Source of the DNA: Rhodopirellula islandica
Lineage (GTDB): Bacteria; Planctomycetota; Planctomycetia; Pirellulales; Pirellulaceae
Length of the DNA stretch: 64,000 nt
NCBI RefSeq assembly: GCF_001027925.1
Contig: NZ_LECT01000017.1
Coordinates: 186,001 to 250,000 of the forward strand
Direction of reading: 5' to 3'
Made by a program: the position numbers and the translations under genes. The notes beneath the pieces were generated by a model, which searched no databases, was not told the origin of the DNA, and worked only from the letters and a program-made list of their open reading frames with translations. The stretch's first letter is position 1. Each line of letters opens with the position of its first letter. Of this stretch, positions 1 through 64,000 are shown piece by piece.

Positions 1-2569
1 ACCAAACTTCCTCGTCATCGACCGGGAAATCTGTATGCCCATTGGTGACGACAATTTCAGCATGTGAATTGTTGTCGAAATCGATGGCTTGGCAACCGAA
101 GCCAACCATCGGCCACGTTGAAGATGCAAAACCGCTCGACGGCGTCGCATCTTTCCAAAGACCGTCCCGATACTGGCAATGCAGCGTATTGTATTCTCGC
201 TCGAAATTTGTCACCAAGAGATCCTGTCGCTCGTCCCCGTCACAATCCCAGCAGGCAATCCCCATGGAACCTTGCGCATTGGAGTTGGCGTCGGTTGCCA
301 ATCCGGAGATCATCGCGGATTCACGCAAAATGAATGGGGCATCGCCTGTCGAGTGGCTGCTGTAGTAGTGGTTGGGGGTCATGTCATTGGCGACGAAAAT
401 GTCCAAACCAACTTGCGAGTCGACCGAACCGATGATGAGCCCCAAGCCCCTGCCCAAGATGTCAGCGGTGACCGACCACTGGGACGTCGCATCGACAAAG
501 CGACCGTCAGGTGTTCCTTTCCAAAACTCATCTGCCCCTGCAGGGAAATGCGTTGGCGCGCACGATCGTGTGATTGTTCCACCCTCCGCCGTGCAAGCGT
601 TGGTGCTGGGGGCAAATCCATCGCAATAATTCACGATCACCATGTCAGAGATGCCGTCGCCATCTAAATCAGCGATCGCCCCACTGGTCGACCAATTTTG
701 ATCGGCGGATGCGAAACGATTGGAGCACTCTTGAAACGTTCCGTCACCTTGGTTGATCCAAAGCTGATTGCCCCCGTAATTCAGTGACAAAACGTCCGGG
801 AAGCCGTCTGCATTGACATCGCCGATGGTAACGCCCTGTCCAAACGCTTGATCGGTCGTCCCTGCATGCCTGGTGATCGGGACAAACTGCCCTTCAAGAT
901 TGCGGAACCAGGCATTGGACGAGGAATCACGTTGGCCAGGATTCCCGCCTGCCGCTGCGAAAACAAGATCACTCCATCCATCTAAATCGAGATCCAGTGC
1001 ACCGCCGCCGCAACCGAGCGTGTTCGACAATAGAATGCCCGGTTGATCCAACGTATCGGACGTTCGCCCAAAAAAGTCCAAGCCGCGTTGAGTCGCTTCG
1101 TTGCGAAGCAGAGGTGTCGTCCACTGCGTCGCTGTCCAGTCCCGGTCGCGATCAGCATCCTTTCGGAACAGTGAAAATTCGGCCGCCGGCAACTCACCAA
1201 GATCCAGTTGCAATGCAGGATGCCGTTCAGTGCTCTGCCAAGGAGTTTGCCGGCGGAGTTGCCCAAGAATCTGTTGGCGTGCTTGGGTGAGTGCTGCCGG
1301 AGTTGGATGCAATTGACGAATCCCGAGCGCGGCCCACGCTTCTGCTTCCCACAATCGCCCCAGTGCCGCATGGGTTTCCACGAGTTCAACGAGCGTTTTG
1401 ACGTTCTTTCCACTCGGCGTCGCGATCCGCTGTTCGGCTTGGTGCAAGCGTTCCAGCAGAGTGATCCGTGTTTGAATGGAATCGAGAATGTCCTGTGGCC
1501 ACGGCGAAGAGGCTAGTGTTTTGGAATGGAGGGCGGATGTTTCGCGAATTGTCCTCGCCAAGTTTTGCCAAAGCTGCATCACGTTTGCATTGCGTCGGGT
1601 GCCCTCCCAATAGTATCTCGCCGCCGCTTGGATTTGACCGGTTTCCGATGCCCAGTTGCCCAGGACAGACCAGTACTCCCATCGATCGCTGCAACTGTCG
1701 TCGAGACCACGATGCCACGACTCCAATTGGTCCCATTTTGCTTGACGAGCCAGCGATCGGCCCAGCAAAATTTGGGCAGGCGCAAATTGGGAATCTTGCT
1801 TGAGAATGGTTTGAAGAACGCGCACTGCTTCAACAAGCTTGCCCCGATCAAACTGCCATTCTGCCTGAGCCAGCAACGGACGAATGTCTGATTCATTGCG
1901 GTCAACCATTTTGACCATCGAATCAATTTCCAAGGTTCGGCCACGCGTATTACCAATCGCCAACAGTAAGTCTTGGTCGATTTGTCGTTGACGCACCAAT
2001 GCTTCGCCGTGAGGCAAAGCCGAGTGCCGATCCCCCAACCCTGTCCAAAGGTCAAACAGCAAACGTCGCGATTCGTGCTGAGCCGGCACTTGCTGGACAG
2101 CCATGGTGAGCAGGTCAATCGCGTCCATCACTCGACCAACCGAGATCAGTCCCACAACGGTGCGTTGTACCTGAACCGGCGAAGCAAAAGCATTTTTGCG
2201 AGTAGCGTCAATCATCAAGTCGACGGCCAGTTGCTTCTTGTCCAGAGCAAAGGCAAGCGACGCGATCTCTTCCAGGACTTGCGGGTCGTCTTGGTGTGTG
2301 ATCAGCACGTCTTGAGCGATTCCCCAGGCTGTTTGCAGATCGCCAGATTTTATGGCCGTTCGCAAATCAACCATGGTCGAATGAGGCTCAACCGCCAGAT
2401 GCTGATCGTCCCCCCCCGCATCACTTGGACGGCGGCACCCTGTGCATGGCAACGTGACCAGGGTCAGTACGAGCCACAATCCAAACCGTGGGATCGCCGA
2501 ACCGAAAGGCATGACCAACATAAAACTCGCATGCATGAAATTCGCGTTTGGGGCGGACCAGGGAGCCAT
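1..2569 (-). CDS. TPR plus FG-GAP/VCBS repeat lipoprotein (CRTAC1 / ASPIC-UnbV-like), C-terminus cut by the window edge
   Basis: One open frame runs from about 2569 off the left edge with no stop; I read it codon by codon. The N-terminus has a hydrophobic stretch ending in a lipobox (TLVTLPCTGC), so the product is probably an outer-membrane or periplasmic lipoprotein. Roughly residues 60-480 are helical and TPR-like. After that come FG-GAP/VCBS repeats with calcium-binding-type loops (DLDLDGWSDLVF, DVNADGFPDVL, DLDGDGISDMV, DCDGDERQDLLV). This order is typical of planctomycete CRTAC1-like proteins, whose C-terminal ASPIC/UnbV domain would lie outside the window. The start is uncertain: ATG at 2569 has an AGGAG just upstream, while ATG at 2536 or a little later also keeps the signal peptide. 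Substrate and role are unknown; surface binding is an inference. Confidence 0.85.
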   Translation of the reverse strand, partial: MAPWSAPNANFMHASFMLVMPFGSAIPRFGLWLVLTLVTLPCTGCRRPSDAGGDDQHLAVEPHSTMVDLRTAIKSGDLQTAWGIAQDVLITHQDDPQVLEEIASLAFALDKKQLAVDLMIDATRKNAFASPVQVQRTVVGLISVGRVMDAIDLLTMAVQQVPAQHESRRLLFDLWTGLGDRHSALPHGEALVRQRQIDQDLLLAIGNTRGRTLEIDSMVKMVDRNESDIRPLLAQAEWQFDRGKLVEAVRVLQTILKQDSQFAPAQILLGRSLARQAKWDQLESWHRGLDDSCSDRWEYWSVLGNWASETGQIQAAARYYWEGTRRNANVMQLWQNLARTIRETSALHSKTLASSPWPQDILDSIQTRITLLERLHQAEQRIATPSGKNVKTLVELVETHAALGRLWEAEAWAALGIRQLHPTPAALTQARQQILGQLRRQTPWQSTERHPALQLDLGELPAAEFSLFRKDADRDRDWTATQWTTPLLRNEATQRGLDFFGRTSDTLDQPGILLSNTLGCGGGALDLDLDGWSDLVFAAAGGNPGQRDSSSNAWFRNLEGQFVPITRHAGTTDQAFGQGVTIGDVNADGFPDVLSLNYGGNQLWINQGDGTFQECSNRFASADQNWSTSGAIADLDGDGISDMVIVNYCDGFAPSTNACTAEGGTITRSCAPTHFPAGADEFWKGTPDGRFVDATSQWSVTADILGRGLGLIIGSVDSQVGLDIFVANDMTPNHYYSSHSTGDAPFILRESAMISGLATDANSNAQGSMGIACWDCDGDERQDLLVTNFEREYNTLHCQYRDGLWKDATPSSGFASSTWPMVGFGCQAIDFDNNSHAEIVVTNGHTDFPVDDEEVW

Positions 2570-3365
2570 CGTCTCCTGGCGATACCCCGTTTGTGATTGC
2601 AACTCTCGATCACGTTTCCGGTAAAAACCTAGGTTGTTGAGGTTGACCTTGCAAGAAGCTCAGCCTGCTGATTTCGTTGGAGGTGTAACCAACAGGAACG
2701 AAGGCATTGAAACGGGTTTGCCGAATTGGTGCGCAGCACGCTTAGGCGTGTAGTCCCCCATCTCCAATCCGCCACCCAATGGTCGACGAGTTGAGTACAC
2801 ATTCATTCTCAAGACCAAGCCGAATCGAAAGTGTCAATATCTGGCTCGTTAGCATGTTGAATGCTTGGCAGACTGACTTCAGTCTCGCCTTGCCGAGTGG
2901 GCGTCGACACCCAGCAGATGTCCCCTCACCGGCATCGTGCCTTGGGGATTTCCGGGACATTCATGCTGACCGGAATCGAGCCGTCTTTGTCGCAAACGGG
3001 TGAATAAACCCCCTTGACATGCTCAGAATGCTCAGGCAGAGTACTGTAATGCTGTAACGTTGTTTCAGTTTACACACCCCCTGCCTGTTGTCCTGCCCCG
3101 AAATACTGAGTCGCTGTTGGTTCCCTTCGTTCGGAAAAACTGATTTCCCGATCGAACGTGAACGCTCTTGAAAGCTTTGCTCAAATCATTTCCTCATGGT
3201 CACGGAACGAGTCTGTCGTTTCAGTGATGCACTGACGAATCTAATTTTGGCGATCCTGACCATCGAAATTTCAATCCCACAGATTGCAAATTTGGTCAGA
3301 GAACTCACTGCGACCGCATCCTGCCCAGTTCTTGGTCCCCTCCTTTTTTGATCAATGGTTTTTTT
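2570..3365. other. Intergenic region between divergent genes, no supported gene
   Basis: About 800 bases separate the lipoprotein gene (-) from the DUF1559 gene (+). Short open frames exist on both strands but have no recognisable motif, signal peptide or ribosome binding site. A TTGACA hexamer at 3014-3019 has no well-spaced -10 partner. Promoters for both divergent genes presumably lie here, but I cannot place them. Confidence 0.5.
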
Positions 3366-4583
3366 ATGAAAGTCAGAATGTCTCGACGTGGATTCACTCT
3401 CGTCGAATTGTTGGTCGTTATTGCCATCATTGGTGTGCTCGTCGGATTGTTGTTGCCTGCTGTTCAAGCTGCGCGCGAGGCAGCCCGCAGAATGAGTTGC
3501 AGCAACAACTTCAAGCAACTTGGTTTGGCAATTCACAACTATCACGCTGCCTACAACAAGATGCCGATGCAGGCCACCGGCACTTTCGACACCCATACTG
3601 CCACTCCCGAGTTCTGGCGAAATGGCGATGGTGCGAACCACTATCGATTGAGTATCTTGGTCGGTTTGACTCCCTTTCTCGAGCAACAAGCGATTTGGGA
3701 GCAGATCACCAACCCGATGGTAGGTCGAACCGATGAAGGGACCGGATGCCCCGGCGGTTCCAACGCATGTCCATGGCCAGCGATGGGACCGACGCCCAAC
3801 CAGTTGCAATACATTCCTTGGGCCACTCAACTCCCATCGCTTCGATGCCCAAGCGACCCAGGAAGCGGGTTGCCATCGCTGGGACGTACCAATTACGCAG
3901 CTTGCTTGGGTGACTCCGGCGCTGGCTCCATTTGGCTCGGTGTTCGTCCCTACAACTATGCCAACAAGCCTGGCTCAGGCGATTTTCAACGGTCTCGCGC
4001 TGCCCACCGCGGCGTGTTTGTGAACGGCGACCAGTTGCAATTCCGGGACATTCTCGATGGCCTGTCCAACACGATTTGCATGGGCGAAATTGCCAGCGAT
4101 ATGGGGGACCAAGACATCCGAACCCGACCGTTGACTGGCACATCGCTTCAACCGGAAGACGCGCCCCAAGAGTGCATGCAATACGTTGCGGCTGATCGAC
4201 CACAATACTGGAACGGAACGGCACCAATGGATGGTAGCGCTGGCAATGGACGTGGCTACCGATGGGCCAGTTCGTACACGGTTTACAGTGCGATCACGAC
4301 CAATTTGCCGCCAAACCGCGAACTTTGCACAACGCAAAACTATGCCGAGCAGGTTACCCTTCCTCCATCGAGTCGCCACCAAGGTGGGGTCCACGTGTTG
4401 ATGGCTGATGGGGCAATCAAGTTCATCACCGAATCCATTGAGGCCGGGAACTTAGACAACCCAATGGTTCGCCAAGGTGGAAACGCAGCGAACTTCAACC
4501 AGCCCGGTGCAAAAAGCCCGTACGGTTTGTGGGGTGCATTGGGAACTCGAGCAGGCAAAGAAACGTTCGAAGCAGACTTCTAG
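3366..4583 (+). CDS. DUF1559 protein with type IV pilin-like N-terminal methylation motif
   Basis: The product begins with a prepilin-type motif: a short basic leader, then RRGFTLVELLVVIAIIGVL, where cleavage after G and methylation of F are expected, followed by LLPAVQAAREAARRMSC. This is the standard head of the planctomycete DUF1559 family, which is very expanded in Rhodopirellula and relatives. The C-terminal third contains the family H-x-G-G-x-H/N-V-like element (SSRHQGGVHVLMADGAIKF). Length, about 405 residues, fits the family. The longer open frame begins at TTG 3348; I prefer ATG 3366, and ATG 3378 is also possible. The protein is probably exported and anchored as a pseudopilin; its actual function is unknown. 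A hairpin terminator and a tiny lipoprotein gene follow, a common pairing. Confidence 0.9.
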   Translation: MKVRMSRRGFTLVELLVVIAIIGVLVGLLLPAVQAAREAARRMSCSNNFKQLGLAIHNYHAAYNKMPMQATGTFDTHTATPEFWRNGDGANHYRLSILVGLTPFLEQQAIWEQITNPMVGRTDEGTGCPGGSNACPWPAMGPTPNQLQYIPWATQLPSLRCPSDPGSGLPSLGRTNYAACLGDSGAGSIWLGVRPYNYANKPGSGDFQRSRAAHRGVFVNGDQLQFRDILDGLSNTICMGEIASDMGDQDIRTRPLTGTSLQPEDAPQECMQYVAADRPQYWNGTAPMDGSAGNGRGYRWASSYTVYSAITTNLPPNRELCTTQNYAEQVTLPPSSRHQGGVHVLMADGAIKFITESIEAGNLDNPMVRQGGNAANFNQPGAKSPYGLWGALGTRAGKETFEADF

Positions 4584-4616
4584 GTCGACGGCCGTTCGCA
4601 ATCGATTTTTAAATGA

Positions 4617-4648
4617 AACGCCTCGGGAACAACTCGTCCCGAGGCGTT
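4617..4648 (+). terminator. Hairpin downstream of the DUF1559 gene
   Basis: Perfect 12-bp stem (AACGCCTCGGGA at 4617-4628 pairs with 4637-4648) with an 8-base loop, starting 33 bases after the stop codon. The trailing bases are only mildly T-rich (CTGTCTAC), so intrinsic termination is likely but not certain. Confidence 0.65.
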
Positions 4649-4819
4649 CTGTCTACATCAAGCATGACGTAAAGAACAACGGCTTTCGAGAAGGTCCGAT
4701 CCCTGTGTTTCTGGATCCAAACGTGCACGTTGAATCGAATGCCCTCCAAGCTCGTTCCATCCATTTGCCTTACTGACTAACGATTCTGTTACTTCATTCA
4801 CCCTACTGAGAGAAACTCA

Positions 4820-4996
4820 ATGACTCGATTTCTGACAATTGCTTTTTTGGCGACTTGCTTGACCACGGTTGGATGCGGAGGATCTGACGGCGGACTCGCG
4901 ACCGACAACGCTGACGCCGATGCCATGGCGCAGTACGAGGCGGAACAAGCAAAGGCTCAACAAGACATGGAATCTGACTACGCAGACCAAAAGTAG
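4820..4996 (+). CDS. Small lipoprotein, 58 residues
   Basis: Short gene starting at ATG 4820. The first 19 residues form a signal peptide with lipobox (LTTVGCGG), then a polar, acidic and alanine/glutamine-rich tail (ADADAMAQYEAEQAKAQQD) ending DYADQK. Tiny lipoproteins of this kind frequently follow DUF1559 genes in planctomycetes; co-function with the upstream pseudopilin is inferred from position only. No catalytic motif is visible. It is followed by a good hairpin at 5108-5127. Confidence 0.75.
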   Translation: MTRFLTIAFLATCLTTVGCGGSDGGLATDNADADAMAQYEAEQAKAQQDMESDYADQK

Positions 4997-5107
4997 AAAT
5001 TTGCATTCAAGCCATTTTCGAGCGAGAAGAAGAAAGGGGTGCGAACCCTTTCTTGCAGACAGTCTTGCCCCATTCGGGGTTGTTGCTCTTTGATGGATTC
5101 ATCTTTG

Positions 5108-5127
5108 CCGGGGCCGTCAGGCCCCGG
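5108..5127 (+). terminator. GC-rich hairpin with short T tract
   Basis: CCGGGGCC (5108-5115), loop GTCA, GGCCCCGG (5120-5127), followed by TCTTT. Perfect 8-bp GC stem, plausible rho-independent terminator for the small lipoprotein gene 112 bases upstream. Confidence 0.6.
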
Positions 5128-5151
5128 TCTTTGATGCACTCCCTCCTCTGC

Positions 5152-5464
5152 CGAGGTCGTGCAGTTTTTAAGTGCCGATCCAGCAGTGACTTGTAGGACC
5201 TCGCTCGTTGTTGAGGCCGTGCAGTTTTTAGATGCTGTGTCAGTAGCGTCTTGAGAACCCCGCCCGACGAAGTTGGGAGGGGGCGGAAAGCAAGCGTTCA
5301 GCAAGATTTCCGGGGGAGGCATCACGCGCCGCCTCCCATGCCCGGCCCTCTCCCTTGCGAACGCCTGAACGGCGTCGCTCGACGTCCCCCCAAACTTCGT
5401 TTCGGGGGACGTGCAACATGCGGAAACTCGCTGAAAAGCGGCACCTATAAATTGCACGACCTCG
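5152..5464. repeat. Intergenic repeat cluster: two 60-bp imperfect tandem units and an inverted copy
   Basis: The motif GAGGTCGTGCAGTTTTTAAG occurs at 5153 and, as GAGGCCGTGCAGTTTTTAGA, at 5213, giving a 60-base period. An inverted relative (GCACCTATAAATTGCACGAC) lies at 5441-5460. Between them are GC-rich hairpins, for example an ACGTCCCCC/GGGGGACGT stem around 5383-5411. The 600-base gap between the lipoprotein and the GDPD gene has no supportable gene. Confidence 0.6.
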
Positions 5465-5592
5465 CCAACGGGCGGGGGTCGCGAGATTTTGCGAGCAAGG
5501 GATTTAAAAAGCTGCTCGACCTCAGAAGGCCGACAGAGGAGCATCGCAGGTGGCGATGCGATCCCCGTGCGTGATGCGTTTCGTGGCGGTGG

Positions 5593-6438
5593 CTACGGGT
5601 TCGTTTCCGTTGGCAGGGATTCTTTCGTTTTCTGGATCACAGTTGGGATGTCGGTGCAGGCGACGTCGAGTCCCAAGCCGATGGCGAGGTAGTAATCCTC
5701 GACTCGGTGACCGGGCCAGCCATTGATTTTGTAGCCCAGTTCTTGAGCCTTCTTCACCATGTCACGTGAGGTGCCGGTGATCCGGCAGGCGATGTGCGTT
5801 GCTTGCAGTCGTTTGGCTCGCTCGATGAATTCGTCGGAAAGCGGTTGACTGGCGATGATTGCAGTCGGCCAATCGGCATCGAGTTGCCGCATCGTGACCA
5901 AGGGACGCTCGTCAAAGGAGGTGAAGAGATAGTCTGACCCTGCCGGTTTGTACTGCTTGGCCAAAGCATGCAGCTTCTGGCAATACTCCGAGACCCGTGC
6001 GTCGGGGTACAACGCCTTGTTCTTGGTCTTCATCTCCAGTTCCAAGTACACGCCTGGTTTGTCCTGGAAGTACTGCAGAAAATCCTCAAGCAACAGAAAC
6101 GATTGCCCCTTCTTGGTTCGCACGCTGTTCAGTTCAGACGCCAGCATTTCTTCAACGGGGCCGCTGGCATCATGAGTTCGGTCGAGGCTGTCGTCGTGCA
6201 ACAGAACCAACACGCCATCCTTGGTCATGCGGATGTCCGTTTCGAATCCGCGAATGCCTCGTTCGTAACAAGCTTGGAAGCCCTCCATGGTGTTTTCTTC
6301 GTACTCATGGGCGCCGCCGCGATGGGCCAGGATCAACGGCAACTGATCCGTGTCCTCGGCGTGACAGTTCCAACCCAACATCAGGCTGGCGAGCAGTTGG
6401 CACATCAAAACACAACGGAACATGGGAAGTCGATTCAT
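5593..6438 (-). CDS. Glycerophosphodiester phosphodiesterase family protein, exported
   Basis: 281 residues. Signal peptide (LLASLMLGWNCHAED) followed by a GDPD TIM-barrel. Catalytic and metal-binding motifs are visible: LAHRGG near residue 38, ENT, ETDIRMTKDGVLVLLHDD with the general acid/base histidine, RTHDASG, and the E-x-E-x-K element (LELEMK) near 135. The C-terminal INGWPGHRVED and DVACTDIP match the usual W and TDxP end of the family. It should hydrolyse glycerophosphodiesters to glycerol-3-phosphate and an alcohol in the periplasm, for phosphate or carbon scavenging. It stands alone; a repeat cluster lies downstream. Confidence 0.92.
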   Translation of the reverse strand: MNRLPMFRCVLMCQLLASLMLGWNCHAEDTDQLPLILAHRGGAHEYEENTMEGFQACYERGIRGFETDIRMTKDGVLVLLHDDSLDRTHDASGPVEEMLASELNSVRTKKGQSFLLLEDFLQYFQDKPGVYLELEMKTKNKALYPDARVSEYCQKLHALAKQYKPAGSDYLFTSFDERPLVTMRQLDADWPTAIIASQPLSDEFIERAKRLQATHIACRITGTSRDMVKKAQELGYKINGWPGHRVEDYYLAIGLGLDVACTDIPTVIQKTKESLPTETNP

Positions 6439-7071
6439 TGAAGAGCAATCTCAATCCAAGGGAGGGAAGCATGACAGCAAGCCTTGAATCTAGCTTGGAT
6501 GCAGAAGCCTATTCAACCCGCTGGTGAGAACTCGGGAAACGTGAATCGTGGGATGCTAGGATGAAAGTTTGATGAAGTCGGCAGGACGAAAACACTCGTG
6601 ACAGGTCGGTGATGACAAAAGCAGACGACCGATCGGTGTCGCAGTTCTGACTGCGTGACTGCCACGTTTGTGCTCCCGGCGTTCCGGTGTTGTCTGGAGG
6701 AAAAGGGAGTTTGGTTGAGAAGCGGGCCTTGGGTTGAGATGCGTGCTGGCTGACAAATCGACCTTCTCTCGCGATGGACAAACGACTGGCGACCACGTGA
6801 TGTTTTAGTTGTGAGCAAGGGGATCTTTCCACTCGCATGGATGCATTCGCTTTGTCCAAAATCAACGAGCCGGTTCGATCGATACCACTTCTCTAGCCGG
6901 TAGTGGCGGATCCAAAAGCTGCGGCTTCCCCGAGCGGTTCAATTTGCCGAGCCGGAAGATATGGTGAACGTTTGAATGGCCCTTGGCTGTACACCATCGA
7001 TTCCCCTGGCGATGGCAAGCTTTGGAGGGCCCCCAATGGACTTAGCCTAAGCACGAAGCTGCGAGAGAATC
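6439..7071. other. Intergenic region upstream of the giant surface-protein gene
   Basis: About 630 bases between divergent genes. Small open frames on both strands lack motifs or ribosome binding sites. The region probably holds the promoter of the 7072-16479 gene; a weak GAGAG precedes its ATG. Nothing else recognised. Confidence 0.5.
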
Positions 7072-10000
7072 ATGAAGTTTTTTCGTTCGAAGGAACGCCG
7101 CCCCGCGTCCTCGTTCATTTTGCGTCGTCTGGAAGACCGCATTCTTTTTGACGCCGCCGTTGACGGTGGAGTCACCCCCGACCAGTACGACCCATCGGCT
7201 GCCCAAGCTGCAGTGGATACCAATGCAAGTTATGTCGAGGACGCTGCGTCAGTGTCGAACGACTTGTCCACCAATCAGAACGCGGACGCAGCGGCCGACG
7301 AGTCGGACGAATCCACACGTGAGTTGATCCTGGTCGATACCAGCGTGCAGGACTACGTCGTGATTGTTGACGATCTGTTGGCGAACGAAAACGGTTCCCG
7401 CACCTTTGAAATCGCGTTGCTCAGCACGGATGGCGATGGCGTCCAACAGATCACCGACATTCTGACAACGCGACAGGACCTCGATGCAATCCACTTGATC
7501 ACGCATGGCGAAGACGCCGCGCTGCAGGTTGGCGACACTTGGCTGACGGCTGACAACCTCGACGCTTACGCAGGCGACATCGCTTCCTGGGGAAACGCGT
7601 TGACCTCGCAAGGTGACATTCTAATTTACGGATGTGATTTGGCGGACTCCGCTGAGGGGCAACAACTTGCCGATTCCATCGCGGCCCTGACCGGCGGCGA
7701 CGTCGCTGCGAGCAACGACGACACGGGGTCCACTGACCACGATGCTGATTGGGAACTGGAATACCACCACGGCAATGTTGAAACCAGCGTGGCTGTTTCC
7801 GATGCATTGCAACAGTCCTACCGAGGCATTCTGGCGGTTGGTCCCGTCGTGTCGGTCGGTGCCGATCAAGAGGTGATGATCGGTCAAGAATTTTCCTTTG
7901 ACGTGACTTTTGACAACACGGGCACGACCGCCGGATACGGTCCTTTCATTGATCTGGTCTTCCCTGCCAACGGCGCGGATGGCGCGGCGGGAACGGAGGC
8001 TCCCGATGGCATTGCATTCTCAAATGCAACGTACCTGGGACAACAATTGACGGTGACCAAGATCACGTTCCCGCCAAGCGGCGTGGTGGAACACCCGTAC
8101 GCCGTTGATGCCGCGGGGGATCCGTTGTTGGTGACGGGGACACCCGGCGATCAACTGGTCGTCGTTGAATTGCCGTTCGGCAGTGTCACTCAAGACCAGC
8201 CAGAAGTCACGGTCCAGATCAATGCGTCGGTCAGTGAACTGGCTGACATGGGAACGCCTCTGAAAATCCAAGCACGTAGCGGTTTCCGGTTCGGTGACAG
8301 CCCTGTTGGAGGCGTTGCTTCGATTCTCAGTGACACGGATTCGGATGTCACTGACCCAGACAATGCGGGAACCAGCTGGTCAGAACAGCTGGCGATCACC
8401 CCGACGTTGATGTCGTTACGGACCGAGTACGTGGGTCCTGAGAATGAAACAGCGACCGGCCCCAACCACCAACGCCAATACCGTGCCATCGCAGACATTG
8501 CCGCCGGCCAAATCATCACGTCGTTGGACATCATCGATTCCCTGCCCGACAACATCGTCGTGACGGGCATCGACTCCGTCGTGGTCGGTGGCCAGACGCT
8601 CACGGGAGCCGACTACACGGACAATTTGGCTTCGCTGACCGGACCGGGTGCGAACGAGGAATTGGTGGTCACGATTAGCGACGACTACGACACCTTGGGT
8701 GGCGGAGTGGTTGGTACGACCAGCACCAGCGATGTGGAGGTGACGTTCAGTTTCTATGTCGCTGAGATGGACGCCGTTGGGGACGAAGTGATTGGCCCGA
8801 CGGGGGAAGACGACACCATTGCGAACCCTGACAGTCGATCGATCAACGATGCGCGAGCGATCGGTGACTGGACTCCAATCGACACCCGCGACGCTGCCTC
8901 GGCAAACAATGCGGTCGCCGACGCGTCAGGAAGCGAACATATCCTGGATGACAAGGCCATCGCGATTCAGAAAACGGTCGCCATTGCGACCGACACGGGA
9001 GCAGCGGGAGCGACCCCTGGTGACACGCTGGAGTACACCCTGACGTTCCAGATCAGCGGCTACTTCACGTTCGGCAACATCGTCATCACCGACACATTCC
9101 AAGACGGGCAGGAATTCGATTTCACGTATGGTGCAACATTCGACATCATCGACAGCCAAGGCCACGTGACGGGCAATTTCACCGTTCGTGAAATCACGGA
9201 TCCCGATGGCGGTGAACGTTTGGTGGTGGATCGGACACAGATCGATCGCACGGACGACGACGGGCCTGACGCGGTTCCGGGAACGGCTGATGATGAAGAC
9301 GGAGTCACCCCTGATGGCACCGATGGTTCGACCACGTTGGTGTTCGATGTTTCGGGAATGATGCAAGACGCCGATGGAAGCGAAGACGGCATTTTGCAAG
9401 GCGGTCTCTCGTTCAACGATGACGACAGCGACATCCGCACGGCAGCGACCGGCGTGATCCGGTTTCGCACGGTGATCCAAGAGGATTACGCCGACACGTT
9501 TGAGTCGGGTGACCGGAGCGTCGATCAAGGCGACGCGATCACCAACAGCACGCTGGAGATCACCGGTGAGGTTCGCGAAAACGTAGAGGAAAACGGTGGC
9601 ACCGGTGACATCACCAAAGTTCTGCACGAAGAACAAGACAACTCGTCGGCCAGCATCGACATTCAGCGTGGAACTTTGGCAAAAGAAGTCTATGCGATCA
9701 ATGGCGACACCACCCTGGTCAACGGCCCCGATGGGCTGCCGCAATTGGTGGCAGGCGACCGGGTGACCTACCGAATCACCTACACCTTGCCGTCAAGCGA
9801 TTTCGAAGACCTCGTGCTGACGGACTTCTTGCCACTGCCCATCTTCGTTGCCGGAGACCACAACGCCGACGGCACCACCGGCGATGTGTGGACCTTCGAT
9901 GCCGACAATGACTTTGATGCGGTTTCCGGAACCATCGAAGTCGGAGCCAACGACACGTTCTTTGATGATTCCGGAATCACTCCGACGTTGACAGTCAATT

Positions 10001-13000
10001 CCAGCAACGGCTTGGAAATCGAAATTGGCAACTATGATGATCCTAGCAGTTCCTCCAGGACGATCGAACTGTACCTGACCGTCACGGCTCAAGACACGCC
10101 GACGGCGGATGGTTTGCACCTCACCAACATTGTTCGCGTGGAAGAAGGTACCACCCAGCAGACGCCGACGATCATTGATCGCATCGTGCAAATCGAAGTC
10201 ACGCAGCCGGTGTTGAATGTCACCAAGGGAGTCATCGACGCGGATTCGGCCAACGAGACGTACTCGGGGCCAGTCGGTCCTGCTGGCGTCACATTCGAAG
10301 CGGCGGGAACGGCAGCGGGTGGATCACCATTCACAGGCACGATCAACTCCGCCAATTTTGCCACTCAAGGGATTCAAGCGGACATCACCGGTGGTGTCGA
10401 CGCGGGCGACGTTGTCCGCTACGCCATCGTGGTTGAAAACACCGGTTCCAGTCACAGTGGAGCGTTTGATGTTGCCATTCGAGATGTGTTGCCAGCCGGG
10501 ATGAACTACGTGGCGGGCAGCTTGCAAGTTGTCGATGGTACCGGAGCAGCGGTTGCCTACACGGGCAGCGATCTCGACCTGTTCACCACCGGCATTGAAC
10601 TGACTGATCCAAGTCCGACCCAAGGTGCGATCGAAGGCTACGACGCGAACCATGGCAAGAACGTGATCGTGTTGATCTATGACTTGCAAGCCACCGTCGC
10701 AGTGAGCCCCGGCGAGACGTTGCCAAACACGGCGAGCGTCACCAATTTTGCGGGCCAGGAATCCGGTGCGAACCACATTCCGGATGGCATCACCGTCACC
10801 GCTGATGTGACGACCGACGCCGTCATTGGCACGAAGACACTCGTTGGCACCGAAATCGTGTCGGGCGCCAACGGTCAATATGCCGCAGTCATTGGCGAGC
10901 TGGTCAACTACGAAATCACCTTCACCATTCCCGAAGGCACCACCGAGAACGTGACCATCGTCGACACGCTCGACAGCGGTCTCCGATTCGTTGGGCAAAC
11001 CGGCGTCACCACGAACAACTTGACGATCGAAAACCCGATCACGCCCACCGTCAGCCTGGATGGTCGGCGCGTCACATGGGACCTGGGGGATCTAACCGAC
11101 ACGGACATCAGTGACAACGCCGACGGCACCATCACGATTTCGTATCAAGCGGTGGTCGCCAACACTTCCGGAAACCAATATGGCACGCGACTTGACAACA
11201 CCGCCGGTTTCAACAGCGAGGATAGCCAACTCACGTCTGTCACTCCTGCCCAGGATGTGAACGTGGTGGAACCGGCCGTGACGATCAGCAACTCAGTTGA
11301 AGTGGGAGGCATCGCGAGCCAGACGACTGGTGATGCTGGGGACCCGGTGGAGTACACCGTGGAACTGACCAACACCAGCACCGTCGACGCGTTTGACTTG
11401 AACTTTGCGAGTGAACTGCCCACGGTTTCCGATGGTTCATCTGCCATCCTGGGTGCGGCCTTCACGATCAACGACACCGCTGGCCTGCTCGACGCCAGTG
11501 ACTTTGAACTCATCGGAGACGACGCGACCGGTTACACGTTGCAACTGAAGCCAGGCACCGATTTTGACATGTTGCAATCACAGGCCGGACGCAAAGTCAC
11601 CTTGAGTGTAACCGGCACGATCGCTCACACCGTCACACCGAATCAATCACTCGTCAATCGCCCTGAGGTGAGCTGGACCAGCCTGGACGGAGACGTCGGC
11701 AATCGCTCGACGGAATCGACTGTGGACACCGGTGAGCGTGACGGCACCCCCTCAGGCAGCAACACCCACGACTATCTCGCCAGCAACGCTGCCACCATCA
11801 CGATCAATGCTCCGGCTTTCAACAAGTCACTGTTCTCGACCAATGAAACAGAAACGTCAGGCAGTGACGTCACCATTGGGGAACAGGCCACGTTCGCCTT
11901 GCTGGTTTCTTTGCCAGAAGGGAACTCTTCCGGCATCGTCGTCACCGATTTGATGCCCGATGGGCTGAAATATGTCGGCTACACGTTGGTCACCGACGCG
12001 GCCTCTTCGGGCGGACTGATGGTGGCGGACTATGACGGCACACTCAATTCACCCACGGTCGCGGGGGGCGCCGGAGCAGGTGACGATGTCACGTTCACGT
12101 TTGACGCGATCAACACGACTGTTGACAACGATGGCACCAACAACTCGTTCTTGATCTTGGTCGAAACGGTCGTGGTGGATGTCGATACCAACGTCGGCAC
12201 TGCCGCAGGTGCCAACCAAACCCAATTGTCCAACACCGCCACGATTGACGCTCTTGATGATGGTGTGGGGACCAACATCGTGACTTCCAACGCGGCCATC
12301 GTCGATGTGGCCGAACCCAATATCAACATCGTCAAGGACATCGTTGATAGTGATGCCAACGCCGGCGACACCATGACGATCCAGTTGGCCGTGTCCAACA
12401 CAGGGCTCGGCGATGCCTATGATGTGGTGGTCGATGACATTCTCAACGGCAGCCACTACGACCTCAGCAGTGTTTCCGTGGGAGTGGCGGGCAATGAGTA
12501 CCCAGCCGACTTCACCGCAAATTACAACTCGATGACCGGGGAAATCGAGTACTCCGGCGGAACCATCCTCGCTGGTGACCGTGTGACCTTTGAGGTGACC
12601 GCGACGTTGCTCAACACAGTCCAACCGGACGCCGTGCTGATGAACACGGCTCAGGTCAGGCAAGCCACCACGCTTCAGGGTGATGTTGTTGGTGAGCGAA
12701 ACGACACCGATGCCGACAGCGACTCGGTTCATATTCGCGAACACAGCCTCTCCGGGTTCGTCTACTTCGATGCTGACAATGACGGTGTCAAAGACGCAGG
12801 GGAAACTGGGATCGAAAACGTGGAGGTTCGGATTCAAGGCACAGACCATCTTGGTCAGGATGTGGACATCACGATCCAAACCGATGCCGACGGTTCATAC
12901 TTCTTTGGCGATCTTCGTCCTGGAACTTACTCGATCACGCAGACACAACCCTTGTTCGCTGACAATGGCAAGGCATACCTCGACGGCAAGGACACGCTCG

Positions 13001-16000
13001 GTGCACCAAGCTTGGTTGGCAGTGACGATTCGTTGAACGATACCTTCACGAATCTGGTATTGCCTCTGTCGAGTGAAGTCGATGGAACCCATTTCAACTT
13101 TGGCGAATTGGAAGAAGTCGAACTCAGCGGTTTCGTCTATCACGATGCTGACAACGATGGTGTCCAAGATGCGGGCGAAGTGGGCATCGGCGGTGTCACC
13201 ATCACGCTGGACGGCGTAGACGACAACGGCGTGATCGCTTCGCAAACGATTGTTACCAACGCGGACGGTTCCTATGCCTTCGACGGACTGCGTCCCGGCA
13301 CGTACACGCTGACGCAAACGCCGGTGGCAGGCAACGCACCGTCGGGACGTCCGTACATGGACGGCAAAGAGACCGATGGCAACCACGGCAATGGTGATAC
13401 ATCGGTCAACGAAGTCATTTCGTCGATCGACTTGGTCGCTGGCAACACTGGTACAAACTACAATTTCGCCGAAGTCGTCGAGTCGACTGTTTCGGGCTAC
13501 GTCTATCACGACACCGAAAACGACGGCAGTCGGGCTGGCAACACCGGATTGGGCGGAGTCACGGTCACGTTGACCGGAACCGATGACCTGGGCAACACGG
13601 TGAACTTGACGACCACAACCTCTTCGGCGCCGGGGACACTGGGGTACTACGAGTTCACTGGCCTGCGTCCCAGTGATGGTACAGGGTATGTGATCACACA
13701 AAGCACGCCAGCTGGTTACCTCGACGGCAAAGACTCCGTCGGTAGTCAAGGCGGGACGCTGAACAACGACGCCATCACCAGCATCATCGTGTCCGATACC
13801 GCGGGAACGGAGAACAACTTTGGTGAAATCCTACCGTCTAGCCTCGCTGGGATGGTCTTCAACGACAAAGACCACGATGGCGTGTTGAACAATGACGACG
13901 AAGCCATTGAATCGGTGACGATCACGCTGACAGGGGTCGATGATCTCGGAAACGTGGTCCATCGAACCACGCAAACTCAGGCGGATGGAACTTACCGGTT
14001 CGACAACCTACGCCCCGCTGACGCATCGGGGTACACGCTGACGGAAATCCAGCCAGCGAACTTCAACGATGGTGTTCATTCGGATGGCTCTTTGGCCAAT
14101 GGTGATACCACCGTCACCAATGTGATTGGCAGTGTCAATCTGAATCAAGATCAGGACGGCACCGGTTACAACTTTGCCGAACGGGGCGTCGGAATCGAGG
14201 GCACCGTGTTTTTGGACGCCAACCGGGACGGCATTCTCGACGGAGGCGAAACTGGTCGCTTGGTAGGCATCACGATCGAACTTTATGCGGCCGACGGAAC
14301 CACGCTGTTGGATACGACGACGACCGCCGCGGATGGAACCTACCTGTTTGCCGATCGGAAATCAGACACCTACATCGTTCGCCAAGTTCAACCGTCACAG
14401 TACACGAGCTCGTCTGCCAATGAACGGACCATCAACGTTCCATTGGCGGGAATGTCAGGCGTGGATTTCGGGGAACAGCTGTGGGAGATCGGTGACACGG
14501 TTTACTTCGATCAAGACGGCGACGGTATCCAAGACGCCGGCGAACCCGGCATCGGCAACGTTGGCGTGACCTTGACGTACGCGGGAGCGGACAACACGTT
14601 TGGATCCGCGGACGATACCACGCAATTCACCACCACCGATGCCAACGGAGCGTATTCCTTCACCGACCAGTTCAACGGCGATTATCGGATCAGCATCGCC
14701 GACGCGTCGCTACCCGGTGGACTTTCGGGGACCGCGGAAATCGATGACGTGAATGTCCTCGTTGATGGCACGTCGCACGTCACTGTCCTGGACGGGCACC
14801 GCAACGACGTTGACTTTGGATACGCGAGCACCGGTTCGATTGGAGATTCCGTGTGGTTGGACATCAACGGAGACGGCATTCGACAAGGTCAAGAACGCGG
14901 GCTCGCCGATGTCACCGTTGACCTGCAATTTGCGGGTTTGGATGGGATCTTTGGCAACGACGATGACTTCACGATCGAAACCACCACCGACGCAAATGGC
15001 GTGTATTCGTTCGATCACTTGCCGGTGGGTGATTACCGCGTCGAAATCGACACCAATGATGCGGACCTGCCCGCTGATCTGGTCGCCAGTCCTGGAGTGG
15101 ATTCCATCGCGGGCGTCGCGGAAGTCACGCTTGCGGATGGTGAAACCCGGTCCGACATTGACTTTGGGTTCGCCGGTTCGCTCGTCATTGGTGACCGCGT
15201 CTACATCGACCACAACGCCGACGGAGGCGGTTTTGACAGCAGCGATGGTGACCGGGGAATCGCAGGTGCCACGGTTTCGCTCGACATCGACTACGACGGA
15301 GACGGGACGTTTGACCACACACTGATCACCGCGACCGACGCGGACGGCCAATATCAGTTCAACACACTCATTGCCGGTGATTATCGAGTGCGAGTGGACT
15401 CGTCAACACTCGGTGACAACATCGCAACGACCAGCACATACGATCTGGATGCGGTCCACGACGATCAAACGTTGGTCACGCTGACACCCGGCAACGACAA
15501 CGACACGGCCGATTTTGGATATCCTGGAATCGTTGACTATGCGGTTACAAACATCTCTTCGCTAACGGATGCGGCGCAGGGGGGTGACACCTTCACTTAT
15601 GAAGTCACTGTCACGAACCTCGGCGAGCGTGACGGCACCGGTGTCGTGGTGGTGGATCAGTTCCCGATGGACATCCTGGACGCAAACGGCATGGCCCATG
15701 ATCAACCGGGCGACGCCACTTGGGATTTCGCAAATGGCACTTTGACTTGGAACGTGGGGGACCTTGACGTTGGCCAAACCGAAACGCTCACGGTCACCGT
15801 GCAGGTGCGTCAAATTCCTCTCGATCCACTTGCCGATCAGATCATCACGACCGCTACCGTCACTGATGACACGCTGAACGGTCCGGAAATCACGGTGTCC
15901 AACAACACCGATTCAACTCTTGATGAGCTGATCGTCTTTACGTTTGATTCCTTTACCAACGAAGGCAATTGGGCCAACGACAATCCACGTGACGATCTGC

Positions 16001-16479
16001 CACAGGGGTGGTGGCACGCCCCGGGAGATCCGACCGAACGACAACTGCGCCCCGTCCCGGTCGATCCAATCTTCAGTGGGTTGGCCGAGCCAGGTACAAC
16101 GCTCAGCATTCGGATCTATGACGAGAGCGGACGCTTGATCGGAGACCGCCAAGTGGTCGCAGACACCGGTGGAAACTGGTTGGCAACGTTCCCAGGCAGT
16201 GTGATTTGGAAGCACCCACATCGCATGGAAATTGAACAGGTCGCTTCCATCGAGAACGCGAACCAGGATGCTGGGTTCAACCTGCGTCGATACTTCCATC
16301 CGGCCAACCACTCGTCTCTGATGATGACCGAGCGGTTGACTGTTAGCGGCGTGATGCGAGAGACGGCATATGAAACACTCGAAGTGATACATATCGCACA
16401 CAACGATCCATTGCAGCTTGGTTGCAAAGCGCATCGTTATCAATTGAACACGGCATCCACCAACGTGTCATCAAAGTAG
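7072..16479 (+). CDS. Giant adhesin-like protein: LEPR-XLL, DUF4347, DUF11 repeats, eight SdrD B-like repeats
   Basis: 3135 residues. Residues 20-28 (LEDRILFDA) match the LEPR-XLL signature found at the start of giant planctomycete surface proteins; no classical signal peptide precedes it. Residues about 83-255 are a DUF4347 domain (ELILVDTSVQDY, HLITHG, LIYGCDLA). Residues 260-1890 hold about eight DUF11/TIGR01451-type beta-sandwich repeats (endings such as VIRDVLPAGMNYV, IVDTLDSGLRFVG). From residue about 1890 to 2820 come eight SdrD B-like repeats, each opening with a calcium-loop motif (FDADNDGVKDAGE, HDADNDGVQDAGE, FDQDGDGIQDAGE). One more DUF11 repeat and an Ig-like C-terminal segment follow. 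It is very acidic and aspartate/threonine-rich, as expected for a secreted calcium-stabilised fibre. The following gene cluster is the likely export route (inference). Confidence 0.92.
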   Translation: MKFFRSKERRPASSFILRRLEDRILFDAAVDGGVTPDQYDPSAAQAAVDTNASYVEDAASVSNDLSTNQNADAAADESDESTRELILVDTSVQDYVVIVDDLLANENGSRTFEIALLSTDGDGVQQITDILTTRQDLDAIHLITHGEDAALQVGDTWLTADNLDAYAGDIASWGNALTSQGDILIYGCDLADSAEGQQLADSIAALTGGDVAASNDDTGSTDHDADWELEYHHGNVETSVAVSDALQQSYRGILAVGPVVSVGADQEVMIGQEFSFDVTFDNTGTTAGYGPFIDLVFPANGADGAAGTEAPDGIAFSNATYLGQQLTVTKITFPPSGVVEHPYAVDAAGDPLLVTGTPGDQLVVVELPFGSVTQDQPEVTVQINASVSELADMGTPLKIQARSGFRFGDSPVGGVASILSDTDSDVTDPDNAGTSWSEQLAITPTLMSLRTEYVGPENETATGPNHQRQYRAIADIAAGQIITSLDIIDSLPDNIVVTGIDSVVVGGQTLTGADYTDNLASLTGPGANEELVVTISDDYDTLGGGVVGTTSTSDVEVTFSFYVAEMDAVGDEVIGPTGEDDTIANPDSRSINDARAIGDWTPIDTRDAASANNAVADASGSEHILDDKAIAIQKTVAIATDTGAAGATPGDTLEYTLTFQISGYFTFGNIVITDTFQDGQEFDFTYGATFDIIDSQGHVTGNFTVREITDPDGGERLVVDRTQIDRTDDDGPDAVPGTADDEDGVTPDGTDGSTTLVFDVSGMMQDADGSEDGILQGGLSFNDDDSDIRTAATGVIRFRTVIQEDYADTFESGDRSVDQGDAITNSTLEITGEVRENVEENGGTGDITKVLHEEQDNSSASIDIQRGTLAKEVYAINGDTTLVNGPDGLPQLVAGDRVTYRITYTLPSSDFEDLVLTDFLPLPIFVAGDHNADGTTGDVWTFDADNDFDAVSGTIEVGANDTFFDDSGITPTLTVNSSNGLEIEIGNYDDPSSSSRTIELYLTVTAQDTPTADGLHLTNIVRVEEGTTQQTPTIIDRIVQIEVTQPVLNVTKGVIDADSANETYSGPVGPAGVTFEAAGTAAGGSPFTGTINSANFATQGIQADITGGVDAGDVVRYAIVVENTGSSHSGAFDVAIRDVLPAGMNYVAGSLQVVDGTGAAVAYTGSDLDLFTTGIELTDPSPTQGAIEGYDANHGKNVIVLIYDLQATVAVSPGETLPNTASVTNFAGQESGANHIPDGITVTADVTTDAVIGTKTLVGTEIVSGANGQYAAVIGELVNYEITFTIPEGTTENVTIVDTLDSGLRFVGQTGVTTNNLTIENPITPTVSLDGRRVTWDLGDLTDTDISDNADGTITISYQAVVANTSGNQYGTRLDNTAGFNSEDSQLTSVTPAQDVNVVEPAVTISNSVEVGGIASQTTGDAGDPVEYTVELTNTSTVDAFDLNFASELPTVSDGSSAILGAAFTINDTAGLLDASDFELIGDDATGYTLQLKPGTDFDMLQSQAGRKVTLSVTGTIAHTVTPNQSLVNRPEVSWTSLDGDVGNRSTESTVDTGERDGTPSGSNTHDYLASNAATITINAPAFNKSLFSTNETETSGSDVTIGEQATFALLVSLPEGNSSGIVVTDLMPDGLKYVGYTLVTDAASSGGLMVADYDGTLNSPTVAGGAGAGDDVTFTFDAINTTVDNDGTNNSFLILVETVVVDVDTNVGTAAGANQTQLSNTATIDALDDGVGTNIVTSNAAIVDVAEPNINIVKDIVDSDANAGDTMTIQLAVSNTGLGDAYDVVVDDILNGSHYDLSSVSVGVAGNEYPADFTANYNSMTGEIEYSGGTILAGDRVTFEVTATLLNTVQPDAVLMNTAQVRQATTLQGDVVGERNDTDADSDSVHIREHSLSGFVYFDADNDGVKDAGETGIENVEVRIQGTDHLGQDVDITIQTDADGSYFFGDLRPGTYSITQTQPLFADNGKAYLDGKDTLGAPSLVGSDDSLNDTFTNLVLPLSSEVDGTHFNFGELEEVELSGFVYHDADNDGVQDAGEVGIGGVTITLDGVDDNGVIASQTIVTNADGSYAFDGLRPGTYTLTQTPVAGNAPSGRPYMDGKETDGNHGNGDTSVNEVISSIDLVAGNTGTNYNFAEVVESTVSGYVYHDTENDGSRAGNTGLGGVTVTLTGTDDLGNTVNLTTTTSSAPGTLGYYEFTGLRPSDGTGYVITQSTPAGYLDGKDSVGSQGGTLNNDAITSIIVSDTAGTENNFGEILPSSLAGMVFNDKDHDGVLNNDDEAIESVTITLTGVDDLGNVVHRTTQTQADGTYRFDNLRPADASGYTLTEIQPANFNDGVHSDGSLANGDTTVTNVIGSVNLNQDQDGTGYNFAERGVGIEGTVFLDANRDGILDGGETGRLVGITIELYAADGTTLLDTTTTAADGTYLFADRKSDTYIVRQVQPSQYTSSSANERTINVPLAGMSGVDFGEQLWEIGDTVYFDQDGDGIQDAGEPGIGNVGVTLTYAGADNTFGSADDTTQFTTTDANGAYSFTDQFNGDYRISIADASLPGGLSGTAEIDDVNVLVDGTSHVTVLDGHRNDVDFGYASTGSIGDSVWLDINGDGIRQGQERGLADVTVDLQFAGLDGIFGNDDDFTIETTTDANGVYSFDHLPVGDYRVEIDTNDADLPADLVASPGVDSIAGVAEVTLADGETRSDIDFGFAGSLVIGDRVYIDHNADGGGFDSSDGDRGIAGATVSLDIDYDGDGTFDHTLITATDADGQYQFNTLIAGDYRVRVDSSTLGDNIATTSTYDLDAVHDDQTLVTLTPGNDNDTADFGYPGIVDYAVTNISSLTDAAQGGDTFTYEVTVTNLGERDGTGVVVVDQFPMDILDANGMAHDQPGDATWDFANGTLTWNVGDLDVGQTETLTVTVQVRQIPLDPLADQIITTATVTDDTLNGPEITVSNNTDSTLDELIVFTFDSFTNEGNWANDNPRDDLPQGWWHAPGDPTERQLRPVPVDPIFSGLAEPGTTLSIRIYDESGRLIGDRQVVADTGGNWLATFPGSVIWKHPHRMEIEQVASIENANQDAGFNLRRYFHPANHSSLMMTERLTVSGVMRETAYETLEVIHIAHNDPLQLGCKAHRYQLNTASTNVSSK

Positions 16480-16518
16480 CGTCGAGCCTGCTTGAGACGC
16501 GCCGTCAATCTTCAGACG

Positions 16519-16550
16519 TTCAATCACGCCCCGTTCGAGGCGTGGTTGAA
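16519..16550 (+). terminator. Terminator after the giant gene
   Basis: Twelve-base-pair stem with one G-T pair (TTCAATCACGCC 16519-16530 against GGCGTGGTTGAA 16539-16550), 8-base loop, followed by CACGCTGTTTTT. Located 40 bases after the stop. It would separate the giant gene from the secretion genes, unless read-through occurs. Confidence 0.7.
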
Positions 16551-16757
16551 CACGCTGTTTTTGGGCCTGTTTGACGGTCCAGTTCAGCCGAAAGGTGTTG
16601 GTGAAAATTCCATTTGCGCGTTTGCGCAATCGGCCAAACTCCTATGAAGCGTCATGTTGCATCGCACCTGTACAAAAGGTCGGTGGCGCGACGAGTGTTA
16701 AGTTCACCGCGATGATTCATTGCGTGGATCACAGACACCCTCCACTCGGATTGACGG

Positions 16758-18536
16758 ATGCTTCAGCTTTCAAATCTGTCGGATGCTCGACGACCTGTTC
16801 GCCGACGACACTTGGTGTGTTCATTGGGATGCGTCGCCACAATTGCCTCGCTCTTGCCGAGTGTCACTTCGGCGCAAACCGGATCGCTGGCCGCTTATGA
16901 GAATTCATATTCACCTCAGATCCAAGTCGCTGCCGATTCCGACGCCAGCGAGTTGAGTTCGCTGCAACAACTCGCGCCCGTGCAGGATGGCTATCGACCA
17001 TGGTGGCAGGATGTGCTGACTACCCCGATGCAGGCCGATTCCAACACCGTCCTGATTGGTGTGGAAGACTTGCTTGTGCGAACGCTTCAGAATTCTTCCC
17101 AGGTCAAGGTGTTCAGCGACCTGCCATTGATTCGCCAGACTGCGATCACGGAAGCTTGTGCTGCCTTTGACTGGAATGCGTTCATGAACACTCGGTGGGA
17201 CGACAATTCCGATCCCGTTGGCAACGTCCTGACGACGGGCGGATCCGATCGCTACCACAACCACCAATGGACAGGGAGTGCCGGCCTGGCTCGACGCAAT
17301 CACTACGGTGGGCGTTTCGAGGTCGCTCAGGACTTTGGTCACCAGAATACGAACAGCACTTACTTCCAGCCCAACAACCAAGGCACAGCGAAACTGCGTC
17401 TCAGCTACATTCAACCGCTGATGCAAGGTCGTGGCAAGGTTTACAACAACTCGTTGGTTGTGTTGGCTGCAATTGACACTTCGATTGCCGAAGACGAATT
17501 TTCGCGGCAATTGCAATCTCATTTGCTGGAGGTCACGCGAGCCTACTGGGCGTTGTACCTGGAACGCGCCACGTTGGTGCAAAAGCGACGGTCGCTCGAA
17601 CTCGCGCAGCAGGTTCAAGACAGTCTGCGGGCTCGTGCCAGCGTCGACGTGGTCGGCAGTCAACTCGCACGAGTCGATGCCGCCGTTACCAACCGGCGAT
17701 CAGAACTGGTGCGTGCCGAAATGGCCGTCCGGAACGCTCAAGATCGAGTTCAAGCTCTGGTGAATGATCCTGAGTTTGCCATGACCACGAACTTAGAGAT
17801 GGTTCCCGTCGATCTGCCTCGTTTGGAATCAACCCACCTGGCCGTGGGTGACGTGTTGTCAACAGCGATGCAAAAACGGCCTGAGATCGACCAAGCGATC
17901 AAGCAAATCAAAGCGGCTTGTGTGCGTCTGAACATGTCCAAGAACGAACTGTTGCCCCAGTTCGACTTCATTGGCGAAACATATGTCGCTGGTCTTCGCG
18001 GGCACAGTGACATCGGTCGGGCGTGGACGGATCAGTTCAGCACCGGAGAACCCAGCTATGCGATCGGTCTGTCCTATCAAATGCCGATTGGCAACCGAGC
18101 GGCCAAGGCCCGATTGCAGCGCCGGCGATTGGAAGTGCGGCAATTGCAAAACCAGTTCAATGCCACCGCCGAAACCCTGTTGATGGAAGCCAAAGTCGCC
18201 GTCCGGGAAGTTCGCACGGCAGAACGAGAATACCAAGCCAAGTTCGCCGCCATGGTTGCCGCGGAAACACGCCTGGACAGCATCCAGCAGCGTTGGTCGC
18301 ACGTCCCAGGACAGAATGGTTCAATCGGCTTGTACCTGGAAGATCTGCTCGCCGCTCAATCTCAACTGACAGACGCGGAATCTGAATTCACACGTGCGCT
18401 GACGACCTACAACTTGTCGCTCATGAACGTCAAACGAGCCAGTGGCACCCTGCTGGAAACCGAGCAAGTCACCGAAGGCGTCGCAGAGACCGGTGGTCTC
18501 CCGACGAAGATTCTTGACAAGCCAATTCTCGAGTGA
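16758..18536 (+). CDS. TolC-like outer-membrane efflux protein
   Basis: 592 residues with an N-terminal signal sequence (SLGCVATIASLLPSVTSAQT) and two outer-membrane-efflux-protein (OEP) halves rich in long amphipathic helices (for example ARVDAAVTNRRSELVRAEMA and TAETLLMEAKVAVREVRTAE). The repeated -LxxA-x-L- pattern and duplicated fold are those of trimeric TolC/CusC-type channels that connect an inner-membrane adaptor to the outside. It is the first gene of the + strand run continuing through SecA-like, HlyD, GAF/HlyD and M50/HlyD genes, directly downstream of the giant surface protein. ATG 16758 leaves a rather long basic leader before the hydrophobic core. Confidence 0.88.
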   Translation: MLQLSNLSDARRPVRRRHLVCSLGCVATIASLLPSVTSAQTGSLAAYENSYSPQIQVAADSDASELSSLQQLAPVQDGYRPWWQDVLTTPMQADSNTVLIGVEDLLVRTLQNSSQVKVFSDLPLIRQTAITEACAAFDWNAFMNTRWDDNSDPVGNVLTTGGSDRYHNHQWTGSAGLARRNHYGGRFEVAQDFGHQNTNSTYFQPNNQGTAKLRLSYIQPLMQGRGKVYNNSLVVLAAIDTSIAEDEFSRQLQSHLLEVTRAYWALYLERATLVQKRRSLELAQQVQDSLRARASVDVVGSQLARVDAAVTNRRSELVRAEMAVRNAQDRVQALVNDPEFAMTTNLEMVPVDLPRLESTHLAVGDVLSTAMQKRPEIDQAIKQIKAACVRLNMSKNELLPQFDFIGETYVAGLRGHSDIGRAWTDQFSTGEPSYAIGLSYQMPIGNRAAKARLQRRRLEVRQLQNQFNATAETLLMEAKVAVREVRTAEREYQAKFAAMVAAETRLDSIQQRWSHVPGQNGSIGLYLEDLLAAQSQLTDAESEFTRALTTYNLSLMNVKRASGTLLETEQVTEGVAETGGLPTKILDKPILE

Positions 18537-18618
18537 CCAAGTTTCGACAGCGGTGCCAACGCTGCGTCCGATGATGGTTTGGGTGAATGATTCGCCTGCT
18601 TGTTAACTGTCTCTCACC

Positions 18619-18672
18619 TTTGGTCTCCGGTAACACGGACTCTTGCTGTTCTGTGTTACCAGGGACACCAAA
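18619..18672 (+). promoter_or_regulatory. Long interrupted hairpin between the TolC-like and SecA-like genes
   Basis: GGTAACACGGA (18629-18639) pairs with TCTGTGTTACC (18650-18660). The flanking TTTGGTCTCC (18619-18628) pairs imperfectly with AGGGACACCAAA (18661-18672). It lies about 90 bases after the TolC-like stop and just before the preferred SecA-like start at 18695. It may terminate or attenuate, or protect mRNA ends. It also argues against the longer ORF start at 18587, which would translate through the hairpin. Confidence 0.5.
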
Positions 18673-18694
18673 AACTCACGCCCACCGAACTCCT

Positions 18695-20665
18695 ATGATC
18701 CCACCCCGGTTGCCTGCACTCTCGCAATGGCTTGGCTTCGCTGAAAGGCGAAAGCAGGCTTCGTGTGATGAGATCCTTCCATCGGCGAAGACACTCGCCT
18801 GTGCAATCAGTTCACTCAGTGACAGTGAACTGCGTTGGCATGCGAATTTGTTGCGAGATCAACAAACGGGTCCCCATTCCGCATGTTTGAGTGAGCGTTC
18901 GGGGAATCAAGATTCGCAACTCACAACTCATGCGATGGCCTTTGCGGTTGCTGCGATTCAGCGGCAACTTGGTTACACGGTCTACGACGTTCAACTCCAA
19001 GCCGCTCTGGTGATGTCCAGCGGCCAGATCGCTGAAATGCAAACCGGCGAAGGAAAAACGATCACCGGCGCGGTCGCGACGATCATTCATGCGATGCGTC
19101 ACCAGCAGGTTCATGTTGCAACGTCCAATGCCTACCTTGCCCGCCGTGACTGGGAATTGCTCGCCCCCGTTTTTGATCGGCTGGCGCTGAGTTCGGGGCA
19201 TTCATCAGCCGATCAGTCCCCCCGTGAAAAGCGGGCCGCTTATCAGTGCGACATTGTTTTCGCGACGGGATATCAGTTTGGATTTGACTACCTACGCGAT
19301 CAAATCACGCTCGCCGCTCAACCGCGCAAGCAACTTGGACAATCCATTCGCGAATCACTGCGTGGGCAATCCGATCCGCAGCAGTTGCGTTGCCAAACGC
19401 GACATCAAGTTGCGATCGTGGATGAAATCGATAGTGTTCTGATCGACGAGGCCATGACACCGTTGGTTTTGTCGCAGCAACGCCCGCAGGTCCGCGACAA
19501 TTCGCTCGTGTCTTCCCCTGACAATGAATCGTCCCACCAGACCAGTGTCTTCGATGCGGCGCGAGCTTGCATGCAGACGCTGGTTCCAGGCACCAATTTT
19601 CAGGTCGATTCGCTGCAGCAAACCGTTCAACTTACGGAACTGGGAATTCAACGAGCCTTTGAATGGTTGCAGACGCGCCGGATCAAATTGTCCATGCCAT
19701 GGCCGAACTACATTCAAACCGCATTGCGAGCGGAGTGTCTGCTGACCCGCGACATCGACTACGTCGTGCGGGATGGAAAAGTGCAGATCGTCGATTCCTC
19801 CACCGGCCGGATCGTGCCCGACCGGCAATGGAGGTCAGGATTGCACCAAGCGGTGGAAACAAAAGAGCACGTCCCATTGAGCGAATCACGGCGCACGCAG
19901 GCGCGCATGTCCCGGCAACGCTACTTCGCTCGCTACGAAACCTTGTGCGGGATGACGGGCACCGCGTCGGGACACGAACGGGAATGGAAACAATCGTATG
20001 CCTTGAAAGTGCATGCCATCCCGACGCGTCTTCCCTGCAAACGACGCGTCGAGCCCACGCTCTATTTTGCTGACCACACACAGAAACTCGCCCGCCTTGC
20101 GGATGAGGTCTCAGAACATCACCAGATCGGGCAACCCATTCTGATCGGCACTCGAAATATTTTGCAAACCAAGCAAGTCTCCAAAGCTCTTATGCAAGCC
20201 GGTTTGAACCATCACCTTCTGAACGGCGTGCAAGACGAAACCGAAGCGGCTCTGATCGCCGCGGCGGGAACGTCTTCCGCGATCACGGTGGCAACCAACA
20301 TGGCAGGTCGTGGCACCGACATTTCGGTTGACGAAAGAGCACTGGCCGCTGGGGGGCTGCACGTCATCGGGCTGGAACGAAACCTGTCCGCTCGAATCGA
20401 TCGCCAATTGCTAGGACGGGCCGCACGCCAAGGACAACCCGGCAGCGGTCGGTTCTATGTGTCCGCCGACGACGAATTGGTTCAACGACACGACCCTGGA
20501 TTGCAATCGATCCTAAGCCGATTGAAGTCACCAATCCCAAACGAGGCCTGGGATCGCCGAATCCAACAATTGCAAACCATCGCGGAACGAGAAAACTTTC
20601 GCATTCGAAAACAGACCGCCCAACAAGAGGAATGGCTCGATGAACTTCGCCAACAGGTCGCCTGA
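18695..20665 (+). CDS. SecA-like ATPase truncated in the helical scaffold domain
   Basis: 656 residues from ATG 18695 (the open frame can begin at 18587). The SecA motor is well preserved: QAALVMSSGQIAEMQTGEGK with Walker A around residue 118, THAMAF upstream, FGFDYLRDQ, the DEAD-like VDEIDSVLIDEA around 242, MTGTASG, and NBD2 with ATNMAGRGTDI, GLHVIGLERN and RQLLGRAARQGQPG. A preprotein-binding-like insertion lies between. After NBD2 only the start of the long scaffold helix remains (ERENFRIRKQTAQQEEWLDE aligns with ARNFDIRKQLLEYDDVL of housekeeping SecA). The two-helix finger, wing, C-terminal linker and zinc-binding SEC-C tail are absent. It overlaps the next adaptor gene by 26 bases. It is probably a specialised motor rather than the housekeeping SecA. 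Confidence 0.88.
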   Translation: MIPPRLPALSQWLGFAERRKQASCDEILPSAKTLACAISSLSDSELRWHANLLRDQQTGPHSACLSERSGNQDSQLTTHAMAFAVAAIQRQLGYTVYDVQLQAALVMSSGQIAEMQTGEGKTITGAVATIIHAMRHQQVHVATSNAYLARRDWELLAPVFDRLALSSGHSSADQSPREKRAAYQCDIVFATGYQFGFDYLRDQITLAAQPRKQLGQSIRESLRGQSDPQQLRCQTRHQVAIVDEIDSVLIDEAMTPLVLSQQRPQVRDNSLVSSPDNESSHQTSVFDAARACMQTLVPGTNFQVDSLQQTVQLTELGIQRAFEWLQTRRIKLSMPWPNYIQTALRAECLLTRDIDYVVRDGKVQIVDSSTGRIVPDRQWRSGLHQAVETKEHVPLSESRRTQARMSRQRYFARYETLCGMTGTASGHEREWKQSYALKVHAIPTRLPCKRRVEPTLYFADHTQKLARLADEVSEHHQIGQPILIGTRNILQTKQVSKALMQAGLNHHLLNGVQDETEAALIAAAGTSSAITVATNMAGRGTDISVDERALAAGGLHVIGLERNLSARIDRQLLGRAARQGQPGSGRFYVSADDELVQRHDPGLQSILSRLKSPIPNEAWDRRIQQLQTIAERENFRIRKQTAQQEEWLDELRQQVA

Positions 20666-21596
20666 GAGCAAACATGCCCGTCCAATGCCGTTGTCCCCCA
20701 GAATGCGACTCAATCCATCGGTGTTTGCTGTCCTGATGCCGGCAACGTTGCTGCTGGCAATGTCAGTGTTCGCAAATTGCGTCCAGGCCGAGATTCCTTC
20801 CGGTCGATCCCCCGAGTCGTTTTCTGAACCCTTGGAAACGATTGACTTGGCCGCAGCAGAACCTGGTGTTGTGGATACGTTGGCCGTTCGCGAAGGCGAC
20901 GCGGTCAAGACGGGGGATTTGATTTGCCAACTTCGCTGCGATGTGCTCAAGGCGACTCGTCATGCCACGCTGACCAAGATCAATGCGACCGGCAAACGCG
21001 AGGCAGCGGCAGCAACGCTTTCCCATCACCAAAACCATTTGAATCAACTTCAAGCGTTGCTTGCGAAGAACCATGCCAACGATCAGGAAGTTGCCGACGC
21101 CCAATTCAACGTTCAGATCGCGGAAGCACAGTTGCAAACGGTCGACGATGAACGAGCGACGTTGCGAGCCGAGTTGGAACAGATCGAGGCACAGATCGCC
21201 CGCCGCCAAATCATCGCTCCCACCGATGGCATTATTTTGCAATTGCCAGCGCGGGTTGGCGAACGAGTCGGCACCTCTGACTCTCCCGTCGCCCAATTGG
21301 TCGTGTTGAACAAACTCCGTGTGCGGTATCACCTCACCACCGTTCAAGCGGCTCAATTGTCGGTTGGATCGCAACAAACGCTGACCTTTCCTGACTTCGG
21401 CACGCACGCGATTGGAACGGTTGACTTCATCGCCCCGACCACCGATCCCAGCAGCGGAACGGTTCGCGTGGAACTGTTGATCGACAATGCCAACAGACGG
21501 CATCGATCGGGAGTTCGGTGTCAGTTGAAGTTGCCGGATGCATCCCATGCCGAACCGATGCAGGCAACTGTCCTGCATCGACGCTCTCCCCAATGA
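20640..21596 (+). CDS. HlyD/RND-type periplasmic adaptor protein
   Basis: 318 residues. Basic N-terminus then a membrane-spanning or signal segment (VFAVLMPATLLLAMSVFANC). The biotinyl-lipoyl half-motifs are VVDTLAVREGDAVKTGDLIC and RRQIIAPTDGIILQLPARVG, separated by a coiled-coil hairpin (about residues 95-195, for example NHLNQLQALLAKNHANDQEV). A beta-barrel segment (LRVRYHLTTVQAAQLSVG) follows. The architecture is that of membrane-fusion adaptors joining an inner-membrane machine to TolC. The start overlaps the SecA-like gene by 26 bases, and its end overlaps the longest frame of the next gene, so translation is probably coupled. Confidence 0.88.
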   Translation: MNFANRSPESKHARPMPLSPRMRLNPSVFAVLMPATLLLAMSVFANCVQAEIPSGRSPESFSEPLETIDLAAAEPGVVDTLAVREGDAVKTGDLICQLRCDVLKATRHATLTKINATGKREAAAATLSHHQNHLNQLQALLAKNHANDQEVADAQFNVQIAEAQLQTVDDERATLRAELEQIEAQIARRQIIAPTDGIILQLPARVGERVGTSDSPVAQLVVLNKLRVRYHLTTVQAAQLSVGSQQTLTFPDFGTHAIGTVDFIAPTTDPSSGTVRVELLIDNANRRHRSGVRCQLKLPDASHAEPMQATVLHRRSPQ

Positions 21597-21705
21597 CCCT
21601 TTCCTGCTGAATCCTTCGCATCGCGAAAATCGATTTGCCTGGGAAACCATAGTGCTTCACCAAGCCACCGCTCCTTCTGAAACAGTTCTGCCCCGCTCGA
21701 TCAAT

Positions 21706-23274
21706 ATGCCTGTCATCACACCATCCAGTGGAACTGCTTTTCAAGCAATTCCACCTGAGAGTCTCACTGCACAAGATTCCGGCACACCGCAGCACCGCAT
21801 TGATTCGGCGCAGGTTCGTAGCACGGAATCCGCCTCCGAATTCGCTGAACTGCAGTGGCAGATTGACGCCACCGCCGCGATCGCTGAATTGATGTCGAAG
21901 ATCGCATCGGCACGCCGTCTGGACGAGGCCCATTTGATTGTTGCGAATGCATTGCGAGAGTTCTTGGGAGCCGATGTGGTGGCAGTCGGGACTGTGAATC
22001 CAGGCTCTTCGCTGGTGCGTGTCCGTAGCGTTTCCGATGTGTCATCGATCGACGAAAGTTCGCAAGTTTCGCAACAGTTCGAGCAAGCAATGTCGGAAAG
22101 TATCGTGCGTTTTCGAGAACAACTTGCACGCACGACGGTGGTCGATCCAGACTCCGAACACGTGGCTTTGATGCAATTGGCTCACGAACGGTTGCTAAGC
22201 GTGACGGGGACGCAGTGCGCCGTCTCGTGCCCCCTGTTCTCCCAACTTGGTCCGCAGCAGACTCCGTCCGACCCTGAGCATCGAGAACTCAGTGCCACGC
22301 AAAGCGACCCCGTCGCGGTCTGGACAGCCCTTTTCCGGCAACGTCCAACGGAGCTGGATCGCTGGAAATATTTTGCCAACGCCTGCCAACAACCGCTGGG
22401 CGAATCATTGGCAGTCGCCGGACGGGCCTGCGAAGGCCCACTGGCCCGACTTCGACGTGTGGTGAGCGAGTCTTCCGCTTGGACCCGCAAGAAAATGGTG
22501 CTTGGTGGTTCCTTGGCGATTGCTTTGGCCATGACGATTCCGATCCCGCATCGGGTTGGCTGTGTTTCCGTACTGCAGCCGGTCGAACAACGGTTCGCCG
22601 TCGCTCCCCATGACGGGATCCTCGAACAAGCCATGGTGCGAGCGGGTGAGCAGGTTCACACCGGGCAACTGCTGGCTGAAATGGATGCAACCGATCTTCG
22701 ATTGCAGATCGCGGACGTGACGGCTCAAAAGGAACGAGCAGAAAAGAAACGCGATCTTCATCGAGCCAGCGGTGATGCCGCATCGACCCAGTTGGCTGAA
22801 TTGGAAACCGATGAATTGGCCGCCCAGTTGGCATTGCTTGAGCATCGTGCAGCTCATCGACAGATCGTCAGCAGCATCGATGGGATTGTGTTGCGGAGCG
22901 AGTTGGACGAAGCCCGCGGTGTGCCTGTCCGAACTGGCGATGTCCTGATGCAAGTTGCACCGCTGGAAACATTGCGAGCTGAGCTCGAAATCGCCCCTGC
23001 AGATCTCGCCCATATCAAGCTGGGGCAAACCGTCAGTTTGGTCCCCGACGGCAATCCACTGCACCGGGTCCAAGGGACGATTGATACCATCCGCCAAGCG
23101 TCGGAAGTTCGGGAAGGTCGCAACGTGTTCCTGGCGACTGTCACGATCGACAACCACGACGGTCGCTTGCGTCCTGGGATGAAGAGCCGGACCAAGGTCG
23201 ACGCCGGCTATCGAGCCAGTGGTTGGGTGCTGTTTCACAGCGCGATCGAGAAAACTTACGGGATGCTGCGATGA
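21706..23274 (+). CDS. GAF-like domain fused to a membrane-anchored HlyD adaptor
   Basis: 522 residues from ATG 21706; the open frame extends upstream to 21538, but that part overlaps the previous gene and has no domain. Residues about 40-210 resemble a GAF-type sensor fold (IAELMSKIASARRLDEAHLI, ALREFLGADVVAVGTV, TGTQCAVSCPL). A transmembrane helix follows at about 265-282 (GGSLAIALAMTIPIPHRVG). The periplasmic half carries lipoyl half-motifs (AVAPHDGILEQAMVRAGEQV, RQIVSSIDGIVLRSELDE), a short coiled coil and a beta-barrel (LRAELEIAPADLAHIKLGQT). A cytoplasmic sensor joined to an export adaptor suggests regulated assembly or secretion; this is inference. Its stop overlaps the next start (ATGA). 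Confidence 0.82.
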   Translation: MPVITPSSGTAFQAIPPESLTAQDSGTPQHRIDSAQVRSTESASEFAELQWQIDATAAIAELMSKIASARRLDEAHLIVANALREFLGADVVAVGTVNPGSSLVRVRSVSDVSSIDESSQVSQQFEQAMSESIVRFREQLARTTVVDPDSEHVALMQLAHERLLSVTGTQCAVSCPLFSQLGPQQTPSDPEHRELSATQSDPVAVWTALFRQRPTELDRWKYFANACQQPLGESLAVAGRACEGPLARLRRVVSESSAWTRKKMVLGGSLAIALAMTIPIPHRVGCVSVLQPVEQRFAVAPHDGILEQAMVRAGEQVHTGQLLAEMDATDLRLQIADVTAQKERAEKKRDLHRASGDAASTQLAELETDELAAQLALLEHRAAHRQIVSSIDGIVLRSELDEARGVPVRTGDVLMQVAPLETLRAELEIAPADLAHIKLGQTVSLVPDGNPLHRVQGTIDTIRQASEVREGRNVFLATVTIDNHDGRLRPGMKSRTKVDAGYRASGWVLFHSAIEKTYGMLR

Positions 23275-25406
23275 ACGGATACGATTCCCAATCTTTTGAA
23301 CTGGCCAACGCTCACTTGCAGCGACGCGATGGACTGAGCGTCCGCTTGCATGAATCGCGAGGGGAAGCGACCTACTTGGTAAGCGATGGGGTGTCCTCGA
23401 ATTTCCATCAATTGGGGAGCGCACAGTATGCGTTTCTCTCCGCCCTGGATGGCAAGACTAGCCTGGAAGAAGTGACGGGGCGGATCGCCAGTGAACTTCC
23501 CAAATTGGCACTGACGGCCAGCCAAGCCGAACAGACCGCTCGGTACCTGCTCGATCATCAACTCATCTTTGCAGTCGATGCGAATGGTGAACCACTCAAT
23601 GCCACGAATCGTTTGCAGCGGCAATCGGAACGCGCCGCACAACAACGCAAACAAGAGAATGCCAATCCGCTGTTCCTGAAGTTTCCGCTGGGCAATCCAA
23701 CACGCCTGCTGAACGCGATCGTTCCGTGGACGCAATGGCTGTTTGCGCCCGCCTGCATTGTCTTCGCAATTGCCTTGGGCCTGATTGCGATGGCGAGATT
23801 GTGGCAGAACGCAGATGAACTTGCCGTCAGCCTGCAAGGAGTCATCTCCCCGACATCCGGGATTTGGTTGGCGGTGACCTTCGTCGGGTTGAAGATCGTT
23901 CACGAACTGGGGCACGCCATCGCCTGTCGTCGGCTTGGCGGCACCGTTCGCGAAACCGGAGTCGTGTTCATTCTGTTCGTCCCCATTCCCTATGTGGACG
24001 TCACGTCCGCGTGGGACTTTCCGTCCAAGCAACAACGGATGCTCGTTTCGGCTGCGGGGATGATGGTCGAAATGATGGTGGCGTCCTTGGCTGCGATTGC
24101 TTGGTCATTGAGTCACGATCCTGTCGTGCGGTTTCATCTGACAAATTGGATGTTGATGGGAACGCTCACGACGGTTCTCTTCAACGCGAATTTCCTGATG
24201 CGTTTTGACGGCTATTTTTTGCTCTCCGACGCCATAGGAATCCCCAATCTCGCTGCCCTTTCTCGGCAATGTGTTCAGGCTAGGTTGAAACAACTGTTGT
24301 TGGGATCAACGAGCAAACTTCCCGCTGACATGATGCAACATCAGACGGTGCTGATGTCTTACGGTGTCGCCGCGATGATTTGGCGATGGATCGTTTGCAT
24401 GGGACTCGCCGTAGCCGCATCGAAACTGTTCAACGGCTTTGGTTTGATTCTGGCAATCGCGAGTTTGGTGGCATGGTTTGGCCGTCCAGCGATGGGGATT
24501 CTAAAATCGTTGGTGGCCGATACCGTGGAAGGTGCCAGTGCTCGGCGGACGCTCGTGCGCCGCACGGTTCCCTCATTGCTCGGGATCGTGGTCTTGATGT
24601 GTCTCACGCCATGGCCGGGGCGAGTTTCCTCGCCCGCGGTGGTCCGGTTCCATCAAGCGGAAATCGTGCGGGCTCAGACAACTGGCTTTGTCGATCAAAT
24701 TTTGGTGCAACCAGGCCAATTCGTTCATGCGAATCAACCCATCGCCAAACTGAAGAACCAAGCTCTCGTCACCGAGATCGAATCGTTGCAAAGCCAAGTC
24801 GATGCCGCACGCATTCGTGCACGGCGAGAATGGGCGGATGGAAAGATTGCCTCGCATCATGCCGAAGTCGCGGTTGCGGACTCGCTGCAGAGTCGATTGA
24901 ACAACCGTCGCGAACGTTTGGAATTGCTCACCATCCGCGCCGGTTCCTCCGGACGAGTCATGCTGCCGCCGCAAACCGCGTCGTTAGATGATTGGCTGGG
25001 ACGATATGCTCGGGAAGGAACGGAACTGGCCAGGGTCGTTGATCCCGCGAGGAAAGAACTGCTCGTCAGCATCGGACAATCCGATCGAAATACATTTGCC
25101 GAATGCGTCAACGAGATCGTCGAGTTCGTGCCTCACTCGGCCCTGCCAGTCACTTCGGCAAGGCTCGAACGAGTCGAGCCCACCGCAACTGATCAAACCG
25201 ATCCTCGCCTCACTGCATCGGCTGGTGGTCCGTTGACCGAACACAGGATCGCCACCGAGACACGCTTGATTGCCCCCCGATTTGAGGCTGTGGTCAAGCT
25301 CGATCCACAGGCATCGATCCAACTCGCCAGCGGCTTGACCGGCCAAGTCCGCCTGGATCGTCGCCCCCGTTCCATCGCGGGCTATCTGTTGATGAAATTC
25401 CTCTGA
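23271..25406 (+). CDS. PqqD-like / M50 site-2-protease-like / HlyD fusion protein
   Basis: 711 residues from ATG 23271, sharing ATGA with the preceding stop. N-terminal about 100 residues resemble a PqqD-type peptide-binding winged helix (QYAFLSALDGKTSLEEVTGR), tentative. A multi-pass membrane domain follows, with the zinc-protease motif HELGH at 211-215 and the second metal motif region NFLMRFDGYFLL near 307-318, both intact, as in peptidase family M50. After further membrane helices, residues about 460-610 form an HlyD-like adaptor (FVDQILVQPGQFVHANQPIA, coiled coil, LLTIRAGSSGRVML). M50/HlyD fusions are known near export systems, where they are thought to process or gate substrate. Here it closes the cluster and could mature the giant surface protein (inference). 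Confidence 0.85.
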   Translation: MNGYDSQSFELANAHLQRRDGLSVRLHESRGEATYLVSDGVSSNFHQLGSAQYAFLSALDGKTSLEEVTGRIASELPKLALTASQAEQTARYLLDHQLIFAVDANGEPLNATNRLQRQSERAAQQRKQENANPLFLKFPLGNPTRLLNAIVPWTQWLFAPACIVFAIALGLIAMARLWQNADELAVSLQGVISPTSGIWLAVTFVGLKIVHELGHAIACRRLGGTVRETGVVFILFVPIPYVDVTSAWDFPSKQQRMLVSAAGMMVEMMVASLAAIAWSLSHDPVVRFHLTNWMLMGTLTTVLFNANFLMRFDGYFLLSDAIGIPNLAALSRQCVQARLKQLLLGSTSKLPADMMQHQTVLMSYGVAAMIWRWIVCMGLAVAASKLFNGFGLILAIASLVAWFGRPAMGILKSLVADTVEGASARRTLVRRTVPSLLGIVVLMCLTPWPGRVSSPAVVRFHQAEIVRAQTTGFVDQILVQPGQFVHANQPIAKLKNQALVTEIESLQSQVDAARIRARREWADGKIASHHAEVAVADSLQSRLNNRRERLELLTIRAGSSGRVMLPPQTASLDDWLGRYAREGTELARVVDPARKELLVSIGQSDRNTFAECVNEIVEFVPHSALPVTSARLERVEPTATDQTDPRLTASAGGPLTEHRIATETRLIAPRFEAVVKLDPQASIQLASGLTGQVRLDRRPRSIAGYLLMKFL

Positions 25407-25604
25407 GTCCTCCATCCATCGTCGAGGAATCCGATGGACACTATCGCGAGAATCAAAGGAGCAGACCTTTGGCTCGCGTTCTGCCGTCAAATTGTCCGTT
25501 GAGATCGATAAGAGGTCGCAACGTCTGGGAAGAGCGCAAGGGTGGGTGGAGCGAAATGCCCCCATTGGATGGCCAGGTCCGAAAACGCGACCTATTGTTT
25601 TAGG

Positions 25605-25733
25605 CCGGTCGGCAGGAGGCAGGAGTCTTTCGGCATTGAAACTGTTTTGGCGATCGTTGTTGCTCTTCGGAACAACCGCGGCAAATGCCCAATCGGCTCA
25701 CATGCTTGTGCCCGATCATTCCTGCTGACCGAC
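25605..25733. repeat. MITE-like intergenic repeat, copy 1
   Basis: Left end GGTCGGCAGGAGGCAGGAG then TCTTTCGGCATT; right end CCCGATCATTCCTGCTGACC. Core contains GCCCAATCGGCTCACATG. It is a diverged copy of the family best seen at 39511-39637 and 55038-55561. It occupies most of the 360-base gap after the M50/HlyD gene; the rest of that gap holds nothing recognisable. Confidence 0.65.
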
Positions 25734-25769
25734 TTTGAATCAGAACAAACTTGACCCGATGCGAGCAAG

Positions 25770-26147
25770 ATGATGAAACAAGCGATTGGATTTGTTGGCG
25801 GCGTTGCCATTTTGGCGTGCCTGGCGATTTGGATGCCTGAGTACATGGAGGCCCGGGAAAGCCAGGAAGGTCATCGGGTCAATCTCGTATCAAATCAAAG
25901 CGGTGGAACTTCGGACCCCGAATTCGTTGCGTTCTGGGAATCGATTCATCGGGATCGACTGCTCGAGTATGTTGATCGATACAACGAGACCGGGCAGGTG
26001 GATCTGGACTCGCTTGCAAAGTGCGCCGATTTTGACGCCTATTCGGCTTACTTGCGAATCTCGAAGCTTGAGTCTGTCAAGAAGTTTGAATATGCGTTGC
26101 GTTTCACAGACAGCCTGTTGGAATTTCAAGACCGATTGACGCGTTGA
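25770..26147 (+). CDS. Small membrane-anchored or secreted protein of unknown function
   Basis: 125 residues. A hydrophobic N-terminal segment (IGFVGGVAILACLAIWMP) could be a signal anchor or uncleaved signal peptide. The remainder is polar and helical (ESIHRDRLLEYVDRYNETG, CADFDAYSAYLRISKLESVK). I recognise no family. Two consecutive ATGs follow GAGCAAG. It sits between the export cluster and the endonuclease/exonuclease/phosphatase gene, separated from the former by a repeat, so no operon link is evident. Confidence 0.55.
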   Translation: MMKQAIGFVGGVAILACLAIWMPEYMEARESQEGHRVNLVSNQSGGTSDPEFVAFWESIHRDRLLEYVDRYNETGQVDLDSLAKCADFDAYSAYLRISKLESVKKFEYALRFTDSLLEFQDRLTR

Positions 26148-26321
26148 TGCGTCGAGTTGATCGCTCGGCATGGGATTGTCGGATGACTGGAGTGGTTCCG
26201 TGTTTGGAGTGGAATGCCGATCGCGAGGGGACCGAGCCTTCCGTTCTTGGAGGATCAATGTGTCACGTGGTATCGTTTCGGGCGAAGAACTAGCTGCACG
26301 AGTACCACCCCGGATCCAGTG

Positions 26322-27995
26322 ATGAACATTTGCCATTGCCTGACACCCACCTGCATAGCCGCTCGTTGGAGGCCCGTGATCCACGTGTCCTTGTGTGCGC
26401 TGTTCTCACTGGCGAGTGTTGTTAGCGACGTGTGGGCCCAGGAACCAATCGAGAAGGTCCCGTCGCTGAAGGCGATGACGTGGAACATCTGGCATGGTGG
26501 CCGTGAAGATGGCGAAACCGTTGGTCCTCAGCGGGTGGCGGAGGTAATCCGAGACTCGGGGGCGGACTTGGTCGCCATGCAGGAAACGTACGGTTCCGGC
26601 GAGCGTATCTCGAACGCCTTGGAGTTCCACTTTCATCCTCGTGGAACAAATGTTTCGATCCACAGTCGCTATCCGGTGATCGAAGACATTTCCGTTTTCG
26701 AAGAATTCAAGTGCGTCGGGGCGTTGGTGGAACTGCCGGACGGGGATCGAGTGGCGTTCTACAGTGTGTGGCTTCCCTACAAAGCCGACATTTGGGCGTC
26801 TCACGGTCGAGATGGCTTGGACGAGGCTCATTTGGCGACCCAGTGCGATGTGTCACGAGATGACTTGCAGAAGATCTTGGGCCTCATCGATGAGCGTTTG
26901 AAAGACGATCAGTACGCAGACACGACCGTGCTGATTGCCGGCGATTTCAATTCCATGTCGCATTTGGATTACGGCGAAATCAGTCGCGACCAATATGGGC
27001 ACCAGGTCAAATGGCCGACCAGCATGGTCATGAAGCATGCCGGTTTTCGTGATTCCTACCGGGAAGTGAATCCGGTGGTCAGTCGAGTGAAGGACTCGAC
27101 TTGGAGTCCTCGCTTCATTGAGCAGGAGCAAGATCGGATCGATTTCCTTTACTATCGATCCCAGCGCTGGCGTGCCAAAAGTTCGTCGGTGGTAAACGAG
27201 CACGAAGACTGGTTTCCTTCCGATCACGCGGCGGTTTTGACGGAGTTTGAACGCGGCGACATGGCAGGGTCCGACGCACTCGAAAACATCAAGCTCAAAG
27301 CGGTTGCCTACAACATTCGGCACGGGGTCGGTGTCGACAACGAGTTGGCATTGATGCGAGTTGCGAAGCGACTGCATGACCTGAAACCTGATTTGGTGGG
27401 GTTGGCTGAAGTCGATCAGAATTGTCGTCGCAGTGGCAATCGAAATCAGGCGGCTGAGTTGGGGCGAGCGCTCGACATGCACGCGGCTTTCGGGAAATTC
27501 ATGGAACATGACGGTGGTGCGTATGGAATGGGAATCCTGTCCGAGCATCCCATTGTCGAAGTGACATCGCTGGACCTTCCACCCGGCGGTGAGCCGCGGA
27601 TCGCCTTGTTGGCCGAGGTGCTGTTGCCCAATGACCAGCGTGTGTTGGTGGTCCATGTCCATTTCGATTGGATCGATGACGACGAGGTCCGTTTTTCACA
27701 AGCGAGCACGCTTCAGAAGCACTTGAAGACGGTCGAGTTGCCGATCGTCCTGCTCGGTGATTTCAACGATCAGCCGGGCTCCAGAACCTTGGAATTGTTT
27801 CAGGACTTTGTCGAAGCGGACAAACCTGAGTCAGCCAATTTGACCTGGCCCGCAGATCACCCAGAGATTGAAATCGACTTCATCTTTGCTTCTCCCCCGA
27901 ATCGATGGTCCGTTGGGGAAACACGAGTGGTTCCCGAGTCCGTGGTCTCGGATCACCGACCTGTGATCAGCGAGTTGCGTCTGCGTTCGGAGTGA
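26322..27995 (+). CDS. Exported protein with two tandem endonuclease/exonuclease/phosphatase domains
   Basis: 557 residues from ATG 26322, chosen because it begins a signal peptide (SLCALFSLASVVSDVWAQE); the open frame extends to 26214. Domain 1 (about 45-310) has MTWNIWHGG, DLVAMQE, LIAGDFNSMSH, DRIDFLYY and PSDHAAVLTEF. Domain 2 (about 320-555) repeats the whole catalytic set: AVAYNIRHGVG, DLVGLAEVD, VVHVHFDW, LLGDFNDQPGS, IDFIFAS and VSDHRPVISEL. All metal and catalytic residues (N, E, D-x-N, D, S-D-H) appear in both copies. The superfamily cleaves phosphoester bonds in nucleic acids, inositol phosphates or sphingomyelin; substrate is not determinable. Two active copies in one exported chain is unusual. 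Confidence 0.88.
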   Translation: MNICHCLTPTCIAARWRPVIHVSLCALFSLASVVSDVWAQEPIEKVPSLKAMTWNIWHGGREDGETVGPQRVAEVIRDSGADLVAMQETYGSGERISNALEFHFHPRGTNVSIHSRYPVIEDISVFEEFKCVGALVELPDGDRVAFYSVWLPYKADIWASHGRDGLDEAHLATQCDVSRDDLQKILGLIDERLKDDQYADTTVLIAGDFNSMSHLDYGEISRDQYGHQVKWPTSMVMKHAGFRDSYREVNPVVSRVKDSTWSPRFIEQEQDRIDFLYYRSQRWRAKSSSVVNEHEDWFPSDHAAVLTEFERGDMAGSDALENIKLKAVAYNIRHGVGVDNELALMRVAKRLHDLKPDLVGLAEVDQNCRRSGNRNQAAELGRALDMHAAFGKFMEHDGGAYGMGILSEHPIVEVTSLDLPPGGEPRIALLAEVLLPNDQRVLVVHVHFDWIDDDEVRFSQASTLQKHLKTVELPIVLLGDFNDQPGSRTLELFQDFVEADKPESANLTWPADHPEIEIDFIFASPPNRWSVGETRVVPESVVSDHRPVISELRLRSE

Positions 27996-28314
27996 GACGG
28001 GCCAAGCACAATCCAAGGGTGGAATCGGCTTCCAGCCTGCGGTTTGCATGGATGCGAAAGATCATCGCAGGCCTCCTTGAAAGTAGTGACGCGATGAGAC
28101 GCCCATCATTGCGAAAAGTAGCAAATTTTCTCTCGCACGTGGAGGTTCCAGAACGGGTGACAATTAAAAATGGAGGCCGTGAGGGAAACCAGGGCGACGA
28201 TATCCCGTTTTGAGTTAGCAGAACAGAGGGTCCTGCCCTTTCCATAGTCGCTTGATCAGGCAAAGTTGTTGAACAGACAATCCACCAGCCGTTCCGAATT
28301 AAGGACGATATTCG
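27996..28314. other. Intergenic, no supported gene
   Basis: About 320 bases between the EEP gene and the SEC-C gene. No conserved motif, repeat or clear hairpin recognised. The promoter of the following gene is presumably here. Confidence 0.4.
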
Positions 28315-30123
28315 ATGACGTTTTCTGCAGCCAAGATTGAAACCGAGGACCTCATCGAGTCACTCGGTCGGTTTCGAAGTTCGGTGTTGCCTGCCGGGGT
28401 GATGCGTGAACTGATGCAACGGGGCTCGGAAGTGATGCCTGCGTTGATCGCGAGGATGGATCGAGCGATTGAGTCGAAGGAACTGGGGCTCGGCAGCGAG
28501 TACCCGGAAGCCTTTTTTTGTTACCACTTGCTGGGCATCGACCCACAGCCGAGTTTACAAGCATGGTTTGATCGGCTGTTTCGCTGTGATGATGACAGGA
28601 TGGAAAGGGTCTGCGGCGAGATCACGGGCCGGTTCACCCGTGCAATCTTGACCGCGATCGCCGATCGCGAAGATATCACGGCATTTTGCCAATGGCTGGA
28701 CTCGCTGGTCCAGGATGATCAGGTCAGCGACTACATCAAGCTGCAAGTGGTTGAAGTGTTGTTCAATCTCGTCGCTGACAACGCACTGGACGATGCCACG
28801 GCGGTTCAGTGGGTGCGGACTTGGATGGAACAGCGACAAACGCACAAATTTGACTTGTTTTCATCAATGGCGATGACATCGTTGATCGATGTTGGCGGCA
28901 GCGATTTCAAATCGTTGGCGGAGGAATGTTTCAAACGAGGTCAAATCGACGATGACTATGTGGGGCTGGAATCTTTCCAAGGGATGGCCAGCGAACGCCA
29001 AACAACGTTCTCGCGAGAGCAATTGGAGATCGACCAGCAGATCGTTTCCAATCCGATCGAATATTTGGCCGATTGGCATGCATTCGCATGGACAACCGAT
29101 GATTTGGATCGGCATCGGGCACATTGCAAAAGACTGCCTGAGGCCTTTTCAATTCGTTCTGATCGAGCTGAGCCCAATCAGATCGACGGGTGGTTGGCGG
29201 AGCTGGATCAATCGAATTTCAAGAACTATCCGTTCGAAGCGGTCGAGAATCTGAACCGGTTCATTGGCCAAGTCTTTCGACCGCTCACCTCCCGAGTTCG
29301 ACGCGGCATCGAATCAGCCCGGCGTGACGAACCAAGTTCCAACAATGGCCCCTACCTCGCGACGATCCTGCTCACGCACAATTCCCAATCACGCGAAGTC
29401 TTGATTGACGATGCGGATCTGTTGTTGGAACTCCTGGATCTTCCCAAACACCAACGGGAAGAATGGTTCGGCGCATCGATCGAACCGGGATTGGTCGAGG
29501 GATTGGCTCATGCTCTGGTGGGGAAGACAGAGCCGATTGTGGAACGGATCCAGGATTGCAATCGAAAGGAGTTCGATCGAGCCGCTTTGGTTTCGTACTT
29601 CATTGTTTCAGTCTATTTCCAGTACCTGAACCGTGGTGAGTGCATCGAAACCCTGCGTCAGCTTTGGACAACTCTGAGTCAACAGGAAACGGATGGTGAC
29701 GAAGGCGCGATGATGTCCAAGACGGCCATCTTTGATGCAGCCTGTTTGCTTTCGTTGCCCGAGAGCGACCCGCTGATGCAACAGGCCGCCCGCGAGGGAG
29801 TCTCCCATCATCGGTTGAGTGCCGAATCGGCAAAGGTGTGTCGCGAGCAACCAGAGAACGCTGCGAAAGTGGTGCGTTCTGACGTGTTGCCACCGTACTC
29901 CCTGGTCGACGTGATTTCGGAAGGTGGCAAATTCGCTGTCACCGCGCTCCATCGCAACCCGATAACGCAGGCACGGGGGTTCACCGCGTTGAGATCCTCG
30001 GACTTGACTCCGGAACCGCAACTTAGCGGCACCCTGAGAAGCGCGGAACCCAAGGTGGGGCGGAACGACCCGTGTCCGTGTGGCAGCAACAAGAAGTACA
30101 AAAAGTGCTGCCTTCGACGTTAA
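28315..30123 (+). CDS. Large helical protein with C-terminal SEC-C zinc-binding motif
   Basis: 602 residues. The C-terminus is a clear SEC-C motif (VGRNDPCPCGSNKKYKKCC), the zinc-binding module also found at the end of SecA and in many uncharacterised proteins. The preceding 570 residues are mainly helical, with HEAT-like character in the first 230 (LMQRGSEVMPALIARMDRA) and a segment related to uncharacterised SEC-C proteins (WHAFAWTTDDLDRHRAHCKR). No catalytic motif is visible. ATG 28315 has no strong ribosome binding site. Role unknown; SEC-C can mediate contacts with SecB or the ribosome in other proteins. A transposase remnant follows 5 bases after the stop. Confidence 0.75.
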   Translation: MTFSAAKIETEDLIESLGRFRSSVLPAGVMRELMQRGSEVMPALIARMDRAIESKELGLGSEYPEAFFCYHLLGIDPQPSLQAWFDRLFRCDDDRMERVCGEITGRFTRAILTAIADREDITAFCQWLDSLVQDDQVSDYIKLQVVEVLFNLVADNALDDATAVQWVRTWMEQRQTHKFDLFSSMAMTSLIDVGGSDFKSLAEECFKRGQIDDDYVGLESFQGMASERQTTFSREQLEIDQQIVSNPIEYLADWHAFAWTTDDLDRHRAHCKRLPEAFSIRSDRAEPNQIDGWLAELDQSNFKNYPFEAVENLNRFIGQVFRPLTSRVRRGIESARRDEPSSNNGPYLATILLTHNSQSREVLIDDADLLLELLDLPKHQREEWFGASIEPGLVEGLAHALVGKTEPIVERIQDCNRKEFDRAALVSYFIVSVYFQYLNRGECIETLRQLWTTLSQQETDGDEGAMMSKTAIFDAACLLSLPESDPLMQQAAREGVSHHRLSAESAKVCREQPENAAKVVRSDVLPPYSLVDVISEGGKFAVTALHRNPITQARGFTALRSSDLTPEPQLSGTLRSAEPKVGRNDPCPCGSNKKYKKCCLRR

Positions 30124-30127
30124 GAAT

Positions 30128-30490
30128 ATGGGCAGGAACGATTCCGAGCGAAGCATGGAAGCCGACCAGCAGTTTGACCGTTCCTTCGAAATGCTGCAGC
30201 AGCTTGTCAACTTCGAAGATGCGAACGAGCTTTTTGCCCAGCGAGCTCACACCGTCTTCACCGCCTGCGTTGTCCTTTGGATGCTCGTCTGCCAGCGTCT
30301 CAAGCCCGATGCCTCACTCGAAAACGCGGTGAAACACCTGATCGAAACTCGGCCGAGCTATCTTCCCGAGAACAAACGACTCGACGAAAACACGATCTCG
30401 ACCGCATCGGGATGTCGTTCGTTGGTTTGCCGAGGAAGTCAGCTCCATCCTGGGCGTGCCCCGGCATGGCCTCAGCCGCCCAGATTTTGA
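30128..30490 (+). pseudogene. N-terminal remnant of an IS4-type transposase
   Basis: From ATG 30128 the frame encodes a segment resembling the N-terminus of IS4-family transposases common in Rhodopirellula (AQRAHTVFTACVVLWMLVCQ, RLKPDASLENAVKHLIETRP, SYLPENKRLDENTIST). Similarity stops near 30415. A different frame then continues with DVVRWFAEEVSSILG, as expected slightly further along such a transposase, so a small deletion or frameshift is likely. The catalytic DDE region is absent. An ATTTACA triplet repeat starts just after. The match is from memory of the family, not a search. Confidence 0.6.
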
Positions 30491-30594
30491 AATTTACAAT
30501 TTACAATTTACAATTTCACTTTTTCAATCCGCCCCTTCTCCTCACCACCTGTCGCCGCTCCGCGACTTGCCGCGCATGATGCCGGCGCCCAAAA

Positions 30595-30615
30595 CCTCGG
30601 GTTGAAAACCCGAGG
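30595..30615. repeat. Short palindrome of the CTCGGGTTGAAAACCCGAG type, copy 1
   Basis: CCTCGGG-TTGAAAA-CCCGAGG, 7-bp perfect stem. The same motif recurs as CCTTGGG/CCCAAGG at 31078-31098 and in inverted form at 31177-31197, each beside CGCTCCGCG-type sequence (for example CCGCGGAGCGG). It is one of several small planctomycete intergenic hairpin families. Confidence 0.6.
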
Positions 30616-30619
30616 CTAG

Positions 30620-30735
30620 TGGTCTGTCAGGACTTGTTTTTAGGGTAGTGGACGAGGCCACGAGTCCTGAACTGGCGTCGAATCCAAGGACTCGTGGCCT
30701 CGTCCACTACCCTAAAAACAAGTCCTGACAGACCA
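30620..30735. repeat. Long perfect palindrome, copy 1 (49-bp arms, 18-base loop)
   Basis: Left arm 30620-30668 begins TGGTCTGTCAGGACTTG and ends CACGAGTCCT. Right arm 30687-30735 is its exact reverse complement. The loop is GAACTGGCGTCGAATCCA. A second copy, with a diverged left arm and the loop in reverse orientation, lies at 32636-32758. Both are preceded by CTAG. No coding capacity is evident; likely a small palindromic mobile or structural element. Confidence 0.85.
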
Positions 30736-31357
30736 TTAGCCAGCGGGCAACGCCCGTGGACCAGGAAAACACACTTCCATTTTGGCCAACGGCCAAGTTC
30801 AATCCAAAACGTGTGGGTTGATGTTGGCCGTTGGCCAACCAATTTCCCTTCGTTCTCGATTCCAGGGGCGATGCCCCTGGCTTCGAGGAGGATGGCCGTT
30901 GGCCAACAAAACCGACTGCAAAAACGCAACTTCAAAACTGACGCGTCGGGTTTCCATTTCGGCGGGCTTGCACGCCCATTGTACGGGGATTCGACGTGGG
31001 GGATTGTTCTGCGACGGGGCGGGGAAACAACTGTCGTCGCTCCGCGACTTGGGGGACTTTGTGTCGTGGGCGTGTGACCTTGGGTTGAAAACCCAAGGCT
31101 TTCGGCTTCTGTCGCTCGGCGACTGGTGGTGGATGTCGGGGTGATCGAACAACCGCGGAGCGGTGACAGTTGTCAGCCTCGGGTTTTCAACCCGAGGTCT
31201 TGGGCTCGCCCTCTCGCTCGACAAGCCGCGGAGCGGCGACAGGTGTCGAGCGAAGAGATGGGGCGGATGGCGAATCGGCACTCAAGTTGCTTTGTCGGAT
31301 GGCTCCTGCCAACATGATTGCCAGATCCGTCTCCCTTTCCGAACAAGGTCCCCTCCA
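30736..31357. other. Repeat-rich intergenic region upstream of thioredoxin
   Basis: About 620 bases with several copies of TTGGCCAACGGCC-like motifs (30783-30840, 30890-30910), GCGATGCCCCTGG, and the CCTTGGG/CCTCGGG palindromes at 31078-31098 and 31177-31197, plus CCGCGGAGCGG repeats at 31153 and 31229. Open frames cross it on both strands, but their composition reflects repeats. No gene supported. Confidence 0.6.
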
Positions 31358-31771
31358 TTGAATATTGTCTGCTCCCAGTGTGCGGCATTGAATCGAGTGC
31401 CGGAAGCCAAACGGCACGACAAACCCGTGTGCGGGAAGTGCAAAACCCCGCTTCTGCCCAATCGCCCCGTCGAGCTTTCCGAAGCGACGTTCGCCAAGTT
31501 CGTTGGCCGAACCGAAGTGCCAGTCCTCGTCGATTTCTGGGCGTCGTGGTGTGGTCCATGTCGCATGATGGCCCCTGCCTTCGCCGAGGCGGCGACGACG
31601 CTCTCCCCGCAAGTCATTCTGGCGAAGCTCAATACCGAAGAGGCCCCGCAAACCGCATCGAAGTTTGGCATCTCAGGAATCCCAACGTTGATTCTGTTCA
31701 AACATGGCGTGGAAGTGGCGAGACAGTCGGGAGTGCTCAATGCACAACAAATCGCCCAGTTCGTGTCATAG
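31358..31771 (+). CDS. trxC: Thioredoxin with N-terminal zinc ribbon (thioredoxin 2 type)
   Basis: 137 residues from TTG 31358. This start gives NIVCSQCAALNRVPEAK and later CGKC, the four-cysteine zinc ribbon of TrxC-type thioredoxins, directly comparable to the MNxVCxxCxxxNRxP opening of E. coli TrxC. The longer open frame upstream runs through repeats. The thioredoxin domain has DFWASWCGPCRMMAP with the WCGPC redox site, cis-proline in GISGIPTLILF, and terminal QQIAQFV. It is a cytoplasmic disulphide reductase, probably used in oxidative stress. It stands alone on the + strand; the next gene is convergent. Confidence 0.9.
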   Translation: MNIVCSQCAALNRVPEAKRHDKPVCGKCKTPLLPNRPVELSEATFAKFVGRTEVPVLVDFWASWCGPCRMMAPAFAEAATTLSPQVILAKLNTEEAPQTASKFGISGIPTLILFKHGVEVARQSGVLNAQQIAQFVS

Positions 31772-31864
31772 CGAAATCGATATGAACCTGAGGGCCGCTG
31801 TGCAGGCGGGGCGGCGAGATTGAGAAGCGGTGCTGATCGGTCCCGTGAAGCAGCGAAGTCGCGG

Positions 31865-32458
31865 TCATCCGGCCGAAACGTCTTTTTCGTCGTCAATTGC
31901 ACCGACGAGTTGTTCCAGCACGTCTTCCAATGTGACAATTCCCAAGGTCCTGCCGGCGGACTGCACCACGGCCAGATGCACGTGCTGATCGCGAAACATG
32001 GTCAACAAATCGTCACTGCGATATTCGGGATCAACCACCAACGGTTCGACCGCCAGCGACAACACGGATTCTTGGGAGTCACCACGGATGATCGCCCGAA
32101 ACAAATCGCGAGCCAAGAGAATGCCTTGGACTTCGTCGATCGTTGCGCCGAAAATGGGATAGCGAGAAAACTCACTGTCTTGCACCTCCCCTGCCGCCTG
32201 CGAGTCATAGAGCGTGAATGCCCAATGGCTCACAAGCACGGGGCCGAGAACGTTGATCGTATTGGTCGCAATCACAATCACGACAACGGAATCACGTATT
32301 CGACGCTTGACTTGGCTCAGTCGCTTGGAACCGTAACGTTGAAGCTGGATGAGTTCTTCGACTTCTGGTTGGGTCACGCTCAGCACCGCCGCGTCCACCG
32401 CGGCCATCAGCCCCGACAACATGATGAACGCGACGAAAAGCAAGATCAGCGTTGCCAT
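31865..32458 (-). CDS. Internally deleted CNNM/CorC-type protein (partial DUF21 plus CBS pair)
   Basis: About 197 residues from ATG 32458. The first 75 residues match the start of a DUF21 (CNNM/CorC) membrane domain (LLFVAFIMLSGLMAAVDAAV, RRIRDSVVVIVIATNTINVL). The sequence then jumps within about 15 residues to CBS-domain sequence (SEFSRYPIFGATIDEVQGIL, LARDLFRAII, GRTLGIVTLEDVLEQLVG). A normal member has about 100-150 more residues here (further transmembrane helices and linker) and often a C-terminal CorC_HlyC domain, also missing. The frame is open, so a short product could be made, but magnesium transport or regulation is doubtful. The open frame upstream of 32458 translates repeat DNA and is not coding. 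Confidence 0.7.
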   Translation of the reverse strand: MATLILLFVAFIMLSGLMAAVDAAVLSVTQPEVEELIQLQRYGSKRLSQVKRRIRDSVVVIVIATNTINVLGPVLVSHWAFTLYDSQAAGEVQDSEFSRYPIFGATIDEVQGILLARDLFRAIIRGDSQESVLSLAVEPLVVDPEYRSDDLLTMFRDQHVHLAVVQSAGRTLGIVTLEDVLEQLVGAIDDEKDVSAG

Positions 32459-32565
32459 TCCAATTTCCTGTTCTCGTGCGGAAGCCCCGCCGGTCTGGGG
32501 CTCACTCGCACAGGGGTTCGGTGATCTGCCACGAACTCGACCAAGACAGCATCGTTTTGCCCGCG

Positions 32566-32819
32566 AAGCAGATCGGCAGAAGTGATCTGGCACAACCATG
32601 TGACCCGTTTGGGCGTTCATCCTGGTTGTACCTAGTGGTCCGTCAAAGTTAAAAGTTAGGGTTGATCGTAGTGGACGAGGCCACGAGTCCTTGGATTCGA
32701 CGCCAGTTCAGGACTCGTGACCTCGTCCACTACCCTAACGACAAGTCCTGACAGACCACGAGGAGCAACAAGGCGACTCAAAACGGTTCCAATGTCGAAA
32801 GACTCCTGCCGATCTGCTT
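32566..32819. repeat. MITE-like repeat, copy 2, carrying a nested palindrome
   Basis: Ends AAGCAGATCGGCAGAA (32566-32581) and TCCTGCCGATCTGCTT (32804-32819) are the family terminal inverted repeats. The core TGACCCGTTTGGGCGTTCAT is present on the left and CAATGTCGAAAGAC on the right. The second 116-bp-type palindrome is inserted in the middle (32636-32758), so this copy was present first. Confidence 0.8.
32636..32758. repeat. Long palindrome, copy 2, nested in a MITE-like element
   Basis: Shares GTGGACGAGGCCACGAGTCC and its complement with copy 1 at 30620-30735. The right arm is nearly identical. The left outer arm has diverged (CGTCAAAGTTAAAAGTTAGG against CTGTCAGGACTTGTTTTTAG). The 18-base loop is the reverse complement of copy 1's loop, so the element sits in the opposite orientation. 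Confidence 0.8.
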
Positions 32820-32922
32820 CGAATCGGGGTGAATGATCGTGATTTCCGGCGTCGTGAGCTTCCATCTCGATGACAAATGCTTCGACGCCGTGAACGTTTT
32901 GATAGATCATCGTGTGGCTCAT
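32656..32922 (-). CDS. Possible small protein whose 3' part is repeat DNA
   Basis: ATG 32922 is preceded by GGGAG at good spacing. The first 35 residues (MSHTMIYQNVHGVEAFVIEM) are non-repeat, then the frame enters the MITE-like element at 32819 and the nested palindrome and ends at 32656. Either a small gene was truncated by the insertion and borrowed a stop from it, or this is chance. No family recognised. Confidence 0.3.
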   Translation of the reverse strand: MSHTMIYQNVHGVEAFVIEMEAHDAGNHDHSPRFEADRQESFDIGTVLSRLVAPRGLSGLVVRVVDEVTSPELASNPRTRGLVHYDQP

Positions 32923-33035
32923 GTTTGATTGCTCCCTGAGGTGCATGAAACGCATTTTTCTACCTTGCGAGATTGCAATTCACGGGCCGAAGAGGTGGCG
33001 CGGATCTTGCTGCGATGGGACGCGGAGGTTCAACA

Positions 33036-33962
33036 ATGACTGAAACAAGAAAACTCGATCACCCTTGGTTGATTGCCGTTTGGCCTGGTATGGGGCACGT
33101 GGCCTTGAGTGCCGGTTACTACCTGATGTCCAAGTTGGGCATGAGTCAATTCGCGGAGATGTCAGCGGACGAACTGTTTGATGTGGACTCCGCGATCGTG
33201 CAGGATGGCTTGGTGCAGCGCCCCCATCGACCGCGCAGCCGAGTGTTTGCATGGAAGGCACCGCCGGGTGGACGTGACGTCATCGTGTTCATTGGCGAGT
33301 TTCAACCGCAAATGGGCAAGTTGCCGTTTTGCGAACGACTAATCGACTTCGCTCGGGACCACGGTGTCGAGCGATTGTTCACATTCGCGGCAATGGCCAC
33401 CGACATGCAACCGGGCACCGACGCTCGCGTTTTCGCGGCCGCGACTGAGCAGTCGTTGCTCGACGAGATCGAGCCCTTCGGCGTGAAGATTCTCGATGAC
33501 GGGCACATCGGTGGGCTCAATGGCGTGTTGTTGGCAGCGGCCGCCGAAAAGGGGATGCCGGGCGTTTGCTTGCTGGGCGAGATGCCGCACTTGTTTGTCC
33601 AGTTGCTGTATCCCAAGGCATCCCTGGCTGTGCTGCGGGTGTTCTTGCAGATGTCCCAGATTGAAATGGACTTGGCCGAATTGGCACAGCACGCCGAACA
33701 AACGGAGCATCGATTGGGGCAGATTGTGGCCCAGGTGCGGCGGAAACTGGAACCTCAGCCCGAGGAAGCGGAGGAACCGGCAGGCGAAGATTGGAAGGTC
33801 GCTTCGCAACTAGCCGACGAAGACGAACAACGCATTGAATCGCTGTTTGAGATCGCCGCTGCTGACCGTAGCCGCGCGTTTGAGTTGAAAGCGGAGTTGG
33901 ACCGATTGCAAGTTTTCGAAGACTACGAGGATCGGTTCTTGGATCTATTCAAGTCGCCATGA
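33036..33962 (+). CDS. PAC2 family protein (proteasome-assembly-chaperone-like)
   Basis: 308 residues from ATG 33036, preceded by GGAGG with 7-base spacing; the frame is open to 32973. The PAC2 fold is indicated by HPWLIAVWPGMGHVALSAGY, DVIVFIGEFQPQ, ERLFTFAAMATDM, GGLNGVLLAAAAEKGMPGVC and LLGEMPHLF. The C-terminal 90 residues are acidic and helical (EDEQRIESLFEIAAADRSRA, FEDYEDRFLDLF). PAC2 proteins in archaea and actinobacteria are linked to proteasome biology, but their role in planctomycetes is unknown. It converges on an Hsp20 gene across a shared hairpin, which suggests nothing more than a proteostasis theme. Confidence 0.85.
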   Translation: MTETRKLDHPWLIAVWPGMGHVALSAGYYLMSKLGMSQFAEMSADELFDVDSAIVQDGLVQRPHRPRSRVFAWKAPPGGRDVIVFIGEFQPQMGKLPFCERLIDFARDHGVERLFTFAAMATDMQPGTDARVFAAATEQSLLDEIEPFGVKILDDGHIGGLNGVLLAAAAEKGMPGVCLLGEMPHLFVQLLYPKASLAVLRVFLQMSQIEMDLAELAQHAEQTEHRLGQIVAQVRRKLEPQPEEAEEPAGEDWKVASQLADEDEQRIESLFEIAAADRSRAFELKAELDRLQVFEDYEDRFLDLFKSP

Positions 33963-33975
33963 CATCACAAAAAAA

Positions 33976-34015
33976 GATCGGTTGGATCCGTCCGAGCGGA
34001 CAGATCCAACCGATC
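33976..34015 (-). terminator. Terminator between convergent PAC2 and Hsp20 genes
   Basis: GATCGGTTGGATC (33976-33988) pairs perfectly with GATCCAACCGATC (34003-34015), and the inner TCCG/CGGA extends the stem. Read on the minus strand it is followed by TTTTTTTG, a proper U-tract, so it mainly serves the hsp20 gene; the stem may also act on the + strand. Confidence 0.8.
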
Positions 34016-34034
34016 ATGTGAACTGCCGGTGGTG

Positions 34035-34505
34035 CTATTTGGCTTTCACCGCAATGCGTTTGGCCTTGGCTTCTTCGCCTTTGGGCAAGTGGACTTCCAC
34101 GATGCCATTCTTATAGATGGCCTCGATGTTGTCGGCTTCGATACCTGACGGCACACTCATTGCTCGGTAGAACTTGCCGTAGCTGCTGAAGTGCCCATTG
34201 CCATTTTGGGAAGCGTCTTGCTCGGTCTTGTGCTCCGCTTGCAAGACCAAGCGTCCCGGAGACAACTTCACGTCGATTTCGTCCGGTTCAAATCCCGGTG
34301 CTTCGGCACGGACGACGATTTCGTCTTCGGTGTCCTGGACTTCGCAGCCCCAACCGTTGTTCCAGGTGTCATCCAAATCAGCACTCCACATTTTGTTGAG
34401 CATGCGGTCAAAGTTGGCACGAAACTGCGCCAAATCGTTTTGCGGTGCGGCTTCCATCAATTCGGAGTCGCTTTGGTGTTTCCAGGGGACCAAGTACTTC
34501 AACAT
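34035..34505 (-). CDS. Small heat-shock protein, Hsp20/alpha-crystallin family
   Basis: 156 residues from ATG 34505, which has AAGGA 10 bases upstream; the longer frame to 34550 is less likely. The alpha-crystallin domain spans about residues 50-145: VQDTEDEIVVRAEAPGFEPD, EIDVKLSPGRLVLQAEHKTE, FYRAMSVPSGIEADNIEAIY and NGIVEVHLPKGEEAK. The C-terminal I-x-V element (RIAVKAK) can dock oligomer partners. ATP-independent holdase that protects unfolding proteins, in the cytoplasm. Single-gene unit with a strong terminator. Confidence 0.92.
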   Translation of the reverse strand: MLKYLVPWKHQSDSELMEAAPQNDLAQFRANFDRMLNKMWSADLDDTWNNGWGCEVQDTEDEIVVRAEAPGFEPDEIDVKLSPGRLVLQAEHKTEQDASQNGNGHFSSYGKFYRAMSVPSGIEADNIEAIYKNGIVEVHLPKGEEAKAKRIAVKAK

Positions 34506-34770
34506 CTTTTGGGTTCCTTGAGTTTGATTTCCAAAGATCGGACTGACCATGAGAAGTCAACTTCACAGCGAGTTGGACCTTTCTGTTTCGCCAGTCCTAA
34601 ACAACGACAGTTGAAATGAAAAGCAAGTCGTGTTCCAAAGAACCATTGCATCTTGTCTTCTGCTTGCTTCCGGTGCGTCAACGCATGGATGAACTCGGCG
34701 ATTCGGTGATGGATGTCTTCTGCTTCGATGATCGAACTGCATTTCAGTCGCAGACCTGCCGAACCACGTC

Positions 34771-36402
34771 TCAAGAATTCTCCGGTGCATGGATGTGAAT
34801 GGAGTTCATGTCAACATCTCGTTGCACGGCGATTCGTCTGAGTTCGCCGAGGTCGAGTTTCCCCAGGCTGGTCAGCGGGATCGTCTCCACTTCGATGAAG
34901 TCAACGGGCTTGGGAATCCAGACAGCAGGAAGATCGTTCGCTTCCGAAAGTTTTCGAGTGATGTCGGCTGCCGACGTGTTTCTCCAAGGGGTGTGAACAA
35001 CGACCAAACGTTCGCCCCTGTTGAGATCGGGAATGGCCGTGATGGCGACCTGACGTTCCTCATTGGCGTTGTTTGTTCGAAGCAGCTCTTCGATCGCTTC
35101 TTCGACTGCTGCATGAGGCACGATCTCGCCGCCGATTTTTGAGAAGCGATGCTGGCGTCCTCGGATCGTGACAAAGCCATCCTCGTCAACGCTCGCGAAA
35201 TCGCCGGTGTTGTACCATCCGTCCAACATTTCCTCGGCGGTTTTATCGGGCAGGTTCAAGTAGCCAAGCATCACGTTGGCACCGCGAACCAGCAGCAGCC
35301 CCTGTTCGCCAACGGGCACTTCAGCGCGCGTTTCGGGATCAACCATCCGTATTTGCACACCAGCCACCGGGCGGCCGACGGTTCCTTTCCGGTCGAACAA
35401 CTGCGACGGTGCGAATGAGCGATGCACCGGCACATTGACCGACGCCCATGGAGACAGTTCGGTTGTCCCGTAGCCCTCAGCAGGGGTGACGCCGAATTTT
35501 TCAGCAAACGAATTCGCAGTGCTTGGCTCGAGTCGTTCACCACCGACGATGGCCAAGTCCAAGGCGGGGAAAGCATTTGCTGGACATCGTCGCTGGTACA
35601 CCTTTAAAAATGTGGGCGTCGCGAACAAAACCGTGGCGAGATATTTCTTGGCCAGTTTGGCAATGGCCTTTGTTCCGAACGGATCAAAGTGATAGACCGC
35701 CGTCATGTTCAACCCGAACGGCAACCACAGCGTGGCGGAGAACCCGAATGCGTGGAAGATCGGCAGGATTCCTAGCACGACATCATCCGGCCGAACGCGA
35801 TACCTTTGGCGAATCGCGTCGATGCTGGCGGCCATGTTGCCGTGTGACAGCATCACGCCCTTGGGATCAGCGGTTGTTCCGGACGTGAACAAGACCGCCA
35901 TCAAATCGTTGGCACTCGTGCAATGAAGTCCAAGTACTCGATCGAGCAAAGTGCTGGGCAAGCAATAGGCCATCAGGCCGGAGAGGGACTTGTCCCACCA
36001 AGTCGCCTGTTGCATCAGGTCTTCCATGCAAACGAGTTGGGGCTCCACCTCATAGGGACGCCGTTTTAGAAATTGACGGCTGGTAAGGACGTGTGTGATT
36101 GCGCACTCGTCGAGACACTTTTGAATTCGTTCGTTGGTGAATGTGTAATTCAAATTCACCACCACCTTGCCAGCCAAGCCGATGCTAACGTTCGCCAACA
36201 CGGCGGCAACGGAAGGCGGCAAGAGCACGCCAATCATGACGTCTTTGTCGTTGACGATTCCCGATCGCATCAACACTCGACGCGTGACCAAGGCGGCCGC
36301 TAGCAAGCGTCCCCCTGACAAATCCAAGCCGGTCGAATCGGCAGCTTGGCGGCGAAAGAGGCGCGACCGACACGTGCGAATGAAGTCTTGCAGGGGGAAC
36401 AT
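34771..36402 (-). CDS. AMP-dependent acyl-CoA/acyl-ACP synthetase
   Basis: About 543 residues from ATG 36402. ANL superfamily motifs are all visible: the P-loop-like VLFTSGTTADPKGVMLSHGN, the A5 motif EGYGTTELSP, the A7/A8 region WYNTGDFASVDEDGFVTIRG with RQHRFSKIGGEIV, and the A10 lysine in LTSLGKLDL. It is closest in feel to the acyl-ACP synthetase half of Aas, activating fatty acids as acyl-adenylates. There is no phosphate acyltransferase domain. The open frame extends to 36585, but the first residues of that version are translated from a MITE-like repeat, so I reject it; ATG 36528 is a possible intermediate start. The N-terminal 60 residues are therefore uncertain. Confidence 0.88.
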   Translation of the reverse strand: MFPLQDFIRTCRSRLFRRQAADSTGLDLSGGRLLAAALVTRRVLMRSGIVNDKDVMIGVLLPPSVAAVLANVSIGLAGKVVVNLNYTFTNERIQKCLDECAITHVLTSRQFLKRRPYEVEPQLVCMEDLMQQATWWDKSLSGLMAYCLPSTLLDRVLGLHCTSANDLMAVLFTSGTTADPKGVMLSHGNMAASIDAIRQRYRVRPDDVVLGILPIFHAFGFSATLWLPFGLNMTAVYHFDPFGTKAIAKLAKKYLATVLFATPTFLKVYQRRCPANAFPALDLAIVGGERLEPSTANSFAEKFGVTPAEGYGTTELSPWASVNVPVHRSFAPSQLFDRKGTVGRPVAGVQIRMVDPETRAEVPVGEQGLLLVRGANVMLGYLNLPDKTAEEMLDGWYNTGDFASVDEDGFVTIRGRQHRFSKIGGEIVPHAAVEEAIEELLRTNNANEERQVAITAIPDLNRGERLVVVHTPWRNTSAADITRKLSEANDLPAVWIPKPVDFIEVETIPLTSLGKLDLGELRRIAVQRDVDMNSIHIHAPENS

Positions 36403-36557
36403 GCTGTTGGCCAGCGAGAAGGAAACAGATTTGACGAATCTGTCCAATGGGCAAGTCAGAGCACTCGTTTCGATCGAACTTGCACCGTGATTCTCTCGCC
36501 GCAAACACCATTCCGTTTCTGGTTTCATCCCGCGGAACACACAAGTGCAAGCTGGCT

Positions 36558-36620
36558 GAGCAGGTGGACAGGAATGATCTGACATCGACGATGTGAACCG
36601 TTTGGGCGTTCGTCCCGGCT
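36558..36620. repeat. MITE-like repeat, half copy
   Basis: GAGCAGGTGGACAGGAATGA begins the copy, followed by the family core GTGAACCGTTTGGGCGTTCG up to about 36620. No matching right end is visible, so it is truncated. It lies directly upstream of the acyl-AMP ligase gene. Confidence 0.6.
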
Positions 36621-37188
36621 AGTCGAGGAAGAAATACCCTCATGCCTTAGTTTTCGGTTGTGCAACGACGTTTGGCATCTTGTCCGCATCCGCGCAAGGC
36701 GTGCGAACCCGCCCACGTTACATGATCGTGGGTGGCTCACTCGCGGAAGCGGAATCGGTCCAACACAACGGAGCTCAAGTAAAAGTGAAGGGGCGGTCAC
36801 ATTTCCTAGCCGCTGATACAACTGGATGGATGGCGGCATGATCATTGTGCTGATCCACTGCAATGCCGAGCCGTTGGGCGTCGAGCATTCATTGAGGGCA
36901 TTGGTCAATGGTGCCAAGCGACGCCAGATTCCTGGGCTGGCGAGCCAAGCAGGAACCAATGCTTGTTTGGACGTTCCCCGCGACGAAGGATACGGCAACG
37001 ATTGGCACGGACCGTGCATCGGAGATGAAAACAAGCTTGGCTCAAGCCAGCCCGAGGCCCGACGCCAACGCACTGCGACCTGCTTCAGCGTCAACGACTC
37101 TGCCGTCGTGAACGAGGTTGCTCACTTCGAGGTGAAGGACTTGCGACCTCGTGCACTGCCAGTTCCCCCTCTCACCAAGTGAAAAGAC
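36621..37188. other. Intergenic, no supported gene
   Basis: About 570 bases. Open frames of 118 residues (+, 36826-37182) and 189 residues (-, 36525-37094) cross it but show no motif, and the second runs into a repeat. Could contain the decayed remains of a gene; I cannot identify it. Confidence 0.4.
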
Positions 37189-37665
37189 ATGGGCACCGCA
37201 TCGACCACCCCATCAGCTCTTCGGGTCAGCAGCGTGATGCAGCATCCCGTCGTGAAGTTGCATGAAACCGACTCGATCCAAGACGCCGTCGACCAACTGA
37301 ACGAGAATCATGTGTCAGCATTGCCGGTGGTCAACGATGACGACCAATTGGTGGGCATCCTGACTGTCACGGATTTGCTGCGATTGGTGCAGGACGCCGA
37401 GCAATCGCTGGAGGATCGGATGACGGTTTATGAAAATTGTTTCTGGCTGACCGAGTTGATTCGCGACACGTTGGGTAACAACGAAGTCACCACGGCAATG
37501 TCCTCCAAGCCAGTCACCGCCAAGCCCGATGATCCATTGCAGCGAGTCGCCAATTTGATGCTCGATCATCAAGTGCATCACATTCCGATCACAACGGAAG
37601 GGAAGCAGTTGGTGGGGATGGTGTCATCCGTTGACTTCGTGCGTCTAGCGGCCACACCCGCATGA
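37189..37665 (+). CDS. CBS-pair protein
   Basis: 158 residues, two tandem CBS domains: SVMQHPVVKLHETDSIQDAV with HVSALPVVNDDDQLVGILTV (domain 1), and AMSSKPVTAKPDDPLQRVAN with HHIPITTEGKQLVGMVSSVD (domain 2). Stand-alone CBS pairs bind adenine nucleotides such as AMP, ATP or S-adenosylmethionine and act as cytoplasmic sensors; partner unknown. The 44-residue linker between domains (EQSLEDRMTVYENCFWLTEL) is longer than usual. Starts at ATG 37189; a c-type cytochrome gene follows on the same strand after about 130 bases. Confidence 0.88.
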   Translation: MGTASTTPSALRVSSVMQHPVVKLHETDSIQDAVDQLNENHVSALPVVNDDDQLVGILTVTDLLRLVQDAEQSLEDRMTVYENCFWLTELIRDTLGNNEVTTAMSSKPVTAKPDDPLQRVANLMLDHQVHHIPITTEGKQLVGMVSSVDFVRLAATPA

Positions 37666-37796
37666 ATCGAAGGGAAATCATACGCGGTGGCCTTGGTCAA
37701 TGTGGGCGATCCCTTCCGCCTCAAAACGACAACGGGGACGGGTTGTGTAGTGCAACACGTCATTGATTTCGCGCCAACCAAAATGGGAGTTTCGTG

Positions 37797-38267
37797 ATGA
37801 AGACGATTCATATTCTTTTTGGAGTGTTGCTTTTGGGGCTGATCGGATGCACTCCCGACCCGAAATCAGGAAAGGGATTCACGCTGCCCGAAGGAGACAT
37901 CACGCGAGGGAAATCCACGTTCGAGCAGTTGAATTGCCAAGCGTGCCACACCGTGGCTGGCGTGACTTTCGATGACACGGAACAGTCGTCGAACTCAGAC
38001 TCCACGGATCTAAAGGTTGTCGCCTTGGGCGGCGAGAAAATGGCCGTTCAAACCTACGGTGACCTGGTCACGTCGATCATCAACCCTTCGCACCGATTCG
38101 CCAAGGGATTTGACCAAGCGGACATCGCAAGTGAAGGGGAATCCAAAATGCGAAACTACAACGAGGTGATGACCGTGCAGCAACTGATCGACCTGGTCAC
38201 ATTTTTGGAATCGCACTACTCGGTGAAACCATACGAACCCACGCCGTACGGTCCCTATTCATTCTGA
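37797..38267 (+). CDS. c-type cytochrome lipoprotein
   Basis: 156 residues from ATG 37797, with GGGAG 8 bases upstream. Signal peptide with lipobox (LLLGLIGCTP, Cys18), then one haem-binding motif CQACH at 47-51. Candidate axial methionines lie in ESKMRNYNEVM. The size and single haem fit a cytochrome c552-like or sulphide-dehydrogenase-type monohaem electron carrier tethered to a membrane in the periplasm. Partner unknown. The end overlaps, on the other strand, a decayed alcohol dehydrogenase fragment. Confidence 0.88.
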   Translation: MKTIHILFGVLLLGLIGCTPDPKSGKGFTLPEGDITRGKSTFEQLNCQACHTVAGVTFDDTEQSSNSDSTDLKVVALGGEKMAVQTYGDLVTSIINPSHRFAKGFDQADIASEGESKMRNYNEVMTVQQLIDLVTFLESHYSVKPYEPTPYGPYSF

Positions 38268-38506
38268 ACCAGGATGCAATCGAAACTTGGCGGCCGCACC
38301 ACGACGTGGATGCCCTTTCCGCCAATTCGACTCGAACGATTGGTGCTGAGGCAGTGCTCGTCGAGCTCCGTCTGACAGACCCCGCGGGCGGAAACTTGAA
38401 TGAGCAGGTCGTTGGCGACTGGCTCAGCCGTGCCCATCTCGACCAGCGACAGTGGGCGTAGTTGCACACTCAACGGAGCGGTTTGGCGGAGGATCATCGC
38501 TTTCAT
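38255..38506 (-). pseudogene. Fragment of a zinc-dependent alcohol dehydrogenase (N-terminus only)
   Basis: From ATG 38506 the first 50 residues (KAMILRQTAPLSVQLRPLSL and DLLIQVSARGVCQTELDE) match the GroES-like N-terminus of MDR-family zinc alcohol dehydrogenases, including the first zinc cysteine. After ELDE the sequence loses similarity and the frame ends at 38255, inside the end of the cytochrome gene. A normal enzyme has about 340 residues. Truncated pseudogene. Confidence 0.65.
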
Positions 38507-38655
38507 GATTTTCTCTGTTGTCTCTCGCATCCATAGCGTCCCGCTTCGCTCGGCGAACCTCCGGTCGCTGCACACGAACAGGGGTCCGGCCGAAGCGTCA
38601 GGGAATTCCGCATGGTTCCGCTGATGGTGATCCACTCACGATGCCAAGAACGCAA

Positions 38656-38779
38656 AGCAGGTACGCAGGTGTCATCGGGTATGTGAGCCGTTTGGCGTTA
38701 GCCACGGTTCCCACGCAAAACCGGGGCTAACGCCCAAACGGCTCACAAGGTGAAACCCAATCATTCCTGCGTACCTGCT
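38656..38779. repeat. MITE-like repeat, palindromic variant
   Basis: AGCAGGTACGCAGG (38656-38669) and CCTGCGTACCTGCT (38766-38779) are perfect inverted repeats. Internally GTGAGCCGTTTGGCGTTAGC is answered by GGCTAACGCCCAAACGGCTC, so the whole element can fold. The terminal repeat differs from other copies by a compensated change (GTACGC instead of GTCGGC). Confidence 0.8.
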
Positions 38780-38940
38780 AGGACCTCATTCAGGACGGTG
38801 CCCCCAATGTGGTACGCGATGTGCGATCCGACGCATCGACGCTTTGCAGCACAGCGGCCTCAATCGGCGAAATGGTTTCGCTGATCGTTTGTGTGTTTGC
38901 ATTTTGCGATTCATGATCCAACGAATGGAAGAGTACTGAC

Positions 38941-39309
38941 ATGATGAAGATTGCACTGACGATGACGCTGTCCATCGCAATGGCGGCCTGTGGTAACTCC
39001 GTCGACGCGGGTTGGGGGAGCAGTGGTGGTAGCTCCGGCGGAAGCAGTGGCGGCTATGCGGTCAACTACGGAAGCTCAGGCGGAAGTAGCGGAGGCTACG
39101 TTTCCCGAAGCTATGGCAGCAGCGGTGGAAGTTCGGGACGCATCGTCGCTCGAGTTCGACATCGAATCACCGTCCAGCGAGCAAGCCACGGCAGTTCTGG
39201 TGGCGCCTACCGCGCCCGCAGCTACGGTTCGTCCGGCGGTTCGTCCGGCGGCAGCAGTGGGGGATACTATCGCGTCCGCAGCTATGGCTCGTCCGGCGGG
39301 AGCTGGTGA
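38941..39309 (+). CDS. Small secreted GSSGG-repeat protein
   Basis: 122 residues. Signal peptide (IALTMTLSIAMAACGNSVDA), then low-complexity repeats of the type YGSSGGSSGG(Y) in two blocks separated by a basic, repeat-free stretch (VARVRHRITVQRASH). The serine/glycine/tyrosine composition and the basic linker are reminiscent of short secreted proteins seen in Rhodopirellula-type genomes. The C in the signal region (MAACGN) is near a lipobox position, so lipidation is possible. No enzymatic motif. Extracellular structural or matrix role is a guess. Either of two adjacent ATGs may start it. Confidence 0.7.
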   Translation: MMKIALTMTLSIAMAACGNSVDAGWGSSGGSSGGSSGGYAVNYGSSGGSSGGYVSRSYGSSGGSSGRIVARVRHRITVQRASHGSSGGAYRARSYGSSGGSSGGSSGGYYRVRSYGSSGGSW

Positions 39310-39510
39310 TCCCACTTGATCGCATCAACCGGATCGGTCGGGGCCGTTCGTTGTGACGGTCCGGGCCGATCTTTGCGTTGCCCTTCGAGCCCAGTTCTGG
39401 ATGTCACACTTGCTTGAGAAAGTGCTGGCAGAATCTCGCAAGTCAGCAGACCGATTGGATACAACGGCCCTGGGACGCAACGTGTTTTCGTCGTCTGGTG
39501 CGCTCCGCTT

Positions 39511-39637
39511 AAGCAGGTCGGCAGGAATGATCGGGCATCACCATGTGAGCCGTTTGGGCGTTAGCCCCGGTTGGACATGGAAGCAACCACGCTTGCCAAG
39601 ACATTTCAAATGCCGAAAGACTCCTGCCGACCTGCTT
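39511..39637. repeat. MITE-like repeat, best short copy (127 bp)
   Basis: Terminal inverted repeats AAGCAGGTCGGCAGGA (39511-39526) and its exact complement (39622-39637). Core GTGAGCCGTTTGGGCGTTAG, right flank ATGCCGAAAGACTCC. No open frame of interest. It lies 130 bases upstream of the jetA gene. The rest of the 39310-39766 gap has nothing recognisable. Confidence 0.85.
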
Positions 39638-39766
39638 TGCAGGGCGTTTTTTGCCTGTCGAGGCATGACAAAGATGGCCGTGCAACATTGATGCGAACCG
39701 CGGGATTCTGATGGCGGGAAGGCGTGGCGTGCAGCAAATGTGTGCCAGTGAGATTAGAATGCCGCG

Positions 39767-41296
39767 ATGGAAATTGAGAGATTGGTCGCGTTTTTGGAAT
39801 CCTCGCCAACGGTTCGTTTGCTGCGAGCCGATCAGGCGGCGTTTGTGGTTTGCTTTCTCCGCCATTCGTTGAAGTTGACCGGGCAAGATTCAGCGATCTC
39901 GTTGTCGCACAACGAACTGCAACACCGACTGACCGTCTTTCAAGAACAACTTCGGGAGGACGGATACGACGCCTTCTCAGGTTCCGCGGATCGCTACCTT
40001 CGCGAATGGTCGGATGCGGGGTGGCTGAGACGCTTTCTGCCAGCTGAATCGTCCAGCCCGCACTACCAACTGACTCGCTATGCCGAAGACGCGATTGGGT
40101 TTCTTGAACAGTCGATCTCTCGCGAAACGCGAATGGTCGGCACTGAATCTCGATTGCGGCTGGTCATCGACACGCTGACCGATTTGGTCCAAGGCGCTTC
40201 CTCGGATCGTGAACAGCGATTGCAAACCCTGATCGAACAGCGTGACGACTTGAACCGTCAGATCGATTCAATTCGCGGGGGCGCTGAGATCGAGACCTAC
40301 CATCCCGCGCAGGTTCGCGAACGTTTCCACACCGCTGTTGACCTGCTGAAGACCCTGCAAGGTGATTTCCGGGCGGTCGAAGATCGCTTTGAAGAAATCG
40401 CTCGCGATGTGACCCGCGGGGCTCTGGATACCGAGCGCGGTCGCGGTGACATTTTGGCCGGTGCACTCGATGCGGAGGACTTGGTCAAACAACAAGACGA
40501 AGGTGTCAGCTTCGATGCCTTTGTCGCCTTCCTCTTTTCGCCGCAGGCTCAAGCCAAACTACGAGAGACGATCGCCGAAGTGACACGTTTGGAAGCCATC
40601 ACCGATCAACGCGGCGCCATTGAACACGTTCGGGCAATGGTTCCTTCCTTGTTGGCAGAAGCCGAAAATGTGCTTCGTCAAACAGGACGATTGTCGCAAA
40701 CACTCAGACGCTTGCTGGACAGTCAATCGACCAGCCATCGCAAGCGAACCGCCGAAGTTTTGCAAGAGATTCGAACGTTGGCGGCGAAGATGAAACAATC
40801 CACGAGTCAAACCGGAATCCCCGTGCCGAGCGAAATCGGATTGCGAGTCGACACGACGTTGGGCATCAGTTCGCCATTGACCCGACCGTTTTGGACTCCC
40901 CCGCAAGTCTTCGACATCGCCGTGGAAACCAACGAGATTGACTGGGAAACAGCGAAACGGCATGCTCGCAAGCTATCCGGGCTGAAACGCTTGCAATGGG
41001 ATCGCATGCGAGACTTGGTGCACCGGGTCACGGATCTGCAAACCAACATCACGTTGTCACAGTTGCTGGAACATCGCCCACCCACGGTCGGCGTGATCGA
41101 GTTGGTCGGATGGATGCAGATTGCTCACGAGGACGGTCACGCCATCGATGCCGAAGCGACCGAACAGGTGACAGTGACGACGGAGGATCCTTTGAGCGGC
41201 GAATCAAGCACGGTTCACGTTCGTGTTCCGCTGGTCACTTTCTCAAAGACGCATCAAATCGAAAACGAACCCGTCCGGAAGGGAAAACCACGATGA
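39767..41296 (+). CDS. jetA: JetA, Wadjet type I subunit (DUF3375)
   Basis: 509 residues. First gene of a four-gene unit with the order DUF3375, DUF4194, SMC-like, DUF3322/DUF2220, which defines the Wadjet type I (JetABCD) anti-plasmid system. The N-terminus (LVAFLESSPTVRLLRADQAA, winged-helix-like, with FLRHSLK and RYLREWSDAGWLRRFLP) and the following YQLTRYAEDAIGFLEQ are characteristic of DUF3375 proteins. The centre is helical with coiled-coil character. JetA is the kleisin-like subunit that bridges the SMC heads of JetC. Its stop shares ATGA with jetB. A MITE-like repeat lies upstream. Confidence 0.9.
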   Translation: MEIERLVAFLESSPTVRLLRADQAAFVVCFLRHSLKLTGQDSAISLSHNELQHRLTVFQEQLREDGYDAFSGSADRYLREWSDAGWLRRFLPAESSSPHYQLTRYAEDAIGFLEQSISRETRMVGTESRLRLVIDTLTDLVQGASSDREQRLQTLIEQRDDLNRQIDSIRGGAEIETYHPAQVRERFHTAVDLLKTLQGDFRAVEDRFEEIARDVTRGALDTERGRGDILAGALDAEDLVKQQDEGVSFDAFVAFLFSPQAQAKLRETIAEVTRLEAITDQRGAIEHVRAMVPSLLAEAENVLRQTGRLSQTLRRLLDSQSTSHRKRTAEVLQEIRTLAAKMKQSTSQTGIPVPSEIGLRVDTTLGISSPLTRPFWTPPQVFDIAVETNEIDWETAKRHARKLSGLKRLQWDRMRDLVHRVTDLQTNITLSQLLEHRPPTVGVIELVGWMQIAHEDGHAIDAEATEQVTVTTEDPLSGESSTVHVRVPLVTFSKTHQIENEPVRKGKPR

Positions 41297-42006
41297 CAGA
41301 ACCTTCTTCGCAAACGGATCCTACGCCCGACAACACGTTCTCCGACACGATGCCGCCTCCGGTTCCCTGGGCCCCCGCGGCAGTTCGATTGTTGCAAGGC
41401 ATTGTCTACCATGACGACGCGGGCGACACGTGGGAACGGATTCTGTCGGGCGTCACGCCGCTGACGGACTACTTCGCTCGGATCGGGTTGCAATTGATTG
41501 TCAACGAAGAAGACGGGATGGCCTACCTGCGTCAGATCGATCCCGAGTCCCTGCCGCCGGAGTACCCGTCGATTCCAAAGTTGTTTCGCAGCGTGCGACT
41601 GACGTTCGAGGCGTCGTTGTTATGCGTCTTGCTGCGAGAAGAACTGCGTCAATTCGAAGAAGAAATTCATCGCGATGGTCGTTGTGTGGTGACTCAAGCG
41701 GCGTTACTCGAAGTTTGGCAATCGCTCGCCCCAACGGAGACTGACGACGTGCGAGCGAATCGGAATCTGGGCGGTCAACTTCGAAAACTCGAAGAGCTGA
41801 AATTCGTTCGCCAGTTCGAAAAGGATCCACCCAGTTGGGAAGTCCGTCGGATCTTGAAAGCGAGATTGCCGCTGCAGAAACTGGAACGGTTGCGAGCGGA
41901 TTTGGAGGCGGAGTTGGAACGCAGAGACGCGGGATCGGTCCAGGAAGAAGAACTTGACGCAGAGACGGGGAGACGCAAGGACGCAGAGGGCAGCGAAAAC
42001 ATCTGA
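41293..42006 (+). CDS. jetB: JetB, Wadjet type I subunit (DUF4194), C-terminus in repeat DNA
   Basis: 237 residues from ATG 41293 (the longer frame to 40996 overlaps jetA and is rejected). The DUF4194 region is recognisable: VRLLQGIVYHDDAGDTWERI, LTDYFARIGLQLIVNEEDGM, YLRQID, SLLCVLLREELRQFEE and LGGQLRKLEELKFVRQF, forming a winged-helix-rich KITE-like subunit that binds the JetA kleisin. The last about 17 residues (LDAETGRRKDAEGSENI) are encoded by a GACGCAGAG-type repeat, so the natural C-terminus may be replaced. The 248-base jetB-jetC gap is long for this operon. Confidence 0.88.
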   Translation: MTEPSSQTDPTPDNTFSDTMPPPVPWAPAAVRLLQGIVYHDDAGDTWERILSGVTPLTDYFARIGLQLIVNEEDGMAYLRQIDPESLPPEYPSIPKLFRSVRLTFEASLLCVLLREELRQFEEEIHRDGRCVVTQAALLEVWQSLAPTETDDVRANRNLGGQLRKLEELKFVRQFEKDPPSWEVRRILKARLPLQKLERLRADLEAELERRDAGSVQEEELDAETGRRKDAEGSENI

Positions 42007-42184
42007 TGCTTGGTCCTGTACCTCTGCGCCTCCCCGTCTCTCGCGCCTCTGCATCGAATCCATCAGGCTGGATCATGTGGAGCGGTCCAATTCGGTGAAC
42101 ACAAAGTGAAGAACGGCTTCCATCGCGTTGGAAACGGTTGGTAGGAAGTTGACGCAGAGGCGGGGAGGCGCAGGGACGCAGAGG
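41954..42184. repeat. GACGCAGAG-type repeats, two direct and one inverted, at the end of jetB and before jetC
   Basis: TTGACGCAGAGACGGGGAGA at 41954, an inverted relative (CCTCTGCGCCTCCCCGTCTC) at 42021, and TTGACGCAGAGGCGGGGAGG at 42149-42184. The first two can pair into a stem of about 30 bp, which could influence read-through from jetB into jetC. Confidence 0.75.
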
Positions 42185-42254
42185 GGAACCTTGACGTCTG
42201 ATATCCTGTCGCGTGATGCGTTTCTCAGTCTCTCGAATTTTATCGCCAACCAAT

Positions 42255-45200
42255 ATGAAGCCCTCTCAACCACTCGAATTATTCGCTGACGACGATGAAG
42301 TGTCGGAACGTTTGAAGCCCGGGTTCCGTCTGGCGACGTTCGAAGTCTTCAATTGGGGAACTTTTGACGGCCAAGTCCACTCGATCTCGCCTCAAGGGAC
42401 TTCCTGTTTGCTGGTCGGTGAAAACGGAGCGGGCAAGTCAACACTGGTCGATGCGATGTTGACGTTGCTGGTTCGTCCCGGGGTTCGAAACTACAACGTC
42501 GCCGCTGGGGCATCCAAGAAAGAACGCGACGAACGAACGTACATTCGCGGTGCGTACGACCGGACCGCCGGCAGCGATGAGAAGCCCAGGATTCAGTACC
42601 TCCGGGAAGGGACCGGATTCTACACGGCGCTGTTGGCCACGTTCGCCAGCGCTCGTTCGGGCAAGTCGTTCACGGTTTGCCAGGTGATGTATTTGACGTC
42701 GAGCGGCGATCGGAAAATCTTCTACGCGTTTGATCGGAAACCTCGCAGCATCGCAGGTGACCTGGGCGATCTGACCTCCACCGGTGACATCAAGAGCACG
42801 TTGATCGACCGGGGATTTGAAGTCACCGAGAACTTCAAAACGTATCACGGGTGGATGAAACGGTTGGTCAAATTTCGTTCCAAGGCAATGGATATCTTCA
42901 ACCAGACCGTCGCGGTGAAAGATGTCCAGCGACTGGATCAGTTCATTCGCGATCACATGCTGGAAAAGAAGTCGTGGAACGATAAGGTCAGCAAACTGCT
43001 CGAACACTTTGCCCAGTTGAGTGAGGCTCATCGTGCACTCGTGCAGGTGCGTCAGCAGTCGGAGTTGCTGGTCCCGATCTTAAGAACAGGCAAGCGGTTC
43101 CAAGAGACAAACGCCAAGCTGCAATCGGCTCGCAAAGAACTCGCTGCATCGGGGTTGTTCTTTGACATCCAAACCGGCGAACTTTTGCGTCCGCTGTGTC
43201 AGCAATGGAAACTGCGAATGGAACATCTTGATGAACAGATCAGTCTGCTGGATCACTCGTTGAAATCCAAACGTGGTGAAGCCGCGTCCGTTGATCACGA
43301 GATTCGCCACAGTGGTGGGGCCAGACTGCAGCAACTCCCCTTTTTGATCGAAAAGGAAGAACAGCATGCGGCGTCCAAAAAAGAGAAACGCCTTTTGTAT
43401 GAGTCGAAACTGAAGCAAGTTGGTATCGACGAAACCATTTCCAGTCCCGAGCAACTTGAAAAGGTTCACCGGCAAATTGGCGATCAGCAACAACGAATCG
43501 CGATCGAAAAACAAACCGCCACCGACCAGCTCGAATCACTCAACTATGAAATCGGTGTGCTGCGTCAGGAACTCGCCACCGACGAAAGCGAACTGGAATC
43601 ACTTCGCCAACGAAAGGGCAATCTGCCCGACGCGTTCATTGAAGTTCGCAGTGAACTGTGCGCTGCCTTTCGACTCTCGCCAACCGATCTTCCGTTCGCG
43701 GCCGAGTTGATCGCCGTCAACCCGGATCATGGCCGCTGGGAAGCGTCGATTGAACAGGTGCTTCATTCCTTTGCGAGAACATTGTTGGTCCCAGACGACC
43801 TCTATGCCAAGGTTTCAGGATTTGTCGATTTGCAGCGTCTGACGGATTCACGCGGTCGAGGTCTGCGATTGACCTACGATCGTGTCGGGGCTCGCCAGTC
43901 CACTCCATCGCAACCATCGACCGACCTGGGCCTGCCCGACATGTTGCTCTACCGCGACAACCATCCACTGGTCCCGTATGTCCGCGGCGAGATTCTGTCA
44001 CGGTTCGACCACCTGGCGTGCGAATCCATCCGAGACTTTCAAATGGCGGGTCGTCGGGCGATGACGGTCCATCGACACGTCAAACAGAACCGCCGGCAAC
44101 ACGCCAAAGATGACCGCACAGCGATTGGGGACCGAAAGCACTTCGTTTTGGGCTGGGACAATCGCACCAAGCGAGAGGCACTGGAACGATCGATCGGAGA
44201 ACAAAAGGCGTTGCTTGATCGCAGAGTTTCATCGGCTGAGTCACTCCGTCGTAGGAGCGACCAGGCGACGCGAAGGCTGAGCCTGTTGGACGAGTTATCG
44301 GCGGTGACGCAGTTCGACACCATCGACGATCACCGGCACGATTTTGAAGCCTCTCAATTGAGGCTCGAAAAGCAAAAGCTGGAGGAGTCGAGCGATCAAG
44401 TTCGACAGCTCAAGGCAAAGCTGGCGGCTCTCAATGCGGAGATCCAGGGGCTGGAATCCGAACGAGATCGATTTGTGGGGGAACGCTCCAATCTGCAGAC
44501 AGAGATCGGGAAAAGCGAAGGAATCTTGAAACAAGTTGATGCGAAAGTCGAGGAGGCTCGCTCGAACGATCGATTCGCTTCCACCCAAGCGTTCTTCGAC
44601 GGGGTCGTCCATCAACTGGGCGAGCGTAAACTGACATTGGAGAATCTTGGGATGTTACCGCGGGATATTGCGGATGAACTGAACGTCCGTGTCAGCGAGT
44701 TGGAAGAGCGAATCGTTCCGGTCCGTGACAACCTGACCAAGGCAATGAGCAAATTGTTGAATCGATTCCCAGTCTTCGAGTCGGAACTCGATCCCACGCC
44801 TCAAGCATTGCCCAGCTTCAAACAACTTGCCGAGCGAATCAACAAGGACGACCTGCCTCGTCACGAGCGGCGGTTCAAACAGCGACTCAAGGAAAAAGTG
44901 CTTCAAGAGATCGGCTTGCTACATGGATCACTCGAAGACGAACGAGAAGAAATTCGCAGCAAGGTCGAAACGCTCAACGAAGCCCTGCGTCAACTCGATT
45001 GGAATCCAGGCTCGTTCATGCGCCTGGAACCAAGCGACACGTCCGACGCGGAGATCCGTGATTTTCGACGGGAGCTTGCGGGTTGCCTGGAAGGAACGCT
45101 AGGTGGCACCGACGACGCCAATGAAGCAACGTTCAAGAAGATCGAACAGCTGGTCGACCGACTTCGAGACGACGCGAACCTTCGTTGGCGAGAAAAGGTG

Positions 45201-45635
45201 ATCGATGTTCGGAATTGGTTCAAATTCGCGGCTCGCGAATACGATACGGTATCGGGTGAACCAGGCAGCTATTACGACGGAGGCACCGGGCAATCCGGTG
45301 GCGAGAAAGGCAAACTGGCGTTCTTGGTGTTGGTCGCTGCGATCGCCTATCAATATGATCTCCAACCGGATGATCCATCCCGCGAACGATTTCAATTTGT
45401 CATGGTGGACGAGATGTTTTCACGCAGCGATGACACGCGTGCCAAGTACGCACTCGATTTGTTTGAACGTTTTGGATTGCAGTTGGCCATCGTCGCGCCA
45501 CTGGACGCCAAGGCACGGATCACGGAGAGCTATGTTGGCACGTATGGTCACATCATCAAAGATCCCGACACGCACCGCAGCCAATTGATCAGCCTGACGA
45601 CCGAGCAGTATCGAGCCGCGGATCAGGAAGCATGA
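42255..45635 (+). CDS. jetC: JetC, SMC-like ATPase of Wadjet type I
   Basis: About 1126 residues from ATG 42255 (longer frame to 42213). Walker A GENGAGKST at 55-63, near the N-terminus as in SMC/SbcC/MukB proteins. Long coiled coils occupy roughly residues 250-490 and 650-900 (for example LRLEKQKLEESSDQVRQLKA), separated by a hinge-like region. The C-terminal head has the signature GQSGGEKGKLAF around 1013-1023 and Walker B FVMVDEMFSRSD with DE at 1052-1053. It is the DNA-loop-extruding motor of Wadjet, which recognises small circular DNA. Its stop overlaps the jetD start (ATGA). Confidence 0.92.
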   Translation: MKPSQPLELFADDDEVSERLKPGFRLATFEVFNWGTFDGQVHSISPQGTSCLLVGENGAGKSTLVDAMLTLLVRPGVRNYNVAAGASKKERDERTYIRGAYDRTAGSDEKPRIQYLREGTGFYTALLATFASARSGKSFTVCQVMYLTSSGDRKIFYAFDRKPRSIAGDLGDLTSTGDIKSTLIDRGFEVTENFKTYHGWMKRLVKFRSKAMDIFNQTVAVKDVQRLDQFIRDHMLEKKSWNDKVSKLLEHFAQLSEAHRALVQVRQQSELLVPILRTGKRFQETNAKLQSARKELAASGLFFDIQTGELLRPLCQQWKLRMEHLDEQISLLDHSLKSKRGEAASVDHEIRHSGGARLQQLPFLIEKEEQHAASKKEKRLLYESKLKQVGIDETISSPEQLEKVHRQIGDQQQRIAIEKQTATDQLESLNYEIGVLRQELATDESELESLRQRKGNLPDAFIEVRSELCAAFRLSPTDLPFAAELIAVNPDHGRWEASIEQVLHSFARTLLVPDDLYAKVSGFVDLQRLTDSRGRGLRLTYDRVGARQSTPSQPSTDLGLPDMLLYRDNHPLVPYVRGEILSRFDHLACESIRDFQMAGRRAMTVHRHVKQNRRQHAKDDRTAIGDRKHFVLGWDNRTKREALERSIGEQKALLDRRVSSAESLRRRSDQATRRLSLLDELSAVTQFDTIDDHRHDFEASQLRLEKQKLEESSDQVRQLKAKLAALNAEIQGLESERDRFVGERSNLQTEIGKSEGILKQVDAKVEEARSNDRFASTQAFFDGVVHQLGERKLTLENLGMLPRDIADELNVRVSELEERIVPVRDNLTKAMSKLLNRFPVFESELDPTPQALPSFKQLAERINKDDLPRHERRFKQRLKEKVLQEIGLLHGSLEDEREEIRSKVETLNEALRQLDWNPGSFMRLEPSDTSDAEIRDFRRELAGCLEGTLGGTDDANEATFKKIEQLVDRLRDDANLRWREKVIDVRNWFKFAAREYDTVSGEPGSYYDGGTGQSGGEKGKLAFLVLVAAIAYQYDLQPDDPSRERFQFVMVDEMFSRSDDTRAKYALDLFERFGLQLAIVAPLDAKARITESYVGTYGHIIKDPDTHRSQLISLTTEQYRAADQEA

Positions 45636-46789
45636 TCACTGCCAAACAGATTCGAGACAAAGCAAAGCGACTGTTTGGGAAGGCAATCAAGGCTTGGTTG
45701 AACCATGAGCTGGAGGCGTTCTTCCCACACCGAATCCCCGCCAACCTGACACCCTCGCAGGATTTGTCAAAAGCGATCGCGGAAGTCGAGTCCCTGCGTG
45801 AGCACAGCAAACGAACGATCGGATCAGGGTACCGAATCGAATGGAAATCCCGTCGAAGTCGCACGCATGGGCAGAATGACTTTCCCGATGCAGTTTTCGT
45901 GGACACGATGGATGACCTGGTTGAACTGAGTGACCGGGTGGGTGACTGGAAGTCGCTTCAGTTGGCCGTTGCCACGCTTCGTGATCGTCAACCGAGGCTC
46001 GAAGACTGGTTGCGAGCGGGGACGAATTGGAAGTTGATTTTGGAGTTGTCCGACGTGCTTCCTGATTTGCTCAGCATTCTCGATCACATGCTTTTGCATC
46101 CGCGTCCAGATTGTTTCGCTCGTGAGTTGCCGGTTGCCGTTTCCACCAAGCTGATCGAGCAACATCGTCGTCGGCTGGCAATCTGGCTGGATCTGCTGTT
46201 GCCGCCCGACGCGATTGATTTCCGGTTTGGCCACGACCAATTTGAACCTCGATACGGGCTGCGCTACGCCCGTCCGCACTACTTGCTTCGAGTCCTCGAC
46301 GAAGCGTTGCAACACGATCTGGGGCTACCATTTGACGAACTTTCATTGCCCGCTGAATCCATTGACAAGCTGCCGGCAAGGGACCAGCGAGTCATCATTG
46401 TCGAGAATAAAGTGAGTCTGTTGTCGCTGCCCTTGATGCGTCGAACGCTTGCGTTGGGCGGACTGGGAAACGGGGTGACGCAACTGTCTGAGATCTCCTG
46501 GCTTTCGAAGTGCAAAGTCATTTACTGGGGCGATCTGGATGCCGACGGGTTTCGCATTCTCGATCGACTCCGAGTGATTCTTCCGCACGTGGAAAGCCGT
46601 TTGATGGACCGATCCATCGTGGAGCAATTTGCCGATCTAGCGACCAAAGGCAACGCGAGCGAGGCTCATGCAGTCGAGAATCTTTGTGAGAGCGAACTGC
46701 GGTGCTATCACCACGTGTGCGAAACCAACCTTCGGATCGAGCAAGAACACTTGCCGACTGAGTTGATATTCAAGGCACTCTCACTCTGA
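45632..46789 (+). CDS. jetD: JetD, Toprim nuclease of Wadjet type I (DUF3322/DUF2220)
   Basis: 385 residues. N-terminal DUF3322-like region (about 1-180, YRIEWKSRRSRTHGQNDFPD). The C-terminal DUF2220/Toprim fold has the catalytic glutamate in VIIVENKVSLL near 257 and the acidic metal cluster in YWGDLDADGFRIL near 300-308, then the terminal element IEQEHLPTELI. JetD cleaves plasmid DNA after loop extrusion by JetABC. All catalytic residues are present, so the system looks functional. The end overlaps by 9 bases the convergent potassium-channel gene. Confidence 0.92.
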   Translation: MITAKQIRDKAKRLFGKAIKAWLNHELEAFFPHRIPANLTPSQDLSKAIAEVESLREHSKRTIGSGYRIEWKSRRSRTHGQNDFPDAVFVDTMDDLVELSDRVGDWKSLQLAVATLRDRQPRLEDWLRAGTNWKLILELSDVLPDLLSILDHMLLHPRPDCFARELPVAVSTKLIEQHRRRLAIWLDLLLPPDAIDFRFGHDQFEPRYGLRYARPHYLLRVLDEALQHDLGLPFDELSLPAESIDKLPARDQRVIIVENKVSLLSLPLMRRTLALGGLGNGVTQLSEISWLSKCKVIYWGDLDADGFRILDRLRVILPHVESRLMDRSIVEQFADLATKGNASEAHAVENLCESELRCYHHVCETNLRIEQEHLPTELIFKALSL

Positions 46790-47476
46790 TTCTCTTGCCT
46801 TGGAAAGCGCTGACGCGATCAATCCGGCGGGAATCGACACAACGCCCAATCCGACGATCAACACGACAAACGTGAAGATGCGGCCACCCACGGTCAACGG
46901 GTAGACGTCGCCGTATCCAACCGTTGTCAGCGTCGCCACCGCCCACCAAAGCGAATGAAACACCGAGGCAAAAGCATCGGGTTGAGCTTCGTTCTCGAAA
47001 TGGTAGATGCCAACCGCCGCGAGGTAGAGCACGATCACGGCAACCACGCCGAAGAGAACCAATTCTTCCCAAGCGATCAACAAGGCTCGGTGAAACCTTC
47101 GCACAGCCGCGTTGTATCTCGCCAGTTTCAGAATTCGAAACAGACGCAACAACCGAAACGCTCGCATCGAACGCAGGTCGAACCCAAGCGACAGATAAAA
47201 TGGAAGAATCGCAAGCAGATCGATGACTCCGAAGATGCTTGTCGCGAATTCGATCCTCCGATCGGCCACGAACAATCGAATGAGATACTCGGCAGTAAAA
47301 ACGATCACCGTTCCAAGTTCGACAAACCACAGTATCTCACGCGTCGTGTCCGAAAGTCCGGGTAGGGTTTCAATCGAGAAGTCAACCAACGAGACGACGA
47401 TCAAGGCCTGCATGGTCAGGTCAAAGACGAGTCCCGCCTTGGTGTCCGTTTTCTCGACGATCTGCTTGAGATCCAA
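46781..47476 (-). CDS. Voltage-gated potassium channel (Kv-like ion transporter)
   Basis: 231 residues, six transmembrane helices. An S4-like helix with regularly spaced arginines (MRAFRLLRLFRILKLARYN), pore loop and selectivity filter TLTTVGYGDVYP near residue 183, and a terminal S6 (VVLIVGLGVVSIPAGLIASA). All features of a KvAP/KvLm-type bacterial channel, with no cytoplasmic regulatory domain. ATG 47476 has AGGAAAGGA upstream. It should mediate potassium flux across the inner membrane in response to depolarisation. Convergent with jetD, 9-base overlap of the ends; no functional link is implied. Confidence 0.9.
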   Translation of the reverse strand: MDLKQIVEKTDTKAGLVFDLTMQALIVVSLVDFSIETLPGLSDTTREILWFVELGTVIVFTAEYLIRLFVADRRIEFATSIFGVIDLLAILPFYLSLGFDLRSMRAFRLLRLFRILKLARYNAAVRRFHRALLIAWEELVLFGVVAVIVLYLAAVGIYHFENEAQPDAFASVFHSLWWAVATLTTVGYGDVYPLTVGGRIFTFVVLIVGLGVVSIPAGLIASALSKARESE

Positions 47477-47536
47477 TTGATTTTTCCTTTCCTAGGTGCA
47501 TCTGTTGTTTGCATCGCGACTCGACGTTGAAACCGT

Positions 47537-48256
47537 AGCAGGTCGGCAGGAGTCTTTCGGGATTTGAACGGTTTTCGTTGGAAGTCTCAACGCTTCCGCC
47601 CCAAGCTAAGAACGTCGGCCCCGTCCGGGGCGATAACTCAAACGTCTTCTCGTCGTCTTCGCCCCTTCGCCCAACATGCATCCAGCACATGTGAGCCGCA
47701 TGGCGTTCGCTACGGTTGCCGCACACAACCAGCACCCCAAATCGGACCGCCAACCCGTCAGCGGGAAACCACATCCCATCCCCACGACGGCCCCATCCGG
47801 GGCGACCTGCCGTTTCTCGCAATCAATCTCGGGGCTTCCGCCCCGAGCTAAGGACGTCGGCCCCGTCCGGGGCGATACCTCAACGTCTTCCCGTCGTCTT
47901 CGCCTCTTCGCCCAACACGCGATCAGCACATGTAAACCGCACAGCGTTCACCACGGTTACCGCACACAACCAGCACCCCAAATCGGACCGCCAAATCGTC
48001 AGCGGGAAACCGCATCCCATCCCCACGACGGCCCCATCCGGGGCGACCTGCCGTTTCTCGCAATCAATCTCGGGGCTTCCGCCCCGAGCTAAGAACGTCG
48101 GCCCCGTCCGGGGCGATAGCTCAAACGTCTTCTCGTCGCCAGCGTCCCTTCTCCCCAAATGCATCCAACACATGTCAGCCGCACGGCGTTCGCCACGGTT
48201 ACCGCACACAACCCGCCAACCCAAAACGGCTCGCGTGGTTGTCCCCGATCATTCCT
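47537..48256. repeat. MITE-like ends flanking a tandem 242-bp repeat array
   Basis: AGCAGGTCGGCAGGAG at 47537 is a MITE-like left end, and CCCGATCATTCCT at 48244-48256 is a right end without the terminal repeat. Between them about 2.6 units of a 242-bp repeat: AACGTCGGCCCCGTCCGGGG occurs at 47611, 48094 and, as GACGTCGG, at 47853. Each unit also carries CATCCGGGGCGACCTGCCGT and TCGGGGCTTCCGCCCCGAG. No gene is supported in the 47477-48248 gap. The element's right end overlaps the stop of the hydrolase gene. Confidence 0.8.
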
Positions 48257-50285
48257 TTCGATTTTCTTCCGACCGTATGATCGAGGCATCACCACCAGAC
48301 GACAGTTCGTCTGAATCACGAGTAACGGAGTACGTGAATGGACCGTGGTTTGGGACTTCTTTGCCCAAGTTCTTCTGCAGCCCAACAACAGTTTTCACCG
48401 TGACGGTCGGATCTCCGTCGACCACGACATGAACTTCAGAAACATCTGGAAAACCACGCAGATCGTCTATCACAGCCGACCGCGAGATGAGTTCGCCGTT
48501 GCGGTAAAGCTCCCCCTCGGCGGTGATTTGAAGTCGATACATGGGTTCGGTGGGTTCCGAATCCAACTCGGAAGGAATCGAACTCGGGTCAAAGTCTGGG
48601 ATGGGCGGCTGGACGTCTTCAGTTGGTGTGGCAAAGCGTTCGCGAAGCTTGTCCAAATCAGACTTCGACCAGCCCTCCGGTTGGGTCACGGCAACCCAAG
48701 CGTCGATGTAGCTCGACGGCGAATAGTTGTGCCCGTAGCCAAGTGGAACACTGGTCGCCATCGGCAAATCAAAAGCGATCTGCAGAAACGTCACGATGGG
48801 ATACCAGCGCAAACCAGGAGAGACATCCGGTCCACGTGGTTCGGAAAGCCATTGCGGTTGGTGCCAGGCCAATGAGGGTGAAAACCAAACCATCGGATCA
48901 CTCGCATGCTGGATGTACACATTTCGAATCGGCCCCCAGCGTTTCTGTGTTTCGAGCGAGTTCTGTTGCGACGTGAACCGGACCATCGATTCGTCGCGAA
49001 AAGTTGGCAACCAAATGGGCGTTCCCGCATTGCGAGAGCTGACAATGGACGCCCATTGCCGACTGGGAAACGGAGGCCCGCTCCAGACTGCACCTTGGAT
49101 CGGATCCTGAAAGGTCTCCATCAAGTCCGCTGCATCTTCGCATCCATAGGAACCCAAACTCAATCCGAACAAGTACAACCGAGGCCGCTCTTCTTTCGGC
49201 AAAGTGGTCCAGTACGCGTAGACTTGATCGAACAACGCGGAGGCGGATCGTTTGGACCGAGACGGGTCCACCAAAATGGTGATCCAGCTGGGCAAATACG
49301 AGTACTGCATGCTGACAATCGCTGTATCGCCACGATGCAAATACTCGACTGTGTCGACCGCACTTTCATCGAGCCAACCGGTGCCGGTGGGCGTTGCGAC
49401 AACCAGAATCTTGCGATCAAACGCGCCCTCGCGTTTCAGCTCTTCCAAAGCGAGCGTTGCTCTGGCTTGCTCGTCTTCGTCCGTTCGCATCCCGACATAG
49501 ACCCGAATCGGACGCTTCGAAGGTCGCCCACTCAGCCTTTCAATCTCTTCCGCCCTGGGGCCGCCCCCGATGAAGTCCTTTCCTCGACGGCCGATTGCTT
49601 CCCAATCGACCAGCGACTGCTCGCTACCGCAGGCGAGGTCCAATGTGGGTTGTTCGATGCCGTCATCAATCAACAAATCGGCTTGCAAAAAGAAACGATC
49701 CGCAGCGTTCAGCAACCCTCGTGCAATCACGCCATTGCCGACCATCAGTCCGAGCAACAACACGCACACCGTGCTGATTGAAATGGCAATTCGGCGAGGC
49801 AAATATTTCTGCAGCAGATTGGAAAGGGAGGCCCCGAAACGAATCATCCAACGAGCAATCGAAACCAAAATGAATGCGACCAAAAGCGCGATCAAAAAGA
49901 AGTGAATCGGAGCCGTTGACTGGAGCGGCGGCATCTCCATCAACATACGAATCGAGTTCTGCCATTCAGTTGCATACCAAATCGAAAGTGCGAAGACGAT
50001 CGACACCAGCGTCACGCAGATCTGTTTGGAACGACGTGCCAGCGTACTTCCAGGCTGGGGCAATTCCAGGAACGACCAGCCCCACGTCGCAAGCACACCC
50101 ACGACGTAACCGATGGCAAGCGAAAACCCAGACAGGATTCCCTGGACAACGTAGGGTCGAGGCAACAACGACGGCGTGATCGATCCGCAGAAAAATAGCG
50201 TTGCGAACACCAATCCGGTGAACGAAAACGAGTCCAGGTACGACCGCGACAACGATTGGACCTTGATAGCTGCGCGATGGATCAC
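48249..50285 (-). CDS. Membrane-anchored alpha/beta hydrolase
   Basis: 678 residues from GTG 50285, chosen because it has a perfect AGGAG 8 bases upstream; the longer TTG frame to 50342 is possible. The N-terminal third has about five transmembrane helices (TGLVFATLFFCGSITPSLLP, SIVFALSIWYATEW, FFLIALLVAFILVSIARWMI). The C-terminal half is an alpha/beta-hydrolase with nucleophile elbow GLSLGSYG around residue 373, HASDPMVWFSP, and a late histidine in YGHNYSPSSYIDAW. This combination matches the alpha/beta-hydrolase family with an N-terminal membrane domain. It follows the RND permease by 69 bases on the same strand. The stop falls in a MITE-like repeat end. Confidence 0.82.
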   Translation of the reverse strand: MIHRAAIKVQSLSRSYLDSFSFTGLVFATLFFCGSITPSLLPRPYVVQGILSGFSLAIGYVVGVLATWGWSFLELPQPGSTLARRSKQICVTLVSIVFALSIWYATEWQNSIRMLMEMPPLQSTAPIHFFLIALLVAFILVSIARWMIRFGASLSNLLQKYLPRRIAISISTVCVLLLGLMVGNGVIARGLLNAADRFFLQADLLIDDGIEQPTLDLACGSEQSLVDWEAIGRRGKDFIGGGPRAEEIERLSGRPSKRPIRVYVGMRTDEDEQARATLALEELKREGAFDRKILVVATPTGTGWLDESAVDTVEYLHRGDTAIVSMQYSYLPSWITILVDPSRSKRSASALFDQVYAYWTTLPKEERPRLYLFGLSLGSYGCEDAADLMETFQDPIQGAVWSGPPFPSRQWASIVSSRNAGTPIWLPTFRDESMVRFTSQQNSLETQKRWGPIRNVYIQHASDPMVWFSPSLAWHQPQWLSEPRGPDVSPGLRWYPIVTFLQIAFDLPMATSVPLGYGHNYSPSSYIDAWVAVTQPEGWSKSDLDKLRERFATPTEDVQPPIPDFDPSSIPSELDSEPTEPMYRLQITAEGELYRNGELISRSAVIDDLRGFPDVSEVHVVVDGDPTVTVKTVVGLQKNLGKEVPNHGPFTYSVTRDSDELSSGGDASIIRSEENRKE

Positions 50286-50354
50286 TCGTTGGCTCCTGCG
50301 ATAACGAAAAAACGTGCCAGTACGATCACGTAGCTCACCCAAGCACGGTTGCGA

Positions 50355-53300
50355 TCAGGACGGAGGCGTCCGATTGGCGAGGACGTAGTAGAAAACAGGT
50401 GTCAAGAAGATGCCGAAAAACGTCACGCCCAGCATGCCTGAAAAGACAGCCACCCCAAGCGTGGATCGCATCTCGGCCCCGGCGCCAGTTCCCAACACCA
50501 AGGGGACCACACCCAGGATGAATGCCAGCGAAGTCATGATGATGGGACGCAGGCGAAGACGACACGCCTGAATCGTGGCGTCAAATTTACTGAGCCCCTG
50601 TTCTTGTTGCTCTTTGGCAAATTCAACAATCAGGATCGCGTTCTTACTGGCCAGTCCGACCAACACGACGAATCCAATTTGCACAAAGATATTGATATCC
50701 ATCCCGGCGAGCGCGACCCCGATGACGGAGCACAACAAGCACATGGGGACCACCAAAACCACGGCGAGCGGGAGTTTCAAACTCTCGTACTGGGCCGCAA
50801 GCACCAAGAAAACCAACACAACTGCCAATGCAAAGACAATCAAGGCGGTGTTTCCCGCTGCGATTTGCAAGTAGGTCAACTCCGTCCATTCCGTGTCGAA
50901 TCCAAAGGGCAATGTCTCGGCCACGGCGTCCTCCACCGCACGAATCGTTTCTCCGGAACTGACGCCCGGCATCGCCAAGCCGTTGATCGAAGCGGCGGTG
51001 AATCCGTTGTAGCGTTGCACTGCGGCGGGACCGGTCGTGTCTCGAACAACCGCCACACTTCCCAGAGGAATCATTTCGTTCGTGTTGCTACGAACGTACA
51101 GTTGGGTGACCTGATCCGGCGACAGACGAAACATCGGATCCGCTTGCAGGTTGACCTGCCAGGTTCGGCCGAATGCGTTGAAGTCGTTGACGTAGTAGCC
51201 ACCCAGGAACGTTTGCAGGGTCGAGAAGACCTCATTGAGCGAAACGTTCATTGTCTTGCACTTTTCACGATCCACATCGACAAACAACTGCGGCGTGTTG
51301 GCTCGAAAGCCGCTTTGCATTCCCATGATCTCTGGCTTGGATGTGCCGGCCTTGCTGAGCTGACCGGCTGTCTTTTCCAGTTCAGCCAGGCCAATTTGAC
51401 CGACGTCGCGAACGATGATCTTGAAACCACCGCCACTGCCCAAACCGTCCACGGGCGGAGGACCAAACACCGACACTTTCGCATCCAGAATCTCCTTGCT
51501 CGCCGCCTGTCGCACCCTGGTCGCGATTCGCTCCGAATAAAGGTCCGCTTCTTCGCGGTCATGGAACGGCTCCAAAATCACAAACACCGACGCAAAGTTA
51601 GATCCAACCGCGTTCTGAATGAACGACTGCCCCACAATCTCGAGCGTGTGATCCACACCCTTCAAACCGTTGTCCGGGTCATGTTCGCCATGGTGTTGCG
51701 ATCCAGGGTCCGAGGACCGTTCGGCCTCCACCGTCCCTGCCAAATAGTTGCTGTCGCCACTGCGTTTACCCAACAACGCTTGACTCAGTTTCGCGACCAC
51801 TTTCTCCGATCGTTCCAACGACGCCGAGTCGGGCAACTGAATGTCGACTAACAAATACCCCTTGTCTTGTGCGGGCACAAAACCGGTGGGCACAGTCGTC
51901 ATGGCCTCGTAGGTTCCCCACAACAAACCGCAATAGACCAAAAGGACGATCAACGCGAACCGAATCAGCCAACCAGCGATGCTGGCGTAGATCCCTGAGA
52001 CAGCTCCGAAGAAACGGTTGAAGAGGTTGAAGAACCAACCAAACAGGAAGTTCAAAATCCGCGACAACCAGTCGTGCTGTTCGGACTTCGGACGCAACAA
52101 CAGGGCACTCAGTGCGGGACTGAGGGTGAGCGAATTCAACGCGCTGAAGAACGTCGACACCGCAATGGTCGCGGCGAACTGCTTGAAAAATTGTCCGGTC
52201 AGCCCCGAGATGAACAAACAAGGAATGAAGACGCACATCAAAACCAGCGAAATGGCAATGATCGGTGTGGTCACTTCCTGCATCGCTTTCTCAGATGCTT
52301 CCACCGGCGACATGCCGCTTTCGAGTTTGTGTTCAATGGCTTCGACCACAACGATCGCATCGTCGACGACAATCCCAATGGCAAGCACCAAACCGAACAG
52401 GGACAGATTGTTCAGACTGAATCCAATCCCGGCCATCACCGCGAAGGTACCGATGATGGCAACGGGAACCGCGATCAACGGGATGATGGCTGCCCGCCAG
52501 GACTGCAAGAAGACCAACACGACGATTGCGACCAAGATGATCGCGTCCCGCAGCGACTTGAACACCTCACCGATGGATTCGCTGATGAACGGGGTCGTGT
52601 CGTAACTCACCGAATATTCCACGCCCTGAGGGAAATTCTGGCTGAGTTCTTCCATCTTGTCACGAACTCGATTGGCGGTGTCCAGTGCGTTCGAACCAGG
52701 CAATTGAAAGACCATCAACCCCGAAGCAGCGACACCGTCGAGTTTGCATTTCGTGTCTGAAAAACTGGCACCAAACTCGATGCCGCCAAACGAGGCACCG
52801 CTCTCGTCTGTCCGCCGATCGGTCACAATATCGGCCAACTTCACGATCTGCCCATTGCTTCCCGTCTTGACCACAATCTCGGAAAACTCATCCACCGTGG
52901 ACAAACGGCCGAGCGTCTTCAGTGTGTACTGAAAGTCTTGGCCGCTTGGGACGGGCGGTCGACCGAGCGCACCGGCCGCAACTTGAATGTTCTGTTCCTG
53001 CAGTGCCCCAATCACGTCCGAAGCAGTCAACTGGAGCGTCGCCATGCGATTGGGATCCAACCAAACCCGCATGCTGTAATCACGCTCACCAATGATGGTG
53101 ATGTCGCCCACGCCATTGATACGAGCCAGTTCATCCTTCACTCGAATCGTCGCGTAGTTGCTCAGGTACAACTGGTCACGCGATTGGTCTGGCGAAAAGA
53201 AGTTCACCGCCAGCAACGAACTGGAGGATGCCTTGACCACCGACACGCCCGTGCTCTTTACCTCCGCCGGCAACACCGGTGTGGCCAGGTTGACTCGATT

Positions 53301-53624
53301 TTGCACCAAGACTTGTGCCATGTCCAAGTCGGTTCCGACGGCAAAGGTCACCGTCAGAGAGTACCCACCATCATTGGTCGACTGGCTGGACATGTACAAC
53401 ATGTTCTCCACGCCAGTGACCTGTTGTTCGATCGGCGCGGCGACGGTCTCGGCGACCACTTCGCTGCTGGCACCGGGGTACTTGGCGGTGACCAACACCG
53501 AGGGTGGTGCGATTTCAGGGTACTGAGCGATCGGCAGCGTCCAGACAAAAATGCCGCCCGCCAACACGATCAGCACTGAAATCACACAGGCGAAGATCGG
53601 TCGTTTGATAAAGAATTGAGACAT
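50355..53624 (-). CDS. RND multidrug efflux permease (HAE1/AcrB-type)
   Basis: 1089 residues, the usual AcrB length. Begins SQFFIKRPIFACVISVLIVL. The proton-relay pair DD lies in TM4 (IGIVVDDAIVVVEAIEH), and the RND duplication is evident in the second half (VVPMCLLCSVIGVALAGM, GLASKNAILIVEFAKE). Porter-domain sequences such as YPEIAPPSVLVTAKYPGASS and RINGVGDITIIGERDYSMRV match HAE1 pumps. It exports hydrophobic compounds with the adaptor encoded immediately upstream (88-base gap) and probably a TolC channel from elsewhere, because none lies in this operon. The TolC-like gene at 16758 is one candidate, but distant. Confidence 0.93.
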   Translation of the reverse strand: MSQFFIKRPIFACVISVLIVLAGGIFVWTLPIAQYPEIAPPSVLVTAKYPGASSEVVAETVAAPIEQQVTGVENMLYMSSQSTNDGGYSLTVTFAVGTDLDMAQVLVQNRVNLATPVLPAEVKSTGVSVVKASSSSLLAVNFFSPDQSRDQLYLSNYATIRVKDELARINGVGDITIIGERDYSMRVWLDPNRMATLQLTASDVIGALQEQNIQVAAGALGRPPVPSGQDFQYTLKTLGRLSTVDEFSEIVVKTGSNGQIVKLADIVTDRRTDESGASFGGIEFGASFSDTKCKLDGVAASGLMVFQLPGSNALDTANRVRDKMEELSQNFPQGVEYSVSYDTTPFISESIGEVFKSLRDAIILVAIVVLVFLQSWRAAIIPLIAVPVAIIGTFAVMAGIGFSLNNLSLFGLVLAIGIVVDDAIVVVEAIEHKLESGMSPVEASEKAMQEVTTPIIAISLVLMCVFIPCLFISGLTGQFFKQFAATIAVSTFFSALNSLTLSPALSALLLRPKSEQHDWLSRILNFLFGWFFNLFNRFFGAVSGIYASIAGWLIRFALIVLLVYCGLLWGTYEAMTTVPTGFVPAQDKGYLLVDIQLPDSASLERSEKVVAKLSQALLGKRSGDSNYLAGTVEAERSSDPGSQHHGEHDPDNGLKGVDHTLEIVGQSFIQNAVGSNFASVFVILEPFHDREEADLYSERIATRVRQAASKEILDAKVSVFGPPPVDGLGSGGGFKIIVRDVGQIGLAELEKTAGQLSKAGTSKPEIMGMQSGFRANTPQLFVDVDREKCKTMNVSLNEVFSTLQTFLGGYYVNDFNAFGRTWQVNLQADPMFRLSPDQVTQLYVRSNTNEMIPLGSVAVVRDTTGPAAVQRYNGFTAASINGLAMPGVSSGETIRAVEDAVAETLPFGFDTEWTELTYLQIAAGNTALIVFALAVVLVFLVLAAQYESLKLPLAVVLVVPMCLLCSVIGVALAGMDINIFVQIGFVVLVGLASKNAILIVEFAKEQQEQGLSKFDATIQACRLRLRPIIMTSLAFILGVVPLVLGTGAGAEMRSTLGVAVFSGMLGVTFFGIFLTPVFYYVLANRTPPS

Positions 53625-53712
53625 GGTGGTTGGACAGGCCGGAGCCCACTAAGAAGAAATGCGATTCAAGGCGACACGGGGGGGCAACATAAAGAGGAAG
53701 GCAGCTTCGCGG

Positions 53713-54879
53713 TCAGGGAGTTTGCGAAACCGGATCCACCTTCATGCCTGGCTGAATCAACTGGATGCCCGCGACCACCACCGATTCGCTGGGTTTGACA
53801 CCAGACAGAATCACTCGCAGCTTGCCCTTGCGGTCACCGACTTCCACGGTGCGATGCTGCACTTCGTTCTGATCATCCACGACGTAGACAAATTTGGTCG
53901 CCTGATCGGTCCCGATCGCAGTGTCCGGCACGAGGACCGCAGGATGGGCGTCGGAAACAGGCACCTTCAACCTCACGAACATCCCTGTCGTCAGCAAACC
54001 ACTGGCATTATCAAACACCGCACGAATCTGCGAGGTGCCCGTTTGCTCATTGACTTGGCTTTCCGCGTATTCCAATTTGCCTTCATGCGGGAAATCGGTT
54101 TCATCTTGGAGCTGCAGAAAGCACGGGATGTTCAGTTCCTGAAGCTTGTCGGCTTCTTGGAACTCTTCTCCACCCAGTTCGCGTCGCCGACGCATGAACG
54201 TTAACCGCACACCCTCATTGATGTTCGCAATCGCCTTGATGGGCCGATCCTTCAAAACGGTCGTCAACACCGTGCCACCCACCAGTCCACCGGTAACGAA
54301 GTTGCCGTCGTCCAACAGTGCCCGATCGACTCGCCCGGAGATGGGCGAAATGATTTTGGTGTAATCCACATCCAGCTTGACGCGAGCTGAATCCGCTTGC
54401 TTGGCGATCACACTGGCGGCAGCTTCCGCCACCGCCGCTTGGTCCTCATCGAATTCTTCGCGAGAAATCGCATCGTTGGTCAGCAACTTCTGAGACCGAG
54501 CAAACTTCTTTCGAGCCAATTCCAACTGCGTTTCGGCCACCGAAATCTGTGCTTGGGCCTGTTCGTAAATCGCTTGGTATTCGTCAGGCTCGATCGTGAA
54601 CAGCAGATCCCCTGCCTTGACTCGTTGTCCATCGGTGAAATGTGTCTTCAAAAGGAATCCAGACACACGTGACTGGATCACCACCTTTTCGTCCGCTGCG
54701 AGACGTCCGACCAATTCGACATAGTCGGTGACGTCATTCTGCACGGCAACCGCAACGGATACCTTCTGAGTGGGACGGGCGGAGGCGTCTTCCGCCGGCT
54801 TTGCCTTGGAACACCCCGCTGCAAAAACCAACAACAGACCGATGCACAACGGAGAAGCTGGCAAGAATTTGAATATCAT
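53713..54879 (-). CDS. RND efflux periplasmic adaptor (AcrA-type) lipoprotein
   Basis: 388 residues. Lipobox LLLVFAAGCSK gives an acylated N-terminus. Lipoyl half-motifs (VQSRVSGFLLKTHFTDGQRV, TKIISPISGRVDRALLDDGN) flank a coiled-coil hairpin (ISVAETQLELARKKFARSQK). The beta-barrel and membrane-proximal domains follow (FVRLKVPVSDAHPAVLVPDT). First gene of the likely adaptor-permease-hydrolase operon. The longer tail QRTVEVGDRKGKLRV and PGMKVDPV ends are standard for the family. No regulator gene sits nearby. Confidence 0.92.
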   Translation of the reverse strand: MIFKFLPASPLCIGLLLVFAAGCSKAKPAEDASARPTQKVSVAVAVQNDVTDYVELVGRLAADEKVVIQSRVSGFLLKTHFTDGQRVKAGDLLFTIEPDEYQAIYEQAQAQISVAETQLELARKKFARSQKLLTNDAISREEFDEDQAAVAEAAASVIAKQADSARVKLDVDYTKIISPISGRVDRALLDDGNFVTGGLVGGTVLTTVLKDRPIKAIANINEGVRLTFMRRRRELGGEEFQEADKLQELNIPCFLQLQDETDFPHEGKLEYAESQVNEQTGTSQIRAVFDNASGLLTTGMFVRLKVPVSDAHPAVLVPDTAIGTDQATKFVYVVDDQNEVQHRTVEVGDRKGKLRVILSGVKPSESVVVAGIQLIQPGMKVDPVSQTP

Positions 54880-55037
54880 TGTTCACTCGGTCTTGGTCGC
54901 CCCAGCGGCGGGGCAGATAGATTTGTTGGGCGCTGCCCCAAAATCTAGCGGGTGACCGAAAAACATTCGAGTGGGTCGGGATGAAAGCTTGAATGCCGAG
55001 CAGGCAGGGATGGCTCGGGAAATTGCTTCCTGGTTGT

Positions 55038-55561
55038 GAAGCAGGTCGGCAGGAGTCTTTCGGCATTCGAACTGTGTCGGCAAACGGCACGCTTTCCGCG
55101 TGCAACCGTGGCGAACGCCAAATCGGCTCACATGGTCAACCGAGGCGAACGCTGGAATGCTAAATCTTTGCTGCTGCGACGCACTGTGGTTGCGCACGTT
55201 TTCGTCCCGGTAGGGATTTCAGAGTGTAGCCGTCGGTAAGCGACTGCGCCACCGACGGACATAAAACCACGTCGTCACTGTCCCTCCCGCCGTGGCCGAT
55301 GGCCACGGCGGGAGGGACAGTATTTTGGGAGACACGGTTTCCGGGGGTGTGCTGCTACGCAGCGCCCCCCAGCTACCATCTGACATCCCTACCGGGATGA
55401 AGAAAGACAGAAGCCACAAGGATAATTGCATTCGCAATCAGAACGCCAACAGCAAACATTTGGCAGTCCAGGCAAGCGCCAAAACGGCTCACATGGTCAA
55501 CCGGGGCTAACGCCCAAGCGGCTCACATGATGATGCCCGATCATTCCTGCCGACCTGCTTC
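55038..55561. repeat. MITE-like repeat with 17-bp terminal inverted repeats and a 300-base insert
   Basis: GAAGCAGGTCGGCAGGA (55038-55054) and its exact complement at 55545-55561. The left core CAAATCGGCTCACATGGTCA (about 55120) and right cores AACGGCTCACATGGTCAACC and GCGGCTCACATGATGATGCC (about 55480-55530) belong to the family. Between them an unrelated block (about 55195-55440) contains TAGGGATTTCAGAGTGTAGC and the 21-bp hairpin. The remaining 54880-55583 gap has no supported gene. Confidence 0.8.
55277..55321. repeat. Perfect 21-bp hairpin inside the MITE-like element
   Basis: ACTGTCCCTCCCGCCGTGGC (from 55277) pairs exactly with the segment ending at 55321; loop GAT. A downstream ATTTTG gives a weak T tract, so it could also terminate transcription. 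No role is shown. Confidence 0.75.
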
Positions 55562-55583
55562 GATCTCGAACCTTTGGGATTCG

Positions 55584-57350
55584 TCAGTTTGGAGTGGGGC
55601 CAAAGAACGAAACGAAGCCGACGTGGATACGGTCACCGGCATCGGCACCAAGCACGTCGTTGAAGCCGTGCCCGTAGTCCAATCGAAGCGATCCTTTCTG
55701 ACCAACTGCGACGCGGCAGCCGACTCCGACACTTGAAAGGAACTGGTCCTTGGCTTCCCCAGGAATGCTATCCAGGATGAAGGCTTGGCCAAGGTCGGCG
55801 AACGTGTACGCTTTCACATTGCTTTCGCAATCACCGCTGCCAAACGTCCAGGCATTTGGCCCCAATTCAAAACTGGTCAGCCAACCATTGTCGCCACTGG
55901 CCACACGTTGGTCGTAACCGCGAATGGAATCGTATCCGCCGAAGCCGAGCGTTTCACTGAACAGCAGCCGGTCACTCGAGATTTGCCCCGTGCCTCGGAA
56001 GGTTCCCTCGTAATCGCGACCAAGTTGCCGACGCATGTCCAGCGACGTTCGCCAGTAGGCGTAACCAGGCGCCGTGTCTTGACGGAGGCTGTTGAACGCA
56101 GCGGCGTTGTTCTGTGAGGTGAAACCGCCGTCCGGTCCATAGTTGAGGATCGTGTTCAACCGTGCGTAGTCGCCGTTTTCCTCGCGGACCAAAGCGTTGA
56201 ATCCGAGGCAGAGCTGCAACAAATCAGCCGCCGTGTTGGAGGTGTTCAAGGCACCGAACTCAACCGACGTGTTCGATGACTTAAAATCGGACCCGACGAA
56301 CCAAGCTCGCTCGGCGCGTGCGGTCCGGGTGGTGTAATGAAATGCACGTGAACCAACCTGCCAAGCTTCACCATCCTGGTTCATTGGAGCTGGCAGGGCG
56401 GGTTCGGCGGATGCCCAACTGCCAAAGACTTGATAGCCGCGTTCGCGACTGGGGTCGACGGTGTAGCTGACGGCGTGAGCATGCAAACGATTGAACTCTG
56501 AGTCGGCGGTGTATTGGTAACCGAGCAACCCGTCGTAGCCAAACGGGTTGCCGATCAACAGGCCGGTATACAACCGCTCCAGCCGCAATGCTTCCACGCC
56601 GGTGTCTTCGTATCCCACGTAGGCTCGCATGGGGAACACGTCCTCGACCTCAAACGTGAGGTCCGATGTGCCATCGAGTGAACCTGGTGCGACGTCCAGT
56701 CCAACGGATCGGAACGGGCTGCGGTTGAGCCAGTAAAGATCTTCGGCGACACACGATTCGTGGATTCGGCCACCAACGCGAGAACGCGTGATGCCTTGGC
56801 GAAGCAAGCAGGGATCGACCCAGCATCCACCTTGGATCTTGATCGCACCGATTCGTGATTCGACGATCACGATTTGGACGGTTCCGCCCGTGATCTTTTG
56901 TTCGGGGATCTGCACATCGACGATCGGTTGCCCACATCGTTCGTAGACTTCGATGATCTCACGCGACAACTGGTTCAGATTGCGGAGCGTGATCGGGAGC
57001 CCGAGATGGCGATCAATGATCGATTGAACGCGAGATGAATTGGCCAGCGAGCCTGAGTGATGGATGTGTGAATGCACGCCATCGAACTCCGCAAACGCTT
57101 CGTGAGGATCGACCTCGTCGCGGCTGGGCAGCAGGATGACGGCTTCCAATGCGTCGACCAACACCACGTCGCTGCTGGGCGTCTCCGCATCGGTCTCGGT
57201 CTGCAGGTCGAGATCGAACTTGCCGACTTCCCAAGGTTGGAACACCTTCGGACGATAGCGTTCAAAGTTCTGTCCAAATGCGGAACTGCCAAACAGCAGG
57301 CTCGCGGCGCAGGTCCAGCCAGCCAATACCCCAAAACGTCGTAACGCCAT
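55584..57350 (-). CDS. TpsB/ShlB-type outer-membrane transporter of a two-partner secretion system
   Basis: 588 residues from ATG 57350, preceded by GGGG; the frame is open to 57431. Signal peptide (GVLAGWTCAASLLFGSSAFG), then POTRA-like domains (LPITLRNLNQLSREIIEVYE, QPIVDVQIPEQKITGGTVQI) and a C-terminal 16-stranded Omp85-type barrel (FEVEDVFPMRAYVGYEDTGV, VRGYD-like SIRGYDQRVASG, ending VGFVSFFGPTPN). This is the TpsB/FhaC/ShlB family that exports one cognate exoprotein. The gene lies 261 bases downstream of the haemagglutinin-type TpsA gene on the same strand, so the pair is a type Vb secretion system. Confidence 0.9.
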   Translation of the reverse strand: MALRRFGVLAGWTCAASLLFGSSAFGQNFERYRPKVFQPWEVGKFDLDLQTETDAETPSSDVVLVDALEAVILLPSRDEVDPHEAFAEFDGVHSHIHHSGSLANSSRVQSIIDRHLGLPITLRNLNQLSREIIEVYERCGQPIVDVQIPEQKITGGTVQIVIVESRIGAIKIQGGCWVDPCLLRQGITRSRVGGRIHESCVAEDLYWLNRSPFRSVGLDVAPGSLDGTSDLTFEVEDVFPMRAYVGYEDTGVEALRLERLYTGLLIGNPFGYDGLLGYQYTADSEFNRLHAHAVSYTVDPSRERGYQVFGSWASAEPALPAPMNQDGEAWQVGSRAFHYTTRTARAERAWFVGSDFKSSNTSVEFGALNTSNTAADLLQLCLGFNALVREENGDYARLNTILNYGPDGGFTSQNNAAAFNSLRQDTAPGYAYWRTSLDMRRQLGRDYEGTFRGTGQISSDRLLFSETLGFGGYDSIRGYDQRVASGDNGWLTSFELGPNAWTFGSGDCESNVKAYTFADLGQAFILDSIPGEAKDQFLSSVGVGCRVAVGQKGSLRLDYGHGFNDVLGADAGDRIHVGFVSFFGPTPN

Positions 57351-57611
57351 CCCGACTTGCCCCAAGTTCGTCCATGCCCAAGCTGCTGCCGGAGAATTCC
57401 TGTGGCACCAAACCGACAGGAAGTACGTCACGACAGACTAGCTTTTAGTGTTGGCAAAGCTTCGCAACGAAGACTTCACAAACGCTTTTGATTGCCCTAG
57501 CGATCAAATTCGGCAAGATTTACCAACGCCGTGACGTCGTGTACATCCGTGCCCGCAACAGGCACAGGCCGAACAAGCCGGACAATCGGTGCAGCCTATC
57601 ATTTGACACTC

Positions 57612-60600
57612 TCAAATGGTCGTGTTCCCCGGCGAATCACTGCTTCGCACGGATGACACACTCGATTCAGTCGCGTTTTGATCGCTTGGTTGCTCGAGCG
57701 GCATCACCGTGTCATCCAAATCCGGTTGCCCCGCACCCGTGCCACTGATGTCACCCTCTTGCCCTGGTGTGGTGATCTCGACCGCTGACCGACCGGTGCG
57801 ACTGCTGGTCATGCCGCCGCCACTGCCATTGAGACTCATTGGCAGTGAGGAGGAAACCAAATTGTGTCTGGTCCAGACGTCATGGCTGTTTTCGCCATCA
57901 GGGGAAAACACAGTCAGAATCGCATCGGTGAAGCTGATCGTGTAATTCGACGCATCAAAGTGAACCCCAAACGGAACGTCGTGGTTCAACGCATACGCCC
58001 CGGGCGTCGCCGACGAGGGTATGCCGGCACTGACAACCACGATGTGTTCGATCGCGTCCAACCCCTTCAGGCCGCTGGTCGTGAACTGAGTGGTTTCAGA
58101 GACACCCTCCGTTCCAAACAACTTGGACGCCGGAAGCAAGATCACATCCAATGGAGCAGGGTTCACGGTCAACGTGCCAAGTGTATACGAGATGCCGTAG
58201 TTGGATGCCTTGAACCCGGTTCCGGTTGGGGTGCTGCCCGTGATGGAGTAGGGACCGCCGAGCACGCTTGCTGTTTCGGCAGCCCCACCCGAGGCCAGCA
58301 CCAAGGCTTCGATTGTTTGACCGTTCACCAACCCGGTCGCGTCGAATTCCGTGCCTTCCCAGCTGAACAGGTCACCGTAGGTCTTGGATTGGTTGTTGAT
58401 CACGATGGACAGATCAGCAGGCGTGATGATGTGCCGACCATCGTTCGTGATCAGTGTGCCAGGTCCGGTTCCGTAGGTTTCTCCGTTTCGATACAGCTTG
58501 CGAATGTAGTACCCGCCCTTCAGATTTTCGCTGTCGATTTGAAGCACATACGATCCCGCGTCGGTTTCGTGATCGATGCTTTCGTAGTCGACCTGCAAGC
58601 CAAGGTCGGTCACCGTCGGTGAACCAAACAAGACCGATGCGTCCGTGAGCAGGTCGAGCGTGGCAGGTGAATTGATCACATCCCCGTAAACCGACGTGGC
58701 ATCGATAATCTGAAGGTCCAAACCAATGGGCGATGAAAACAGCGACCAGTTGTGAGAGGCATCGCCGATGTATTCGCCATAGAAGTCGTTGGCGGGATCA
58801 CTGGGACCAGCGAAATTGGTTGGCGGATCGCCGCTTGCATGACCGCCATTTAGCAACGCAGAGGGATCAATGTCGTAGGACGAGAGTGAGGGAGCAAACA
58901 GGCTGAGTTTGCCTCCGTCGGCATACGCATCACTGACCAGCACAGACTGACTATCGACTTCCAGCGTGTAGGGTTGATAGTAATCACCGCCCGCACGGTT
59001 TTCGTTGTCCTCATTGAAGTCTTGCATGCCGGCGAACACCGACGTGCTCCCCGAACCGTAGGTTCCAGTGGCATCGACGAGGTGACCGATGTGCCCTGTT
59101 TGGATATTCACATTCTTGCCACCGTGGAGCGTCACGTTGCCCGAAACGGTCTTGCCTGTGTCATCGCCACCGAGCGAGTCTCCATGCCCAATCGATGCGA
59201 AGTGCGAACCTTGCCCGGTTAAGTTCACGTCGCCCGTGGTTTCGACAACAATGTCACCCGTCGCGTTCTCCAATTCCGTGCCGGTGAACGCGTACCCGAT
59301 CTGGGCGCCTGCGGTGCCGCTGGCATTGATGTCCAAGTCCTCGGTTTCTACCGTTGTCGTTCCGTTGGCACTGCCAATGCTGACGTGACCCGTTTGAGAA
59401 CCATCACCGATGGTTGTCAACGTTGCCTCGACCAACACGTCGCCGCTGACCGTGTGAGCGTCCCCATTCACCTCGACGCGACTGCTGTCGATTTTGATGT
59501 CGCCGTCCGAGGTGATATTCCCCACAACGATCTTGTCCGTGCCTGGATTGCCAGTGCCACCCCACTTGTAATGCGTGGAGACATCCAGATCACTGCCGTC
59601 GGTCATGGTCAGTGAGTCGATGGTCGTCTGGCCTCCGCCGCTGAGCGTCAGGTTCTTGTCGAACGTCGCATTCACTTGCGTGGTGCCGGGTGAACTTGCA
59701 TAGACGTGACCGACATGAACCGTCTCAAACTGATTGATTCGATTGATCTCGTCGTTGTCCAAGTGCACCGCGCCCGTTGTGCCATCTCCGATCCCAACTG
59801 TGGTGGAACCGCTTGTGCCATCGGAAGCTCGGCCCGCGGTGATGGTCAGGGAACTCGTCGGATCATCCGTCTTCACGCCACCATCGAATGCGAGACCACT
59901 GTAGACGGACAGATTCAACGCATCCGGAACCGACACGTCGCTCAATACCATCGAATCACTCAAGAGGCTAACTGAGCCAGGTGTGATGGAACTGAAGTCC
60001 AATTCGTTGCCCAATTCAACGCCTGCGACATCAAGCATTCCGTTGACCTGAGTGTTGTGTAGGGTCAGTTGTTTGAAGCTGCTCAGTCGACCAAATTCGG
60101 TGTTGTCCAGTGTCCAATCACCCGACGCTGCGGAACCGACGGCCATCCGGGATACGCCAGCGTTCAAGTCCAAAGCCGTCTTGTCGACATCGCCTGTGAC
60201 GGAGTTCGAAACCTGCAGGTCGTTGCTGATGAGTTGAAACAAGTTGCTGTCGAGGCTGACATTGCCCAGATGAATCAACCCGCTGCCGTTATCAATTCTT
60301 ATTCGGCTGCTGTAGTTCTCAGTGAAATCCATGTCCACCATCACATCACCACTGCCAACGGTGACGTCCAGCGAACTGTAGAGACCAAGATGATCGAACT
60401 CGTCTGCTGTGATGTTCAACAAACCGACGGTCGAATCACCAAGTCCGACGGTACGACTGCTCGTCATCGACTGGATCGACAACGCTCCTGTGTCTGCCAC
60501 CTGGGTGACTGCATTGAGCACGTTCAACGCGTCCGTGAACAAACTGAGATTGTTTCCGATAGACAGGCGGTCAATTTCGATCGCCGAACCTCGCAGGATC

Positions 60601-62771
60601 ACATTGTTGAAATTCAGCCCGGCATCCACGATGGAGATATCACTTCCCGAAGCGGTGTTGTGCCCCATCTCGAACGTGTTGAACCCAGTGATCCCCGCCA
60701 GAATCGCCTTGGAGAACTGCAAGTCGCCGCTGCCGCTTCCCAGCCCAATCGACTGGTTGGCTTGGCCGATGAATTGGAAATTCCCGCCTCCGATCACAGG
60801 CCCTGTGATGGTCAGATCATTGGACTCAATGTTCAATGTGTATCCCTCGAAGCGATCGATATTGACCGTCTCACCGACCAACTTCAGCGTCGAGTAGGAA
60901 CTCGCAGGGCCGCCCATGTCCACATCGAAGTCACTGCCTTGGATTTCAACGGACCGTATGTTCGTCATCGTTTCGTCGCTGAGGTTCAGTGTTCCTGTGG
61001 CGGCGTCACCGATCCCGACGCTTTCGTTTCCGGTCGCGATCAGAGTGTCGATCGAAACGCTGCCCGCCGCATCGAACGAATTTGCGGATACGGTGACATC
61101 TTCGTAGCCACCAAGATTTGAACTGAGCGAGCCGTCTTCGGTTACGGTGACGCTGCCCGTGCCCGCGTTGATTTCAACGGCGGCTGAGTTTTGCCGACTG
61201 TCACGGATGTTTGCCGCGATCGTGATGTCAACTGCTCCGTTTCCACCGCTTTCTTCACGTAGCGTCAATTGCGTTTTTGAGCCATCGTTGTAACCGCTTT
61301 CATCACCACCCGATGACAAGGTGGGGAAGACGTCCACTTCGATGTCGATCGTGTCTGCGGCTTCGATCACTAAGTTTCCCGATCCCCATTGAGCACGAAT
61401 CGCGTCTTGGTTACTAGAATCCACCGTGAATGAGGCTGGATCAAGCAGCAGGGTGCCATGTTCTTTGTCGAGATGGCTCGCTCGCAGGTCTGCGTTGCCG
61501 GTGAACACCAACTCTTGCTTGCCAGAAACTTCTGCCTGGCCGCCGTCGCCATCCCCCAGTGCTCGGGCGTTGATTTGCCCAGCGAAGTCCGTTGCCGTGT
61601 CAGCCCAGACAACGACGGAACCCGCGTCACCATTGACCGTGGCGTCGACACTGATTTGACTGTCGGCCGAGATCTTGGTTGTCGACGCATTGGCAACCGT
61701 GGCATCGGTTCCTTTCCAACCGCCTCCGATTCGAACATCGCCACCGCCCAACTCACCGGAAGCATTGACGTTGGACGAGGTCACTTCGACTCGATCGCCC
61801 GTGACAACGACGCGGCCGCCCACACTTCCGCTGACATCGATCGACGCGTTGGTCAGCGCCGCGTCGGCCGACGCGACCATCTCCACGGTCCCACCGGATT
61901 GCGTTCCGTCTGGACTGGAAAGTGCCGCAATGATCGTGGCTTCGTTGACGATGTTGCCGTTTGGATTGACCAAGTACACTTCGCCGCCGACATTCAAACC
62001 ACCGATCGCACGAATCGTACCGCTGTTTTGAATCAGCGAAGAACCATTGGAGATGCCGTTGCTGATCGTTTCCAAGTCGGCTTGGATGTAGCTGCCTCCC
62101 GGCATCTTCAGTTGTCCGCCGGTGGCCAGATTGATCGTGCCGGACGACTCAATGGTGCCATTGTTGAAAACTTGCGACGCAATCAAATTGGCACCGCCAT
62201 CGCCGGTGGAGATCAAACCGTTGTTGACGATCGCCGCATCCGAATTGCCGCTGAATGACAGATCGCCACTCATGAATCGATCGTTGGTGATGTCCAACGT
62301 TGTGGCGGTGAACCCGTTGGTGTTGATGACACCGGTGCTGCCAATGACAACACCGCTGGCGTTGGAAACAAACACGTTGCCGTTCGACGTGATGGCTCCA
62401 TTGATCAACGACTGAGGTGCCGAACCGATCACACGGTTCAAGACCGCGGAATTGGAACTGAGTTGATCGAAATTGACCGTGTGTCCACTGCCGACGGAGA
62501 AGTCCTCCCAGTTGATCACCGCTCGGTCGGTCGAGGTGGTGATGTTGGTCAGATTGCTGACGCTGTTGTCGATGGTGCCCGCCCCCGCAACGATGTTGCC
62601 TCCAACGGGAGCTTGAGCCAACAGTGATCCAGGCATCGAACAGCCCGCCAGGATCGCGGAAAGAATCAAACGCTTTCGCATCACGCTGGTTCGTGTTGGA
62701 CGGATTCCATTGCCACCCTCTGGTTGACCGTTCGATCGGCGGTCAGTCTTCTTCGTCAAACAACGTTTCAT
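57612..62771 (-). CDS. TpsA exoprotein: haemagglutination-activity domain, beta-helix and MBG-like repeats
   Basis: 1719 residues from ATG 62771 (GGGG at 6 bases; TTG 62795 and ATG 62681 are alternatives). Long charged leader, then signal core LILSAILAGCSMPGSLLAQA. The TPS domain starts at PVGGNIVAGAGTIDNSVSNL and holds NVFVSNASGVVIGSTGVINT and VYLVNPNGNIVNEA, the last keeping the NPNG motif; the first has SNASG in its place. A long beta-helical region of repeats such as SVGIGDAATGTLNLSDE follows. The C-terminal 350 residues include MBG/YDG-type repeats (KTYGDLFSWEGTEFDATGLV, GISYTLGTLTVNPAPLDVIL). Serine- and threonine-rich tail. Probably a surface adhesin or matrix protein. Confidence 0.9.
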   Translation of the reverse strand: MKRCLTKKTDRRSNGQPEGGNGIRPTRTSVMRKRLILSAILAGCSMPGSLLAQAPVGGNIVAGAGTIDNSVSNLTNITTSTDRAVINWEDFSVGSGHTVNFDQLSSNSAVLNRVIGSAPQSLINGAITSNGNVFVSNASGVVIGSTGVINTNGFTATTLDITNDRFMSGDLSFSGNSDAAIVNNGLISTGDGGANLIASQVFNNGTIESSGTINLATGGQLKMPGGSYIQADLETISNGISNGSSLIQNSGTIRAIGGLNVGGEVYLVNPNGNIVNEATIIAALSSPDGTQSGGTVEMVASADAALTNASIDVSGSVGGRVVVTGDRVEVTSSNVNASGELGGGDVRIGGGWKGTDATVANASTTKISADSQISVDATVNGDAGSVVVWADTATDFAGQINARALGDGDGGQAEVSGKQELVFTGNADLRASHLDKEHGTLLLDPASFTVDSSNQDAIRAQWGSGNLVIEAADTIDIEVDVFPTLSSGGDESGYNDGSKTQLTLREESGGNGAVDITIAANIRDSRQNSAAVEINAGTGSVTVTEDGSLSSNLGGYEDVTVSANSFDAAGSVSIDTLIATGNESVGIGDAATGTLNLSDETMTNIRSVEIQGSDFDVDMGGPASSYSTLKLVGETVNIDRFEGYTLNIESNDLTITGPVIGGGNFQFIGQANQSIGLGSGSGDLQFSKAILAGITGFNTFEMGHNTASGSDISIVDAGLNFNNVILRGSAIEIDRLSIGNNLSLFTDALNVLNAVTQVADTGALSIQSMTSSRTVGLGDSTVGLLNITADEFDHLGLYSSLDVTVGSGDVMVDMDFTENYSSRIRIDNGSGLIHLGNVSLDSNLFQLISNDLQVSNSVTGDVDKTALDLNAGVSRMAVGSAASGDWTLDNTEFGRLSSFKQLTLHNTQVNGMLDVAGVELGNELDFSSITPGSVSLLSDSMVLSDVSVPDALNLSVYSGLAFDGGVKTDDPTSSLTITAGRASDGTSGSTTVGIGDGTTGAVHLDNDEINRINQFETVHVGHVYASSPGTTQVNATFDKNLTLSGGGQTTIDSLTMTDGSDLDVSTHYKWGGTGNPGTDKIVVGNITSDGDIKIDSSRVEVNGDAHTVSGDVLVEATLTTIGDGSQTGHVSIGSANGTTTVETEDLDINASGTAGAQIGYAFTGTELENATGDIVVETTGDVNLTGQGSHFASIGHGDSLGGDDTGKTVSGNVTLHGGKNVNIQTGHIGHLVDATGTYGSGSTSVFAGMQDFNEDNENRAGGDYYQPYTLEVDSQSVLVSDAYADGGKLSLFAPSLSSYDIDPSALLNGGHASGDPPTNFAGPSDPANDFYGEYIGDASHNWSLFSSPIGLDLQIIDATSVYGDVINSPATLDLLTDASVLFGSPTVTDLGLQVDYESIDHETDAGSYVLQIDSENLKGGYYIRKLYRNGETYGTGPGTLITNDGRHIITPADLSIVINNQSKTYGDLFSWEGTEFDATGLVNGQTIEALVLASGGAAETASVLGGPYSITGSTPTGTGFKASNYGISYTLGTLTVNPAPLDVILLPASKLFGTEGVSETTQFTTSGLKGLDAIEHIVVVSAGIPSSATPGAYALNHDVPFGVHFDASNYTISFTDAILTVFSPDGENSHDVWTRHNLVSSSLPMSLNGSGGGMTSSRTGRSAVEITTPGQEGDISGTGAGQPDLDDTVMPLEQPSDQNATESSVSSVRSSDSPGNTTI

Positions 62772-63191
62772 CTTGTGCCCCAGATGAGATTTCAATTTTT
62801 GTCCGATAGCGAACGATCCCGAACTCTTACACGTCTGACAGAACCCGGAGAGAAAGAACGGTCGAATATCATCGACAGACTTTGCCCAACCGCGAAAGAG
62901 TCCTCAGAGTCCCACCAGGCGGACAATGCAACTTTGACTCAAGCAACATCGCGTCCATGAAACGTGGCGTCCTGCGTTGGGGCGCAAAGCGAACGCAATC
63001 ATTGGAAAGCGATGCGGGTCAGGTAGAAGTTCGCAGCAAACCAGCATTCTCGACTCCAGTTTGTCTCGCCCCCAACGAGATTCCTTCACCGTCCAACTTG
63101 CCCCAACCGATCTCGACCTAAGACCCGAGTCATTTCGCAATCCGAACCGCCTTCGCTGGCACTCGATCTTTCTCAAAAAGCTTCTGTGGCG
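62772..63191. other. Divergent intergenic region between TpsA and OprB-type porin
   Basis: About 420 bases upstream of two oppositely oriented genes, so both promoters are likely here. No clear operator, repeat or riboswitch recognised. Confidence 0.45.
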
Positions 63192-64000
63192 ATGAATATC
63201 AAGGCATTGATCGCAGCGGTGGCCGCCTTTGGCCTTCCCGCAGCAAGCGGCCAAGAACTTGAGTTCCATTGCTACTCCGACACCGCATGCGACTCGTTGC
63301 TGGTGGACGCGACTCCCGAATGGGATCAATTCTTACTCGGTGACTGGTGCGGAACACGTCCCCGACTGGAAGAAACGGGCATCACGCCGTTCCTTTACTA
63401 CGACTCCATCTTTGCGGCCAACATCAACGGTGGCATCGGCACCGACCAAGCGTACACCGGGCAGATCTATGCCGGTGCCGACCTCGACCTGGAACAGATG
63501 TGGGGTTGGGACGGGACCACAATGAAGATCTCCATGGTCGAGCGTCACGGCGACAGTGTCAGTTCCGCGGTCGGTGGGATCTACGACCCAATGTGTATCT
63601 ATGGTGGGCAAGTCGGCTATCTGTACCAGTTGTGGATTGAGAAAACCGTCTGCGACGACGTGGCTTTGAAATTCGGCCGAGTGTCCGCCGACACGGATTT
63701 TGCAAACAACGGTTTGTATCGCTATTCACTCAGCACCGCCATCAACGGTCCGATCCGAGCGATGTTGTTAGAGAACATCATCACGTCCTTCCCCTATCCG
63801 GTTTGGGGCGGGCGAGTGAAGTACGCTCCCAACGACCAACACCAAATTCAGTTCGGTGTGTATCAAATCGGGGATGGCATGTGGGACTTCACCCAGCACG
63901 GGCTCGACTTCAGCATTCGTGGCAGTGACGGAGTCTCGTTGATCACCCAGTATGATTGGACGCCAGAAATCAATGGGCGGCCCGCTCGTCTGTTTTTGGG
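63192..64000 (+). CDS. OprB-family carbohydrate-selective porin, 3' part cut by the window edge
   Basis: At least 269 residues from ATG 63192. Signal peptide (ALIAAVAAFGLPAASGQE), then the OprB opening: LLGDWCGTRPRLEETGITPF, YDSIFAANINGG, and QIYAGADLDLEQMWGWDGTT. Later barrel strands include VALKFGRVSADTDFANN and FPYPVWGGRVKYAPNDQHQI. OprB porins let sugars cross the outer membrane and are widespread in planctomycetes. It is divergent from the TpsA gene, and the rest lies beyond 64000. Confidence 0.88.
   Translation, partial: MNIKALIAAVAAFGLPAASGQELEFHCYSDTACDSLLVDATPEWDQFLLGDWCGTRPRLEETGITPFLYYDSIFAANINGGIGTDQAYTGQIYAGADLDLEQMWGWDGTTMKISMVERHGDSVSSAVGGIYDPMCIYGGQVGYLYQLWIEKTVCDDVALKFGRVSADTDFANNGLYRYSLSTAINGPIRAMLLENIITSFPYPVWGGRVKYAPNDQHQIQFGVYQIGDGMWDFTQHGLDFSIRGSDGVSLITQYDWTPEINGRPARLFL

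Follow-up and report, generated by a model that had tools for sequence, protein, structure and literature searches.

The locus described here raises the question of how a very large surface-type protein could be brought out of the cell when the genes behind it encode a TolC-type channel, HlyD-type adaptors and a SecA-like ATPase and no ABC transporter. In the window (the whole stretch of 64,000 nucleotides of the Rhodopirellula islandica contig NZ_LECT01000017.1), ORF calls and domain searches placed five export genes after a giant protein of 3135 amino acids, all on the + strand, in the order OEP, SecA-like, HlyD, GAF-type HlyD and M50/HlyD, and the consecutive order described in the earlier note is confirmed. 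The giant (7072..16479), which is the presumed substrate, carries DUF4347, SdrD_B and DUF11 domains, the first of these at residues 85-254 (7324..7833; PF14252, 3.7e-48). A terminator-like hairpin of 13 pairs is found on the + strand between the giant and the OEP gene (16518..16551; pattern scan only, with 10.5 terminator-like sites expected in the region and 15 obtained) and since it separates the two, the giant may be transcribed apart from the export genes. An Rfam RNA element at the locus was also considered and rejected, as the scan of 5000-30000 gave none at the gathering score.

The TolC-type outer-membrane channel (OEP) has 592 aa (16758..18536; PF02321, 3.4e-25) and is followed after 50 bases by a secondary SecA_DEAD ATPase of 692 aa lacking the wing/scaffold domain (18587..20665; SecA_DEAD 1.2e-79, PP_bind and P-loop), in which the Walker A motif MQTGEGKT lies at 19037..19060, its M and TGEGKT being at least 90% conserved in 53 rows. 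The HlyD/RND-type periplasmic adaptor comprises 318 aa (20640..21596; HlyD_D23 7.9e-18, RND_mfp 120 bits). The GAF-type/HlyD adaptor of 578 aa (21538..23274) has its first in-frame ATG at 21538 and an alternative start at 21706, and the frame of the PqqD-like/M50/HlyD fusion (23271..25406; M50 9.8e-07, HlyD_3 3.1e-07) opens at TTG 23223 with an ATG at 23271. In this last protein the HELGH zinc-protease motif is located at 23901..23915 and the conserved Asp at 24207-24209. Most of these genes had been said to overlap, and this stands for the SecA-like and HlyD genes, which share 26 bases (20640-20665), and for GAF-HlyD and M50-HlyD, joined by an ATGA (23271-23274); whether HlyD overlaps GAF-HlyD depends on which start is taken, an ATGA at 21593 being out of frame with GAF-HlyD, and OEP and SecA-like do not overlap.

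The N-terminus of the window giant has no strongly hydrophobic stretch within the first 80 aa (maximum KD(11) 1.39). The giant had been called a LEPR-XLL protein; the LEPR-XLL model NF012209, which is 24 positions long with a cut-off of 17 bits, does not match it, although the segment LEDRILFDAA at residues 20-29 (7129..7158, + strand) fits the motif. Among other proteins of the same genome the model matches those at C53 and C43, and the giant at C52 scores 14.4 bits, which is under the cut-off. At E up to 1 the model gave matches in 7 of 14 control genomes, one of them above the cut-off, and at 0.005 and 0.02 it gave matches in none. The tag alignment (39 rows) was collected with a pattern restricting positions +1, +2, +3, +4, +6 and +9, so that only the remaining positions count as independent evidence, and it leaves out four proteins of the collection which were off-pattern (L065, L082, L083 and one of L091). 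The short N-terminal tag common to the giants is probably an export signal.

The module and the LEPR/DUF4347 giants are recurrently linked in Planctomycetota, Verrucomicrobiota and Pseudomonadota. The genes are indeed conserved together, the cluster recurring across many genomes beyond chance: within 7.5 kb of 80 named M50-HlyD loci, mostly from Planctomycetota, GAF-HlyD was found at 74, HlyD at 61, OEP at 28 and SecA at 28 (one list of relatives being the best 80 of at least 594). A DUF4347 and/or LEPR protein lies within the same distance at 15 of the 80, and no such ORF at the other 65, or at 41 of 50 loci in the phylum set. The strong DUF4347 matches (>60 bits) in 118 planctomycete genomes number 13, of which 10 share a contig with an M50-HlyD gene not more than 15.4 kb away, eight of these ten lying within 10 kb; the three away from the module are G000:C43, G042:C1 (with an ORF running up to the start of its contig) and G029:C32. 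With the window's own locus excluded, DUF4347 stands beside M50-HlyD at seven loci against 0.15 expected. Moreover, M50-HlyD is present in 12 of 13 LEPR-XLL genomes and 18 of 105 others in this set, and in 74 of 76 and 105 of 317, respectively, among 393 genomes, both counts being uncorrected for kinship and the latter including 12 matches that are weak (E 1e-20 to 1e-45), all of them in genomes without LEPR-XLL. Outside the phylum, LEPR-XLL proteins occur in 18 of 26 M50-HlyD genomes. In case of Pseudomonadota, LEPR-XLL proteins were detected in 46 of 397 genomes, and from 70 listed rows of this search 20 giants were hand-picked by their tag with the neighbours unseen (mostly top-scoring long frames, fragments and short contigs being skipped); 17 are near GAF-HlyD and/or M50-HlyD, ten of the loci also having SecA, whereas one (G668) lacks them and two run off their contigs. 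The linkage to LEPR-XLL/DUF4347 proteins suspected earlier is real, and broader than guessed.

The M50-HlyD family resembles proteases acting on RiPP leaders, judged from its domain matches. Its HExxH...D active-site residues are kept, H227, E228 and D329 being invariant and H231 at least 90% conserved over 102 rows. NF041824 (daptide M50 protease) matches all 61 module M50 proteins and NF058609 (LiaK/YydH) 44 of them; the window protein, the only one for which the score is set against the cut-off, reaches 163 bits, below the equivalog value of 300 bits. A PDB sequence search with this protein gave a best E of 0.38. The GAF and PqqD labels given earlier find no Pfam match in the window proteins themselves and are borne out in relatives, with GAF in 35 of 63 and PqqD in 16 of 61 family rows. 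The family differs from the RiPP proteases in being fused to HlyD and in having a giant rather than a small peptide as putative cargo. The intact active site and the GAF domains, together with the regulatory role proposed for the GAF member by Kamneva, Poudel and Ward in 2015 (PMC4452313), would also suit a signalling pair that controls the synthesis of the neighbouring giant, M50 acting as site-2 protease and the GAF protein as sensor. However, HlyD adaptor domains occur in both proteins (HlyD in 63/63 and HlyD_3 in 57/61), a TolC-type channel is often part of the set, and a conduit across the envelope is needless for a regulator; we find this explanation very improbable.

The absence of an inner-membrane pump holds for the five genes, in which domain searches found no ABC, RND or SecY protein, the giant likewise being free of ABC domains; it does not hold for the window at large, where an RND pump (ACR_tran) and a HlyD belonging to it lie 25 kb from the module (50355-54879). 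The presence of TolC-type and HlyD-type parts may point to ordinary type I secretion, powered by an ABC protein whose gene lies elsewhere or is in loose linkage, with SecA and M50 as accessories, and a Vibrio LEPR-XLL giant does have C-terminal RTX domains (PMC10868602). An ABC partner nearby in relatives, raised in the earlier note, was ruled out inside the module by domain searches and motif scans; in two SecA-less loci, ABC ATPases lie near the M50 gene (1.5 kb away on the same strand at L065 and 5.5 kb away at L066), and a C39-type ABC exporter is about 7 kb away at L050. On the other hand, the ABC proteins of L065 and L066, each about 220 aa long, have the ATPase part only, and that of L111 goes with an MlaE permease. 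In neither batch of neighbouring ORFs (172 in all, 200-900 aa long) did the listed matches include an ABC family matched by two or more of them, the L066 protein being a single match, and the motif scan flagged five ABC-like ORFs in the module loci and none beside the 20 tag-chosen Pseudomonadota giants. The window adaptor, further, scores best as RND_mfp, and the domain search found no RTX family in the window giant. An ABC-powered route is thus decidedly unlikely.

The truncated nature of the SecA-like motor is upheld: SecA_SW is absent from all 53 aligned family proteins, including that of the window, which scores 530 bits with NCBIfam secA against an equivalog score of 800 and is not a canonical SecA. 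Its best PDB sequence matches are SecA 2 chains, and residues 110-689 align with 59-608 of 3iqy_A (841 residues), an end point that would leave out the wing and the finger. Without a wing/scaffold domain, the textbook action on SecY is not expected of this ATPase. The SecA2 of accessory Sec serves large surface proteins, and the present locus likewise has a second SecA beside such proteins; it differs in its HlyD/TolC parts, in the missing domain and in the single SecY copy of the genome, which ruled out a second SecY as partner. The SecA2 likeness and the single SecY can also be accommodated by a two-step route, in which the SecA-like protein helps SecYEG to bring the chain into the periplasm, HlyD and TolC take it across the outer membrane and M50 serves quality control only, and the SecA2 of some bacteria does cooperate with the canonical translocase (PMC4452313). 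The loss of SecA_SW, wing and finger, the giant's N-terminus and the many module loci having no SecA argue against it, and we regard it as unlikely.

SecA had been proposed as the motor of the system; it is not the defining part. At C53 of the same genome OEP, HlyD, GAF-HlyD and M50-HlyD accompany a DUF4347 giant (frame of 9420 aa) without SecA, and SecA-less loci of the same type were found at G069, G092, L086, L090 and L100, the first two having M50-HlyD, DUF4347 giants and a SecA match of canonical length only. On the M50-HlyD tree (138 rows, some unlabelled; built by a fast method, 34 of its 135 forks being weak), the SecA label changes at least nine times and the LEPR label at least 13 times. 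SecA as a universal core is ruled out by these loci and label changes; the gene is optional, and the core is M50-HlyD, GAF-HlyD and HlyD.

From sequence, we judge it fairly likely that these genes specify a tripartite, type I-like machine for the export of very large LEPR-tagged surface proteins, with no ABC exporter among its own parts and usually driven by the SecA-like ATPase. Transport itself, its direction, recognition and cleavage are what we infer from these data. The conduit would be made up of the M50-HlyD protein, embedded in the membrane, one or more HlyD adaptors and the TolC-type channel. At the inner membrane the tag would serve as a leader, its most plausible reader being the PqqD-like head of the M50 protein, whose protease may clip it. 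The short SecA-like ATPase, having nucleotide and preprotein-binding domains, would supply the energy and probably feed the chain into the M50/HlyD conduit. Where a locus lacks SecA, the energy would have to come from a borrowed orphan SecA, of which the genome studied here has a copy, or from something else, an ABC ATPase perhaps. Only tentatively do we entertain the fuller scheme of a separate pathway, in which the PqqD-like head reads the LEPR-XLL leader, M50-HlyD clips it RiPP-style and the finger-less SecA drives the chain N-terminus first through M50/HlyD/TolC without ABC or SecY.

In comparison to type I secretion (HlyB-HlyD-TolC), the proposed machine shares HlyD-type adaptors, a TolC-type channel and very large surface proteins as putative cargo, whereas its module has no ABC exporter, its giants share an N-terminal tag and the window giant is without RTX repeats. 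The gene set is not new as the earlier note had supposed, since it was already described in 2015 (PMC4452313); the link to cargo is the new part. That study found a secondary SecA_DEAD/type I-like locus without an ABC transporter in Planctomycetes, Verrucomicrobia, Proteobacteria, Nitrospirae and Chlorobi, consisting of SecA in which SecA_SW is absent or reduced to a small fragment, M50, HlyD, GAF-HlyD and sometimes OEP, and proposed SecA as the ATPase and M50 as the pore. Our locus agrees in its SecA_DEAD protein lacking SecA_SW, the adjoining M50-HlyD and the absence of ABC; its GAF-HlyD protein has HlyD, with GAF detected in relatives only. Added here are the giants linked across phyla, the optional SecA, the kept M50 active site and the daptide/PqqD-like character. 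The main text of PMC4452313, in the part available, does not mention LEPR, giants, adhesins, cadherins or PqqD and leaves cargo and signal unnamed, and our literature search for the system, or for LEPR-XLL/DUF4347 export, gave only this paper on the system, its title appearing in PMC5313232, evidently as a citation.

In the literature found, the 2015 locus was thus without a named cargo and the LEPR-XLL/DUF4347 proteins without a named export route, and the linkage supplies each with the other. It bears on how proteins of 3,000 to 19,000 residues get outside the cell. If the proposed reading is true, this would be a protein exporter having HlyD and TolC parts and no ABC transporter, with a SecA motor employed away from SecY.

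Five genes on one strand at 16758-25406 were found directly after the 3135-aa open frame (7072-16479) in the ORF map of the window. Their Pfam content, in order, is OEP; SecA_DEAD, PP_bind and P-loop; HlyD_D23/HlyD_3; again HlyD_D23/HlyD_3 (the GAF-type adaptor, GAF-HlyD); and M50 with HlyD_3 (M50-HlyD). The 3135-aa protein, one of the giants with a LEPR-type N-terminal tag and/or DUF4347, carries DUF4347, SdrD_B and DUF11. The cluster stands as the earlier note had observed it, with the 26-base SecA/HlyD overlap and the ATGA overlap of GAF-HlyD and M50-HlyD. The extent of the HlyD/GAF-HlyD overlap is set by the choice of start codon, a 50-base gap lies between OEP and the SecA-like gene, and a terminator-like hairpin stands between the giant and OEP. 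An RND pump (ACR_tran, 1070 bits) and the adjoining 388-aa HlyD-type protein at 50355-54879 (-) form a separate efflux pair outside this module.

The claim that no system with this set had been described does not hold, because the gene set is described in the consulted sections of PMC4452313. There, secondary SecA_DEAD proteins missing SecA_SW wholly or nearly wholly are adjoined by M50, HlyD, GAF-HlyD and sometimes OEP, an ABC transporter was not found, SecA was proposed as the ATPase and M50 as the membrane pore, and those sections name no cargo. The present machine is this 2015 locus or a SecA-less form of it. PMC10868602 describes a giant from Vibrio whose two ends bear LEPR-XLL and RTX, respectively, and the excerpts of PMC10868602, PMC9611531, PMC12322963 and PMC8262886 name no export system for LEPR-XLL/DUF4347 proteins.

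The linkage of the module to such giants, a part of the earlier interpretation which was borne out, is tested most strongly by giants picked by their tag. In the phylum to which G417 (Granulosicoccaceae, locus L163) belongs, 46 of 397 genomes had a LEPR-XLL match (model NF012209). Twenty giants from 19 genomes were picked by tag and length from the 70 matches listed, DNA at their ends was taken where the contig allowed, and module-derived profiles were applied. M50-HlyD was found near 15 of the 20, in genomes G808 (two giants, for one of which the gene is about 15 kb away within that cluster), G567, G651, G432, G437, G550, G791, G783, G555 (upstream side), G424, G573, G639 (a fragment at the stretch edge), G587 and G500. 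Two others had GAF-HlyD without M50-HlyD, namely G436 (at a contig end) and G479, whose 19427-aa LEPR-XLL frame (contig C115, ~54643-112924) has GAF-HlyD just past its end. These profiles found neither gene near the G668 giant, and the giants of G448 and G661, whose downstream end is off the contig, count neither for nor against. By a rough estimate, chance neighbours would be about 1 in 100, given one or two M50-HlyD genes per 4-Mb genome. A SecA-like gene was present in 10 tag-picked loci (weak in G791, 92 bits), and a Walker A/signature pattern flagged no ABC-like ORF beside these giants.

In Planctomycetota, DUF4347 was present in 11 of 118 genomes, with 13 matches above 60 bits from 7 genomes. 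Ten of the 13 lie on the same contig as M50-HlyD at 4.2-15.4 kb, eight of them at <10 kb; the largest distances are 12.0 kb, for the third of the DUF4347 genes on G027:C403, and 15.4 kb, for the window itself, measured from the DUF4347 domain to the M50 gene and so spanning giant and module. With the window's match left out, 9 of 12 matches have M50-HlyD no more than 12.1 kb away; they make up 7 loci, vs 0.15 expected by chance from genome sizes and M50-HlyD copy numbers. The strong matches lacking an M50-HlyD neighbour are G000:C43, G029:C32 and G042:C1, the last in an ORF reaching the contig start. M50-HlyD was found in 12 of 13 LEPR-XLL genomes, whereas 18 of the 105 others had it (118 genomes, NF012209 at E 0.005 or better); at looser thresholds, up to E 1, this model is unreliable, matching 7 of 14 control genomes, one above cut-off. 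A larger draw of 393 genomes, at E 0.005 or better, gave 74/76 (the exceptions being G087 and G228) vs 105/317, or 93/317 once 12 weak M50-HlyD matches are removed. Both sets of genome counts are raw, with no correction for kinship. Close LEPR/M50-HlyD pairs, 2.2-7.1 kb apart, were seen among the matches listed in G292:C73 (an 8904-aa frame), G273:C135, G165:C51, G142:C3, G249:C1, G305:C1, G380:C37 and G331:C1. The 50 loci of the phylum survey have LEPR or DUF4347 in 9 and SecA in 16.

Named genome contigs were scanned with a 15-row M50-HlyD alignment, and the best 80 of at least 594 loci were taken. Up to 7.5 kb from the best-scoring M50-HlyD gene, these have GAF-HlyD in 74, HlyD in 61, OEP and SecA in 28 each, LEPR in 15 and DUF4347 in 13, and neither LEPR nor DUF4347 in 65, where 7.5 kb was available on both sides in only 30 of the 80; those 30 have LEPR in 10, DUF4347 in 9 and SecA in 13. 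LEPR and/or DUF4347 proteins lie near modules in planctomycetes (loci L086, L087, L090, L091, L094, L098-L101, L104, L105, L107, L109 and L122), Verrucomicrobiota (L123, L144, L153) and a gammaproteobacterium (L135). LEPR-XLL proteins occur in 18 of 26 genomes of loci not titled planctomycete, with one frame of 17246 aa, and at the same threshold in none of 14 control genomes.

The main departure from the earlier model, in which SecA was the defining part, is that SecA is optional. A fast tree of M50-HlyD has SecA gained or lost at least 9 times, and G069 and G092 combine module and DUF4347 giants with, at E 1e-60, a SecA match of canonical length only. The window's own genome, G000, has one SecY copy and four SecA_DEAD proteins: a canonical-length one (1240 aa), that of the window, a 690-aa protein on C52 and a 734-aa orphan on C26. 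It has seven M50-HlyD genes, a further weak (eighth) match falling inside a GAF-HlyD, and the module adjoins three of its four DUF4347 proteins (window, C52, C53) and is not alongside the C43 protein. The C52 giant is divergent from OEP>SecA>HlyD>GAF-HlyD>M50-HlyD; on C53, from 44292 (L084, L085), a 9420-aa frame with LEPR-XLL and DUF4347 is divergent from OEP>HlyD>GAF-HlyD>M50-HlyD, a set without SecA. Further M50-HlyD loci of this genome (L021, L023, L024, L025) are without SecA or DUF4347.

Among the SecA-like proteins, DEAD and PP_bind are present in 53/53, the P-loop in 52/53 and SecA_SW in 0/53. The window's protein aligns only to residue 608 of an 841-residue SecA chain, beyond which lie the wing and two-helix finger. 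Given these retained and absent parts, the protein is likely an ATPase, and classical action on SecY is not expected of it. The SecA-like gene is itself without SecA's C-terminal region; 8 kb downstream of it, at 28315-30123, is a gene for a DUF1186 protein ending in a SEC-C motif, which may be coincidence. LEDRTLL-headed proteins also occur near orphan SecA-like genes with no module near (L076, 11043 and 16233; L077, 3273 and 1).

For partner pumps, the scan covered 172 ORFs of 200-900 aa that lie up to 6 kb away at loci with SecA or DUF4347, and among the matches listed OEP (5/83) was the only export family with at least two members matched in a batch. A motif scan of module loci gave five ABC-like ORFs, and Pfam confirmed ABC_tran in all four examined (that of L148 was left out). 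These are a C39-peptidase ABC exporter about 7 kb from the M50-HlyD gene (L050, 14844-17057 (-)), an MlaE-type protein (L111), and two ATPase-only proteins, one of 220 aa (L065, 3-665 (-)) that shares the strand of the M50 gene and is 1.5 kb from it, and one of 222 aa (L066, 2581-3249 (-)) at 5.5 kb. Since the L065 and L066 modules are without SecA, an ABC ATPase could drive export in these two. The two proteins are possibly such an alternative motor or chance neighbours, and they are the strongest argument against regarding the whole family as ABC-free.

The tag was defined from 39 distinct N-termini sharing LE[PDE]R[IVL]L[FLY][SD]A; the third position ahead of this stretch is often L, V, I or F. 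The collecting pattern itself limited +1 to +4, +6 and +9, and the free positions +5 (I/V/L, 38/39), +7 (F/L/Y, 36/39), +8 (S/D, 36/39) and +11 (P, 23/39) are also narrow. The window giant has LEDRILFDAA at residues 20-29 after a basic start, with no strongly hydrophobic stretch ahead of it, and NF012209 gives it no score. In the M50 protein, H227, E228 and D329 are invariant across 102 rows, and H231 is kept in 90% of them or more. All 61 module M50 proteins match the daptide leader-protease model (NF041824; the window's below its cut-off), 44 match YydH/LiaK (NF058609) and 16 have PqqD. In RiPP pathways, leader peptides are bound by PqqD-type domains. Because of these kept residues, matches and domains, the tag may act as a leader which would be read, and perhaps clipped, at the M50 protein. 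From their linkage, the LEPR/DUF4347 giants may be assigned as the cargo of a secondary-SecA-type machine and the LEPR tag is probably its export signal, both assignments being new as far as the literature searched shows.
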